From NCBI GenBank assembly GCA_030710605.1, contig CP092865.1, positions 139,585,505 through 139,649,504 of the forward strand: DNA of 64,000 nt, written 5' to 3'. Each line of letters opens with the position of its first letter. The first letter of the stretch is position 1. Positions 1 through 64,000 of the stretch are shown one piece after another. A program made the position numbers and the translations under genes. The notes beneath the pieces are model-generated. The model searched no databases. It saw only the letters and a program-made list of their open reading frames with translations, and was not told where the DNA came from. The stretch comes from Cordylochernes scorpioides (lineage: Eukaryota; Arthropoda; Arachnida; Pseudoscorpiones; Chernetidae).

Positions 1-146
1 GCTATATGTTTTAATTTTTATTTGCTCCTGACGAGGACAAAAGCTTTTTGTCGAAACGTCGATGTAAATAAAAAGATTTATACTGGCCGAAGTATCTCTT
101 TTTTCAAGAAATATGAATGCCGGCCAGGCAGCCTCTATCTTCACGA
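1..146. repeat. Repeat debris outside the truncated copia LTR
   Basis: No gene is seen. Bases 28-65 hold a hammerhead-like string: a CTGACGA core, a 7-bp stem (36-42 with 46-52) closed by GCT, then GAAAC. Bases 70-146 carry two words shared with other repeats here: ACTGGCCGAAGTATCT, and the GCCGGCCAGGCAGCC type seen reversed near 16792, 41410 and 62167. This block replaces the outer ~100 bp of the copia LTR and the MCTP intron expected from copy 2. Confidence 0.5.
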
Positions 147-243
147 TAAGAAGAAGAAAAGAAACATTTTAGGAAAAGGCAAAAACAAACAAAAGTACTG
201 GTCAAAAAGAAACATTTAAAATCACAGATTAATATCTTCAACA
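147..243 (-). repeat. Truncated 3' LTR of the copia element
   Basis: Matches 4089-4185 almost base for base and ends at CA next to the polypurine tract. The outer half is absent; unrelated repeats start at 146. Confidence 0.85.
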
Positions 244-261
244 CTTCCCCTTAATCAGATT

Positions 262-1140
262 TCAAATGTCCCTCATACCCAGTAGATATCTCAGCATTTG
301 GAAACGCGGCTTAGGGAGCCCTTTGGTCATAATGTCAGCAACTTGATCTTTGTTTTGGCTTGGCCAAGAAATAGCACCACCAGCCAGTTTACACACAACT
401 CCACTGGTAGATCTTCTAGTTTCTGGGTCTCCAGCAAAATATGCATCACTGAAAGATTCCAAAACTCCTACTTTATGACCCTTTTGGTACATAATTCCAT
501 ATTCAGTTGTTCCTACAAGATATTTGAAGATTCGTTTAACTGCTTCCCAGTCATATTTTGTTGGTGCTGCAAGTTTTTGAGAAACTTTATCCAGTGCAAA
601 AGTGATATCGGGTCTTGTTAAGCAGCTCAGATGCATCAGACTACCAATCGCTTCACGAAAGGGAACATTTTCTAAAATCTCTGCTTCCCCAGGAACAGTA
701 GAACTATCAGTTGGTGTTCCCACTTTATTCGCTTGAGACATATTGAATTTCTCAAGAATTCTTTTTATATATGCCTTTTGAATTATGAATATTGACCCAT
801 CCGGTTGCCGCTCTATCTCAATACCCAAAAAGTAATTTAATGGTTCACTTGTGATCTTAAATGAAAACATTAGTTCATCAAGAAATTCTTTGATTTCCTG
901 TTCATTTGTACCAGCAATGATTCCATCATCAACATATATGGCAATAATGAGTAGATGATCATTTGTTTTTCTGAAGAATAAACAGGGGTCAGCTGTACTT
1001 TCCTTCAGACATCTTTCTTTCATGAAGTTGACTATTTTCTGATTCCAGCATCTTGGTGACTGTTTAAGTCCATACAAGATTTGTTCCATTGTTGAATCCT
1101 TCAGGTTTTTTGATATAAATTTGATCTTGTAAGTCTCCAT
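262..1140 (-). pseudogene. Copia RT C-terminus and deleted RNase H
   Basis: 292-codon open stretch giving the second half of the copia reverse transcriptase. It includes LYGLKQSPRCW, the catalytic YVDD box, and the downstream thumb and connection region with YFLGIEIE and RPDITFA. RNase H begins normally (SDAYFAGD, then GGAISWPSQ) but jumps at about 350 straight to the C-terminal KDQVADIMTKGLP segment. About 80 residues holding most of the RNase H catalytic core are missing. The frame differs from the upstream open stretch, so RT is also split by an indel near 1090-1185. Confidence 0.9.
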
Positions 1141-1183
1141 AGAGAAAGGCTGTCTTTATGTCAAACTGTACCAATTTTAAGTC

Positions 1184-3421
1184 TTAATTAGCAGCAATTG
1201 CTAAAAGAGTTCTTATGGTGTCATGTCTTGCCACAGGACTAAATGTTTCTTCATAATCTATACCCTTCTTTTGTGCAAACCCTTTTGCCACCAGTCTTGC
1301 CTTATATCTTGTAATCTCTCCTTTAGAATTCAATTTGGTCTTTAATACCCATTTACAATCAATTGGTTTTTGGCCAGGTGGTAATGTTGTGCATTCGTAT
1401 ACATCATTTTCCGTTAAATAATTCATTTCTTCATTCATTGCTTCTTTCCAAAATTGTGCATTTGGAGAATCCATTGCTTCTTTGTATGTCTTGGGTTCAA
1501 GACCTTCTGCAATATTTATTTCAGCATCAATATACCTTTGAGGATTTGATATATTTGATCGATCTCTTAGATTGTATACGTCTGATGTTTGAATATTGCT
1601 TTCAATTTTCTCAATATCTTGGGTATCATTTTGTTCATCAATCTGATTACTTGAAAGTTCCTTATTTCTCTTTTCAATATCAAGGCTAAATGTTGGTATA
1701 GTTTCCTTGAATATTACATCCCTACTTGTGACAACTTTGTTTGAGTTCGGTATCCAGATTCGATACCCATCCTTGTTACTGCAATAACCAACTAAAATAC
1801 CTTTTTCGCTTTTGGCATCTAACTTTCTTCTCTTTTCATCAGGCACATGAACAAAACATTCAGTTCCAAATATTCGAAGATGATCAACTGCTGGTTTTTT
1901 ATCAAACCATAGTTCATAAGGTGTCTTTCCCTCAATTTGTGTTGGTCCTGTTCTATTCAAAACATATGTAGCAGTATTAACTGCCTCTGCCCACAGCTTT
2001 AGGCTCATATTTTTGGCATATATCATTGAACGAGCTGCTTCTATTAAAGTCCTGTTTTCCCTTTCCGCTGAACCATTCTGTTGTGGAGTATATGGCATTG
2101 TGATCCTATGATTAATACCATACTTGTTTGTAATTTTTGAAGTTTCTTTATTTACAAACTCCTTTCCTCCATCTGTGAGAATTTCTTTCACTATATGTCC
2201 AGTAGTCTTTGTTTCCAAGAGAAATTGTTCTAGCTTTTCAATGACTTGTGACTTTTCTTTTAGGAAATACACTGATCGGTATTTTGTAAAATCTTCTTTG
2301 AAACACACAAAGTATCTCATCCCTCCTTTCGAAACCTCCTGCATAGGGCCACATACATCTACATGAATTAAGTTTCCAGGTTGAGTAGAAGCATATTGTT
2401 CTCTTGATCCAAAACTCAGTCTATGTTGTTTGCCATAAATGCATGCCTCGCAAGGTTCATTGTCCATGACTGCATCTATTCCTTGTTCTTTAAGCCATTT
2501 TTGAACATGCCTTTTATTTTGATGTCCAAATCTTTCATGCCATAGTTGTAGCATATTGACATTTTGGGTTTTGACTAAATTGACTTCTGCAGCATTTTCA
2601 GGTTTGATACTTGTTATTAACATACCATACAAGCCTCCTGGTAGTCTTTTCCCTTCTACAATAACTTCTCCAGTTGTTGTCTTAAAAAGTTTACAACCTT
2701 TTTTATCCATTTTCATTTCAAACCCTTTATCCAATGTGGACTGTAATGACATCACATTACGACTGAAATTGGGAACATACCATACATCAGTTAGGTAGTG
2801 AGTTTGCCATTTACCTTTTACACAAGTTTCAATTGTTATAGTTCCACTTCCATAAGCTATCAATTTTTCATTACTTCCAACTTTAACAGTCTGTTGGGTA
2901 GGAAAATCCTTATAAGAAGTATAAAAACTTGCATTTCTTGTAATGTGGTTAGTAGCTCCTGAGTCACCAATCCAAATGTCTTCATCTTGTTCATTGAATC
3001 TTTCACTGATTAAACTTTCACTTAATTTTGAATTAAGTTTTAATTTAGTTTCATCCTTTTCTTTTTCCTTTAGTTTCTTCTGTTTTGCATACCTACAATC
3101 TTTGGCCAAGTGTCCTTTTCTATGACAAAAGTAACATTCTCTTGTTTCTCTTGTTTTCTGAAAATTTTCATTACTTTTGGTAACTTTTCCTTTCATATTT
3201 GGCTTATTTTCATATGCATTTGCCATTAGTGCTGTCGAACTTGATGCGCTGCATTCATCTCGCTGTTGAATTCTTATTTCGAGTAACCGAAGCCTTTGTG
3301 TGAGATTGTCTACAGAACGTTCTTCTTTAGACACTGATTCCCAAACACTTTTAAAATCAAAATATTCATCAGGCAAGGTGTTTATGATTCTGCACATCAG
3401 CATGGATTCTGGCAATTTCAA
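1184..3421 (-). pseudogene. Copia gag end, protease, integrase and RT start
   Basis: 745 codons. In order: gag C-terminus with a CX2CX4HX4C zinc knuckle (CYFCHRKGHLAKDC, about residue 96); retropepsin with DSGATNH (about 153); integrase HHCC zinc domain (WHERFGHQ...CEACIYGK); the integrase core with D in HVDVCGP, D in LTDGGKEF and E in NGSAERENRT; a conserved copia integrase tail; and the RT start (CKWVLKTKLN, YKARLVAKGF). It ends at a stop just inside RT. Gag is cut from its N-terminus by a frameshift at 3418-3421. The long intact stretch points to modest age. Confidence 0.93.
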
Positions 3422-3909
3422 ATTTTCTTGTTTAGTAAGTTCTTTTGCATATCATTCCATAAACTTTCTAATTTTGAAATGTGCTTTGAAATATCATCTG
3501 TAGGATCCTTCTTAAAATTAAAGAATTGATTATAGAGCATGTCTAATCTTTGACCAGAGCTTTGCTCATAGACACTTAACAATTTGTCCCACATATCTTT
3601 AGCACTTGAGCAGGGAATGATTAGTTGACTTACATCAGGCATCACACTTGTTGTAAATAACAATTGGGATATTGCATCTTCACTTTCCCATTTTACATAT
3701 GCCTCTTTTTCTTCATTTGTTTCTTGTTTTATTGGCTTTCTATATGTTCCATCAACAACGCCTATTACTTTGTTTATTGTTAAAAGCAATTTTATATTTT
3801 TCTTATATTCTGGCCAGTTTATTAATCCTTCCAATTTGGGAATATTCATACCCATTTTAATATTATCCATTCCAGCCATTACTAATATAAATTTTAACGT
3901 AATAAACAA
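3418..3909 (-). pseudogene. Copia gag N-terminal part
   Basis: 163 codons; the likely native start is the internal Met of MAGMDN (about base 3879), since the first ten residues are not gag-like. The region has the hydrophobic pattern of copia gag: a WPEYKKNI segment, an AKDMWDKLL segment and a RLDMLYNQFFNFK segment. It stops at a frameshift where the longer downstream frame takes over. Confidence 0.8.
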
Positions 3910-3970
3910 AATAGAATTCTTTTTAGGCTTACCGTTGCTTTGTTTTTATTATATTTCGCAGTGAATGCGT

Positions 3971-3986
3971 GGTTGGGTCCATAACC
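3971..3986 (-). other. Copia primer-binding site
   Basis: Minus-strand GGTTATGGACCCAACC directly follows the 5' LTR. The family commonly primes from an internal fragment of initiator Met tRNA, which this resembles. Confidence 0.65.
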
Positions 3987-4185
3987 TGATGTGTTTTAAC
4001 TTTAAAAGCACACAAAAAATATAATAAACTTGAATTTGTTTATTCAAGTATCAAAAAACAAAGCTTTACATATAGAACAAATAATAATTAAGAAGAAGAA
4101 AAGAAACATTTTAGGAAAAGGCAAAAACAAACAAAAGTACTGGTCAAAAAGAAACATTTAAAATCACAGATTAATATCTTCAACA
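3987..4185 (-). repeat. 5' LTR of the copia element
   Basis: Starts TGTTGAAG on minus and ends ACATCA before the primer site. Its outer edge at 4185/4186 is confirmed by copy 2, where AAAGGAAACC is joined to GTTAGC instead. Confidence 0.85.
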
Positions 4186-4641
4186 AAAGGAAACCTTTCC
4201 TTTGTTGGTCTTCAACTATGATGGATGTCTATGTTAGGCTTCACGTTCATTTAGAAACCATTCTACATGTGGCAACCACATTGTTCATTTTACCTTTGTT
4301 GGCCTTCCACTGTAGCACATGCCATTGTTATTGCTACGTTACATTAGAGTCGTTTTACATGTAATAATCAATTGTTCTTACCTTTTATTATCTTTGTTAG
4401 GCGCCACTTTACATTATTAGAGTAAATTTTATTTGTGAAATCACTATTGTTATCAACTTTGTTGATGCTCGACTACAGCGAACATCATTTTTAAGTTACC
4501 ACGTTACATTAAAGTTCACTTTATATATATGTGAAAACAATATTATTCTTATCTTTGTTGGCCTTCCACTGAAGTGCATGTTATTGTTAGGTGCCTCCCC
4601 CCACGTTACATTAGATTTAAAAGACAACCTAAGACACTCAC

Positions 4642-4962
4642 GTAGCGGTTGGCCAGGGCCATCCTGGACGGAAGAGCGGAGGCCTGGTAGGCTTGCAGGT
4701 CGGTGACGGGCCGCAGGGTGCCGGAGATGGTCAGAAGTAAGAAGACCTCGCCCGCCCCGCCGTCATGGCTCAGGTCCATCCTGATCTGGTGCGTGGTCTC
4801 GGGCTTGAGGGTGTCCAGGTTGAGCTGGCAGCGGCCCATGAAGTCGTCCTTGCCGTGCGTGTCGTGGTCCCACACCGACACCTCCAGCACGCGCGGCTGG
4901 TCCGGGTACAGATGCAGGTCGAACTGCTCCAGCCACTGCGGGTTCAGCGTCTTGGGGCAGTA
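4642..4962 (-). CDS. Mctp: MCTP exon: C2B C-terminal half (copy 1)
   Basis: 107 codons, phase 0 at both ends. It encodes the later strands of the second C2 domain. It begins CPKTLNPQWLEQFDLHLY after an AG acceptor (TTCCAG) and carries the calcium-binding loop 3 acidic cluster WDHDTHGKDD. It then runs to the inter-domain linker ending ALANRY before GTGAGT. MCTPs are ER-anchored proteins whose tandem C2 domains bind calcium and whose two C-terminal membrane spans lie further downstream, outside what is seen here. The only coding change from copy 2 is a silent Leu codon. The next intron is interrupted by the copia element. Confidence 0.9.
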
Positions 4963-5041
4963 CTGGAACACCACCACGGCGGCCCTCGCTACTGGACTCT
5001 AGCTCTGCCGGCACAGGGAGCATGTATGTCACCCAAGGTAC

Positions 5042-5230
5042 CTTACTCTTGTACTTCTCGGAGCCGAGCCGGAACTTGACGTAGGGATCACTAAGTCCGT
5101 TCTCGTCCATTGGCAGGAGGTCCTTGCCCTCCACCAGGACTATGGTCACCACGTGCTCCCAGAGCTGGATCTTCTGCTTCTTGGCAGCAGCTGAGGAGGA
5201 GGTCTCTCCACGCCCGCCCTTGCCGTAGTA
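5042..5230 (-). CDS. Mctp: MCTP exon: C2B N-terminal half (copy 1)
   Basis: 63 codons, phase 0. It starts YYGKGGRGETSSS after a CCAG acceptor and runs through LWEHVVTIVLVEGKDLLP, then MDENGLSDPYVKFRLG with both loop-1 aspartates, to EKYKSK before GTACCT. The acceptor was chosen because it keeps phase 0 from the linker exon; an alternative AG at 5247-5248 would need another phase. Only a 79-bp intron (4963-5041) separates it from the next exon. It differs from copy 2 by two silent changes. Confidence 0.88.
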
Positions 5231-7025
5231 CTGGCCACACCACCATCTGTTAGTTCTTTCATGCAATGTATTGCTTCACTGTCGCTGCTTCTGTATCAAA
5301 GATGTTACATGAGCACACAAGTTGATAAAGATCTCTCTTCACGACTCTTTTTTATTTACCTTCATGCATCATGGAGAAAAAGCAAGTCACAGAAATGGAG
5401 ATCTTCCAATCATACCGTTATAAAGGGAGATCAAGACTTGACTACGTCTGCCAACTGGGCTTCTTCCTGATTGGTCCATCTGTTGCCCCCTGGTCCACAG
5501 GTGGTGGACGGCTTTAGCCACCTTCAGACGTCATCGTAATAATATTGATTGTTATGAATCTAAAGAGGCCCCCCTCTTTCTTTGAAAATACGTTAACACG
5601 ACGTTTTTGGTTTATCATCCCAGTGCTGTGGTACATTCTTTGTCACCAACTTCATGTTAAACAATAGTACAATAAGCAAAAATGAATTGTTTAAATGTAT
5701 TTGTCCACCCGTGTGTGTGTCTACCCGTGTGTGTGTCTACCCGTGTGTACCTACATTTGTAGTACTCCGTAGACAGTAACTGTAGTCACTATTGCAGAGT
5801 TCACTGAAATATCTCCAGATGACCTCCAGAGACACTACGCTGAAGAAGACAGATCGTTTATTTGATCGACGATATTTTTGAAGGAGAAATTCTTATGGAG
5901 TCAAAACACAGCCAATTTTTAACCCTATAAATTAATACAACAGACGGGGAATATGTAGAAAACAATTTATAATAAAATAAACAAAAGTCAATTATCCAGA
6001 GTACACGTGGTACAAATCATGATAATCATGGCCATATTAGCGACAGATTTCACTGTAAGTACACCACATGTTTACACATGTGGAAATCAGTTCAAATTTT
6101 GCACTTACAAGTATGCCAGAACCCCATTTAGTTATTTGCCTTCACTCATTAGGTTAGACTATTGAAAGAATAGGGAGCCATTTGAGCAATTTATTTTTAA
6201 TTCAGAAAAAAATATCTAATGTGGTATTCAATCCCGGGTCGTAGCTATCAAAATTCGCCGGTTTATACCCCCTCGTCCACAGACCTCCAGTCCTCTTTTA
6301 ATTCACTGAAATAATTTACTCTTTCCTTTCTCTATCTTTTCTTGGAGGAAATGAATTCTTCATTTAAAAAAATTGGAATTTGGAAAAGCTCCAGGCTGCG
6401 TCTGGTCGAACTGTCCGATCAAATTGAATCAGAGTCACGTGCTGGAGTTATATTAGGGATCGATGGAATAGACTAGCATCTCTACTCTACGGGGAGTCGT
6501 GTCAACGATGCGTCAGAGATGTTAGCTTTTGGTTTCTAAATAAGTTGTTTATCCTGGATGCCTCACTCTGTCTCAACTATTGTTTGGTATATATATATAT
6601 CTCTCTCTTATTTGATACTCAACCAAATATACAATTGGGGATAGCAAGTTAGAAATTACGACGTATAATATATGTGATGTATATTGTCGCGTGTTTCGCC
6701 CGGTCCTTTATACACAACGCCACTTCTTCCCGTGGATCACCAGTCATGACGTCGTTGCCTCCCCTCGGTAGCTTTTGGATCCTGAACACGTTCTATCACT
6801 TCTAGTTTCCAAAACAATGACAGTTACTCGAACGCAGTCGCCGTGTGACTCGTGAAGCGCTTCGTTCGACCCGAGGAAATCGGCCAAAATCTTGAAGCGC
6901 GTCATCTGTTAACGGATGTTGTAACTGTTTTCTTTTCTAGGACAATATTCGTAACACTATATATATGTATACGAAGAACATTATATATTAAATGGAAAAT
7001 AATAAAATTAAAAGCTTTCGCTCAC
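5231..7025 (-). other. MCTP intron with a composite repeat (copy 1)
   Basis: No other exon is seen. Contents are a GTGTGTGTCTACCC microsatellite near 5705-5750, a tRNA-derived repeat at about 6001-6385, and a short AT run near 6590-6605. Copy 2 carries the same intron at 53656-55216, lacking 183 bp of the repeat. Confidence 0.7.
6001..6385 (-). repeat. tRNA-headed SINE-like repeat
   Basis: Reverse-oriented copy of the family best seen at 61890-62297. Its minus strand reads a tRNA-like head (box-B-like GGGATTGAATACC), an A-rich middle, GAGCAATT-type words, then a tail with ACATGTGTAAACATGTGG and CATGATTATCATG. In copy 2 bases equivalent to 6192-6374 are deleted, apparently between short AATT repeats. 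Confidence 0.6.
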
Positions 7026-7134
7026 CAGCTCTTTGTCCTCCTGTGTCTTGGGGGTGAGGGTGACGGTGATTTGAAGGGTGCCGCAGCTCCCTGAGCCGTC
7101 CAGGTCTGTCAACTGCAGGATCATGTCGGTGGGT
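7026..7134 (-). CDS. Mctp: MCTP exon: C2A end and linker (copy 1)
   Basis: 109 bp, entered in phase 2 (completing the Lys of LELEK) and left in phase 0 after KEL, with GTGAGC donor and GTCCAG acceptor. It encodes PTDMILQLTDLDG and then the last C2A strand, GTLQITVTLTPKTQEDKEL, the typical MCTP segment between C2A and C2B. One silent change from copy 2 (Leu codon). A LINE fragment in copy 1 begins only 34 bp upstream of the acceptor, within the usual branch-point zone. Confidence 0.9.
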
Positions 7135-7168
7135 CTGGACACACAGGGAACGCCATCTATATATAGAA

Positions 7169-7641
7169 TATATATATATTGCGTATGATATTGTTTTTTA
7201 CAGCACAATACAACAATGTTGGCAAGTTTCTCTAGAGTGGAATGTCGAGGTGACGAATCCACTCCAGGGCCTCCTCTGTGCACCGGTGGATATCCCCAAG
7301 TGTTCCCTGGAAGAATCTTCGAGGACAGTCCCTTAGGATATGGTGCATTGTTTGTATTTGTCCACAGTCGCAGTTCTGGTCTGGACTCATGTTCCACTTA
7401 TTTAGTAGGTAGTTGCATCTACCAGTAGAGGTCCTGATTCTATTGAGGGTTGACCAGGTCCTCCTAGGTAGGTTGTAGCCGGGAGGTTTGGTGTTAGGGT
7501 CCTCCACCAGGTCTTTGTTGGCGATGGCAAGATTGCTCCATCGGTTTCTCCACTCTTCTTAAGATCTACATTTTCATCGGCCACCCATACAGGATTCCTT
7601 GATATTAGTCGAGTTGGGGGAGGAATTTCGAGAACAGATGA
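7169..7641 (-). mobile_element. 5'-truncated LINE fragment, only in copy 1
   Basis: Absent at the matching place in copy 2 (about 55352-55366). The minus strand (7232-7507) encodes the C-terminus of a non-LTR reverse transcriptase. It has RRTWSTLNRIRTSTGRC, then a cysteine/histidine knuckle, CDCG...TMHHILRDCP, and a tail ending EEALEWIRHLDI. This is the common arthropod LINE C-terminal pattern. Upstream codons continue in broken frames to about 7580. Confidence 0.8.
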
Positions 7642-8628
7642 TACTATTTTGTGCGATTTTTTAAAAAATAAAACAAATCCTTACTGTTCTTACTTTGATG
7701 AAAAATATTTAAGGAAATTGTCCCAATACAATATTAGAGCGGTATGGTAAATTGAACTGGCGAAACCGCTGGGATATTTTGACCTATCCACTTAGCCAGC
7801 TAAATATATCTTTGGAAAATTCTGTGAATTTCACGAATACCATGTATATTTCATGAAACCAAAGCCCGTCCTAGACTGGCGAAGGCCATTAGCCCGAAAC
7901 GATGGTCTCTAGGTAGACGTTTCTGAGTTTTCCAAAGCTGATGTAGTGAATTTTTACCGAACTGAGTCCGCTAGTTTGAGAAGGGCAATAAACGGCCCTT
8001 AGTTCAAGCATTTATTTTGACGGGAAAAGTTCTTTTTATAGATAGATCTTAGTGTTTGTATAAATTTGTGTGCGTAGGTGTATATTTATATTGATTTGGG
8101 ATCTCTCTCTCCCACGGTGGGCGCCACCAATGACGACTTGTATATATATATATATATGAATCTTTCAAAAAAATATATATGTATATTTATCAATTGTTGT
8201 ATAAATTTATATATATTTATTCATATATTTATCATTATATAATCCTATTTATTCATATATCTATACTTATTCCGTATTTAATCTTATATAATCTTATATG
8301 GACTTTGAAATAAATCAGTTTCAATCTCAATCTCTCCTGGTGGTTCTCCCGCTGATTGGCTCTTTTCAACTTCCTAGCGCCTTTTAGGTGGCACATGCGG
8401 TGTTCACACAACTACCGTTTATACGAAGGTCCAGCGCTTAGTTCAAACAGATGAGAGACGGTACAACTTCTACTGACAGTTAGTTAGTCGATGTAACACA
8501 TGTGTGAACTCACTGAACAAGTGTTGACTGAACACTCGCTGAGCATTTAAAACCGAAAGTTGGAGATTCCATGTTTTAAGGTTAAATTAGAATAAATTTT
8601 GAATCCAATCAGAAGACAAGTGTAGTTA
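7642..8628. other. MCTP intron with ribozyme-bearing repeat relic (copy 1)
   Basis: No exon. The region includes the GGCGAAACCGCTGGGA word shared by the foldback family (7755-7775), the hammerhead motif, a TATA-rich stretch at 8135-8280, and a tail with AATAAATCAGTTTCAATCTC near 8310. The equivalent in copy 2 is 55367-56342. Confidence 0.55.
7867..7919 (+). ncRNA. Hammerhead ribozyme motif, core-mutated (copy 1)
   Basis: Type I arrangement. Stem I is CCTAGA (7870-7875) with TCTAGG (7908-7913), extended by CGT/ACG (7867-7869 with 7917-7919). The core is CTGGCGA (7876-7882), stem II GGC/GCC with loop CATTA, then GAAAC (7896-7900). A two-pair stem III with loop GATG leads to the cleavage triplet GTC (7905-7907). 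The core has G where the consensus CUGANGA requires A; copy 2 has the A. Such ribozymes are known in Penelope-like elements and retrozymes. Activity is inferred only; the mutated core predicts little or none. Confidence 0.7.
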
Positions 8629-9425
8629 TACAATATGTAACAACACACCGAGGATACAAGATGTAACAACACACCGAGGATACAAGATGTAACAACACAC
8701 CGAGGATACAAGATGTAACAACACACCGAGGATACAAGATGTAACAACACACCGAGGATACAATATGTAACAACACACCGAGGATACAAGATGTAACAAC
8801 ACACCGAGGATACAAGATGTAACAACACACCGAGGATACAAGATGTAACAACACACCGAGGATACAAGATGTAACAACACACCGAGGATACAAGATGTAA
8901 CAACACACCGATGATACAAGATGTAACAACACACCGAGGATACAAGATGTAACAACACACCGAGGATACAAGATGTAACAACACACCGAGGATACAAGAT
9001 GTAACAACACACCGAGGATACAATATGTAACAACACACCGAGGATACAATATGTAACAACACACCGAGGATACAAGATGTAACAACACACCGAGGATACA
9101 AGATGTAACAACACACCGAGGATACAAGATGTAACAACACACCGAGGATACAAGATGTAACAACACACCGAGGATACAAGATGTAACAACACACCGAGGA
9201 TACAAGATGTAACAACACACCGAGGATACAATATGTAACAACACACCGAGGATACAAGATGTAACAACACACCGAGGATACAAGATGTAACAACACACCG
9301 AGGATACAATATGTAACAACACACCGAGGATACAAGATGTAACAACACACCGAGGATACAAGATGTAACAACACACCGAGGATACAAGATGTAACAACAC
9401 ACCGAGGATACAAGATGTAACAACA
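8629..9425. repeat. 26-bp tandem array, about 30.6 units (copy 1)
   Basis: Unit TGTAACAACACACCGAGGAT plus ACAAGA, with a few variants (CAATATG for CAAGATG; one GATGATAC). The array shares its boundaries with copy 2 (56343-56801), which has exactly 13 fewer units. Because the unit lacks stops in all three minus frames, long spurious reading frames result. Confidence 0.95.
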
Positions 9426-9533
9426 GGATAAGTTCCTTGTTTTATTTAAACCATCTCTCAAGCTTTCGGGTATCTCTTCTATAGGAGTATATAACGACTA
9501 AGTACAAGTTACTTATAAATATTAAAAATAAAA

Positions 9534-9950
9534 ATGACATATCCTGACCAGGAGCACGTGTGTTTTTCAGAAGGCAGAGCGCCATCTGGGGGAACAGAAA
9601 TCAACTATTCAACAACAAAAACAAAGCCTTTATTTAGGGCCTCTCGCCCTATACAGGATTCGCCAGTTCACAAGGGATGGGGAGAACACAGTGTGGTCTT
9701 TTTCCGGGATATAATCCTGTGGAATATCGCCACCGCTATATACTTATTCTTTGATATTTCATTAATTAGTGCCGGAAATGAAGGACAAAGTTGCCCCGTT
9801 TTATCATTTAGTTTTCGTCTTTCCTCAGACAGAGCAACACAATCAAATAAGTAGTGCTGAAATAAACAATTCATTGATTTAACCTGTTCCCTGATATTTG
9901 GCCAACCCAATTGCTTGATATTTTAAGAAAAGCCATCCACGAACGCTTTT
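9534..9950 (-). repeat. LINE C-terminus relic in an inverted-repeat element (copy 1)
   Basis: The minus strand at 9668-9910 has a LINE-like C-terminal string (LFQHYLFDCVALSEERRKL), reminiscent of the conserved Cys/His region after reverse transcriptase. The outer part (GGAGCACGTG, AGAGCGCCATCTGG) resembles the arm of the foldback at 28364-28612. Present in both copies. Confidence 0.4.
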
Positions 9951-10189
9951 CGCGCTGTTGGCGCTCGTCAGTGTGAAGTAGGCTGTACCACTGCGACCAA
10001 AAATAATTTTGGTCCCAGAGGCTTCCTGAAAAACCAAGAAATGTGTATTTATGGCCAAACTTTCGTAAATACGCTCAACACATGAAAAACAATAGAAAAA
10101 ATAAAAAATCAATACCTGACCTTTTTATTTTTTTCTATTGTTTTTTCACTTATAAATCATAGAAATTCTCTGAGGGAAGAATTTCTTTT

Positions 10190-10372
10190 TATATAACGGC
10201 AATACAAGCTTTTGGGCTCAACAGACAGGTATAACTACACTACTAAAATTTAGAGAGATGTTAAACACATCCATATATATATATATAAACAAAGACATTT
10301 TCTAAAATGTTAGTAGCGTAGTTATCTGTCGAAGAGCTGTTACTCTCGAAAGCTTGTATTACCGTTATATAT
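10190..10372. repeat. Imperfect foldback element (copy 1)
   Basis: ATAACGGCAATACAAGCTTT at the left pairs with AAAGCTTGTATTACCGTTAT at the right, with further imperfect pairing inward. The right arm has a hammerhead-like CTGTCGA...CGAAAGCTTG string. A further short inverted repeat lies at about 10407-10472. Copy 2 equivalent: about 57566-57747. Confidence 0.6.
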
Positions 10373-10532
10373 AAATAAAATATAGAAAGTTGGAATCCTC
10401 TGATGAGTATAAGTAAAATATTTGAAGCGTAAGTTTAAAAGAAAAGTATCCTCGTACGCTTCAAATCTTTTACTTATATATAAATAAACTTTTCCCTCAA
10501 TGAATTTTATTTTATTTATAATTTTATCGAAA

Positions 10533-10730
10533 AGGTTATATAAGGTTGTCCCAAAAGTTCGTGTTTTTCTTAAAACATTTTTATTATTACATGGTGAATA
10601 CATAATAATACATAATACAATTACTTTATACATGAAACAAAGACATTATATATAACGGTGAATAAAATTATGGCGAATAATATTGGTATTTCAATTTTTT
10701 GCAAGTGTTTACGATCTTTTGGGACAACCT
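10533..10730. mobile_element. Mariner-like MITE (copy 1)
   Basis: About 198 bp with terminal inverted repeats AGGTTGTCCCAAAAG / CTTTTGGGACAACCT, preceded by TA. No coding. The copy 2 equivalent has one changed base in the left terminus and a small internal duplication. Confidence 0.8.
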
Positions 10731-10745
10731 TGTAACTTATAAATA

Positions 10746-10947
10746 CAGTAAAACCTCTCTGTAATGGACAACACCTAGTTGCAGAGCCAAAGTGTCTTTT
10801 AGGGAGAGGTATCCTCTTACTAGAGAGTCGCTAAATAGTAATTTTGGAGAGTCGCTAAATAATAAAGATGATATTTTTGGCGATGAAAACCGTCCTTTAT
10901 AGAGAGATGTCCTCTAGCGTAAGTGTCCTATCATGGAATTTCTACTG
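10746..10947. mobile_element. Tigger/pogo-like MITE (copy 1)
   Basis: Begins CAGTAAAACCTCTCT after TA and ends in a decayed TTTCTACTG followed by T. Contains a local repeat of AGAGTCGCTAAATA. The terminus type matches pogo/Tigger elements; a clearer example is at 24775-24905. Confidence 0.55.
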
Positions 10948-11071
10948 TCTTTTTGGTTTAAATATACTCGGATTTTTTACCGTTGGGTGTGCAACTGTGA
11001 GCTAATGTTCTAGTTTTGTTTTTATCCCCAGCACAGCTGGGGTGACTACACTCGGGGAGTGGATCACTCAC

Positions 11072-11403
11072 TTCTCAAGTTCCAGCTGGGTGAGATCCAG
11101 GTTGGCCACACCGATGAAGTCATCCTTGCATACGAAGTCATAGTCGTACACTCGGAAGGAGAGTGGCTGGAAGACATCGTCGATGGGCACACAGAAATAC
11201 TCGTCCCACACAGGATTGAGACAGCGCGAGATTGTCCGGCTCTTGTAGAGCTGTCGGGAGCTGGACTTGATTTTGACGTAGGGATCACTGGTCCCACAGG
11301 CATCCTTTGCCGGGAAATTCTGTCCACAGCGGAGATGAACGTCCAACTGGTAGAACGGATGTTTTCTCAGCACGGCGGCGTGATGGCGGGCCAGTGCATT
11401 CTC
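11072..11403 (-). CDS. Mctp: MCTP exon: C2A domain (copy 1)
   Basis: 332 bp between a TTTCAG acceptor and a GTGAGT donor, leaving in phase 2. It encodes nearly the whole first C2 domain: HPFYQLDVHLRCGQNFPAKD, DACGTSDPYVK (loop 1 aspartates), LYKSRTISRCLNPVWDE, then FRVYDYDFVCKDDFIG (loop 3 aspartates) and LDLTQLELEK. All five calcium-ligand aspartate positions are acidic, so calcium binding is likely. The sequence matches the MCTP family rather than synaptotagmin because it joins the TQEDKE linker and a second C2. Seven silent differences and no amino-acid change from copy 2. Upstream exons are not recognised in the window. Confidence 0.92.
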
Positions 11404-12460
11404 CTGAAACATCACAACAGTGAGATATATTGCACATACTTCAGCAAAACATTGTATACACCCTGAACCTAGTCGCAAATGGAAACTTCATTGAATTCAA
11501 TCCCTATCATTCCGATCCAATTAGTCTATGTTACACTTCGGTACTACCATAGCTCTCTCCAGAACAGAATGGTGATGAGATCAGGAACGTATTCAAGAGA
11601 AATTTCTAATGAAAACTATATACGAAATTATGACGACTCGCTCCCAATATGTTGTCTACTAACAGCTCAGATACACCAACCTTGGCATCAAACATGTAAA
11701 AGCCCATTAATCAATCATTCACGGTGTCCATTACAAAGATTACAAACTGGGGAGAACGCCAGATCGTTATTTCCAGAGTTATACGAACTGAGCTTGAACA
11801 GAAGAAGACATCGACGGGATACAGGGTTGAGAGGATAATCTCTAAGCAAAACTTCAGGAAGAAGAGCTTCTTTTCGAACAGAAGAAGGTAAACAATTCTA
11901 TGTTAACAAATAAAGACTGAAATAGCCAATACAATTCAACCATTCGCTGTTATCCTAGCAGAATATGTTACTGAAGTGGTTGAAGAAAAATTGAAGTTTT
12001 CTGGGTAGTTTCTTTGATAGATAACTTGTACCTTATTTGCATATTTCTTCTTCAATACGTCTAAGGCTGTATCTCTCACGGAATCCACGATGACAGCGCG
12101 ACTCGTGTAAAGTCACTACAGTTATTCAAATGACGGATTGCTGAAAACGAATCTTTTATATAGAAATTGAACACTATATAATAAAAATACTAAATCAAAT
12201 TAAGAAGATAAATCGATCGAAGAGATGCGACACACACACACACACATAAATTCCTTGTTTTAAACTACTGTATTGGAAACTAAATGCTGGAAGTTAGTAA
12301 AACAAAAGAACAAACACCTATTACTGGAGATTATATGTACTTACCATCGATATCTTCATCTCAATCTACAAACTCAGAATTCCAATCAGCCCGAGGAGAT
12401 CTATATGTTTGAAAACTGTGCAAAGAGTTAGTGTAAAAAGAACATATGTTATTATTATTA
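11404..12460. other. MCTP intron, unassigned (copy 1)
   Basis: I see no gene; short open frames are not conserved in form. It contains a (CA) run at 12230-12245. Collinear with 58798-59869 apart from small indels. Confidence 0.5.
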
Positions 12461-12632
12461 TATAAAAGGGCGTACCTGGATCTGTAAAGAAAAAAAAAAA
12501 ATTTTATCTTAAAATATTTCGAGAGATTGCTCCCTCTTTATCAATTTACTGCACAGAGGGAGCAATCTCTCGAAATATTTTAAGATAAAAATTGTTTTTT
12601 TTCTTTACAGATCCAGGTACGCCTTTTTATAT
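12461..12632. repeat. Foldback element with ~75-bp arms (copy 1)
   Basis: AAGG(G)CGTACCTGGATCTG on the left pairs with CAGATCCAGGTACGCCTTT on the right. The arms continue through AATATTTCGAGAGATTGCTC and its complement around a short loop. Copy 2: 59870-60043. A decayed relative starts near 32925. Confidence 0.85.
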
Positions 12633-13012
12633 AATCTTAATTAATGGATCGTCTTTTGACTCAAATATGTTATTATGTAAATATGAATCCCATTTCAAAA
12701 ACCTAGTTATAAAATGTAGATTAACTTTGTTGCCAGGCATCATGAAAAATCATGAAACGGGTAGTTGAGACCAGAATTGCGCGAGAACGCGAATCAATGT
12801 GAAAATGTTATTGTGTAAGTATGAATCCCATTTCTAACCTAGTTATGCAATATAGATTAACTTTGTTGTTCTTGTGGGAAGGTTCTCGGGAAAATAAACA
12901 TTAATTATATATATATAGAGAGAGAACTTGATCAAGGTCTCCTCGTCGGTTTATATAAATTCTACAAGACCGCAGTCACCGTTCGGAGGAGATTAATGGA
13001 TTCGCCGAATGT

Positions 13013-13460
13013 AATGCAAAGCATAAAAATAGCTAGAGAACTAAAGAACTTCGGCATCCGCACTTACTTTTCCAACACCCCTAATATAGGCACTATCTTA
13101 AGGAACCCTATTACTAAAGACAACACACCTCGGAACACTCTTCAAAGAAACAATGCTGTTTATTCCATAAAATGCAACGATTGCGACAGTGTTTATGTAG
13201 GTGAAACTGGCCGTTACATTAAAGACAGAATACAGGAACACGACAGAAACATAAGACATAACGATCCGAAATCACTTATTGTCCAGCACATATCACAGAC
13301 AGGACATAGTTTCAACACAACTGATCCAAGATCACATTATTCTAACATACCACATAAACACAAAAGATTGGTTGTCGAGGCCTTGCTATCTCTGAGATAT
13401 AATAGTATAAACAGACATATTGATGTACCTGAGCCGTATATAAGCTTATTACATAAATAG
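13013..13460 (+). pseudogene. Penelope GIY-YIG endonuclease, truncated unit
   Basis: Only the C-terminal endonuclease domain is present. AVYSIKCNDCDSVYVGETGR holds the GIY-YIG-like pair and the Cys pair typical of Penelope endonucleases, followed by IKDRIQEHDRNIR and FNTTDPR. The open frame begins upstream at 12996 in flanking DNA, so its Met is not native. Nearly identical to 15834-16277. Confidence 0.88.
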
Positions 13461-13796
13461 CCATCGATGTACCCCATGAATTCCCTGTTTTGTCCATTTA
13501 TTTTAATATCCTTTTAAACAGTTTTACCTTATAAATATTCATAATTTTATCACAGTTTCCGTCGAACCGTGGGAACGTCCTTTTGGTCTTATTACGCTTT
13601 TATCTTAATACCTTGTAATATTCGTATATTACTCTTCTTAACAAATTTTATTAATTTGCTTATGTCTCGATATTCTTTTTAAACAAAAATCCTAAGTATT
13701 ACCGATTATTTAAAAAATTTTACAACTAATTCTAATAATACATATGCAGATTTATTCTTCGTGTATATAGTGTATCATTTTTCTTATACATTTGAT

Positions 13797-13839
13797 CCTG
13801 TAGAAGGGCCACGCTGTGCCCGAAAGCTTGATGTCCTAA
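13797..13839 (+). ncRNA. Hammerhead-like motif in Penelope tail (first unit)
   Basis: CTGTAGA, a GGGC/GCCC stem, GAAAG and a later GTC follow the order of a type I hammerhead. The core has T for A, and the stem III pair next to GTC is G-G. Probably a decayed ribozyme. The second unit repeats it near 16614-16656. Confidence 0.4.
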
Positions 13840-13894
13840 TAAAGTGTTGAAAGAAACTCATCTCTCGAATATTTTGTCCTTACCACGCATGTAA

Positions 13895-14542
13895 TTGGGA
13901 AGATTTTACCGTTTTAGAAATCTTAAATACTGTTTTTATTTTGCTTGTCGCACTATGGATCCTGATACACGTTTCTACATGAAGAACCTCCTCAAAAAAT
14001 CACTTGCGTTGGCAAAATGGAAGAAGCATCTTGCCTTTAACAAAATATGCGAAAACCAAGGATTCATTCCTCCATCTTTGCGTATGAAAGATCCGATCGG
14101 CAATCACTACTCCGCCAAAATCATCACAGAAACTCATTTTAAGCTACTACGAGCCCGCACTAAAGGTTGCTATTCACACATCCGTATCCTCACAAAATCA
14201 GTTAAAGGCCTCCTATTTCACCTGTCCATGCGTTTAACAGTTCAAGACATGGCTGATTTTCTTAGAAGAACCACAGAAAACATCAAAAAGCAAGATATTA
14301 CCATTACAGCTAGACATAATAAGAAACTAACACATTGGTCCAAAAAATATAACTTCAAACTCGCGCCGAACAATGCCCTACAAACAATAGTGAATCTCTC
14401 TAGTTTCCAACCTACTACAGAGCATATAAACATATTATCTAAAGGACTTAAATATAGACCTCAAGCTAAAGCTGATGCCATAACAATCATAGCAGGGGTA
14501 GAATCTTCCATTTTCCGCTTAAAACCATCAAGAGAAGTTTAG
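13895..14542 (+). pseudogene. Penelope N-terminal region, frame 1
   Basis: 215 codons, basic, lacking a motif I can name; position and spacing match the N-terminal part of a Penelope polyprotein before its reverse transcriptase. A Met at 13954 (MDPDTRFYMKN) is an equally good start. A frame break separates it from the reverse transcriptase stretch. Confidence 0.65.
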
Positions 14543-14618
14543 AATCAGACAGCACACCGCAGCAGTCCTTAGCGACCACAACCAAACCCAACATACCTAC
14601 CATATTAACAAAAATGTA

Positions 14619-15695
14619 TTGCGCTCACTAACAACGAACAAAGATATAACCATCACTAGATCTGATAAAGGTTCGCTTACAGTCATCATGAACACATCCG
14701 AATACATTTCCAAGATGGACACAATCCTTGCTGACCCGCTCACGTTTACCCCCATATCCATAGATGATCAGAATACCGCAACCTCTTCTTTTAAAAAAGA
14801 AATCAACAATCTGCTGAGGAAGAAAATCATTAGTTCCGAAGAATGCAAAAAATTTTTGTCCAATATAATGTCAAAAGCTTATATTTACGGCCTACCTAAA
14901 TTACACAAAGAAGGTATCCCACTAAGACCCATCATCGCGTACCACCTCTCCCCTGCAGCTCCGTTAGCAACTTATCTAGCCAAAATACTGGCCCCGATGC
15001 TCAGAGATAGTGACTCCCCGACGACCATTTCCTCCATTCCTGTCTTCATAGGTAAGTTACAACAAACAACAGTTACACCTGGCACCATCATGGTCTCATT
15101 CGATGTTGTTAATTTATATCCCAGTCTCCCCCACCAGCTTATTTTAGATTGCACCACAGAATTTCTAATTAAACAAGGTTGCCCCACAGACACCATTTCC
15201 AAACTCATTGCACTTATCAAAATCAGTCTTTGCCATAGTATTTTCAAATTCAACCAAGCTTATTTCAAACAGACCAAAGGCACCCCTATGGGTAGCCCAT
15301 TATCCTCTCCCCTTTCAGAAATAGTGATGCGCAAGATAGATAAACGTATAGTTAATATCTTCCCAGACGACATTTTAATCTGGTCTAGATACATAGATGA
15401 CGTCTTTGCTATAATCAAAATTAACGCCTTTAATGATATACTCAACACATTGAATAATTTCTATCAAGACATAGACTTTACTTCCGAGACTGAAACATGT
15501 GACTCTTTGGCATTTTTGGACATACGCATAACAAAAACATGCAATAGATATAATACTGAAGTCTATTATAAACCCACCTTTCACCCAATGTATATAAACT
15601 TCTCATCTTTCTGCCCATTAAGCCATAAAATCAATACGGTAAGAACCTTGTCCAAGAGAATATATACCCACTGTAACACTGAGGAGTCAAAGTAA
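14619..15695 (+). pseudogene. Penelope reverse transcriptase
   Basis: 358 codons with the Penelope RT series in order: ITRSDKGSLTVI, YGLPKLHKEGIPLRPI, VSFDVVNLYPSLP, KGTPMGSPLSSPLSE, the catalytic RYIDDVF, and LDIRITK followed by YYKPT. Penelope RTs are related to telomerase and prime from a nick made by their GIY-YIG domain. An in-frame TAA at 15693-15695 separates it from the endonuclease, and a frameshift separates it from the upstream part, so the copy is not intact. Confidence 0.93.
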
Positions 15696-15725
15696 AAGGA
15701 AACAAATAACATAATTACAAATTTA

Positions 15726-16277
15726 ATGTCCTCTGGTTATCCTAAAAACTTTATTTTAAGGCATTTCCATAACCCATCCCGCACCAAGATATATGACAAC
15801 TATAAATCCATCTGCACAATACCATATTCCTTGCAAAGCATAAAAATAGCTAGAGAACTAAAGAACTTCGGCATCCGCACTTACTTTTCCAACACCCCTA
15901 ATATAGGCACTATCTTAAGGAACCCTATTACTAAAGACAACACACCTCGGAACACTCTTCAAAGAAACAATGCTGTTTATTCCATAAAATGCAACGATTG
16001 CGACAGTGTTTATGTAGGTGAAACTGGCCGTTACATTAAAGACAGAATACAGGAACACGACAGAAACATAAGACATAACGATCCGAAATCACTTATTGTC
16101 CAGCACATATCACAGACAGGACATAGTTTCAACACAACTGATCCAAGATCACATTATTCTAACATACCACATAAACACAAAAGATTGGTTGTCGAGGCCT
16201 TGCTATCTCTGAGATATAATAGTATAAACAGACATATTGATGTACCTGAGCCGTATATAAGCTTATTACATAAATAG
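15726..16277 (+). pseudogene. Penelope GIY-YIG endonuclease, long unit
   Basis: In frame with the RT after the stop. It starts with the connecting segment (SSGYPKNFILRHF) and then has the full endonuclease domain with VYSIKCNDCDSVYVGETGR. Ends HIDVPEPYISLLHK before a 3' untranslated tail. Confidence 0.9.
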
Positions 16278-16703
16278 CCATCGATGTACCCCATGAATTC
16301 CCTGTTTTGTCCATTTATTTTAATATCCTTTTAAACAGTTTTACCTTATGAATATTCATAATTTTATCACAGTTTCCGTCGAACCGTGGGAACGTCCTTT
16401 TGGTCTTATTACGCTTTTATCTTAATACCTTGTAATATTCGTATATTACTCTTCTTAACAAATTTTATTAATTTGCTTATGTCTCGATATTCTTTTTAAA
16501 CAAAAATCCTAAGTATTACCGATTATTTTAAAAAATTTACAACTAATTCTAATATTACATATGCAGATTTATTCTTCGTGTATATAGTGTATCATTTTTC
16601 TTATACATTTGATCCTGTAGAAGGGCCACGCTGTGCCCGAAAGCTTGATGTCCTAATAAAGTGTTGAAAGAAACTCATCTCTCGAATATTTTGTCCTTAC
16701 CAC

Positions 16704-17010
16704 GAATGCAAGCTATCAAACGTAGATCTTGTACATTTGTAAAGGCAGAAGTCGAACTGATTTATATATCATGAAGATAAAGGCTGCCTGGCCGGCATTT
16801 CATAGTTCTTAAAATTGAAAGATACTTCGGCCAGTGAATTTTTTTATTATAATAAAAATATTTATACTGGCCGAAGTATCTTTTCATTTTAAGAACTGAT
16901 TTATATATGTGTAGACATGTGGTACACTTACAGTAAAAGTAGTTGCCACCTACCCACCATGATTATCATAGCTAGTACCACGTGTACTAGAGAAAAACAA
17001 ACACTTCTAC
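16704..17010 (+). repeat. SINE-like repeat carrying a small foldback insertion
   Basis: Homologous to 62088-62297. GAACTGATTTATATAT occurs on both sides of an inserted foldback (about 16776-16897) containing AGATACTTCGGCCAGT and its complement. The same insertion with the same duplicated flank occurs in the copy 2 side, so it predates the split of the copies. Here the repeat tail continues (ACATGTGGTAC, CATGATTATCAT), giving the empty site of the LTR element at 62298. Confidence 0.75.
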
Positions 17011-17500
17011 AATACTCTACATTTAGCAATGTGATGGCACATGTTGTTGGCCAATGTCGCAACCTTAGGAATGACTTGAACCAGGTGCCCATTTTTTTAA
17101 ACAGTTTATCCTATTATATAAATGGCTATCTATACAACAAAGACAAAGCTAGGTAACGACATTTATTTCCTCAATTACTATCAAATATAATTATATCATT
17201 ATTTATTATATATAAATATCGAAAAAAGGTTTAAAAAACCCTTTCTCAATAAGTTTGTTTTAGCGGTTTTATAATTAATAAATTTATTGCGGAGGGTTTT
17301 AAAAATATTAGTTTGATCTTTTTATATAAGTATATCTCAATTTTTCATATATTTGATAATTAAAATGTAATGGTACAAGATTATAGGCTCTCCAGAGGAA
17401 AGGCTCATAGTCACAGGCTGGTATGTGGCCGGCAAAAAAAGAGTTAATATTATTTTAAAATTTAAAAAACTCTAGAAAATAGTGAAATTAATGATAAATA
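17011..17500. other. AT-rich DNA, no gene seen
   Basis: I see no coding or structured element apart from scattered AT palindromes. Confidence 0.5.
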
Positions 17501-17706
17501 CACTCATGGACAAAACTTAAATAAGTGGAAACTCTTTGATATCGCCAGTCGTCTGTTTTTTGAAGGATACAGAGGAAATTTTGTTCACACTTGGTTATCT
17601 CGCGTGTCTTCAATAAAGGTGTCACTGTAATATCTTTCAGAGTTATTATCTGAATCCCGATATACATGCTAAAAGGTACAACTTCCTTAAGTTTTTTCCA
17701 TGAGTG
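17501..17706. mobile_element. Tc1/mariner-type MITE, 206 bp
   Basis: Terminal inverted repeats CACTCATGGACAAAACTTAA / TTAAGTTTTTTCCATGAGTG, flanked by TA duplications. Other copies: 23955-24445 (expanded end), 26254-26445, 51117-51315. Confidence 0.88.
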
Positions 17707-19740
17707 TACTTAAATTTCATATCTCTCTCTATCTCTCTTTACTGGAATATATCTATTGGAGTATTTTTAAGACAATAAAGTACCCAGGAGATAATCAAAT
17801 AATCCAAGGATTGAAGATAACTGCTATTATCAAGAAACCTTGATGTCAATATGTACTTTACATCAAGAGATTCAAATCTACACACTCGAGGTCATTTGTC
17901 TATATTTCAGTACTCTTAAAATGCGTCTTAACTTCTTATTAATAAGTATAGATTGAAGATGCTATTCGCAAGAAAACTTGATGTCAATATGTACTTTGCA
18001 TCAATATATTCAAATACAATTATGTATATACAATTGAGGTTGTTGTTGTTGTTGTGTCCAATGAAGAGCTTCAGATGTCTCCATACATCTCTATCACAGC
18101 AATGTCCACTATCTTATGTGTGTAAAACTGCTGCTCTGGGTTCATGTCAATTTTCTGAAAGGCTGCGGCCATTGCTGGTCATGAGAATACGTGGGTAGGT
18201 GTTAGTTCCACACCAGGACAGTTGTTGTATGTCCTATAGGATACAATTAAGGTAATTATCCTATATAACCATATCAACCAATAATTTAACTCCCTCAACC
18301 GATAATTTATTTGATATGACTATCTGAATCAAATTCCAACAACAAATGATCTTTGAAACTAGTCTATTTCAGTACTCTTAAAAAGCGTCTTAAATTCCTA
18401 TTAAAAACTATAGATGATTAAAATGAATATTTAGATATCAATAGAAACAAAAAGCAGCCAAATTGGCAAATCGTCAAAAATATTCATGTCCAAAATGCTA
18501 GAGGGTCGAGTGATTAGCGTCTTTTACTCAGAATCTAGTGAAGAGATTTCCAAGAGGCAAAGAGATGGAACACAATACCTTTTTCCAAAATCCGAATGTG
18601 CAGAAAGGTTTGGCATCCGACTTGGCTGACATGGTTCTGGCGTTGGCAGCTGCGAGCGAGTGGCAAGGCTTGCCTACCATCGGTTCATTGGAGTGAGGTT
18701 TCTTTTCTCGCACTTGTACCATCGGGTAGGTTGGATGTTCTTTTGTGGTTCTGTAGATCTCATATAACTACTATAATTGTAATTTTATTTCATTCCCCTG
18801 GGGTAGGAAATAGGAATCCCTTTGAAAATGATGGAATGGTTTTTGAATCAACAACGATCATATATAGTTAGTACTCCCCCTAAGGCCTCAACATTTTTAT
18901 AATTAAAAGGAATTAAAGAAGCTTTCGGATAAATCTCTTCATCATTTCGATGTATATTGTAGTAAAGTTAAGAAATACTTGGGTAGATATGTCGTGAGTT
19001 TTCATGAGTAGAAGGGCATATGTGGAAACAAATTGAGTTTAAAAATGATATTTTAAAATGTTTATTGTACCCTCTATATCTATGTTTTATGGTATAAGGG
19101 GAATATACTGTTATAGAAAAATAATAATCCTTTATATGTCGCCATTTGGAGGGAAGAATTCCGACTACACTTCCCTGCGGTCCCCCCTGCACCCTTGAAA
19201 TATTCGACCAAATTCTGGTCCAAGGTGACTAACGTGGCAACGGCACCATTTCCCAATCAAGTTGTGATCGAGAACATTGCTGTGATAGAGATGCATGGAG
19301 ACATATGAGGCTCTTCATTGGACACGGCAACAACAACAGCATGATGATATTTAAGAGAAAAATACTCCATCTAGGGAATATACTGTGGTGGAATTTGTAT
19401 ACTCTTTTGTATATGAATCTAGGATTCTTCGGGATCACTATTTATTTATTCTTCTTTTACATACGTGAATTATTACAATAATTATAAGGCGATAAAGTGC
19501 CATCTATATATGAGAAATGGAAGCATTATAAAGCATGGATGTTTCTTTTTGTTTATAGAACACAAACAAACTTTCACTTTAGAATTAAATTGGTGAAACC
19601 GCTGGGAGAGTTCACCACTGATAAGCCAAGCCCTCCCAATATTTTTTTTCATCGCAGTAAGGACTGTAGAGGTTTGTTTTGTGTTTAAAAAAGAAACATC
19701 CGTGCTTTATATATATCATAATATTCGGAAATATATAAAT

Positions 19741-19774
<34 letters not shown>

Positions 19775-20100
19775 AAGATAGCCGGGTTAAAAAACAACCC
19801 CCCTTGGTAACAAGTGTCAAGTCTTCATTTCTCCCCTAAGGGATTTATTTTACTCAAATCGGTTTAAAAGCGGCTGGATGTGATGATTAAGGGACAGTTC
19901 TCATCGAGGCGGTCTCGACACCAGTTGTTCTAGGGGTTGTTCTTCTATCTTTCCTCCCCGATCTATTTCCTCACGGAGCCTCTGGATCCTGTGTGTCCTT
20001 ACCACCCATCACTCAACCACCACGACTGCTTCTAACCAACATGCTACACTACAGTCATCCTACAGGATAAAACATATCACAACATATATATATATATATA
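17707..20100. other. Decayed repeats and local duplications
   Basis: No gene is supported. ATGTCAATATGTACTTT occurs near 17843 and 17979, and TTTCAGTACTCTTAAAA near 17906 and 18366. A block with GTTGTTGTGTCCAATGAAGAGC (18035-18110) recurs inverted at about 19240-19340 and degraded at 33735-33780. A foldback-family piece with AAACCGCTGGGAGAGTTC lies at 19590-19680. Confidence 0.5.
19746..19774 (+). repeat. Run of 29 G
   Basis: Uninterrupted guanine homopolymer; the length is likely unreliable in assembly. Could form a G-quadruplex. Confidence 0.9.
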
Positions 20101-20105
20101 TATAC

Positions 20106-20545
20106 TAGCTGATGTGCCCGGCTTCGCCCGGGTTTGTACCCGAGTAAAGGTTTGTCTAACGAACATTTGTTAAAACAATTCTCTATAAACTTATTTAAAA
20201 AAGAAGATATATTTTGATAATTTGAAACTTGTAAATTTGAATCTCTCGATAAAGTGAACATTTTTTTCCCGGTCCCTGTGTGCCGTGTCATCCTGAATTT
20301 TGTCTTTCCTAATTTTTCTACATTACAAAATCATCGTTTTATCTAGTGAACATTTTTTTCCGGTCCCTTGAAAAATACTCGATAAGTTGAATAAAATCAA
20401 TATTAATTGGTTTCCTCGGTAATTGGAAGTTAAAGGAATAGTATCTTCGCCTTGGAATTGTATCATTATTCTTGTCTCAAATAAATTGCCGTGTCATCCT
20501 GAGATAATCTTACTTTTGATAAATAATATTTAAGATTTTATTATA
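20106..20545 (+). repeat. Interspersed repeat with CCCGGCTTCGCCCG head
   Basis: Starts CTAGCTGATGTGCCCGGCTTC, then CCCGAGTAAAGGTTTGTC; related copies are at 22829-23640 and 41443-42325. It contains repeated CCGGTCCCTTGAAAAATACT and GTGTCATCCTGA words. No coding; class unresolved. Confidence 0.6.
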
Positions 20546-21530
20546 TATATTATATTATATATATATTACACGTTATTTGTTTTCTTGGCCGACTGTTTTA
20601 CATATGGTGTTATCTTAAAATTGCTTGTTTTGAATATTTTTTTAGATTGAGATTATTAGCTAGTATGTAAAAAAATTAACTCTGTTGAAATTTAATTTTG
20701 TATTTATATATAAATAAAATTTACTCTGTTGATTTTTTTTGTATTTAATCGATAACAGCGAAGTTACGCATGTTAATGTTAGGGAAAAATATTTTGATGT
20801 TAAGCAAAACCTGCTCCATCTCGTTTTACATAAATGTTGAAAATTTGGTTGAAATTGATGCATTGTAACGAAAGTTTTTAGTGATGTACACTTATGAAAT
20901 TTGCATTTTATTAATATAGATATATATATATATAATGGTTCCACACACACACACATTTCTTAAATAAAATAATTCTTCACAGGCTAGTTCAATATCTAAT
21001 CCATGTTTAAATACAAGTACTTGTATTAGCAACTGGACGCTTCTTTTTACACAGAGGCGATGTCAGATGGAGAGTTTAAAGTAAAGAGCAGAGTACGGAC
21101 ATCCCGCGAACTCCATCACAAAGTAGAGTTAGTTCTAAGAGTGAAAAATACGTTCCCCATAAGCCTGTACCATAATGGAGCGAATGTTTTAAAGAGGGTT
21201 ATATACCACGTAGATTGATGTCCCCAAGTTTCTGGGAGAATTTATAGCGGCGGTAGTAGTGGGGATTATTTAGAGGATGACTGTAGTCCAAGAAAAATGG
21301 CTCAGATTAATGGCGCGTGTTCACTGTAATAGAATATTCAAAATTACTTTGGCGAGAGAGAGAGGCGTGCTTCCGTACTATTACAATAGGTTTACAGTTT
21401 CTATACTGTCGCGGACATTTCCTGAGAAATTCTCTTTTTACCTTGGAATAAAACTCCCGTTTAACGAAGGAGTCCGAATGACAATAGAAGGAATCGTAGG
21501 ATGTCATTGCTAAGAAGGGATCAAAGGTAA
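20546..21530. other. AT-rich DNA, no gene seen
   Basis: Open frames are short and unrecognised. A (CA) run lies at 20941-20955. The 21040-21520 part is richer in GC but matches nothing I recognise. Confidence 0.45.
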
Positions 21531-22025
21531 AAGCGACGAGTTTCTTTATTGAAAAAGTGCAAGATTTCGGACAATAACGTTCTTCAACAGGCCGTAATAC
21601 GAATATAAGAATAATGTACATATAAGCTTGTATTGCATACAAGGTAAAGGGGACGAGTTCTTTGATAAAGAGGTGCGAGCTTTCGGATAATGTCCTAAAC
21701 AGGCTGTAATACGAATACAAGAATTGTATTACATATAAGCTTGTATTACATACAAGATAAAAGTGACGAGTTTATTTTAATAAAGAGGGTGCAAGCTTTC
21801 GGATAATGTCCTTCAACAGGCTGTATCTCGAATACAAAACTTGTATTACATATAAGCTTTTCTTGCATGCAAGGTAGAGGGGACGAGTTTCTTTTATAAA
21901 GAGGTGCAAGCTTTCGTATACTGCATACAAGCTTATATTCGCGTTACAGCTGTTTAAAGCACGTTATTGTCCGAAAGTTCGTACCTCTTCAATAAATAAA
22001 CTCGTCGCTTTTATCTTCGGTCTCT
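21531..22025 (-). repeat. Repeated Penelope-tail-like units with hammerhead-like strings
   Basis: About four minus-strand units of 110-120 bp, each with CTGTT(GA)AGGACATTATCC then CGAAAGCTTGCACC and an AAACTCGTC end. A final unit (about 21942-22020) is on plus, making an inverted end. The GGA/TCC stem with loop CATTA echoes the canonical ribozyme at 55591-55643. Confidence 0.55.
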
Positions 22026-22179
22026 TCTTAGCAATGAAGTGGTCCATTGCCAGACCTAAGTACAACGAATATGTCCATTACCTTTAACCCTCTAAGCAAG
22101 CACCTATTCCGCTAAGCTGACTTCTTTATAAAATACACGGCATAGTAAGCAAAACAATCCAATACAATAGTGGAGCAGT

Positions 22180-22460
22180 ATGGGGATTAATTTGGCGAAA
22201 CTGCTGAGAGGGTTCACCACTGATGAGCAATGCCTCTCATCTAATTCTTTCTATCATTTCAGAAAGGTCTGAAGAGATAATATTTGATAATCAATACTAT
22301 ATGATATACAGGATGCATATAAGAAAACTAATCCAATACAATAGTATATATAGAGCGCGGTCTAGAGATTAATTTGGCGAAACTGCTGAGAGGGTTCACC
22401 ATTGATGAACCAAGCTCTCTTATTCAATAACTTTTATCATTAGTAAGGGGGTCTGTAGGG
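22180..22460. repeat. Two copies of the foldback-family internal sequence
   Basis: TGGCGAAACTGCTGAGAGGGTTCACC occurs in two copies starting about 22191 and 22374, each followed by a CTCTCxTxTAAT segment and CATTTC/CATTAG. Related to the AAACCGCTGGGAGGGTTC word found in many foldbacks here. Confidence 0.55.
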
Positions 22461-22510
22461 ATGATATTTAATGATATATGTAATACAATATAATGCGGCT
22501 ATGATTATAG

Positions 22511-22747
22511 AACGACGTTTAACAAGTTTTAACCGCAAATGTTTCTTTTTACAGAACGAAAAATCGTAATTTATTTTAAGGAGAAATAGCGACTATTTCT
22601 ATCCTTAGGGATGAAGTACGAAAGGATGAATTGTGAAGAATAATGATGAACGGAAAAATAAAAGTGTCCAGGGATGGGAATTTTTCGGGGATTTTTCGTT
22701 CTGTAAAAAGAAACATTTGCAGTAAAACTTGTTAAATGTCGTTCAAT
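22511..22747. repeat. Foldback element, 237 bp
   Basis: GAACGACGTTTAACAAGTTT at the left pairs with AACTTGTTAAATGTCGTTC at the right; pairing continues through the ATGTTTCTTTTTACAGAACG arms (about 55 bp each). Confidence 0.8.
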
Positions 22748-22828
22748 GATATATGTGAAAAGTTGTACCAAAATAATTATTACAGATTTTAACGATAGAT
22801 GGCAATTGAATTTATAAATATATACATA

Positions 22829-23640
22829 CTAGCGAATGTTCCCGGCTTCGCCCGGTTTTTCCCCCGAGTAAAAGTTTCCTAACGAACATTTGTTTAAAAC
22901 GATTCTAGAAAACATCCAATCCACCTATATTGATTTATAAACGCATATAAATATTGTTATATGCGTTTAAATATATTTTTGAAACACATAATTTTTTGAA
23001 AACATTTATTAAATTTTATATAATATATTTTCTTAAATATATATTAATATTGAAATGCAGTTTTTTTACAACGTCATTGTAATATTATATTACTAAATCC
23101 TCAAATTAAATATTAAATTTATTATACTTGGAACACATTTCTCTCTCAGCATTTTTACAATTTATAAATGTAATTTCACCCAGATACCGCGAGAGGCGCT
23201 GCTTGCGAGTGAAAGTAGAAAATTTGCAAATAAAATTGCAACGAATATTTATTTCAAATCAAATTCAAACCAGAAACCTTCCCAGTAGTATAGTAAATAA
23301 CTTCTTAAAGTTTCACGCGATTGGATAATCTTACCTTTTAAAAACATTCATCGTGTAAAAAAACTAACATTAATCGTGTAAACAAACTACGTGTAAAATC
23401 ATTAACCAATCAAATTCAGTTATGCGCCAGTGCTGCGCCAAGCGGTAAAAGGCTGGAACTAACACTTCTTGGTTTTACACATAAAAAATAAGCCCATTAA
23501 CCATTTTAGTTTTTTGAATAGCCTATATGTTAAACGAAATCTTCAGTTACCTACAAGCGAAATTTCATAATGATTGATTCTGAAGATTTTGCGCAACGCA
23601 ATAACAAACATCGATTTTGGATTTCATTCTTATAGATATA
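22829..23640 (+). repeat. Interspersed repeat with CCCGGCTTCGCCCG head, second copy
   Basis: Starts CTAGCGAATGTTCCCGGC. The 3' part includes GCGAGAGGCGCTGCTTGCGAG, matching CTCTGCTTGCGAG in the third copy near 42116. No coding potential recognised. Confidence 0.55.
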
Positions 23641-23954
23641 AAAGGATTATGCTGATAATAATTTCAAAGTTTAACACCCTACCATTGTACCGGGTCTATA
23701 TTTAGCAATCTAGATGATCTGTTGTCCTAAGACTGGTGTTCCTCTTCACTCAGGTTCATCCAAGATTGTCGATATACAGACATATTCTGGTAGTAAGACT
23801 TGATTGTCTTGGTCCAGTTGGTTTCCATTCATTGAAGATTTTCGTAGGAAAAACAATAAGGTCGCTTTTTACCCTTGCCTTCTGCATATTCATATGCTAT
23901 TGATCTAAGAGTATAGTGTAGATGCAATATGAAACATAATCAACTCTCTTTAAT

Positions 23955-24445
23955 ACACTCATAGACCAAACATAAGGAAGTTTTACCTTTTACCATGTAT
24001 ATCGGTATTCAGACAATAACTCTGAAAGATACACTCATGGACAAAACTTAAGTATGTTGTACCTTTTAGCATGTATATCGGGATTCAGACAATAACTCTG
24101 AAAGATACACTCATGGACAAAACTTAAGGAAGTTGTACCTTTTAGCATGTGTATCGGAATTCAGACAATAACTCTGAAAGATAAACTCATGGACAAAACT
24201 TAAGTATCTTGTACCTTTTAGCATGTATATCGGAATTCAGACAATAACTCTGAAAGATACACTCATGTACCTTTTAGCATATATATCGGGATTCAGATAA
24301 TAACTCTGAAAGATATTACAGTGACGTTTATTGAAGACACACAAGATAACCAAGTGTGATCAAAATTTCCATTGTATTTTTCATCTTCTTAAAAAAAAAA
24401 CAGGCAACTGGCGACATAAAAAAACTTCCACTTCCATGTGGAGAT
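23955..24445. mobile_element. MITE with its terminal segment amplified five times
   Basis: A minus-oriented relative of 17501-17706. The first ~76 bp (CACTCATGGAC...AACTCTGAAAGATA) starts at about 23955, 24032, 24108, 24184 and 24260. The rest of the element follows once, ending near AAACTTCCACTTCCATGTG. Confidence 0.85.
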
Positions 24446-24774
24446 TATGACCATATCCTCTTAATTTTTAAGAGGATTACAAATATTAATCAATTTCAAG
24501 GATGAAAAAAACACAAACATTACACATTTTTCGTGTTTTTGTAAATTAAATTTATATTTTTAAAAAAGGCCTTTGTGCAGTTTTATGCGTAGAAATAGAG
24601 TAATTTGTATGCTGATTCTCAGTATGCTATTAGAAGCGGTCAATTCTTCCAAGGACAAACCTTTGTACTTTAACTGGATATTTCCACATCGTGGAGGGAA
24701 TCAAGTTTAGTTTTATATTATTAATTTTATATATTATACAACACAATTCTTCTATCATATGGATAGTTGATATA

Positions 24775-24905
24775 CAGTTAAACCTGTCTATAGCGCCCCC
24801 TCTAAATAGCGCCTCCCTCTCTATAGTGCCTGATTTTAAATACGTAGTACGATGCGATTTACATTAAAAGTAACATGTTTATAGCGCTATAGACAGGTTT
24901 AACTG
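24775..24905. mobile_element. Tigger/pogo-like MITE, 131 bp
   Basis: Inverted termini CAGTTAAACCTGTCTATAGC / GCTATAGACAGGTTTAACTG with TA on each side. Non-coding. Confidence 0.88.
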
Positions 24906-24953
24906 TATATGGCCATTAAAGGAGAGGTGTGATCTATTTTGTGGCATATTTAG

Positions 24954-25890
24954 GCATTGTTCGAATATTGAACATTTGACGGTAGATACCTCATTCGGAT
25001 TGTAGATTCTGTGCTCTATATACATGTCATTGATTGGTATAATCTATGTCAGTTTATTTATAAATTATTGAAATGATAAGCATTGTTAGAGAATTGATTT
25101 GATGGTAGAAAGGTGCATTATTTGGATTGTAGATTCTGCAATGTATGCCACTACCAATGGTATTGATTGATCTAATATATGTTAGTTTATTTACAAATGA
25201 ATTTCAATTGATAAGCATTGTTAGAGCAATGATTTGATGGTAGAAAGGTGCATTATTAGGATTGTAGATTCTGTGCTGTATGGAAGCCATTAATTGATCT
25301 AATCTATGTTAGTATATTTACAAATGATTGAAATGACGAGGATTGTCAGAGCAATGGTTTGACGGTAGGTGCATTATTTAGAGTGTAGATTCTGCGCTGT
25401 ATGGACGCCATTGATTGATCTAGTCTATGTCAGTATATTTACAAATGATTGAAATGATAAGGAATATTAGAGCAATAATTTGACGGTAGAAAAGGTGCAT
25501 TATTTGGATTGTAAATTATGTACTATATGGACGCCATTTATCGATCTAATGTATTTTAATTTATTTACAAAGGATTGAAATGTTGAGTATTGTTAGGGCA
25601 TTGATTTGACGGTAGAAAGGTGCCTTATTTGGATTGTAGATTCTGTCCTGAATGGACGCCATTGATTGGTATAATCTATGTTAGTTTATTTATAAAATGA
25701 TTTAAATGAAGAGCATTGTTCGAATATTGAACATTTGACGATAGAAAAGGTGCATTATTTGGATTGTAGATTCTGTGCTGTATGTACGCCATTGATTGAT
25801 CTAATCAATAAATGATGATCATTGTTAGAGCAATGATTTGACGGTAGAAAGGTGCATTATTTGGATTGTAGATTCTGAGCTGTATGGATT
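24954..25890. repeat. ~125-bp tandem array, about eight units
   Basis: Unit landmarks are GCATTGTTAGAGCAATG, TTGACGGTAGAAAGGTGC, TTGGATTGTAGATTCTG and TTGATTGATCTAATCTATG. Units start near 24954, 25080, 25215, 25339, 25459, 25583, 25711 and 25817. Divergence is considerable, so the array is old. Confidence 0.85.
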
Positions 25891-26253
25891 ACCTTTGATT
25901 GAATACCTCACGCTGTTACCTACATCAGCCAAATATGACTTCAACAGTGTTGAGGGCAGAGAGAATTAGGAATCTGGTGGGTGCACCTAGAGCGTGATGG
26001 AATACAGAAATCTACCCAGATTGGCGGACAGATGTACGACGGTATTTCATCCAAGTTTCTCCAGTACCTCTACTGAGATGTTATCTTCACACTTCTCTTC
26101 CATTTATCTCCCGGATGTTAACCATCTTCAGATTATATATGACAGAGTTTAACATTTCTGTGAGCTTATCTGTACTCAATCTCACAAACCCCATTTTTAT
26201 TAGATTAACTTCCGAACCAATTGATTGACTGATGACGGCCGTGTTTGTATATA
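25891..26253. other. No gene seen
   Basis: Unassigned; no motif recognised. Confidence 0.4.
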
Positions 26254-26445
26254 CACATGGACAAAACTTGAGGAAGTGGAAATTATTTTATGTCGCCTGC
26301 CGTTTGTTTTTTGAAAGAGACAGAGGTAATTTGGTTTACACTCTTGTGTCTTCAATAAAGGGCTCTAATATCATTCAGAGTTATTGTCTGAATCCCGATA
26401 TACATACTAAAAGGTACAACTTCCTTAAGTTTTGTCTATGAGTAT
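26254..26445. mobile_element. Tc1/mariner-type MITE copy
   Basis: Same family as 17501-17706, with a 2-bp deletion in the left terminus (CACATGGAC). Confidence 0.8.
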
Positions 26446-26809
26446 AAATATATAAAGGGGCTCAAAGAGAATTCGAGGAGGCTTTTCGAAGTTTTTGGGT
26501 GATTCGGACATCTATAGTGTCGTTGTGCTAAGTTGCTACTTCGCATCACCCTGAGTTCCTGCCGGTTTAGTGACCTCTAATAATGATATGTATTTTTCCT
26601 TTTATTTACATAACACACATATTGTGAAAATGTCTTTGATTCGTTACGTTTGAATTAGTTGCGTTTATTTTATTTTTTTTGTCTACATGCATACAGTGAA
26701 ATTTACATTTGTTGTACCATGTGGACTAACATTTGTCAGTTTCTTTCACTACTGGAGTGAACATTCTATACGATGCCATACATAACCTATATATTCATGT
26801 ACATGAGAA

Positions 26810-27125
26810 AAAGGGAATATCCTGATCATGCAAATAAAAGTTGTTGATGGCTTGCGCCATCTATGGGAATAAATATCAACTAATCGTTGATATTTTAATT
26901 ATTCCAGAATTGGCCAAATACCGTTTCTTGATCAATCAAGAAAAGCTTACCATGTACGTGTTTCGGGCTGTTGGCCCTAGGTTAGCTTTTCTTGATTATT
27001 CAAGTAACAGTATTTGGCCAATTCTGGAATAATTAAAAATCAACGATTAGTTGATATTTATTCCGATAGATGGCGCAAGCCATCAGTAACTTACAGTTCC
27101 ACGATCAGGAAATGTCCTTTTTCCT
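26810..27125. repeat. Foldback element with AGATGGCGCAAGCCATCA arms
   Basis: Long arms (about 110 bp) beginning GGAATATCCTGATCATG and ending in its near-complement. The arms include TTGATGGCTTGCGCCATCTA and GAATTGGCCAAATAC, with a hairpin centre. Same family as 28031-28270 and a decayed copy at 42570-42690. Confidence 0.85.
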
Positions 27126-27475
27126 CAATTTAGCCACCTAATCCAAGTACAAATTCACTTTTGTACTATTTTCACATTCATGTATATCGCAAACAATTCA
27201 AAGGACTTCCATTTCGATCCTGAAGAAGTATTATCTATAAATCTGACGGTACTGTACACTGGTGAGCTGGTGGCATACTACTGGACTGAGATCCGTTCTA
27301 AATCCTCTCTATGTCTTTTTCCTTCGGTTAATATGTGTGGGAAAATTTAAGGTAAGTGATTGCAACACACACAGAGAAACAACACATGTGAAATGATGGA
27401 TGATTTAAACCAGGAGGTATTGCAGCAAATCAATAATTCTATGTGATTCCAACTCAGGGAAATAACACATGTGGA
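27126..27475. other. No gene seen
   Basis: Unassigned; includes two copies of a short CAATAATTCTATGTGATTCCA word (second near 27780). Confidence 0.4.
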
Positions 27476-27482
27476 ATGAATT

Positions 27483-27730
27483 CAAAACTATTATAGACGC
27501 GTATGATTCTTTTTTAAAATAAACAATTTTCTACTGCCCTTACTGCAATGAAAAAATTAATGGGAGGGCCTGGCTCATCAGTAATGAACCCTCCCAGCGG
27601 TTTCGCATCTGATGAGCCAGGCCCTCCAATTAATTTATTTATTGCAGTAAGGGCAGTAGAAATTGTTTATTTTAAAAAAGAATCATACGCGTCTAAAATA
27701 GTTTCGAATTTTGATAACAGATGGCGCGCT
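27483..27730. repeat. Foldback element with CTACTGCCCTTACTGCAATG arms
   Basis: Arms of ~90 bp around AACCCTCCCAGCGGTTTCGC. The outer parts (TTCAAAACTATTATAGACGC and complement) end in AGATGGCGCGC. A good reference copy of the commonest foldback family here. Confidence 0.85.
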
Positions 27731-28030
27731 AATGCATCATAACATTAGAATGACATAAACCAGGCGGTTTGAAACAAATCAATAATTCTATGTGATTCCA
27801 ACACACAGGGAAACAGAACATGTACGCTTCTTTTAAAACATCTTAGGTAGAATGTATCATAAAGATCTGTTTAGGACCCTACTACACCGAATGGTGAAGA
27901 TGGAAGTTTTCAGCGCAATTTTTTAATATACAGTGAGAAGGTTTTTCTACAATTATAGTGAAGATGTAAGAGAATTGGGAAGGCTTGATTCATCAGTGGT
28001 AAAACTTTCCAGTAATTTCACCAATTTATT

Positions 28031-28270
28031 ATGAAAAAAGGCATCTTCTTATCGTGCAACTGAAAGTTGCTGATGGCTTGCGCCATCTATCGGAATAAAT
28101 AATCTAACGCCCGAAACACGCACGTGGTTAGCTTTTTCTTGATTAATCAAGAATGGGTATTTGGCCAATTCTGGAATAATTAAAAATCAACGAGAATAGT
28201 TGATATTTATTCCGATAGATGGCGCAAGCCATCAGCAACTTTCAGTTGCACCATAAGAAGATGCCTTTTT
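28031..28270. repeat. Foldback element, near-perfect arms
   Basis: Arms of over 60 bp from GGCATCTTCTTATCGTGCAA to its complement, containing GATGGCTTGCGCCATCTATC. Confidence 0.88.
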
Positions 28271-28363
28271 TCATAATTTATGCACCTTATCCCAGTACAA
28301 TATCAGATTTGAAAAAATAATAGAAAAAAATAAAAGATAATTGGGTCAGGTGTTGATATTAAA

Positions 28364-28612
28364 AATAAAGAAGGCATTTCTTGACCACGAGCACATGTGA
28401 TTTTTAGATGGCAGAGCGCCATCTAGTGGAGCAAAAATAAATTAAACGTTTATTTAGCTTGCTCCGTGCTCCTCTTGATATATCAAGAAATTGGGGTTGG
28501 CCAAATATCACGGAGTAAGTTAAATAAACCTTTAGTTTATTTTTGCTCCACTAGATGGCGCTCTGCTATCTAAAAAGCACATGTGCTCGTGGTCAGTAGA
28601 TGCCTTCTTTAT
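28364..28612. repeat. Foldback element with GAGCGCCATCTAGTGG arms
   Basis: GAAGGCATTTCTTGACCACG pairs with CGTGGTCAGTAGATGCCTTC. The arms run ~85 bp and share words with 9534-9600 and 56910-56980. Confidence 0.88.
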
Positions 28613-28639
28613 TTTTAATATCAGATTTGTACTATTTTT

Positions 28640-29575
28640 TCACCAATTTAATCTACCAGATTCAACTATTTTATTGTTCATTCTACTTATATAATATATC
28701 TGCATTTGAAGGTTTACTCTTGATGTGATGGTGTTTTAACCAAACTATGAAAAGATGCTTCCATAATATAATATGAAACTTCACGAAAATTTAGGCTTCG
28801 GAAATAGCTCTTTCACTTAAAGGACAAAGACAACACATACAAAAGCTTGTTTAGGTAACATAAGTAAACAATAATTTAAAATATTTTTCATGGATATGAT
28901 TATTTCAAAAATAAAACAATTTTCTACTGCCCTTAATGTAGAAAATAATATAAAAAAATAATCATACACGTCAAAAATAGTTTAAAATTCTGATAACAGA
29001 TGGCGCCTTATGTATCATATATATTTTTTCCCTTATCCTTTTATTAGTCTGAATTAGACAAGATCTTGGAGGTCGTGTTCATAAAGAAGTTCAAGAACTC
29101 TTCAATCTATATGTAAATAGAACATATATCATACTCTGAAAGTTGAATATGAAAATATTCAATTATATTTTTAAATAGGAAAAACGAATTTCTACAATAA
29201 GTAAAGATGGTAAGAGAAATGGTGTTGGATACTTCAACAAACAGATTGGACTATGTATTGTTTGACATGTACTCAGAATGATCAATGTCAACCGTAATGG
29301 TCCTAAAAGACTTATCTCTGCGGCAATCACTGCATCCACAGAACGTACCACACACAACGAGCTGGAATATTATTTAAAAATAAAATCAAAATAATTTTAT
29401 TGACTCTTGGCCCAGAATCAATCTACCATAAATGTTCTTCCCCCCAAGGTTCTATTTATAGAATACAAATTAAAAGCACCTGCGGGTAAACATGGCGATG
29501 AGAAAACATATTAAAGTGCCGAGATTGAAGTCACACGTGTGTACTCTATGTTGATTGAAATATTATTTTTTTAAG
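28640..29575. other. No gene seen
   Basis: Contains a decayed foldback-family arm (ATTTTCTACTGCCCTTAATG, 28916-28940; AGATGGCGCC near 29000). A short minus frame at 29163-29357 is not recognised. Confidence 0.4.
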
Positions 29576-29591
29576 CATGGGTTTGAACACC

Positions 29592-30812
29592 TGCGCTATA
29601 GTGTGCTACATTCCCATGTAACACAGCGCTACAGTGTGCTACAGTCCTATGTAACACAGATATACAGTGTGTTACAATCTCATGTAACACAGAGCTACTG
29701 TGTGTAACAACCCTATGTAATACAGCGCAACTGTGTGCTACAATCCCATGTAACACAGCGCTACAGTGTGTTACTATCCCATGTAACACAGCGCTACAGT
29801 GTGTTACAATCCTATGTAACACAGCGCTACAGTGTGTTACAACCCAATGTAACACAGCGCTACAGTGTGTCACAACCCCATGTACCGCGCTACAGTGTGC
29901 TACATTCCCATGTAACACAGAGCTACAGTGTGTTACACTCCTATGTAGCACAGAGCTACTGTGTGTTACAACCCCATGTAACACAGAGCTACTGTGTGTT
30001 ACAACCCCATGTAACGCAGCGCTACTGTGTGTTACAACCCCATGTAACACAGAGCTACTGTGTGTTACAACCCCATGTACCGCGCTACAGTGTGTTACAA
30101 CCCCATGTAACACAGAGCTACTGTGTGTTACAACCCCATGTAACACAGAGCTACTGTGTGTTACAACCCCATGTAACACAGAGCTACTGTGTGTTACAAC
30201 TCCATGTAACACAGAGCTACTGTGTGTTACAACCCCATGTAACACAGAGCTACTGTGTGTTACAACTCCATGTAACACAGAGCTACAGTGTGTCACAACC
30301 CCATATAACACAGCGCTACAGTGTGCTACAGTCCCATATAACACAGAGCTACAGTGTGTTACAATGCCTTATAACACAGAGCTACAGTGTTGCTACAGTC
30401 CCATGTAACACAGAGCTACAGTGTGTTACAATGCCATATAACACAGCGCTACAGTGTGCTACAGTACCATGTAACACAGAGCTACAGTGTGTTACAATGC
30501 CATATAACACAGCGCTACAGTGTGCTATAGTCCCATGTAACACCGAGGCTACAGTGTGTTACAATGCCATATAACACAGCGCTACAGTGTGCTATAGTTC
30601 CATGTAACACCGAGGCTACAGTGTGTTACAATGCCATATAACACAGCGCTACAGTGTGTTACAATGCCAGATAACACAGCGCTACAGTGTGCTATAGTCC
30701 CATGTAACACCGAGCTACAGTGTGTTACAATGCCTTATAACACAGAGCTACAGTGTGTTACAATCCCATGTAACACAGCGCTACAGTGTGTCACAACCCC
30801 ATGTACCGCGCG
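29592..30812. repeat. 33-bp tandem array, about 37 units
   Basis: Unit: CCCATGTAACACAGAGCTAC then TGTGTGTTACAAC. TGTAACACAG and CTGTGTGTTACA within a unit can pair around AGCTA. Because 33 is a multiple of three the array stays open on both strands (257 and 279 codons), but the product would be a simple-sequence peptide without family resemblance. Drift in sequence (ATGCCATATAACACAG variants) increases towards the right. Confidence 0.93.
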
Positions 30813-30979
30813 TTACTGCACACCTCGACCTACCTGCACGGGAGGTGCAATGTATCGCCGGGCTAGGCTACGATGGAACCTCAGCATCTTCTTTCCTGCC
30901 CAACAGACGTGGTTCCGGCGATAGCAGGGGTTGGACACCTAGGGTTCCGTGAATTCTGTCTTAGCTCTGTAGTGATCGC

Positions 30980-32890
30980 ATTGGAATAGATTGTAGCGCT
31001 GAATAAAAACAGTAATTGTCGTCTTTGGTTCGTAGTAGGGACGTCGGAACACATTGTGTTACTGGTTAAAACTCGTTGCAGAACGTAAATGTGGTCTTTG
31101 CTTCGTAGTGGCAACGTTTGAAACACACTGTAGCGCTGGTTACAAACTGTTGCAGAACATAAATGCTGTCTTTGTTTCGTAGTGGGAACGTTGAAATACA
31201 TTGTAGCGCTGGTTAAAACCTGTTGCAGAACATAAATGTTGTCTTTGTTCCATAGTGGGAACGTTGAAATACATTGTAGTGCTGGTTAAAACCTGTTGCA
31301 GAACATAAATGTTGTCTTTGGTTTCGTAGTGGGAACGTGAAATACATTGTGACGCTGGTTATAAACTGTTGCAGAATATGAATGTTGTCTTTGCTTCGTA
31401 GTGGAAACGTTGAAATACATTGTAGCGCTGGTTAAAACTGTTGCAGAATATGAATGTTGTCTTTGTTTCGTAGTGGGAACGTTGAAATACACTGTGACGC
31501 TGGTTAAAACCCGTTGCAGAACGTAAATGTGGTCTTTGTTACGTAGTGGGAACGTTGAAATACATTGTAGCGCTGGTTATAAACTGTTGCAGAATATGAA
31601 TGTGGTCTTTGTTACGTAGTGGGAACGTTGAAATACACTGTGACGCTGGTTAAAACCCGTTGCAGAACGTAAATGTGGTCTTTGTTACGTAGTGGGAACG
31701 TTGAAATACACTGTAGCGCTGGTTATAAACTGTTGCAAGAACATAAGTTCTCTCTTTGGTTCGTAGTGGGAACGTTGAAATACACTGTAGCGCTGGTTAT
31801 AAACTGTTGCAGAACATAAATGTTGTCTTTGTTTCGTAGTGGGAACGTTGAAATACACTGTAGCGCTGGTTATAAACTGTTGCAGAACATAAATATTGTC
31901 TTTGTTTCGTAGCAGGAACGTTAAAATACATTGTGACGCTGGTTATAAACTGTTGCAGAACATAAATGTTGTCTTTGTTTTCGTAGCGGGAACGTTGAAA
32001 TACACTGTGATGCTGGTTAAAACCCTTGGCAGAACGTAAATGTGGTCTTTGTTACGTAGTGGGAACGTTGAAATACATTGTAGCGCTGGTTATAAACTGT
32101 TGCAGAATATGAAATGTGGTCTTTGTTACGTAGTGGGAACGTTGAAATACACCGTGACGTTGGTTAAAAACCCGTTGCAGAACGTAAATGTGGTCTTTGT
32201 TACGTAGTGGGAACGTTGAAATACATTGTAGCGCTGGTTATAAACTGTTGCAGAATAGGAATGTGGGTCTTTGTTACGTAGTGGGAACGTTGAAATACAC
32301 TGTGACGCTGGTTAAACCCCGTTGCAGAACGTAAATGTGGTCTTTGTTACGTAGTGGGAACGTTGAAATACACTGTAGCGCTGGTTATAAACTGTTGCAG
32401 AATATAAGTTCTCTCTTTGGTTCGTAGTGGGAACGTTGAAATACACTGTAGAGCTGGTTATAAACTGTTGCAGAACATAAATGTTGTCTTTGTTTCGTAG
32501 TGGGAACGTTGAAATACACTGTGACGCTGGTTATAAACTGTTGCAGAATATGAATGTGGTCTTTGTTACGTAGTGGGAACGTTGAAATACACTGTGACGC
32601 TTGTTAAAACCCGTTGCAGAACGTAAATGTGGTCTTTGTTACGTAGTGGGAACGTTGAAATACACTGTAGCGCTGGTTATAAACTGTTGCAGAATATAAG
32701 TTCTCTCTTTGGTTCGTATGGGAACGTTGAAATACACTGTAGCGCTGGTTATAAACTGTTGCAGAACATAAGTTCTCTCTTTGGTTCGTAGTGGGAACGT
32801 TGAAATGCATTGTGACACTCAGCTGAATATGGATGTAGCCATTGCTAAAAATTGATCACGTTGAAACACATTGTGACGCTGTCTAAACAT
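30980..32890. repeat. 73-bp tandem array, about 26 units
   Basis: Unit landmarks: TTTCGTAGTGGGAACGTTGA, AATACACTGTAGCGCTGG, TTATAAACTGTTGCAGAACA. Two subtypes alternate in the middle (TAGCGCTGGTTATAAACTG versus GACGCTGGTTAAAACCCG), which suggests a dimeric higher-order unit of about 146 bp at 31500-32340. Confidence 0.93.
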
Positions 32891-32924
32891 TAACGCAGTT
32901 TCACCCATTCCAAACATTCAGATA

Positions 32925-33050
32925 AAAAAGGCGTACCTATGAATCTATAAAAGATTTCTTCAAAGTATTTCAAGGAAATTTTCCTTTTTATTAATTAATT
33001 GTACAGATATTTTGAAAAAAAAAGAAGATATTTCACACACCACACAGATT
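32925..33050. repeat. Decayed relative of the 12461 foldback
   Basis: AAAAAAGGCGTACCTATGAATC resembles the outer arm of 12461-12632; the other arm is lost. Confidence 0.4.
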
Positions 33051-33169
33051 TTGAACGTCTTTTTTTACGAATATATTCAATAGATTCGTCGACTTTTAAT
33101 TCCAATTAATTAAATACAAATAATGAAAACAGAAAATGTAATCGTTTCTGATTGGTCGAAGTACAGGGT

Positions 33170-33500
33170 GATCCAAAAGTCCCGCACAACTTTAAAAATT
33201 AATAACTCCGCGAATATTAGCGCTAGAGCAATGCGGTAAACACCATTGTGTTCAGGATGCAATGGGATTTTTTATGGCAAATAATGAAAAATTCGAAATT
33301 GATTTTAGTTACAACTTTATTCGCTAGATGGCGCCCTACCAGAATCAGCGATTCAGCGGCCAAATTGTTTGATAAATTGAAAAATATAACTGAACGACAC
33401 GTATTTTCACTTTTTGAATACCAGGAAAGAACCCTAATAATATCAAATGATAAATTAATAAAAACACCATTTCGCCAAAAGTTAGAAGAAAATGGTTAAC
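33170..33500 (+). repeat. Possible end of a DNA transposon
   Basis: CAGGGTGATCCAAAAGTCCC then GCACAACTTTAAAAATTAAT has the look of a transposon terminus and leader. The 83-codon frame at 33248 has no recognised motif. 33500-33735 is unassigned AT-rich DNA. Confidence 0.35.
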
Positions 33501-33786
33501 GATTTTTAAATACAATCTGAGATATGTAAAATAGGTATATGCAAATTAAAACATGTAGCAAAAAAAAAACTGATATTTTAGATGAGGTTTGCTGGAATCC
33601 TCTCAGCTATTTATATTTCGAAAATAATAATTTTCTATTTTTTTAATTCAACTCTCTCTCAGTATCGAATATATTTATTTTAATTCATTTGAAAAATATT
33701 TATCTATCTCTGATGATTTATTTTACTCTGGAATGCCGTTGTTGTTTTTGTCGTGTCCAATAAAGAGCCTCAGATTCTTTTCGTTT

Positions 33787-33882
33787 GGCCAACAAAAAAT
33801 GTCCAATTTATATACACATATATTCTTACATAATGAAACTTTAAAGAATGCAAATAATCTTCATCTATTTACATACACAACA
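33787..33882 (-). repeat. Truncated 3' LTR of the gypsy element
   Basis: Shares CAAATGTCCAATTTATATA-type sequence and the TACATAATG and CATCTATTTACATA words with 38027-38121; roughly 85-90% similar by eye, so the insertion is old. Confidence 0.75.
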
Positions 33883-34269
33883 CATCTCCCCCCTTAATAA
33901 TACTTCAGTCGGTCTAGGGTTTCCTGGCTCTCTGAGGTCTAGGACTGCGGACGGGCACTTGCACAGCGGCAGCCTCCGGTTTAGGAATGCAAGAGGGCAC
34001 GTGCACAGCAACAGGCCCTGGTCTAGGAGTGCAAGAGGGTACGTGCACAGAAGCAGTCTCCTCTTTGTTTCCTGATGTAACCTCTGGAACCTCCTCTTCA
34101 CTTTATTTCTGACTTCCACCTACAGGCTTCTCTCCTGATGTTCAAGGAAGTATCAAATTTATTGTCTCCACTTGTTTCTTTCTCACAGGTCGCAATTGAT
34201 TGATATGCCTCTTATAAACGACGCCCTCGCAACTTATAAGGTAGTGACGGTAGCTCAATAATTCCAAAA

Positions 34270-35010
34270 TGGTACCTTTTTACCGTTTAGGTCCAGTTGC
34301 ATAGTTGCGGAAATAAACCTTGCAACCTGTAGTAAACTGCTCCTGCCTTCTTACGGCCTCATGAAATACCTCTCGCGGATTTCCCATCTTGGTATTAAAT
34401 TCGAGAATCTTGATCTTAAACTTCTCTTCATTAGCAGTTCCGCCGGGGAATTCCTTTATTACAGTTTGGGGGGAATGCTCTATGAGCAAATAGGAAACTT
34501 TGTAGATTCGTCTCTAAATCATCCTTCTCATTATTTTTTCTCAAAAAGTTTTAAACTCTCTTACATATCTCTCAGCTAAACCATCTGTACTAGGATTATA
34601 CGGACTGGTCTTAGTGTGCCGTATACCATTCATTTTTGTAAATTGCTCGAATTCACCGGAGACAAACTGTCTTCCGTTATCTGTAACAAAAAAATAGGGC
34701 AATCCAATTCTGGCGAGAATTTCTCTAAGATGACTTATAATCGTTTTTTCTGGTAATATCTTTGATGATAAAAATTCCTATCCACTTTGAGTATGCGTCC
34801 ACGTGAACCAAAAACATTCTTCCCATGAACGGACCCGCTAGATCAAGATGAAGTCGATGCCACGGTTTTTCGGGCCAAGTCCATTCCGAGATGGTAGCCG
34901 GGGGCATGCTTTCCGATTCTTGGCATACTCTACATTCTCTAGTTAACTCCTCGATGTTACTGTCTATGCCTGGCCACAAGAAAATACCGTCTGGCAATCA
35001 TCTTCATTTT
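34270..35010 (-). pseudogene. Gypsy integrase remnants
   Basis: The minus strand gives ECRVCQES (end of the zinc domain) and HRLHLDLAGPF (first catalytic Asp). Further on, in other frames, come VTDNGRQF (second Asp) and STDGLAERYV (catalytic Glu), then a C-terminal VYFRNYATGPKR piece at 34280-34489. The triad residues survive individually while the frame does not. Confidence 0.8.
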
Positions 35011-35369
35011 AACAATCCCCATGTGTATTTCAATGCAAGTCATTTAAAATTAAAGATCTTATTTTGGGGGGAATTACCACTCTTTCACGCCATTGAAGAC
35101 AACCAAACTCCAAACTTAATTCCTCATTGATCTTATAATGAGGAGCTAGTGGGTTTTCTCTCGGTACCCTTGTGAATTTCCAGCACAGTTGCCTTCTCTA
35201 ACATTCCTTAATACTATAGACAGTATTTTATCATGGGGCGTCTCAATAGCCACCTCCATAAAAGAGAACGGTACCTCAATCGACTTCCTAAGAAGAAGTA
35301 CCTGTCTTCATCAAGAGACTTCCCTGACACTCGATTCTAAAGGAAGACGTGACAATGCGTCAACATTGG

Positions 35370-35770
35370 AATTATCACTAGTTTTTTCGATATTCCACAG
35401 TATAATTAAATGCAGCTAATTTTAAGGACCTTCTTTTAATTCTGGATGATGCACATATGGGAATTGGTTTATGAGGTGAAAATATATGAATTAAGGGGTC
35501 GGTTGTCTGTGACCAATACAAATTTTCGTCCCAGTAAGTATTGTCTGAATTTCTCAACGCCAAAAGTTATGCTCAACGCTTTCTGTTCTAGTTGAGAGAA
35601 ACGTTTTTCCGCTTCAGTTAATGTTCTAGAAGCAAAAGCTATAGGGCATTCTTCCTTTCTATCATTTCTATGACTCAGAATTACGCCTAGTCCATAGTCC
35701 ATTAATAATGATTCACATTTTTTAAATAACATTCGATATTTTTTCGTCCAATTCCATCTACAATTTTTTA
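35370..35770 (-). pseudogene. Gypsy RNase H remnants
   Basis: Two overlapping frames encode YGLGVILSHRND, PIAFASRTLTEAEKRFSQLE, REF-like FRQYLLGRKF, and VTDNRPL, then KRRSLKLAAFNYTVEY. This is the canonical gypsy RNase H and connection, split by a frameshift near 35470-35560. Confidence 0.85.
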
Positions 35771-35822
35771 TTCAAAAGTTAATAGAATAGCGCTAAAATG
35801 TTTGCTGTAATTCTTTATGAAT

Positions 35823-36600
35823 CTATAATAATAAATTAAGAGTCATATGAAAGATCTCAATTGCGAAACATTCTTTAGGTTCAGGCGCCTCTATCCCTGC
35901 TTTAATTTTATTTTCTAAGGGATTCAGTCCATATTTATCCATTTTAAACCCTAAATATTCCACCGATTTATTTTTAAATTTACATTTATATCTGTTTAAC
36001 TTAAAACCTTTTTCTTGCAATCATCTAAACACTAGATCCAACTTTTGTTCATGATCTTCAAAGTATTTTCCTGCAACCAAAATATCATCTAGGTAGCAGG
36101 CCACACCTGGCAAATCAGAAAATAGACCTTCCATAATCCTCCGAAATTTATTTGGTGCTACCGCTACGTCATATGGTAGTCTTTTATAAGAAAACAACCT
36201 CTTTGTTGTGTTTATATCAACAACAGCTTTGGCTTCTTCCGCTAACATTACTTGTAAGTAAGCCTGTGATAGGTCTAGAGTCGAAAGTACGGTGCTTGTA
36301 GATACCTATCTAATTCTATTGCTTATTAGCTGTGCATCTAAAATCACCACATATCCTTACACTACCATCCTTTTTTGATGCCGGTACTATTGGAGCGGTC
36401 CAATATGCATGAACTATAAGTTATAAAATGCAAGAATTCACTAAACGATCAATTTGATTATCTACTTTGTTTTTTAGAGAGAAGGTAAACTTCTGGCCTT
36501 ACAAAACAAAGGAGTCACATCCTTTTTTAAATTAAAATTTATTCTAACGTCCTTTAGACAGCCCAAATCTTTGTGAAACAAATCTGCTTACCTATCCATC
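35823..36600 (-). pseudogene. Gypsy reverse transcriptase remnants
   Basis: YKRLPYDVAVAPNKFRRIME and CYLDDILVAGK (catalytic YLDD) at 36021-36248, then FKLNRYKCKF and VEYLGFKMDKYGLNP at 35823-36020. The N-terminal fingers (36250-36600) are present only as broken fragments. Confidence 0.85.
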
Positions 36601-37006
36601 AAATTTTTATATATTTAAATATATTTCTATTATATTCATTATTTAAAATTTTAATGCTAAACAATATAGAATAATCAAGTTTCAACTGTTTAAGCCATTC
36701 TCTTCCTAATAAAATTACCTGGATTTTTTCATTTACAACTATTAATCGTAAATATTGGTTGGCTTCTTTTACAAAAACATTTCTTTGATCTATAATCTCT
36801 ATTGATTTACCACAAAAGGATTTTAATCTTAAATTTGTTGGAAATAATCTTTTACCTTGCCAATAATTCTTATAAATATCTTTAGGTATTAACGTAACTG
36901 GACTTCCTGTATCTTTTGTAAAGCACAAAGAATTATCATCTACTGTTAAATTTATTGTGGCATCAGTTTTCGCCCTGTACAGAATATATAGAGTCCTCTT
37001 GTACAA
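36599..37006 (-). pseudogene. Gypsy protease remnant
   Basis: About 115 residues with the retropepsin active site KDTGSPVTLIP and a second half VILLGREWLKQL. Upstream minus-strand sequence (37040-37150) shows Cys/His strings of gag zinc knuckles, interrupted by stops. Confidence 0.8.
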
Positions 37007-37039
37007 ATTTACATCCCCACATTCTTTTACTAGCTTTGG

Positions 37040-37960
37040 CAGACCCTACTTAAATGACCCAGTTTATTACATTTTTAAAACAAGTCTTTGTTCTATGAGG
37101 TAAAACAGATGCCACGTGTGAATGTCTTTCACCACATCTATAACCACACTATTTTGCCTTTGCCACTTTGCCTGAAAGGCCTATACTGCGCCGTACTATT
37201 ATTGTACTCACCCTTTTTATCCTTTCAATTCACAGTGGATATCTTGGCCACTAATTTATCTTGTAATTCTCTTGTATTTATCTCCGCAAATTCGAACGAG
37301 ATCGCCACTGCAAAAACTTTATCCAGGGTGACATCGTCGTCCTCTTGTAGTAGCTTCTTTTGCAGGATTTCCGACTTGATTCCAGCCACAAAACGGTCTC
37401 GCGTCTATGGTTCCCAACATATCGACGAAATTACAATTTATTGCCAAATGTTTCAATTCTCTAAGATATTCCGAATTGATTTTCCTTCCTGCTGAATTCT
37501 CTTTAAAATCTGCATCGCTGTGGTATCACTTTCTTCTTTGTATCCAAATGCAGCTTAATTCTTTGAATGATAGTATCATAGGTTGATCTTTCATTAGACC
37601 AGGAAGGAAATGTCGTTTCCCTGCTTCAAAGTTTCAGAATCTGGTAGCGAGGTAAAAATTAGCACTTTAATCTCCTCCTTCAGATGCCAAAAAGAAAGCC
37701 TCAAATATTTGTACAAAAAAGATCGAAGTGTCCTACACTGGGCTATAGCATCTAAAAGGTACTATTAACTTTGAACTTGTCATGCTGACCTTTTCTACTC
37801 CTTTGTTTTCTTGATCCAGATAGTTTAAAAGATGTTAATCTTAACCCATTTTCCTATTTTTTCCTCTCCATAAGCCGAGAGTCAGATTTGTTTAAAAGAT
37901 GTAGTTGTTATACTTTGCATAGACAAACCGTTTTCCTCAGCTTTTTACTGGCTCTGTAGA
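37040..37960 (-). pseudogene. Gypsy gag remnant
   Basis: The C-terminal knuckle region (CGYRCGERHSHVA) is visible; the rest is too broken to trace. Assigned by position between the primer site and protease. Confidence 0.5.
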
Positions 37961-37983
37961 TCGCGCATCCTCGTCGCCACTTT

Positions 37984-38121
37984 TGTTGTGTCGTAATTAG
38001 ACGTACAAGAGCTCAAACTTGACCATGGCCAACAACAAATGTCCAATTTATATATACATATATTTTTACATAATGAGGCTTTAAATAATACAAATAATAT
38101 CATCTATTTACATAAACAACG
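37984..38121 (-). repeat. 5' LTR of the gypsy element
   Basis: Bounded inside by the candidate primer site and outside by CATAAACAAC; partner of 33787-33882. Confidence 0.65.
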
Positions 38122-38122
38122 G

Positions 38123-40040
38123 TTAATATATAGCGAGAAGAGTAAAGGACTGAGCACAGATCTCTGAGGTACACCAGCCCATGTTCTTCGGTCCTTGGAA
38201 AATGTTCCATTGACCCGAACCTTTATCCTTCTTCCCTAAGAAGTCTGCAATCCAGATTAAGGTTTTTCGTCTTACTCCGATGTTGTGCAGCCTTTCAAAT
38301 AATTTCTACACTCGATCAAAAGCTGAGGTCATATCCAGGAATACGGCCGTTGTCTTCCTTTGGGCGGTTTTTCCTAGAAATCTATTATTGATTGACAGAA
38401 GTAGAAACAGTTTAATCAGTTGTACAGTGTCTGGATCTTTAGGCAGTTTGGTAGAAGTTTATTTTTTTATTGTTAGTGAGCCAGACTATGAGCCTAGAGT
38501 GGATAATTCATTCTGTTATTTTACAAAGTATGCTGGTAAGTAGCAATTGGCCGATAGTTCTTGGCATTCCTTAGCATCTTTGTTTTGGTTTCAGTATTGG
38601 CACTATAATTGATATCTTCCAATTCTTTGGTAGTTTACCAGTTTGCCATTAAATGTTCAGTATTCGTAGGAGTTGATTTTAGCTTCGTCTCCAAAGTGTT
38701 TTAATCATTTGACCAAAGATTAGAGCATCTCCAGGTGACATCTTGGATTTAACTTTCCTATTGATGAATTTAGCTCATTCAGTGTGAAGTCTCTCGAGTG
38801 AATATCTTGTTGATGGTAATTTCTTGCTTGTTTAACTAACTTGTTTTATATTATTTTTTAGAGTCCTGCCTTCATTCGTATAGCAGAGTCTGGAAGTGCT
38901 TGAAAGATATTCAGCAATTATGTCAGCCATCTGTTTGTTCGTTCTCGCTGTTCATATCGGTTAGATTATTGGAGGATTAGTGTTGGTTTTGATTGTTTTA
39001 ATAACACTAATTATATTCCAGTGATGGCTTTTCCTTTTTTGGATCCATTTTTTTCGCAGAATTCTGCCAATTTTTCTTGTTTGCATATCCAAATTTCTTG
39101 TTCTATATTTTGTGACTAATTTCAATGAGTTCCTTTATGATTTCTTCTGTTTTATTTGTTTTAAGAAGTTCATTTTTATTGTCTCTCTCTGCAATCATTG
39201 CCTCGAATTGTGGTCCTTCCAGTAAAGTATTCACAGGTCTTACGTCTACCTCTAGGTATCGATACTTTTGCAGCTTTGGATATGTTCAAAGAGAATTTTT
39301 CCATTTTTTTGTCAATCGTTCTGTGATTTAATTCTTCGTTGCACAGTTCTTCAAGCTTTTCTGTAATTTTTTTCCAGTGTTCTTTTATACTGTTGGTAAT
39401 TCTCAATTTTGAATTTTAGGGTTGTTAAAATTGGTCTGTGGTCACTGATTGCACTTTTCAGAATTTTCGATTGTGTTGTGGGTGCGATGTTGTAATTTAT
39501 CGCTGTGATGTCTATTGCGGATTCTGTGCCTGTGGACTTGGATAGATAGGTGTTCTTTTCGTTATTTAACGGCGTAAGGTCGAGGTCGGTTAGCATGTCC
39601 TCAACCTGCTGACCTTTGTTATCCTGGACAGGTGATCCCCAAGTTGGTCTTTCGGCGTTAAAATAACCAAGTATGATTGCGATATCCGAAGACGCTTCAC
39701 TTAATGTTTCTATCAGGCTGTATTGATGCTAAGTATTATCGTGGTGATAAACATTATGATTGGAATTGTTTTATCTGTAAGATAGTTTCAATTGCCTGAG
39801 CTTCTGTCGTGCTTTCTCTAGGCTTACTCTGATTATAGGCGATTTCCTTAAATTTGATTTCTAGAGTTTTAATCAAAACGGCAAGTCCTCCTCCGAATTT
39901 TCCCGGTCTGTCCATTCGTAGTGTTGTATAATATTTGATATTGAATCTCAGATTCTGATTCAATTTTGTCTCCTGAGGACAATTAATATGTACATTGATG
40001 TCACAGAGAAGACAAGGTCAGCTCTTTATTTTCCTCTGGG
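38123..40040 (-). pseudogene. Non-LTR retrotransposon (LINE) ORF2, degraded
   Basis: Minus strand. An apurinic-type endonuclease region near 39750-39960 includes RPGKFGGGLAVLIK, and ISDHRPILTTL lies near 39430-39470. A connecting region follows (39176-39406). The reverse transcriptase ends near 38130-38230 with the motif AGVPQRSVLSPLLFSLYIN. Numerous stops and shifts. The RT core beyond that motif (with its DD box) is cut off at about 38123, where the gypsy LTR begins, so the gypsy element may have inserted into it. Confidence 0.8.
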
Positions 40041-40299
40041 TACCATTTATATTGAGTTGTAGTAGATTGAATTGTGTCCTCGTAGTAGATTTCTCATCAT
40101 GAGCTCGAGCTGCAGCTCCTGACGCGGCGGTTACCCCGGACGCGGTAGCATTACTGGAGATATCAGTTTTGCTATTCATTTGAAAATGGGTGCGGTTGCA
40201 ACATTAGTCATCTTGGAAACGAACCAGAATTTGGTCAAATATTCCAAGGGTCCAGGGGGGACCGCAAGGAGGTGTGGTCGAACTTCTCCCCTTCCCCCT

Positions 40300-40620
40300 G
40301 GAATGCCGTCACTACAGGATAAAGCACTCTTGGTGAATTTTTTTAATTGTGATTCAGAATCTGCCACTGAAGCTTTAACGAGCGTTTCGTTCCTTTAAAG
40401 ATATTCGAAGCGGTAAAGGACCAATGAGTTGCTACTCTTTAAAGCGATTGATTAAAAGTTTTGAGGAAACTGGATCTCTGGAAGCAAAACCTCGGAGTGA
40501 AGACCATCGACATGCAAGTCAGTGGCTGTTACGGTTTTGCAGAATGCTGAAGCTATTGAAACGTTATCCACGTATGGAGAAGTAAGTGCTAGACAAGTAT
40601 CTCGACAAAAACGGGGATTT
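40300..40620 (+). pseudogene. DDE transposase N-terminal helix-turn-helix fragment
   Basis: Plus strand reads DKALLVNFFNCDSESATEAL, then after a shift FKDIRSGKGPMS and LIKSFEETGSLEAKP, then TLSTYGEVSARQVSRQ. This is the DUF4817-type helix-turn-helix found at the start of many arthropod mariner-like transposases. It is frameshifted and ends at the N gap. Confidence 0.7.
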
Positions 40621-40720
40621 NNNNNNNNNNNNNNNNNNNNNNNNNNNNNNNNNNNNNNNNNNNNNNNNNNNNNNNNNNNNNNNNNNNNNNNNNNNNNNNN
40701 NNNNNNNNNNNNNNNNNNNN
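40621..40720. other. Assembly gap of exactly 100 N
   Basis: A fixed-length run of N, typical of scaffolded contigs with unknown spacing. True distance between 40620 and 40721 is not known. Confidence 0.99.
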
Positions 40721-40794
40721 TCATTAAAACATCCAGAATTCAACAAATTATTGATTTCACAAATAAAAAGGTTTCCAGAGAAAATTCTCCAATA

Positions 40795-40985
40795 TCCCCC
40801 GATTCTTTCAAAAGTCTAACCCCACCAGCGAGTGCAAGTAACCAAACGAGGCTCTGGCAATATTTGTAAGTGCAAAGTCGAACTGCTTTTTACATGTGTA
40901 GACATGTGGTGCAATTACAGTAAAAGCAGTCGCCAACTTCTACCCACCATGATTATCATGGCCTGTACCACGTGTACTAGGGATA
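40795..40985 (+). repeat. SINE-like repeat, tail part
   Basis: Matches the tails at 6001-6190 (reversed), 16704-17010 and 62063-62297: AGTCGAACTG, ACATGTGTAGACATGTGG, CATGATTATCATGG, CCACGTGTACT. The sequence then runs into a Penelope-tail-like piece (40995-41080). Confidence 0.7.
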
Positions 40986-41193
40986 AGCAACAAAAAAGTT
41001 TATTTTTATTTGATTAACACCGTCTCAAGCCTTCAGGCATCTCTGCCCTTCTACAGGAGAACATATATAACGAATAAATCGCTGACTGATGCCAGAATGG
41101 TTTGTTTAACGAATATCCAGGAGATTAAAATCAATTGATGTGAAATTATTGGTTGATGTATTGATTCCAATAGATAGTTCGATAATAAATTGT

Positions 41194-41393
41194 CTTGTGG
41201 CGACTACACTTTGCTTCAGCGAGTGCGAACTGGGACAAAGCTTCAATACACATACGGGCGGAAGAATGGCGGCCGCACTATGCCTCGGCAAGCGCGTGCT
41301 GGGATAACACGTCACTACGCATGCGCGGCTCGTATGTGTTTTGAAGCTTTGTCCCAGTTCGCGCTCGCTGAAGCAAAGTGTGGTCGCCACAGA
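41194..41393. repeat. GC-rich foldback element
   Basis: Arms TGTGGCGACTACACTTTGCT and AGCAAAGTGTGGTCGCCACA, pairing for about 60 bp around a GC-rich centre with GGCGGCCGCACTATGCC. Confidence 0.85.
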
Positions 41394-41442
41394 CTTCTCG
41401 TAAAGATAGAGGCTGCCTGGCCGGCATTCATATTTATTGAAA

Positions 41443-42325
41443 ACTAGCGGACGTACCCGGCTTCGCCCGAGGTTTTACCCGAGTAAAGGTTTGTCTAACG
41501 AACATCTGTTAAAACAATTCTCTATAAATTTATAAAAAATAAGATATATTTTGATAAGTTGAAACTCGTAAATTTGAATCTCTCGATAAAGTGAACATTT
41601 TTTCCCGGTCCCTGTGTGCCGTGTCATCCTGAATTTTGTCTTCCATAATTTTCGACATTACAAAATCATCGTTTTATCTAGTGAACATATTTTCCCGGTC
41701 CCTTGAAAAATATTCGATAAGTTGAATAAAATAATGGTCGTGAATCTCTCGATAAAGTGATTATTTTTTCCCGGTCCCTGTGTGCCGTGTCATCCTGAAT
41801 TTTGTCTTTCCTAATTTTCTACATTACAAAATCATCGTTTTATCTACATATTTTCCCGGTCCCTTGAAAAATACTCGATAAGTTGAATAGAATCATGGTC
41901 GTTTATGGAAGATGGACGTAGTTCCCGGAGGTTACCCGCCCCCCCCAGCGCCAGGACCTCTTGATTCCTCTGATTGGCCGGCGGCCGGACGGGGGTGGGG
42001 GGGAGGGGGGGGGGGGGAAGGGGGGCTCTTGATCCCTCTGATTGGTCGGTGGGAACTTGGACTGTCCAATGGCCGGCGGCCGGACGGGGGGGGGGCAGAC
42101 CTAAGCCTAAGGCGGCTCTGCTTGCGAGTTAAAGCTACAAATCTGCAAATAACTCTAAGGATATTAAAGATATTCAAGAAATTATTTTTCGTAAACCTTT
42201 CCGGGGATACACCTAATAATATCCCAAAATTTCACGGCGATTGGATGTATGGTTTTTGAATCCATAGAGGACACACAGACACACACACACACAGACACAC
42301 AGACATTCAATTTGATATATATAGA
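41443..42325 (+). repeat. Interspersed repeat with CCCGGCTTCGCCCG head, third copy
   Basis: Longest copy: head CTAGCGGACGTACCCGGC, two internal repeats of a ~150-bp CTCGATAAAGTGAACATTTT block, a G-rich part (41990-42100), then a tail of (ACACACAG)n and TTTGATATATATAGAT. Followed by a small AGATACTTCGGCCAGT foldback at 42330-42395. Confidence 0.6.
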
Positions 42326-42409
42326 TAAAGATACTTCGGCCAGTAATTCTTTTTTTTTTTTTCAAATAAAAATATTTACTGGCCGAAATATCTTTATTTT
42401 CAAGAAACA

Positions 42410-42796
42410 TTTGTCTTTTGTATTATAAAGCAAAATAATATCGTTCAAATACAATAGTAGAACTCTGAAAGTGTTATGGTTGACGAAACCGTTGATAGGG
42501 TTCACTACTGATGAACCAAGCCCTCCCAATAATTTCTCATCATAGTAAGGATAGTAAAAAATTTAGGAAAAAAACATCTCCTGATCGTGCAATTAAACAT
42601 TTGCTGACGGCTTGTCCCATCTGTCGGAATAAATATCAATGATGTCGCAAGCCATCAGAAACTTAGTTACATGATCAGGAGATGCTTTTTTCTTAATTTA
42701 TGCATCTGATCTCAGTAAATTTCACTTTTGTACTATTTTTTCAAGTAGATAGTGTATTTTATTAGTAAAATAATGGTTTTATTGCTTATATATATA
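42410..42796. repeat. Foldback relics
   Basis: A copy of the GGGTTCACTACTGATGAACC family (42495-42555) and a shortened GATGGCTTGC-type foldback (about 42570-42690) with arms CATCTCCTGATCGTG / CATGATCAGGAGATG. Confidence 0.6.
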
Positions 42797-43562
42797 TGAT
42801 AATTTAAACCAATAACCCTATATTATGTAATACGTATAACAAGATTGTCATGTTGTATATAGAACTAATTGCAAATCTATAAATAATTATACGCATAATT
42901 GACATGTCTCCTTGCATAACCATATGTAATGTACTGAGGATGAATAAATAAAACTATATAATAGATTAAAAGCTGAGTAAAAGCAAGATTGAGAGAATTA
43001 CAAAGTAACTTCTAAAGATAGATTGGAAGCGACAGACTGTCGCCAGTGTCCGGTGTCCCTCGACACGTGTGACACGTGCATGACCCAATTCTCGTAGTAT
43101 AAAAAGGCCCGTAGCAACAGCAGTCAGTTCAGTTCCAGTGAGTCTTCCGGTCAGCGTCACCCCTTATCGTCTCCAGGGACCAACTCATCGACCATGTAAA
43201 ACAGTAAGGAATCTTCTATCTCCATCTTGCTTTTGGCTCGACTTTTTATCTATTCAAGGAACTTTCTTTCAACTGTGTCGCTTCGTTTTGTGTATGTGGA
43301 CATTCCCAAGCTTTTTCCACTCTGCCTCGACCACGACTGCCTGTACCCTGTGAGAACTGTTAAAGGTCCTACAAGGTGCAGAGAGGTACTGGAAAACTCT
43401 CCACTGTCCCTCTCGGTTACTACAGGTTTGACCCTCGGTTGCATCACCTTATTACAGAGAGTCGACGAGGTACTACAAGAGTCAACCAGAACTCCAACGC
43501 ATTATTACAGAGAGTCGACAGGATCCCTAATCACAGATAAGTCGACTCAACGCATTATTACA
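42797..43562 (+). repeat. 5' LTR with core promoter
   Basis: TATAAAAAG at 43098-43106 is followed about 28 bp later by GTCAGTT (A at 43126), the arthropod initiator form, marking the probable U3/R boundary. A ~53-bp unit (ATTACAGAGAGTCGACAGGA) repeats across the LTR end into the interior. Confidence 0.85.
43098..43129 (+). promoter_or_regulatory. TATA box and initiator in LTR
   Basis: TATAAAAAG, then TCAGTT at the spacing expected for an RNA polymerase II start. The same pair occurs in the 3' LTR near 47666-47697. Confidence 0.75.
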
Positions 43563-46500
43563 GAGAGTCGACAGGATCCCTAATCACAGATAAGTCGACT
43601 CAACACATTATTACAGAGAGTCGACAGGATTACCACAACGAAGGAGACCACAACGAAGAAGGTAAAAAGACTGTCCAGATAGAAAAGAGCCAAGAAGCAA
43701 AGATGGAGGAACAAGCATGCCATTCCAACGAAACGACCAAGCAATCTTCCCCCCAACGACACAGCCGAATATCCCGCAAAATAAGCCGGTGAGAAGTTAC
43801 CCACCTTCGGCCTTACAACGCAACCATCCAGACGACATGCCACCATCGCCAAACAGAAGTCACAAGCTTCTACAAGCTCTACATGGGACGCCTTCCACGT
43901 CATCAGGACAACAACCAAAGACCAAGTCTCCTGACTGAACAATCATAAAAACTGTGAGTTTTTAAAAAACTACTTAACTCTCTCCTCATGCTAACAACTT
44001 GATTTTCCATAAATATAATGTTTATTTTTACTGTAATTATTTTTAAATCAAATTTTACCATTTTTATAGCATTTCAATTCAAATGTTAAAAATTGTACAC
44101 CCTCATTTATCATTTTTACTTTATTTTAAGTAACTTTTAAATTTTAATTCATTACTTTCAATTTTACATTAAAAAACTCATATTATATTTAAATTACTCG
44201 AATCATAATTCTAAACTTATTTGTGTGTTTCTCTTAATACCTTATTTTTATACCAAAAACACCAATGTCTTAAATAAATACACAAAACTTTGCAAAAATC
44301 ATTGTTATGTTCACTATTTTATGTACACGCCCCATTCAAAATATAAGTCACTATCATGCCATTGCCCTTTTACAAGTATAATTTTTGCACTACCATAAGC
44401 ACCGATTAAAAAAATATATTCAAATTTTAATAAACATAGATGAAACGCTTTTTTTTTTTAAATACAAAAATCGAAAGATACACTATCTTCAAAAGCACAA
44501 CTAGAAAAGTAACTGTCCTTCCCCAAAACAAGTTAAAAATTCCAACATAACTACACTCCCTCGTCCTTTTCTTTTTACATGCATAATTATTAATATAATT
44601 CACACATCCCTCGGAACGAACTTCAACACATTCCCACCTTACTTTCTCCAATTGGCCACCATCTATTAACGCGCAATTTATCAAGACGTCCAATTTCGAG
44701 CCACACGAGCTCCATATCGTCGCGAATACAAAGATTTCACGATAAACATACCACCTCTATAACAATCTGAAAATTCTCGATGTGTTTCGTACAACAACCA
44801 CCCATGACTAATAAATTTGTTGTTCATTCGGAAACTAGTTAGATGCTGTACCAAAAACGAAGACTTCACGTGACACCTTTCCATACAATTCACCCACTAG
44901 TGTCACACAGCGCAACACAACAATTTTTCTCACTTAACAGGCCCAAGACGCCTTCATGCCTGTGACACCTCACCAAAGCGTGTCTACGTCGGAAAGTCGC
45001 ACTTTTATTCACATCTACCTGACATCATTGAATAACATTTTTTATTAAGTCCGCAACATCGTCGAGACACAACGCTTGCAAACACAGAGAAAACTATATT
45101 TTCAAATAGGAGAGAAACAAATTACCACAGTGAAGGGAGAGAGATTTTTTTTCTAGCCAGCAGGGTGACTCACAACGCCCGCCAACATCAATAAACAGCA
45201 GCGGCGTCAGGTTAACATGACACCTCCAATTTCAGTAGGCCGTACCTTGGCACAGCAGAATGCTAGATTTTCGTGTCCAAATAACCTACCAGATTAAAAC
45301 GGATAGGAAAGTTATATAAAATTCCTTTTATAGCAAATCTTATTTTTATAAGGTTATCGATCCTTTAAATGACATCATATGAGACGCCATATTATACCAT
45401 CGTAAAAAGACAATTAAATCCCCAAAATGGCGCCCATCGCCACGACAATGTTCCAATCTTCAACACTCTTCACTGTCAATCATTCAATTATATGGCTTTT
45501 GGGTACGCTTTTAATACGAACAAACACAACATTACCGGCTCATTCGTTAGGAATAAAAAAGGATTTAACCTCTCATTTCTCCATATGTAACGCCATGTTA
45601 CATGGAGAAAAGATCTGTTAAATTAATAGTTTAAATGATTTTTCCCAAGCGTAACAAGCCGGCGTTTGGGTAGGCTCACCTAAAAATTTTGCAGACCAAC
45701 AGCATAAAACGCTCTGCAATCTTTTTAGCGCCTAAGACATGCACTACACACTTCATGTACCCAAAGTCCCCATCTTCCAATACACTGACATCATTTTTAG
45801 GGATCAAGATCGCTCCCCGTCTGGTCTCACATAATATAATCGGGAAGATCTGGCATAGACCAACTTCTCAGACCGGACCAAAGCGACATAGGATCACATT
45901 GCCTCCCCGTTGGCCAAACTAAAGACATTAATAATATTGCACCTACACATAGACATTGTGTGTAAGTATGTTCTTTTTTTTTCAGGAACGAATATTTTTT
46001 GTTTTCTTTTAACTTTTCTTCAAAAGAGACATTTTTTGCTCCATTTGTTACTACTTAACATTTATCTAATCATTAATAACCTTTAATTATATTATATTTT
46101 TTGTATAAAATCTTGAATAATTATTTTTATTTTTATTTTTTTTTTACTTTTCAATTATATAATCAAATTTTTATTCCAACATTATTTTAACAACTTTATT
46201 TTAACAATTTTATTTTTCATGATATTATTTTAGTATGGCAAAACATTTAATTCTTTCAATAATCAGTTTTAATTCATTATTATATATTTTATATATTACT
46301 AATTCATTATTATATCTTTTATATTTTACTAATTCATTATTATATCTTTCATATAGTACATGTTTGATCTTATCCACTTATACTTTTTTTTATCCGCAAT
46401 CACATTTTTATCTTTTTATTCACTATATTTTTGTTTAAATACTTTATTATATGACAATGTTTGTTTATCATCAACTATCGGGCATATACAACAATCGTTT

Positions 46501-47364
46501 ACAACAATCTATTTCTCTAACCACTTCAGTGTACTTTACACTACTATCTTTCTCTCCGCCATTGCTTCACATCAACGTAGAGAAACGACAGTACTGCTTG
46601 ACAATTTTTCTTTTGATTTCTTAATTCAACAAACTCTTTGAACACAGTTCCCCAGAAGTACAAGTCTCGAATTTTTGGTCTGAACACGTTTCAAAAGTTT
46701 ATTTCAATCATCCGCAGAGCACATCACCAACGCATGCACAAGGCGTTCACATTTTTCAATTTTCAAGTTTTTTCAGCTCTAGCGGACCACAATCAACCTT
46801 TGATTTCAAGTCAAGTCAGACCACCTACTGTCGATACAACAATTCTACTTATCGCATGGCTCTACCACCCCTTTCAATCATATTAATTCTTCTCTTCAAC
46901 AACTTTTCAACCCAATAACCCTACAATTGTGACAAAGCACTGTAACCTTATACAGGATCGCAGGTGAAACATTGCCTAGGAAGACGCACAAGTCTATATC
47001 CTCGCTTTGCACCTGGATCTCAGTATTTGATTGTCTGTGCAACACTTACAATTGCATATTCTTCAACCCCTAACCCTTTCCAACGCCCGCCAACAATCTT
47101 TTAGAACATCATTTTTTATCATCATTATTTTTTAGCAAACAAAGGTTTTATCTACAGTTCTCTTTTATAATGAATATCATAACTTTTAAATTAAACATAA
47201 GTTTTATTTTTATAATTTTCAGATATAGCCAAATAAACATCTTGTTATAGCCCTTTACCCTCACAGTTTTAATTAATTAAAAGAAATTTTAATTACTTAC
47301 CTGTGTTAGAGAGGCTTTACCCGCTTAAACCCGGATAAACCCTTTCACTCACGGGGCCCATCTA
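43563..47364 (+). other. Interior of the non-autonomous LTR element
   Basis: No recognisable gag-pol. The first ~380 bp are purine- and proline-codon-rich, with a 73-codon frame (43717-43938) resembling nothing known, possibly a gag leader remnant. The rest is AT-rich with short frames only. The window's longest run without another identifiable feature. Confidence 0.7.
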
Positions 47365-48130
47365 TGATAATTTAAACCAATAACCCTATATTATGTAATA
47401 CGCATAACAAGATTGTCATGTTGTATATAGAACTAATTGCAAATCTATAAATAATTATACGCATAATTGACATGTCTCCTTGCATAACCATATGTAATGT
47501 ACTGAGGATGAATAAATAAAACTATATAATAGATTAAAAGCTGAGTAAAAGCAAGATTGAGAGAATTACAAAGTAACTTCTAAAGATAGATTGGAAGCGA
47601 CAGACTGTCGCCAGTGTCCGGTGTCCCTCGACACGTGTGACACGTGCATGACCCAATTCTCGTAGTATAAAAAGGCCCGTAGCAACAGCAGTCAGTTCAG
47701 TTCCAGTGAGTCTTCCGGTCAGCGTCACCCCTTATCGTCTCCAGGGACCAACTCATCGACCATGTAAAACAGTAAGGAATCTTCTATCTCCATCTTGCTT
47801 TTGGCTCGACTTTTTATCTATTCAAGGAACTTTCTTTCAACTGTGTCGCTTCGTTTTGTGTATGTGGACATTCCCAAGCTTTTTCCACTCTGCCTCGACC
47901 ACGACTGCCTGTACCCTGTGAGAACTGTTAAAGGTCCTACAAGGTGCAGAGAGGTACTGGAAAACTCTCCACTGTCCCTCTCGGTTACTACAGGTTTGAC
48001 CCTCGGTTGCATCACCTTATTACAGAGAGTCGACGAGGTACTACAAGAGTCAACCAGAACTCCAACGCATTATTACAGAGAGTCGACAGGATCCCTAATC
48101 ACAGATAAGTCGACTCAACGCATTATTACA
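47365..48130 (+). repeat. 3' LTR of the non-autonomous element
   Basis: Equal in length to the 5' LTR. A purine/GC tract (CACGGGGCCCATCTA) precedes it as a weak polypurine candidate. Confidence 0.9.
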
Positions 48131-48570
48131 TATATATATATATATATAGATGGCGTGCTATTGGCTTATATTTACTATAGGGGGTTGTCATATAAATATC
48201 GGCTACAAATATCTACAAATGAAAACATTGATACACGAATGTTTCTTTTCACAAATAAATCAAACTTCTACTGTCCTTAGTGCGATTAAAAATATTAGGA
48301 AGGCTTGGTTCATCAATAGTGAATCCTCCCAGCGGTTTCACCAATTCAATCTACCAGACCGCTTCTCTAGAGCAGGGGTCTCCAAACTTTCCAGCCTTAG
48401 GGCCATACTGATGGGGTCTTTCCAGCCTTAGGGCCATACTGATTACTCCAGTAAGTTCCGAGGGCCAAGATGGCAACACTGCATATTATTAATTTTCCTG
48501 TATTAATTGTTATGTTTATTTGTTATTAAATGTTATTATTAATTGTTGCTTTTGTGTGTGATTTAGCAGA

Positions 48571-50034
48571 ATGGAAAAAAAGCGAAAAATTGATAGTGAA
48601 TGCAGAAAATTCAAAGATCAGTGGAACATTCAGTATTTCGTAATTGAGTCCAGTAACAAGGCGCTATGTTTGATTTGCAATGAAAGCATAGCCGTTCTCA
48701 AAGAATATAACATGAAACGTCATTATGAAACAAAACATTCTCAAAATTACTCAAAATATACAGGAATTGTGCGGACAGAAAAATTCGAAGCTTTGAAGCG
48801 CGGATTGAAATCGCAGCAATCTTTATTTACAAAAGTCAAAACTGAACAAGAGGCGGCAACTCGTGCCAGCTTTCGTGTGGCTCTTGAAATTGCAAAACGT
48901 GGAAAACCATTCACCGATGGAGAAATGATCAAGGAATGCATAATTGCAGTAGTCGAAGAAATGTGCCCTGAAAAGGTAAATTTATTAAAAACTGTCAGTA
49001 TGTCAGCAAACACTGTGGCTCGAAGGGTAGAAAACATCGCTGAAAATATATCCTCTCAACTGTTCGACAAAAATGGACATGTTGAGTGGTTTTCTTTGGC
49101 CTTGGATGAGTCAACGGATGTGTCAGATACTGCTCAGGTGTTGATTTATATTAGAGGAGTAGATAAAAGCTATGAAGTGCACGAAGAACTTCTTGATATG
49201 TATAGTATTCATGGCACAACTACTGGTACCGATATTTTTAAAGGAGTTGAAATGGCCATTAATAAAAAGAACCTTCGATGGAAAAACTTGAAATGTATTA
49301 CAACTGATGGAGGCAAAAACATGAGTGGGAAAGATAAAGGAGTGGTCGCTCTTGTGTCAAAGGCTGTAGAAAATGACGGCGGCTCAAAACCATTAGTCTT
49401 ACATTGTATCATTCATCAACAGTCTTTGTGCGGAAAATGTTTGGATATGTCTGACGTTCTGAAACCAGTCATATCAACTGTTAATTTCATCAGATCTTTT
49501 GGGCTAAATCACCGACAATTCCGACAATTTATTGCAGAGATTGGAGAAACAGACTTACCTTATCATACTGCCGTACGCTGGCTTAGTTGTGGGAAAGTCC
49601 TTCAGCGCTTTTTTGAACTTCGAGCAGTGATCGAAATTTTTTTGAATGAAAAGCACCGCCCTCTTACTGAATTACAAAACAACGCATGGCTATGGAAGTT
49701 AGCATTCTATGTTGATTTGACAAAACATGTGAACGAACTGAATTTGAGATTGCAAGGAGAAAACCAGCATCTTCCTGATTTATACACTAATATCAAGTCA
49801 TTCCGGATGAAATTGATACTGTTTCAATCACAACTACGAAGTAAATGTTTTTCACATTTTAAAACATGTGAAATATTCAGCCACACTACTGAGACTGAGT
49901 TTCCTATCGATTTTGCAATCGAAACTTTGAGTGCTTTGAAGATAAATTTTGATACTCGTTTCTCGGATTTGATGCCATTGCGAATCAAATTAAGATTTTT
50001 CAGAATCCTTTTGATGCTGACATTGAAACCCTAG
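48571..50034 (+). pseudogene. hAT transposase, main part
   Basis: 487 codons. An N-terminal zinc-binding motif (CLICNES...HYETKH, about residues 33-57) resembles that of GTF2IRD2/ZBED-like hAT proteins. It is followed by the RNase-H-fold core: first Asp in SLALDESTD (about 177), second Asp in ITTDGGKNMSG (about 245), LHCIIHQQSLCGK (C/H motif) and TAVRWLSCGKVL (RW motif). The frame is lost shortly before 50034 by a one- or two-base indel; the dimerisation region continues in another frame. Confidence 0.92.
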
Positions 50035-50048
50035 CCCCGGAACTTCAA

Positions 50049-50366
50049 ATGGAAATGATTGATCTTCAGTGCAGTGATATAATTAAGAACAAATATGAAA
50101 ACTCATCTTTGTTGGAATTTTATAAGAGTCTTCCACTGACACAATTTGATAATTTGCATAAATTTTCTCGTGGGCTGTTTTCCGTTTTTGGTACTACTTA
50201 TTTGTGTGAGAAAACCTTCTCCAAAATGAAGTACACAAAAAATGTATACAGATCTAAATTAACTGACGAGCATCTTAAATCTCTTTTAATAATTGGTACA
50301 AGTAAAATTAGTCCACAACTACAAACTATTGTCGGTGGAAAATCTCAATTACATACATCTCATTAG
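50049..50366 (+). pseudogene. hAT transposase C-terminal dimerisation domain
   Basis: 105 codons continuing the transposase in a shifted frame: LQMEMIDLQCSD, SLLEFYKSLP, then FGTTYLCEKTFSKMKYTKN and SKLTDEHLKSLL, the conserved hAT C-terminus with the catalytic Glu in CEKTF. Ends in a stop before a 300-bp 3' region. Confidence 0.9.
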
Positions 50367-50890
50367 CATTTCATATGTCATGTTATAAGGTATGTGTTGT
50401 TCATTACTTACAATGTATAAAATGTAAGTTGGATTCATTTCAATAATTTGTTAGTTATTATATGCTGAAGTTAAATTTACTGCATAAATTATACATGTCT
50501 TTACTCATTACCATTCTGTGTTTCTTTATCCAACTTATCACAAACATTTTATTTACTATAAAAAATATTTGTTCTCTAAAAGGAGTTTTCAAGTATGTCT
50601 CCGCGGGCCGGACAAAATCTGTCTGCGGGCCGGATGTGGCCCTCGGGCCGTAGTTTGGAGACCCCTGCTCTAGAGCTCTAATACTGTATTGGATCATTCT
50701 GCTTATATATGCTACACTGAAGGGTGGAATCTTAGAAATGGTATTCAATCAGACTATGGATATAAGCTTTTAGGAGAGTAGAATACAGTAGTTTTTCATC
50801 GTAGTAAGGACAGTAGAAGTTTGATTTATTTGTGAAAAGAAACATTCGCGTCTTAATGTTTTCATATGTTATATATAGATGGCACGTTAT

Positions 50891-51116
50891 TGCTTTGTAC
50901 AAATATCTACACAAACACGCTGAATGTGGAACAATATACAATATCGATATTGTAATGTTAGAGATCTTATTTCTCGGATTATATAAATAATTTTTATTCG
51001 CTTCTCAATATCTCTCTGGAATGGATTTTTTTCCAACTCACGTGCAGCGTGCGACTTGCTTCTATTTTCAAATTAGAAACCTCGTAAAAGATGAACGAGA
51101 ATTCCTTCTAGAAATT
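50891..51116. other. No gene seen
   Basis: Unassigned AT-rich DNA. Confidence 0.4.
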
Positions 51117-51315
51117 CACTCATTGACAAAACTTAAGGAAGTGGAAAGTCTTTATTGTCGCCAATCGTCTATTTTTTGAAAGGAGACAGAGACAATTTTG
51201 TTCACTTTGATTATCTCAATAAAGGCCCCGTGTATCAAATATCTTTCAGAGTTAATGTCTGAATCCCGATATACATGCTAAAAGGTACAACTTCCTTAAG
51301 TTTTGTCTATGAGTG
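51117..51315. mobile_element. Tc1/mariner-type MITE copy
   Basis: CACTCATTGACAAAACTTAAGG to CTTAAGTTTTGTCTATGAGTG; family of 17501-17706. Confidence 0.85.
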
Positions 51316-51429
51316 TATATAGATTAAAGTTCCACTTGTAGAAGTACCCAAAGGTTAGAAATCTCGTGTTTTGATGTTATCGTAACAAAAACGAAACTTT
51401 TCTCTCTTTCTCTAAGGCTTGTCGTAATT

Positions 51430-51590
51430 TTTTTCCATGTTGGACCAAAGAGGCCTCACCAGACCACCTCTTGGAATGCATGGGAACCTCAAGACAGGAC
51501 CTATATTCCAACCCTACCAAGATTGTAAATTTAATCAATGATTTTAGTCTCCATCACCTTGTATATATTTACGCTCCAGGAATCCAGGTT
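51430..51590 (+). pseudogene. LINE reverse transcriptase C-terminal fragment
   Basis: Plus strand reads DHLLECMGTSRQDLYSNPTK and IVNLINDFSLHHLV, resembling the Cys/His end of arthropod LINE ORF2. No other part of the LINE is nearby. Confidence 0.5.
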
Positions 51591-52377
51591 ACCTCAAGAG
51601 AGAGGCACTTTGTATAATTATACAATGGAATAATAAAAAAATTCCATGTTGAGTCAAAAATATTGAAAAAAAGTTGTTTCAAGATTGTGAAAAGAAGCAG
51701 TAGGTGATATGAGTGGGATGGGAACACAGCAAGAAACATCAGCCCGAGGTGTACAACCCACGGGACCGCTCAGCAAGGTGTAACAAGACAAGTCAGAACA
51801 GGGAAGGACAGTAATAAATGTCTATACCATAGATGTAGGCACTCTTCTATATATAACACAATATTTAACGAATTTATTAAATTAAATTTGAAGTCTCGAG
51901 ATATCATTCAACCAGCACCTATCATCCACCACGCACGTATATTTTCAAAATTTTGTTTTTCAAACAGAAATAATGTGGTATATATTTTTTCTCAATATAT
52001 AATAAGTATTTAAAAATATGTATATAATAATGTGTTTTTTTTTTAAACATAATTCTATTGACGGTATGTGGCTCTGAGTTTGTTGTTGACACACTTAAAA
52101 AATGTTATAATACTTTGATAAAGGTTGGGGTTCAGCTAACTGAAATATTGGTAAAAATAAATGATTTTTTGATCCAATATATGCCTTTTTATTCAAAGAT
52201 TTATTCATGGATTGCTCTATTTTCAAAAATAATAATGTTTATATAAAAATTGTATTTATTATTAAGTTGTTAACATGATAATCCTGTTGAAGGACTGAAA
52301 AAGGACATAAAAAGTTGCACAAGATACTTAACCCTGGAAGCTTTATTTATTTTATAATAAATGTTCTAAAAACTCAC
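51591..52377. other. MCTP intron, no element recognised
   Basis: AT-rich, no coding or repeat boundary recognised. A 62-codon frame at 52058 is unsupported. Confidence 0.4.
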
Positions 52378-52432
52378 CGATGACTGTCAGGTGGCCTACG
52401 TCCTCTAGGTTGGCAAAACTCCGCTTGATGCT
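52378..52432 (-). CDS. Mctp: MCTP exon: start of C2C (copy 2 side)
   Basis: 55 bp, entered in phase 0 after GCGCAG and left in phase 1 before GTGAGT. It encodes SIKRSFANLEDVGHLTVI, the conserved lead-in to the third C2 domain of MCTPs (human relatives have a NLKDVGFLQVKV form here). It follows the C2B exon after a 634-bp intron. Its counterpart for copy 1 is not in the window because of the copia insertion and the window edge. The acceptor tract is not pyrimidine-rich, so the 5' boundary is less sure than the 3'. Confidence 0.75.
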
Positions 52433-53066
52433 CTGCGCCACACATTCACAGTTCATCAAAAGTTCAACACCGAAGACGATGACGACAACATTGAAAAGCA
52501 ATAGCTAGGGCTTTGTTGACCGTCGTCTGTTAGAGCGAAGACAAACTTTGATGAGATTGTTTCTAATCCCCACTGAATAAATTTATTTCATCTTGGTATA
52601 TGTTCCGTTAGCAAAGGAAACCTTTTCATTGTTGGTCTTCAACTATGATGGATGTCTATGTTAGGCTTCACGTTCATTTAGAAACCATTCTACATGTGGC
52701 AACCACATTGTTCATTTTACCTTTGTTGGCCTTCCACTGTAGCACATGCCATTGTTATTGCTACGTTACATTAGAGTCGTTTTACATGTAATAATCAATT
52801 GTTCTTACCTTTTATTATCTTTGTTAGGCGCCACTTTACATTATTAGAGTAAATTTTATTTGTGAAATCACTATTGTTATCAATTTTGTTGATGTTCGAC
52901 TACAGCGAACATCATTTTTAGATTACCACGTTACATTAAAGTTCACTTTATATATGTGAAAACAATATTATTCTAATCTTTGTTGGCCTTCCACTGAAGT
53001 GCATGTTATTGTTAGGTGCCTCCCCCCACGTTACATTAGATTTAAAAGACAACCTAAGACACTCAC

Positions 53067-53387
53067 GTAGCGGTTGGCCAGGGCCATCCTGGACGGAAGA
53101 GCGGAGGCCTGGTAGGCTTGCAGGTCGGTGACGGGCCGCAGGGTGCCGGAGATGGTCAGAAGTAGGAAGACCTCGCCCGCCCCGCCGTCATGGCTCAGGT
53201 CCATCCTGATCTGGTGCGTGGTCTCGGGCTTGAGGGTGTCCAGGTTGAGCTGGCAGCGGCCCATGAAGTCGTCCTTGCCGTGCGTGTCGTGGTCCCACAC
53301 CGACACCTCCAGCACGCGCGGCTGGTCCGGGTACAGATGCAGGTCGAACTGCTCCAGCCACTGCGGGTTCAGCGTCTTGGGGCAGTA
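53067..53387 (-). CDS. Mctp: MCTP exon: C2B C-terminal half (copy 2)
   Basis: Same 107 residues as the copy 1 exon, including WDHDTHGKDDFMG. One silent change. Flanked by TTCCAG acceptor and GTGAGT donor, followed 634 bp later by the C2C exon, which makes this copy the better candidate for the intact reading order in this window. Confidence 0.92.
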
Positions 53388-53466
53388 CTGGAACACCACC
53401 ACGGCGGCCCTCGCTACTGGACTCTAGCTCTGCCGGCACAGGGAGCATGTATGTCACCCAAGATAC

Positions 53467-53655
53467 CTTACTCTTGTACTTCTCGGAGCCGAGCCGGAAC
53501 TTGACGTAGGGATCACTCAGTCCGTTCTCGTCCATTGGCAGGAGGTCCTTGCCCTCCACCAGGACTATGGTCACCACGTGCTCCCAGAGCTGGATCTTCT
53601 GCTTCTTGGCAGCAGCTGAGGAGGAGGTCTCTCCACGTCCGCCCTTGCCGTAGTA
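53467..53655 (-). CDS. Mctp: MCTP exon: C2B N-terminal half (copy 2)
   Basis: Same 63 residues as copy 1 (silent Leu and Gly differences). The donor reads GTATCT here and GTACCT in copy 1. Followed by the same 79-bp intron, 53388-53466. Confidence 0.9.
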
Positions 53656-55216
53656 CTGGCCACACCACCATCTGTTAGCTCTTTCATGCAATGTATTGCT
53701 TCACTGTCGCTGCTTCTGTATCAAAGATGTTACATGAGCACACAAGTTGATAAAGATCTCTCTTCACGACTCTTTTTTATTTACCTTCATGCATCATGGA
53801 GAAAAAGCAAGTCACAGAAATGGAGATCAAGACTTGACTACGTCTGCCAACTGGGCTTCTTCCTGATTGGTCCATCTGTTGCCCCCTGGTCCACAGGTGG
53901 TGGACGGCTTTAGCCACCTTCAGACGTCATCGTAATAATATTGATTGTTATGAATCTAAAGAGGCCCCCTTCTTTCTTTGAAAATACGTTAACACGACGT
54001 TTTTGGTTTATCATCCCAGTGCTGTGGTACATTCTTTGTCACCAACTTCATGTTAAACAATGGTACAATAAGCAAAAATGAATTGTTTTAATGTATTTGT
54101 CCACCCGTGTGTGTGTCTACCCGTGTGTACCTAAATTTGTAGTACTCCGTAGACAGTAACTGTAGTCACCATTGCAGAGTTCACTGAAATATCTCCAGAT
54201 GACCTCCAGAGACACTACGCTGAAGAAGACAGATCGTTTATTTGATCGACGATATTTTTGAAGGAGAAATTATTATGGAGCCAAAACACAGCCAATTTTT
54301 ACCCCTATAAATTAATACAACAGACGGGGAATATGTAGAAAACAATTTATAATAAAATAAACAAAAGTCACTTATCCAGAGTACACGTGGTACAAATCAT
54401 GATAATCATGGCCATATTAGCGACAGATTTCACTGTAAGTACACCACATGTTTACACATGTGGAAATCAGTTCAAATTTTGCACTTACAAGTATGCCAGA
54501 ACCCCATTTAGTTATTTGCCTTCACTCATTAGGTTAGACTATTGAAATAATAGGGAGCCATTTGAGCAATTGGAATTTGGAAAAGCTCCAGGCTGCGTCT
54601 GGTCGAACTGTCCAATCAAATTGAATCAGAGTCACGTGCTGGAGTTATATTTGGGATCGATGGAATAGGCTAGCATCTCTACTCTACGGGGAGTCGTGTC
54701 AACGATGCGTCAGAGATGTTAGCTTTTGGTTTCTAAATAAGTTGTTTATCCTGGATGCCTCACTCTGTCTCAACTATTGTTTGGTATATATATATCTCTT
54801 ATTTGATACTCAACCAAATATACAATTGGGGATAGCAAGTTAGAAATTACGACGTATTATATATGTCATGTATATTGTCGCGTGTTTCGCCCGGTCCTTT
54901 ATACACAACGCCACTTCTTCCCGTGGATCACCAGTCATGACGTCGTTGCCTCCCCTCGGTAGCTTTTGGATCCTGAACACGTTCTATCACTTCTAGTTTC
55001 CAAAACAATGACAGTTTCTCGAACGCAGTCGCCGTGTGACTCGTGAAGCGCTTCGTTCGACCCGAGGAAATCGGCCAAAATCTTGAAAAGCGTCATCTGT
55101 TAACGGATGTTGTAACTGTTTTCTTTTCTAGGACAATATTCGTAACACTATATATATGTATACGAAGAACATTATATATTAAAGGGAAAATAATAAAATT
55201 AAAAGCTTTCGCTCAC
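53656..55216 (-). other. MCTP intron (copy 2)
   Basis: Collinear with 5231-7025 but shorter by the 183-bp repeat deletion at 54571/54572 and one fewer microsatellite repeat. No exon seen. Confidence 0.7.
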
Positions 55217-55325
55217 CAGCTCTTTGTCCTCCTGTGTCTTGGGGGTGAGGGTGACGGTGATTTGAAGGGTGCCGCAGCTCCCTGAGCCGTCCAGGTCTGT
55301 CAGCTGCAGGATCATGTCGGTGGGT
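55217..55325 (-). CDS. Mctp: MCTP exon: C2A end and linker (copy 2)
   Basis: 109 bp, same protein as copy 1. The upstream intron is undisturbed here: no LINE sits near the acceptor, so splicing signals are as inherited. Confidence 0.92.
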
Positions 55326-55590
55326 CTGGACACACAGGGAACGCCATCTATGTATAGGGAATTGAACTATTTTGTGCGATTTTTAAAAAAATAAAACAAC
55401 TCCTTACTGTTCTTACTTTGATGAAAAAATATTTAAGAAAATCGTCCCAATACAATATTAGAGCGGTATGGTAAATTGAACTGGCGAAACCGCTGGGATA
55501 TTTTGACCTATCCACTTAGCCAGCTAAATATATCTTTGGAAAATTCTGTGAATTTCACGATTACCGTGTATATTTCATGAAACCAAAGCC

Positions 55591-55643
55591 CGTCCTAGAC
55601 TGACGAAGGCCATTAGCCCGAAACGATGGTCTCTAGGTAGACG
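55591..55643 (+). ncRNA. Hammerhead ribozyme motif, canonical core (copy 2)
   Basis: Core CTGACGA at 55600-55606 fits CUGANGA. Stem I is CCTAGA (55594-55599) with TCTAGG (55632-55637), plus a CGT/ACG extension across a three-base bulge. Stem II is GGC/GCC with loop CATTA, then GAAAC (55620-55624), loop GATG and GTC (55629-55631); cleavage would follow base 55631. The weak points are an A-C mismatch at the base of stem II and a very short stem III, which is usual for minimal Penelope-type hammerheads. It lies antisense to MCTP, so it would act only in a plus-strand transcript. Confidence 0.8.
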
Positions 55644-56342
55644 TTTCTGAGTTTTCCAAAGCTGATGTAGTGAATTTTTACCGAACTGAGTCCGCTAGTT
55701 TGAAAAGGGCAATAAACGGCCCTTAGTTCAAGCATTTATTTTGACGGGAAAGGTTCTTTTTATAGATAGATCTTAGTGTAAATTTGTGTGCGTGGGTGTA
55801 TATTTATATTGATTTGGTATCTCTCTCTCCTGCGGTGGGCGCCACCAATGACGACTTGTATATATATATATGAATCTTTTAAAAATATATATGTATATTT
55901 ATCAATTGTTGTATATATATTTATATCTATTTATTCATATATTTATCATTATATAATCCTATTTATTCATATATCTATACTTATTCCGTATTTAATCTTA
56001 TATAATCTTATATGGACTTTGAAATAAATCAGTTTCAATCTCAATCTCTCCTGGTGGTTCTCCCGCTGATTGGCTCTTTTCAACTTCCTAGCGCCTTTTA
56101 GGTGGCACATGCGGTGTTCACACAACTACCGTTTATACGAAGGTCCAGCGCTTAGTTCAAACAGATGAGAGACGGTACAACTTCTACTGACAGTTAGTTA
56201 GTCGATGTAACACATGTGTGAACTCACTGAACAAGTGTTGACTGAACACTCGCTGAGTATTTATTACCGAAAGTTGGAGATTCCATGTTTTAAGGTTAAA
56301 TTAGAATAAATTTTGAATCCAATCAGAAGACAAGTGTAGTTA
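55644..56342. other. MCTP intron (copy 2), repeat relic
   Basis: Matches 7920-8628. TATA-rich stretch at 55855-55990; no exon. Confidence 0.5.
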
Positions 56343-56801
56343 TACAATATGTAACAACACACCGAGGATACAAGATGTAACAACACACCGAGGATACAAG
56401 ATGTAACAACACACCGAGGATACAAGATGTAACAACACACCGAGGATACAAGATGTAACAACACACCGAGGATACAAGATGTAACAACACACCGAGGATA
56501 CAATATGTAACAACACACCGAGGATACAAGATGTAACAACACACCGAGGATACAAGATGTAACAACACACCGAGGATACAAGATGTAACAACACACCGAG
56601 GATACAAGATGTAACAACACACCGAGGATACAAGATGTAACAACACACCGAGGATACAAGATGTAACAACACACCGAGGATACAAGATGTAACAACACAC
56701 CGAGGATACAAGATGTAACAACACACCGAGGATACGATATGTAACAACACACCGAGGATACAAGATGTAACAACACACCGAGGATACAAGATGTAACAAC
56801 A
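56343..56801. repeat. 26-bp tandem array, about 17.6 units (copy 2)
   Basis: Same unit and same edges as 8629-9425, 338 bp (13 units) shorter. Confidence 0.95.
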
Positions 56802-56909
56802 GGATAAGTTCCTTGTTTTATTTAAACCATCTCTCAAGCTTTCGGGTATCTCTTCTATAGGAGTATATAACGACTAAGTACAAGTTACTTATAAATATTA
56901 AAAATAAAA

Positions 56910-57320
56910 ATGACATATCCTGACCAGGAGCACGTGTGTTTTTCAGAAGGCAGAGCGCCATCTGGGGGAACAGAAATCAACTATTCAACAACAACAACAA
57001 AGCCTTTATTTAGGGCCTCTCGCCCTATACAGGATTCGCCAGTTCACAAGGGATGGGGAGAACACAGTGTGGTCTTTTCCCGGGATATAATCCTGTGGAA
57101 TATCGCCACCGCTATATACTTATTCTTTGATATTTCATTAATTAGTGCCGGAAATGAAGGACAAAGTTGCCCCGTTTTATCATTTAGTTTTCGTCTTTCC
57201 TCAGACAGAGCAACACAATCAAATAAGTAGTGCTGAAATCAACAATTCATTGATTTAACCTGTTCCCTGATATTTGGCCAACCCAATTGCTTGATATTTT
57301 AAGAAAAGCCATCCACGAAC
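56910..57320 (-). repeat. LINE C-terminus relic in inverted-repeat element (copy 2)
   Basis: Counterpart of 9534-9950; differs by single bases. Confidence 0.4.
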
Positions 57321-57565
57321 GCTTTTCGCGCTGTTGGCGCTCGTCAGTGTGAAGTAGGCTGTACCACTGCGACCAAAAATAATTTTGGTCCCAGAGGCTT
57401 CCTGAAAAACCAAGAAATGTGTATTTATGGCCAAACTTGCGTAAATACGCTCAACACATGAAAAACAATAGAAAAAAATAAAAAATCAATACCTGACCTT
57501 TTTATTTTTTTCTATTGTTTTTTCACTTATAAATCATAGAAATTCTCTGAGGGAAGAATTTCTTT

Positions 57566-57747
57566 TTATATAACGGCAATACAAGCTTTTGGGCTCAACA
57601 GACAGGTATAACTACACTACTAAAATTTAGAGAGATGTTAAACACATCCATATATATATATATAAACAAAGACATTTTCTAAAATGTTAGTAGCGTAGTT
57701 ATCTGTCGAAGAGCTGTTACTCTCGAAAGCTTGTATTACCGTTATAT
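57566..57747. repeat. Imperfect foldback element (copy 2)
   Basis: Counterpart of 10190-10372. Confidence 0.6.
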
Positions 57748-57919
57748 ATAAATAAAATATAGAAAGTTGGAATCCTCTGATGAGTATAAGTAAAATATTT
57801 GAAGCGTAAGTTTAAAAGAAAAGTATCCTCGTACGCTTCAAATCTTTTACTTATATATAAATAAACTTTTCCCTCAATGAATTTTATTTTATTTATAATT
57901 TTATCGAAAAGGTTATATA

Positions 57920-58124
57920 AGGTTGTCGCAAAAGTTCGTGTTTTTCTTAAAACATTTTTATTATTACATGGCGAATAATATTATTACGGCGAATACATAA
58001 TAATACTTAATACAATTACTTTATACATGAAACAAAGACATTATATATAACGGTGAATAAAATTATGGCGAATAATATTGGTATTTCAATTTTTGCAAGT
58101 GTTTACGATCTTTTGGGACAACCT
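57920..58124. mobile_element. Mariner-like MITE (copy 2)
   Basis: Left terminus AGGTTGTCGCAAAAG (one change from copy 1); right terminus CTTTTGGGACAACCT. Internal ATTATTACGGCGAAT duplication accounts for the extra length. Confidence 0.8.
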
Positions 58125-58139
58125 TGTAACTTATAAATA

Positions 58140-58341
58140 CAGTAAAACCTCTCTGTAATGGACAACACCTAGTTGCAGAGCCAAAGTGTCTTTTAGGGAG
58201 AGGTATCCTCTTACTAGAGAGTCGCTAAATAGTAATTTTGGAGAGTCGCTAAATAATAAAGATGATATTTTTGGCGATGAAAACCGTCCTTTATAGAGAG
58301 ATGCCCTCTAGCGTAAGTGTCCTATCATGGAATTTCTACTG
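58140..58341. mobile_element. Tigger/pogo-like MITE (copy 2)
   Basis: Counterpart of 10746-10947. Confidence 0.55.
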
Positions 58342-58465
58342 TCTTTTTGGTTTAAATATACTCGGATTTTTTACCGTTGGGTGTGCAACTGTGAGCTAAC
58401 GTTCTAGTTTTGTTTTTATCCCCAGCACAGCTGGGGTGACTACACTCGGGGAGTGGATCACTCAC

Positions 58466-58797
58466 TTCTCAAGTTCCAGCTGGGTGAGATCCAGGTTGGC
58501 CACACCGATGAAGTCATCCTTGCATACGAAGTCATAGTCGTACACTCGGAAGGAGAGTGGCTGGAAGACGTCGTCGATGGGCACACAGAAATACTCGTCC
58601 CACACAGGATTGAGGCAGCGTGAGATTGTCCGGCTCTTGTAGAGCTGTCGGGAGCTGGACTTGATTTTGACGTAGGGATCACTGGTCCCACAGGCATCCT
58701 TTGCCGGGAAATTCTGTCCACAGCGGAGATGAACGTCCAACTGGTAGAACGGATGTTTTCTCAGCACAGCGGCGTGATGGCGAGCCAGGGCGTTCTC
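58466..58797 (-). CDS. Mctp: MCTP exon: C2A domain (copy 2)
   Basis: 332 bp encoding the same residues as 11072-11403 with seven silent differences (in Asp, Ser, Cys, two Ala, Asn and Ala codons). TTTCAG acceptor and GTGAGT donor conserved. As the gene is read on minus, this is the first recognised exon in the window. Confidence 0.93.
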
Positions 58798-59869
58798 CTG
58801 AAACATCACAACAGTGAGATATATTGCACACACTTCAGCAAAACATTGTATACACCCTGCACCTAGTCGCTCATAGAAGCTTCATTGAATTCAATCCCTA
58901 TCATTCCGATCCAATTAGTCCTATGTTACACTTCGGTACTACCATAGCTCTCTCCAGAACAGAATGGTGATGAGATCAGGAACGTATTCAAGAGAAATTT
59001 CTAATGAAACTATATACGAAATTATGACGACTCGCTCCCAGTATGTTGTCTACTAACAGCTCAGATACACCAACCTTGGCATCAAACATGTAAAAGCCCC
59101 ATTAATCAATCATTCACGGTGTCCATTACAAAGATTACAAACTGGGGAGAACGCCAGATCGTTATTTCCAGAGTTATACGAACTGAGCTTGAACAGAAGA
59201 AGACATCGATGGGATACAGGGTTGAGAGGATAATCTCTAAGCAAAACTTCAGGAAGAAGAGCTTCTTTTCGAACAGAAGAAGGTAAACAATTCTATGTTA
59301 ACAAATAAAGACTGAAATAGCCAATACAATTCAACCATTCGCTGTTATCCTAGCAGAATATGTTACTGAAGTGGTTGAAGAAAAATTGAAGTTTTCTGGG
59401 TAGTTTCTTTGATAGATAGCTTGTACCTTATTTGCATATTTCTTCTTCAATACGTCTAAGGCTGTATCTCTCACGGAATCCACGATGACAGCGCGACTCG
59501 TGTAAAGTCACTACAGTTATTCACATGACGGATAGCTGAAAACGAATCTTTTATATAGAAATTGAACCCTATATAATAAACGAATACTAAATCAAATTAA
59601 GAAGATAAATCTAGATATATGAAAAATCGATCGAAGAGATGCGACACACACACATAAATTCCTTGTTTTAAACTACTATATTGGAAACTAAATGCTGGAA
59701 GGCAGTAAAACAAAAGAACAAACACCTATTACTGGAGATTATATGTACTTACCATCGATATCTTCATCTCAATCTACAAACTCAGAATTCCAATCAGCTC
59801 GAGGAGATCTATATGTTTGAAAACTGTGCAAAGAGTTAGTGTAAAAAGAACATATGTTATTATTATTAT
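58798..59869. other. MCTP intron, unassigned (copy 2)
   Basis: Matches 11404-12460. Carries AATCTAGATATATGAAAAATCG, not in copy 1, and a shorter CA run. Confidence 0.5.
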
Positions 59870-60043
59870 ATAAAAGGGCGTACCTGGATTTGTAAAGAAA
59901 AAAAAAAACATTTTTTTTCTTAAAATATTTCGAGAGATTGCTCCCTCTTTATCAATTTACTGCACAGAGGGAGCAATCTCTCGAAATATTTTAAGATAAA
60001 AATTGTTTTTTTTTTCTTTACAGATCCAGGTACGCCTTTTTAT
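59870..60043. repeat. Foldback element with ~75-bp arms (copy 2)
   Basis: Counterpart of 12461-12632, with longer A and T homopolymers. Confidence 0.85.
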
Positions 60044-60347
60044 ATAATCTTAATTAATGGATCGTCTTTTGACTCAAATATGTTATTATGTAAATATGAA
60101 TCCCATTTCAAAAACCTAGTTATACAATGTAGATTAACTTTGTTGCCAGGCATCATGAAAAATCATGAAACGGGTAGTTGAGACCAGAATTGCGCGAGAA
60201 CGCGAATCAATGTGAAAATGTCATTGTGTAAGTATGAATCCCATTTCTAACCTAGTTATGCAATATAGATTAACTTTGTTGTTCTTGTGGGAAGGTTCTC
60301 GGGAAAATAAACATTAATTATATATATATAGAGAGAACTTGATCAAG

Positions 60348-60986
60348 GTCTCCTCGTCGGTTTATATAAATTCTACAAGACCGCAGTCACCGTTCGGAGG
60401 AGATTAATGGATTCGCCGAATGTCATGGTCCATTTGGATGAGGAAAGCGAAGACTAGAACGCGGCTGATTCCACACTAGCCTTTTCAGTGATACGCTAAC
60501 CTTGACGTACGAAAGGTGGAATCTGTGGCTACTGGACATGCGTCGGACCTGGAGGCTGTGGTTGGGTTCTAGGTTGCCTGGAGTATAGAAGCGCCATCTA
60601 TGCTTCCTTTCTTCCTGTGGTTAATCTATATAAGATCGGTGGTCTTAATAAAGTTTTGTGTGTGCTGTGTATATACAGAAAATTTTATTAAGACCACCGA
60701 TATTATACAGATTCACCACAGGAAGGAAGCATTGATAGAGCTCCTATACTCCAGGCAGCACAGCACCCAACAACAGCCTCCAGGTCCGACGCATGTCCAG
60801 TAGCCACAGATTCCACCGTACATACGTTAAGATTAGCGTATCATCGAAAAGGCGAGTGTAGAATCAGCCGCGTTCTAGTCTTCGCTTTCCTCATCCAAAT
60901 GGACCATGACATTCGGCGATTCTATTAATCTCCTCCGAACGCGGTAACTGCGGTATTGTATAATTTATATGAACCAACGAGGAGAC
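60348..60986. repeat. Long palindrome, 639 bp
   Basis: Arms 60348-60657 and 60679-60986 are inverted repeats at roughly 90% identity around a ~20-base centre (GTGTGTGCTGTGTATATACA). Neither arm has a gene. Copy 1 retains only the outer part of the left arm (to 13012), where the Penelope element begins. Confidence 0.92.
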
Positions 60987-61890
60987 TTCTATACAGAGAA
61001 CGTACCGCTTCTTCTATCTGCTGCAACAATGCTAGTCTAGTACACCGCCAGCTACTGAGATAGGATTGGCCTGGCCGAGAGGATACCGTTGTCAATATAG
61101 AGAAGCTAACCCTAAATAAACAGCTATCATCCCATCAGACCATGTTTGAGGCCGACCTTACACTTCATATTGTAACAAAATATTTATTATTTTATCAACA
61201 GATGATTAATTTTAATATTTATATTTTGCTACTCTCTGTAAACTTCTCTCATTGCCTCTCTGGTATTTTATAAATATGGATTGTTCTTGCCTTATAAATG
61301 TAGAATTTTTTGTTATTGTGCCTTAAATAAATTGGCGTGTCATTCTGAGGTATGTCTTTCCTAATTTTCTACGCGACATTTTAGTGGATATGCTGGGTAG
61401 CTTAGAGAAGACAAACTGAGCTTTTCCAAGCAGGCTTTGAGCAATGCGTGCTGTGGACTACATTTTCCGCGACTGACTCCAGGATTCCAACGCCATGTCA
61501 AAGCCAAGACTTCCCTTAAAGATGAGGATGTCCCTATAAACAATAAGACGACAAAGCCGCTCTTCACGCCGCAAGAAAAAGGACGTAAAGGTACTAGGGA
61601 CAAACTTCCAAGACTCCGAGGGAATCCTTGGCAGAAGCACGTCAGATCCATGTCAGTAACTACAATATTTACAAGCGGTGAGTCACAGCTCCCATAGGGA
61701 AAGAGCTATGTAGAAAATATTTATTATTTCATGAACATATTATTAATTTTGATTTTCATATTTTGCTACTCTGTAAATTTGACTCATTGCCTCTCTGGTA
61801 TTTTTATAAATGTTGATTTTTTTATTGCACTAAAATAATTTGATGTGTCATTTTGAGGTTTCTCTTTCCTGATTTTATATGTTACAATAT
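60987..61890. other. Mixed repeats, no confirmed gene
   Basis: Two similar blocks (about 61180-61375 and 61705-61880; both with TTTGCTACTCT, CATTGCCTCTCTGGTATTTT and GTGTCATT-T-GAGGT) flank a GC-richer 61376-61704 with an 86-codon plus frame (61437-61697). That frame looks codon-like (lysine-rich, GRKGTRDKLPRLRGNPWQK) but matches no family I know. Confidence 0.45.
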
Positions 61891-62297
61891 CTTTCATACA
61901 AAGATTTTGTACAGAACACCTCTCTCCCGTGGCTCTACAACCTGACATTTCTGGGCGTGTGGTCTAAGCCCTCGAATTTTGACACCCACGACCCGGGATC
62001 GAATTCCGCATTCAGCACTTTTTTTTTCTGAAAAAAAAAATTGCTCCAATGGCTCCTGATTCTTTTGAAACTCCAATCCCACCAGTGAATGCAAGCTATC
62101 AAACGTAGATTTTGTACATTTGTAAAGGCAGAAGTCGAACTGATTTATATATCATGAAGATAAAGGCTGCCTGGCCGGCATTTCATAGTTCTTAAATTGA
62201 AAGATACTTCGGCCAGTGAATTTTTTTATTATAATATATTTATACTGGCCGAAGTATCTTTTCATTTTAAGAACTGATTTATATATGTGTATACATG
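61890..62297 (+). repeat. tRNA-derived SINE-like repeat, best copy
   Basis: Box A-like TGTGGTCTAAGCC (61958-61970) and box B-like GGGATCGAATTCC (61995-62007) at tRNA-like spacing, then an A/T-rich hinge and a tail shared by the other copies. It carries the same small foldback insertion as 16704-17010, and is cut at 62297 by an LTR element after ACATG. Confidence 0.7.
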
Positions 62298-63055
62298 TGA
62301 TGATTTAAGACCATGGAATTGTTGTAAATAGTCTAGATATCTACTACCACATGTTCCACCCCATGACTGTATATAACTTCTTATGTACTGCACATAGAAA
62401 GCCTCAACTAACATCAATCTGTACCGCGTAAGAATCTAATAAAGTTTAGCAACTGTACAGATAGAAGGAATGGAGACTAACAGGAGAAAATTAGGGTTAA
62501 AACTAATCAGGCTTAGGACAGAAGTCGAAGCAAGGCCTAGCAAAAGAGGCTTGAAACTAGCCCAACTATAAATAATTTACAAGACAATATTTCCTGGGCA
62601 AGACCGGACGTATCTTGTGACCGCGGAAACCATAAAAGTCGAGTAACGCCCCGTATTTCCGGAACAAGACCGGACGTATCTTCCGTCAAAGGCAGTAGCA
62701 AAGACCAATCAGAAGACATCACCTAAATAGGTCAACCAATAGAAAAAGGCCATGTGACACCTTTCGACCAATGGGAAAGAAGACAGGTCTTGGTGTTAAA
62801 TCGAGAAGCAAGAATAGTTAGTCTACGCTTGGCTCTCAACAAGGTAACACTTGCTCTAAAGATCTCCCTCTCTCCTCATCCCATTCCTTCTTGACGTCAG
62901 ACGCTTCTTAGTGGAATCTCTGTTTGTTTATTTCACCTTTGGCCCAGCTGTGTCGCCTTCCACCACGACTGCACGGTAGAGTTGACATCGAGGTTCGTCT
63001 AGCATCAGGTAACACTGGTCCCAGAGGTCCCAAGATGTCACAGACTCCCCCGTCC
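62298..63055 (+). repeat. Probable 5' LTR
   Basis: About 758 bp, near the 766 bp of the 42797 element. It has three CCAAT boxes (CCAAT at about 62707, 62735 and 62770). The inner boundary is uncertain; AGAGTCGACAGGAT at 63058-63071 recalls the LTR-end unit of the 42797 element. Confidence 0.6.
62707..62775 (+). promoter_or_regulatory. Three CCAAT boxes in the LTR
   Basis: Three forward CCAAT words within 70 bp, a plausible upstream promoter; no clear TATA box follows. Confidence 0.45.
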
Positions 63056-63123
63056 CGAAGAGTCGACAGGATAGAGGACGCCAAGGTACAAGTAAGCAAG
63101 TAGACCACTGTCTGTACAGAAAG

Positions 63124-63531
63124 ATGGAACAGGGAAGAGAGGAGGACTCAAAGGAACCCATGAAGACCGATCCCGACTACGAAAGTGGCGAGAACACCAC
63201 TTTTTCAAAGAAAGAAACCACCCTCGGTAGGACGCAGGAAATCGCCCCCAGCCAGGAAGACGTCACGCCCCCGCCGCCGGTGTCAGATGTCCTGGGGAGG
63301 TTGACGACGACGCTACATCAGTTTTCTGCCGTGACAGGACATCGCGAGAGGTGGAATCGCTACGATGGTTCGTACGAGGCGCAGAGCTTCTTCACCAACT
63401 ACGACGCCCCAGCAGATCGGTACCAACTACAATACTCTACAAGACTGAGAAAGCCAGCAAACCTCCTGCAAGCACCCCTCCGAGTTACCAACACGCGAGC
63501 GTATGTTACCTGCTCCCCCGACCATCTCTAA
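63124..63531 (+). pseudogene. LTR element gag N-terminal fragment
   Basis: 135 codons starting MEQGREEDSKEP, acidic and low-complexity at first, then TGHRERWNRYDGSYEAQSFF and NYDAPADRYQLQ, then RLRKPANLL, which resembles the start of a gypsy-type gag capsid. It ends early; the capsid core and zinc knuckles expected before protease are missing, so there is probably an internal deletion. Confidence 0.6.
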
Positions 63532-63644
63532 ACCACGAGCCCAGCGCAAGCAGTGAACTCTTAACTGTCCCAAGAAACCTCCAACTATGACAACAGACCA
63601 GGCCTGTCCCGACATACAAGACAGCACCACAGTAGGTTCCTCCT

Positions 63645-63782
63645 TCTATAATTTTTGTTGAACAATTGTTCGTTCGAGCTGAACTGTCCCATAATGTAAA
63701 CCTTCCTCTACTACTTGATTCAGGAGCATCTATCGCTATAATTATGCAGAATACTTTTAAAATAATAGAAATCAGTTTGTAA
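63645..63782 (+). pseudogene. LTR element protease fragment
   Basis: Open stretch reading IFVEQLFVRAELS then LPLLLDSGASIAII, with the retropepsin DSGA active site, stopping at 63782. No RT follows in the remaining 220 bp. Confidence 0.65.
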
Positions 63783-64000
63783 AAGAAAAATACCTGTCCA
63801 TCCATTTAACTTAACTATTAATGCCATAGCTAACAATATTTTCACCATCGATTATATCTTTTTAAACGTAAAAATAAGTAACATAACGCGGAATCTAAAA
63901 TTCCATATCATCGATACACTCTTGCCTTTTATCATATTATCCCTTAACTCCATAAAACGATTTCTACTAATTATAAACTGTTCTCAGCTACTCCTGTATC

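Follow-up and report, generated by a model that had tools for sequence, protein, structure and literature searches.

Insertion scars like those of Penelope-type retroelements point to the kind of enzyme that may move a pseudoscorpion retrozyme

The locus

The window, meaning the whole stretch of DNA analysed here, comprises 64,000 nucleotides of contig CP092865.1 from the pseudoscorpion Cordylochernes scorpioides (assembly GCA_030710605.1). An MCTP-like region lies in it twice, at 4186-13016 and 52613-60427, in the same orientation and with about 97% identity, and represents either a tandem segmental duplication or two uncollapsed haplotypes. Within the second of these regions, C2-domain exons are found on the minus strand at 53031-53423, from coding and domain evidence, and at 58462-58881, for which Pfam was run on the near-identical copy at 11068-11487; the best match of the gene that bears a name is that of a locust. 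On the plus strand, between these exons, lies a nearly full copy of a retrozyme, about one 319-bp unit in length (55498-55780, ends approximate), and within it a type I hammerhead motif (55591-55643). Its counterpart in the first MCTP-like region, likewise on the plus strand, is a second hammerhead copy at 7867-7919 inside a retrozyme copy whose approximate ends, 7774-8056, were transferred from 55498-55780. The position antisense to the MCTP-like gene that a sequence-only reading had proposed for the motif is borne out, since the C2-domain exons are on the minus strand and the motif is on the plus strand.

A Penelope-like element (PLE) occupies 13015-16711 on the plus strand, with GIY-YIG and RT in several separate frames (domain and frame evidence) and with 880-bp direct repeats at 13015-13894 and 15832-16711 that are 99.3% identical. 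A Copia-type LTR retrotransposon lies on the minus strand at 147-4185, where it is bounded by identical 97-bp terminal repeats and contains a frame (1184-3451) with rve and RVT_2 domains. Frames at 48562-50366, with a Spin-doc zinc finger and a DUF4371-like stretch below the Pfam cut-off, probably represent a hAT-type transposase derivative.

The hammerhead motif

Read from the bases of the plus strand, the window copy consists of a stem I 5' strand CCTAGA (55594-55599), the core CTGACGA (55600-55606), the core GAAAC (55620-55624), GTC (55629-55631), and a stem I 3' strand TCTAGG (55632-55637), with the cut predicted between 55631 and 55632. CTGACGA, GAAAC and GTC thus lie where the earlier reading had put them, and they give the core CUGANGA / GAAA / NUH around three helices with an open stem I. 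The six perfect pairs and the bulged extension claimed for stem I are present as well, the extension being CGT/ACG beyond a 3-nt bulge, and stem III is AC/GT, two base pairs with a 4-nt loop. Stem II comprises only the three pairs GGC/GCC, because positions 10.1 and 11.1 at its base are A.C, and this closed pair is missing in both window copies, the paralog included. In a relaxed hammerhead scan of both window strands, 55591-55643 was the sole site without a core mismatch, and the second copy, at 7876, had one: its core A6 is G (CTGGCGA), and with A6 lost it is predicted to be inactive. The word canonical, as applied to the motif before, consequently suits most members of the family but neither the window copy, with A.C at the base of stem II, nor the paralog, with A6 changed to G. 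The ribozyme of the window copy is predicted to be, probably, a weak one.

The MFE structure of the window-copy motif is a different hairpin, and its folding energy is no better than that of shuffles (z -0.48). MFE folds are weak evidence on this copy, however, because the hammerhead fold came within 2 kcal of the MFE in 0 of 54 distinct family motifs; the MFE structure of the reference copy is likewise not the hammerhead fold. Rfam gave no match at the gathering threshold over the whole window, none at E<=10 in 241 bp, and no hammerhead match at the motif in 12 of 12 family loci tried, in which weak sub-threshold HH9 matches lay away from it. Given that the family motif was missed in all 12 loci, well-formed relatives included, the negative result says little about the window motif, and the covariance-model check suggested earlier, run with Rfam, found nothing at the motif and is powerless here. 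The hammerhead at 55591-55643 is real, and it is more than chance because the core pattern CTGANGARGGCCATTAGCCCGAAACNATGGTC has 4,818 + 4,936 = 9,754 exact matches in the 2.62-Gb genome, its reversed control having 0.

A high-copy retrozyme family

Genome searches gave at least 40 matches to a 93-nt window query (40 of 2,768 candidates scored) and at least 42 to a 261-nt query (40 of 4,453 candidates scored). A sample not chosen by the hammerhead was drawn with a query taken from a part of a real copy that lacks it, which gave at least 45 matches at 40 scored places, of which 39, all but the reference locus L007 itself, were taken. The L007 unit is 319 nt long with a GC content of 48.6%, and copies are spaced in tandem at about 319 bp in L007 and L008; tandem copies that each contain a hammerhead occur in L008, L022 and L038, although sampled arms are mostly shorter than two units. 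The longest stop-to-stop frames measure 40 aa (window copy), 86 aa (L007 unit repeated) and 120 aa (L008 array), so that the unit appears to be free of coding signs. A non-coding unit within the range of about 170-400 nt, at less than 50% GC (319 nt and 48.6% here), and tandem copies with a hammerhead each are what characterise metazoan non-LTR retrozymes.

Many family copies contain a well-formed hammerhead, with a G10.1-C11.1 pair, a GGGC/GCCC stem II and a 2-bp stem III with a tetraloop. The family set comprised 111 motifs, of which 4 with gaps were dropped, and among the remaining 107 (54 distinct sequences) all 11 tested core residues are intact in 91. Pairing in other genomic copies, which had been named as a check, held up in that 93% of twelve pairs are kept over the 54 distinct sequences; compensatory change is hardly to be found, and covariation gives the hammerhead no real support because its pairs vary little. 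In the hammerhead-free sample 26 of the 28 motifs have G at position 10.1, as do, by eye, all 100 listed CTGANGARGGCCATTAGCCCGAAACNATGGTC places. A common variant with A at this position was considered, on 23 of 83 rows, and rejected, as the search query itself bore A; A is rare, being present once among the 28 motifs of the hammerhead-free sample and nowhere among the 100 listed pattern places.

The window copy is 75% identical to the reference unit over 55504-55753; of the positions compared, 59 of 217 beyond the hammerhead differ, as against 2 of 50 within it (Fisher 1.4e-4), a strong contrast, but one biased by the choice of the window for a hammerhead that reads well. Among young copies, hammerhead mismatch is 2.8% against 7.3% over unit 180-279, and the core is intact in 20 of 28 against 36% expected from the unit 180-279 rate, which is itself pushed up by 180-206, a stretch in which the reference copy is unusual. 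An excess of hammerhead conservation in young copies was accordingly rejected, the motif faring hardly better than unit 207-279 with its own mismatch of about 2-4%.

On these grounds of sequence the motif is identified as the hammerhead of a metazoan non-LTR retrozyme present in high copy number, the copy in the window being old and decayed, and the element as a newly described family within that class. The genome copies support the type I topology, the kinship with retrozymes and PLEs, and the short non-autonomous element that had been suggested from the window letters. tRNA-like sequences lie near retrozyme copies in two loci (L043, 119-189; L034, 3578-3648) and are perhaps from tRNA-derived SINEs.

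Penelope-like elements of the same genome

The PLE family of the window is large, with at least 107 matches when 106 of 29,408 first-look candidates were scored, many of them with open frames. It has a double 3' end of the same kind as the retrozyme. Within a 3'-end zone at 13886-13929 on the plus strand, where 19 of 20 sampled copies end, 11 of the 20 stop at 13886-13893 and 8 at 13914-13929, and one continues in tandem; the two positions are separated by a tail of about 32 nt, as compared with about 33 in the retrozyme. Among listed PLE places, RT neighbours less than 5 kb apart are head-to-head in 14 of 18 cases, same-strand in 4, one of which is two pieces of a single PLE copy, and tail-to-tail in 0.

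Two hammerhead-like motifs are associated with PLEs here. In the repeats of the window PLE, CTGTAGA-AGGGCC..GCCCGAAAGC occurs at 13798-13838 and 16615-16655, with U for core A6, and is kept in 5 of 6 sampled copies, those that span it fully, among which L114 is 86% identical; the remaining copy, L111, begins within the motif. At 28-62 of the window lies CTGACGA..GTCGAAACGTC, which resembles a hammerhead and has no stem I. About 290 bp 5' of it, just ahead of the window, is a frame whose parts are like RT and GIY-YIG (L136, 1-1539); frame and motif are assigned, from their sequence, to a second PLE family.

Insertion anatomy

The insertion anatomy was scored in 96 loci and the window piece, 13 duplicates having been dropped, with 176 arms in all, whose 3' ends were classed as A (unit 127-153) or B (unit 172-184), counted from the predicted cleavage site. 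Pairs of arms are head-to-head in 61 cases and tail-to-tail in 1, and 54 arms are single. Paired arms face each other by their 5' ends, and there are two preferred outer 3' ends, mostly at unit ~143-147 (A) or ~176-179 (B), about 33 nt apart and one on each arm. The outer ends of the 61 pairs are A/B in 41, A/A in 1 and B/B in 0, the remaining 19 being unclassified or cut (6 B/other, 5 other/other, 4 A/other and 4 A/cut); were ends independent and even, a count of 41 A/B among 42 classified pairs would have a binomial p of about 2e-11. Single arms end at A in 24 cases, at B in 12 and elsewhere in 18. The first 100 listed CTGANGARGGCCATTAGCCCGAAACNATGGTC places contain 11 neighbour pairs closer than 2 kb, of which 8 are head-to-head, 3 are tandem at exactly 319 and 0 are tail-to-tail.

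Flank strings of at least 7 nt, and up to 14 nt, are shared in 28 of 55 pairs with both flanks, as against 5.1% in shuffled flanks, the strings being sought within 4 nt of BLAST ends so that some element bases may be included; they are absent in the other 27. Flanks are AT-rich, at 80.5% (133 ends) compared with 64.2% for L001-L070. Inverted arms, a 30-40-bp tail on one arm and a short target-site duplication (TSD), which make up the insertion signature of PLEs, are all found in retrozyme copies.

Arm lengths within a pair are unequal, and the inner junction varies from copy to copy; a single junction, unit 274/37, was seen twice among 55 listed pairs, in L076 and L108, whose flanks are different. 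No conserved hairpin links the two outer ends (371 of 475 cells paired). In 36 loci, 28 hammerheads are spanned in full, and arms often extend past the cleavage site, which implies that many templates were uncut, religated or circular. As a trace of hammerhead cutting, arm 5' ends were considered and found unconvincing, with 6 of 62 at unit 1-10. Another 8 of 62 fall at unit 271-280 (272-277), just 5' of the hammerhead; perhaps they mark an RNA start, though the signal is too weak to claim.

Competing explanations

The likeness to PLEs raises the question of whether the copies are simply relics of the pLTR of an autonomous PLE and not a separate non-autonomous element. We consider this unlikely. 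Type I-like hammerheads do occur in PLE pLTRs (PMC7761336), the window contains or adjoins two PLE families that have hammerhead-like motifs, and the insertion anatomy is PLE-like. Against this, PLE hammerheads as described in that source are without a helix III, where the retrozyme has 2 bp and a tetraloop, and retrozyme units repeat at exactly 319 bp with no sequence in between. Comparison with one PLE family, that of the window, disclosed no sequence match to the retrozyme unit, which accordingly stands without a match to the sampled PLE. In 4 of 97 records (L012, L027, L035, L050) there is GIY-YIG-like coding of other PLE families at a distance of 0.3-1.2 kb, but it does not touch the arms, and no PLE coding was seen inside them in any of the 97; since about 3 such neighbours would be expected by rough reckoning (29,408 PLE candidates in 2.62 Gb, over 246 kb), PLE coding beside the arms is about background. 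RT and a GIY-YIG endonuclease of its own, as a PLE would have, are lacking in the retrozyme.

Somewhat more doubtful still is a retrozyme moved by a LINE, with inversions arising through twin priming. TSDs of 15 bp at sea-anemone retrozymes (PMC4918200) speak for such a route, as do variable 5' ends, which are common. Both outer ends recur, however, and 41 of 42 classified pairs join ends of different class, and a poly-A tail was not seen in the flanks inspected by eye. The site of the second priming event in twin priming is not known to be fixed. A fold-back (inverted-repeat) DNA transposon or MITE, with 8-9-bp TSDs and a hammerhead by chance, would also have arms head to head and short repeated flanks, yet we hold it to be very improbable, given a variable inner junction, unequal arms, 319-bp tandem multimers and outer ends that are non-equivalent (A/B). 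Least credible of all is that the motif resembles a hammerhead by chance, or is a domesticated ribozyme that acts on the MCTP gene. Although Rfam is negative, the MFE of the window copy is not the hammerhead and the motif lies antisense in an intron, there are thousands of genome copies, the others tried were missed by Rfam too, and in the duplicated gene the core of the paralog is broken.

A possible mechanism

The account that we prefer, and hold with good confidence, is that the window contains a decayed copy of a metazoan non-LTR retrozyme moved by a PLE enzyme through two-site, two-strand priming. The ~319-nt unit would be transcribed, and its hammerhead would cut multimers to unit length; a PLE protein would then take up the linear, circular or multimeric retrozyme RNA, and its GIY-YIG nuclease would cut both DNA strands of an AT-rich target. 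Each cut strand would serve as the primer for reverse transcription from one or other of two internal sites (unit ~143-147 or ~176-179), and the two cDNAs would join head to head, in many cases with a target duplication of some 7-12 bp. Transcription, self-cleavage, circularisation and the use of a PLE enzyme by the retrozyme are the steps that we infer. Several observations weigh against this account: the retrozyme unit has no sequence match to the one PLE family examined; two classified ends are missing in 19 of the 61 pairs and a shared flank string of at least 7 nt in 27 of 55; among the 54 single arms, 18 end outside both classes; arm 5' ends are no clear mark of the hammerhead cut; and the TSDs of sea-anemone retrozymes are LINE-like (PMC4918200).

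A more general proposition, towards which we lean with less assurance, is that animal retrozymes are non-autonomous partners of PLEs, and that a PLE dimer starts one cDNA per cut strand at two fixed sites, one for each strand, on hammerhead-processed RNA, so that nearly every two-armed insertion has one A and one B end. This one-A-one-B rule goes further than published PLE observations, since the start site of the lizard PLE is described as no different between strands (PMC11167929). If true, animal retrozymes offer an almost pure view of the PLE insertion reaction, and their copies would supply thousands of natural PLE-type insertions for dissecting that reaction. The two-ended, head-to-head anatomy can be scored in any retrozyme genome, such as those of mussel, coral or axolotl.

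Comparison with known systems

PLEs have been proposed as the movers of retrozymes (PMC7229834, PMC7761336, PMC11722881, PMC8969392), and the discoverers of retrozymes call them a strong candidate; LINEs are named too (PMC7229834, PMC11722881). LINE-like 15-bp TSDs have been reported at sea-anemone retrozymes (PMC4918200). In the openly accessible literature searched, we found no evidence from insertion anatomy for PLE mobilisation of animal retrozymes. The anatomy described here is new evidence on the question of which enzyme moves them, and its likeness to the scars of Penelope-type retroelements points to the kind of enzyme that may be responsible. Short nonautonomous Penelope elements have been described in butterflies (PMC6685494). 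PLEs have inverted pLTRs, one of which may have an optional 31-bp tail, with TSDs of 8-10 bp in some copies and none in others, according to PMC3846280. The first full-length PLE protein active in vitro was reported in 2024, from a lizard; once purified, it is described as cutting and extending both strands of AT-rich targets, with two internal RT start sites that bound a 30-40-bp tail (PMC11167929).

With the metazoan non-LTR retrozymes described by Cervera and de la Pena in 2020, the present family shares, as far as they are set out in that source, a unit of about 170-400 nt with GC below 50%, unit-length tandems, one type I hammerhead per unit, thousands of copies, and PLEs in the same genome (PMC7229834). 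It differs from them, on that description, in that many copies consist of two head-to-head arms or a single short arm, and in that insertion ends and repeated flanks are described for a family known here from DNA alone. The axolotl retrozyme HHR_Amex2 (PMC7229834) has the same stem III of 2 bp with a tetraloop, and a mismatch at the base of its stem II, U.U in the axolotl element and A.C in the window copy, whereas most of the present family has G-C at that place. Compared with PLEs, the retrozyme unit is without RT or GIY-YIG coding and shows no sequence relationship to the single PLE family with which it was compared. The head-to-head inverted arms, the tail of about 30-40 bp on one arm, the short TSDs, the AT-rich targets and internal initiation at two sites are, by contrast, features that the retrozyme has in common with PLEs as these are portrayed in PMC3846280 and PMC11167929.
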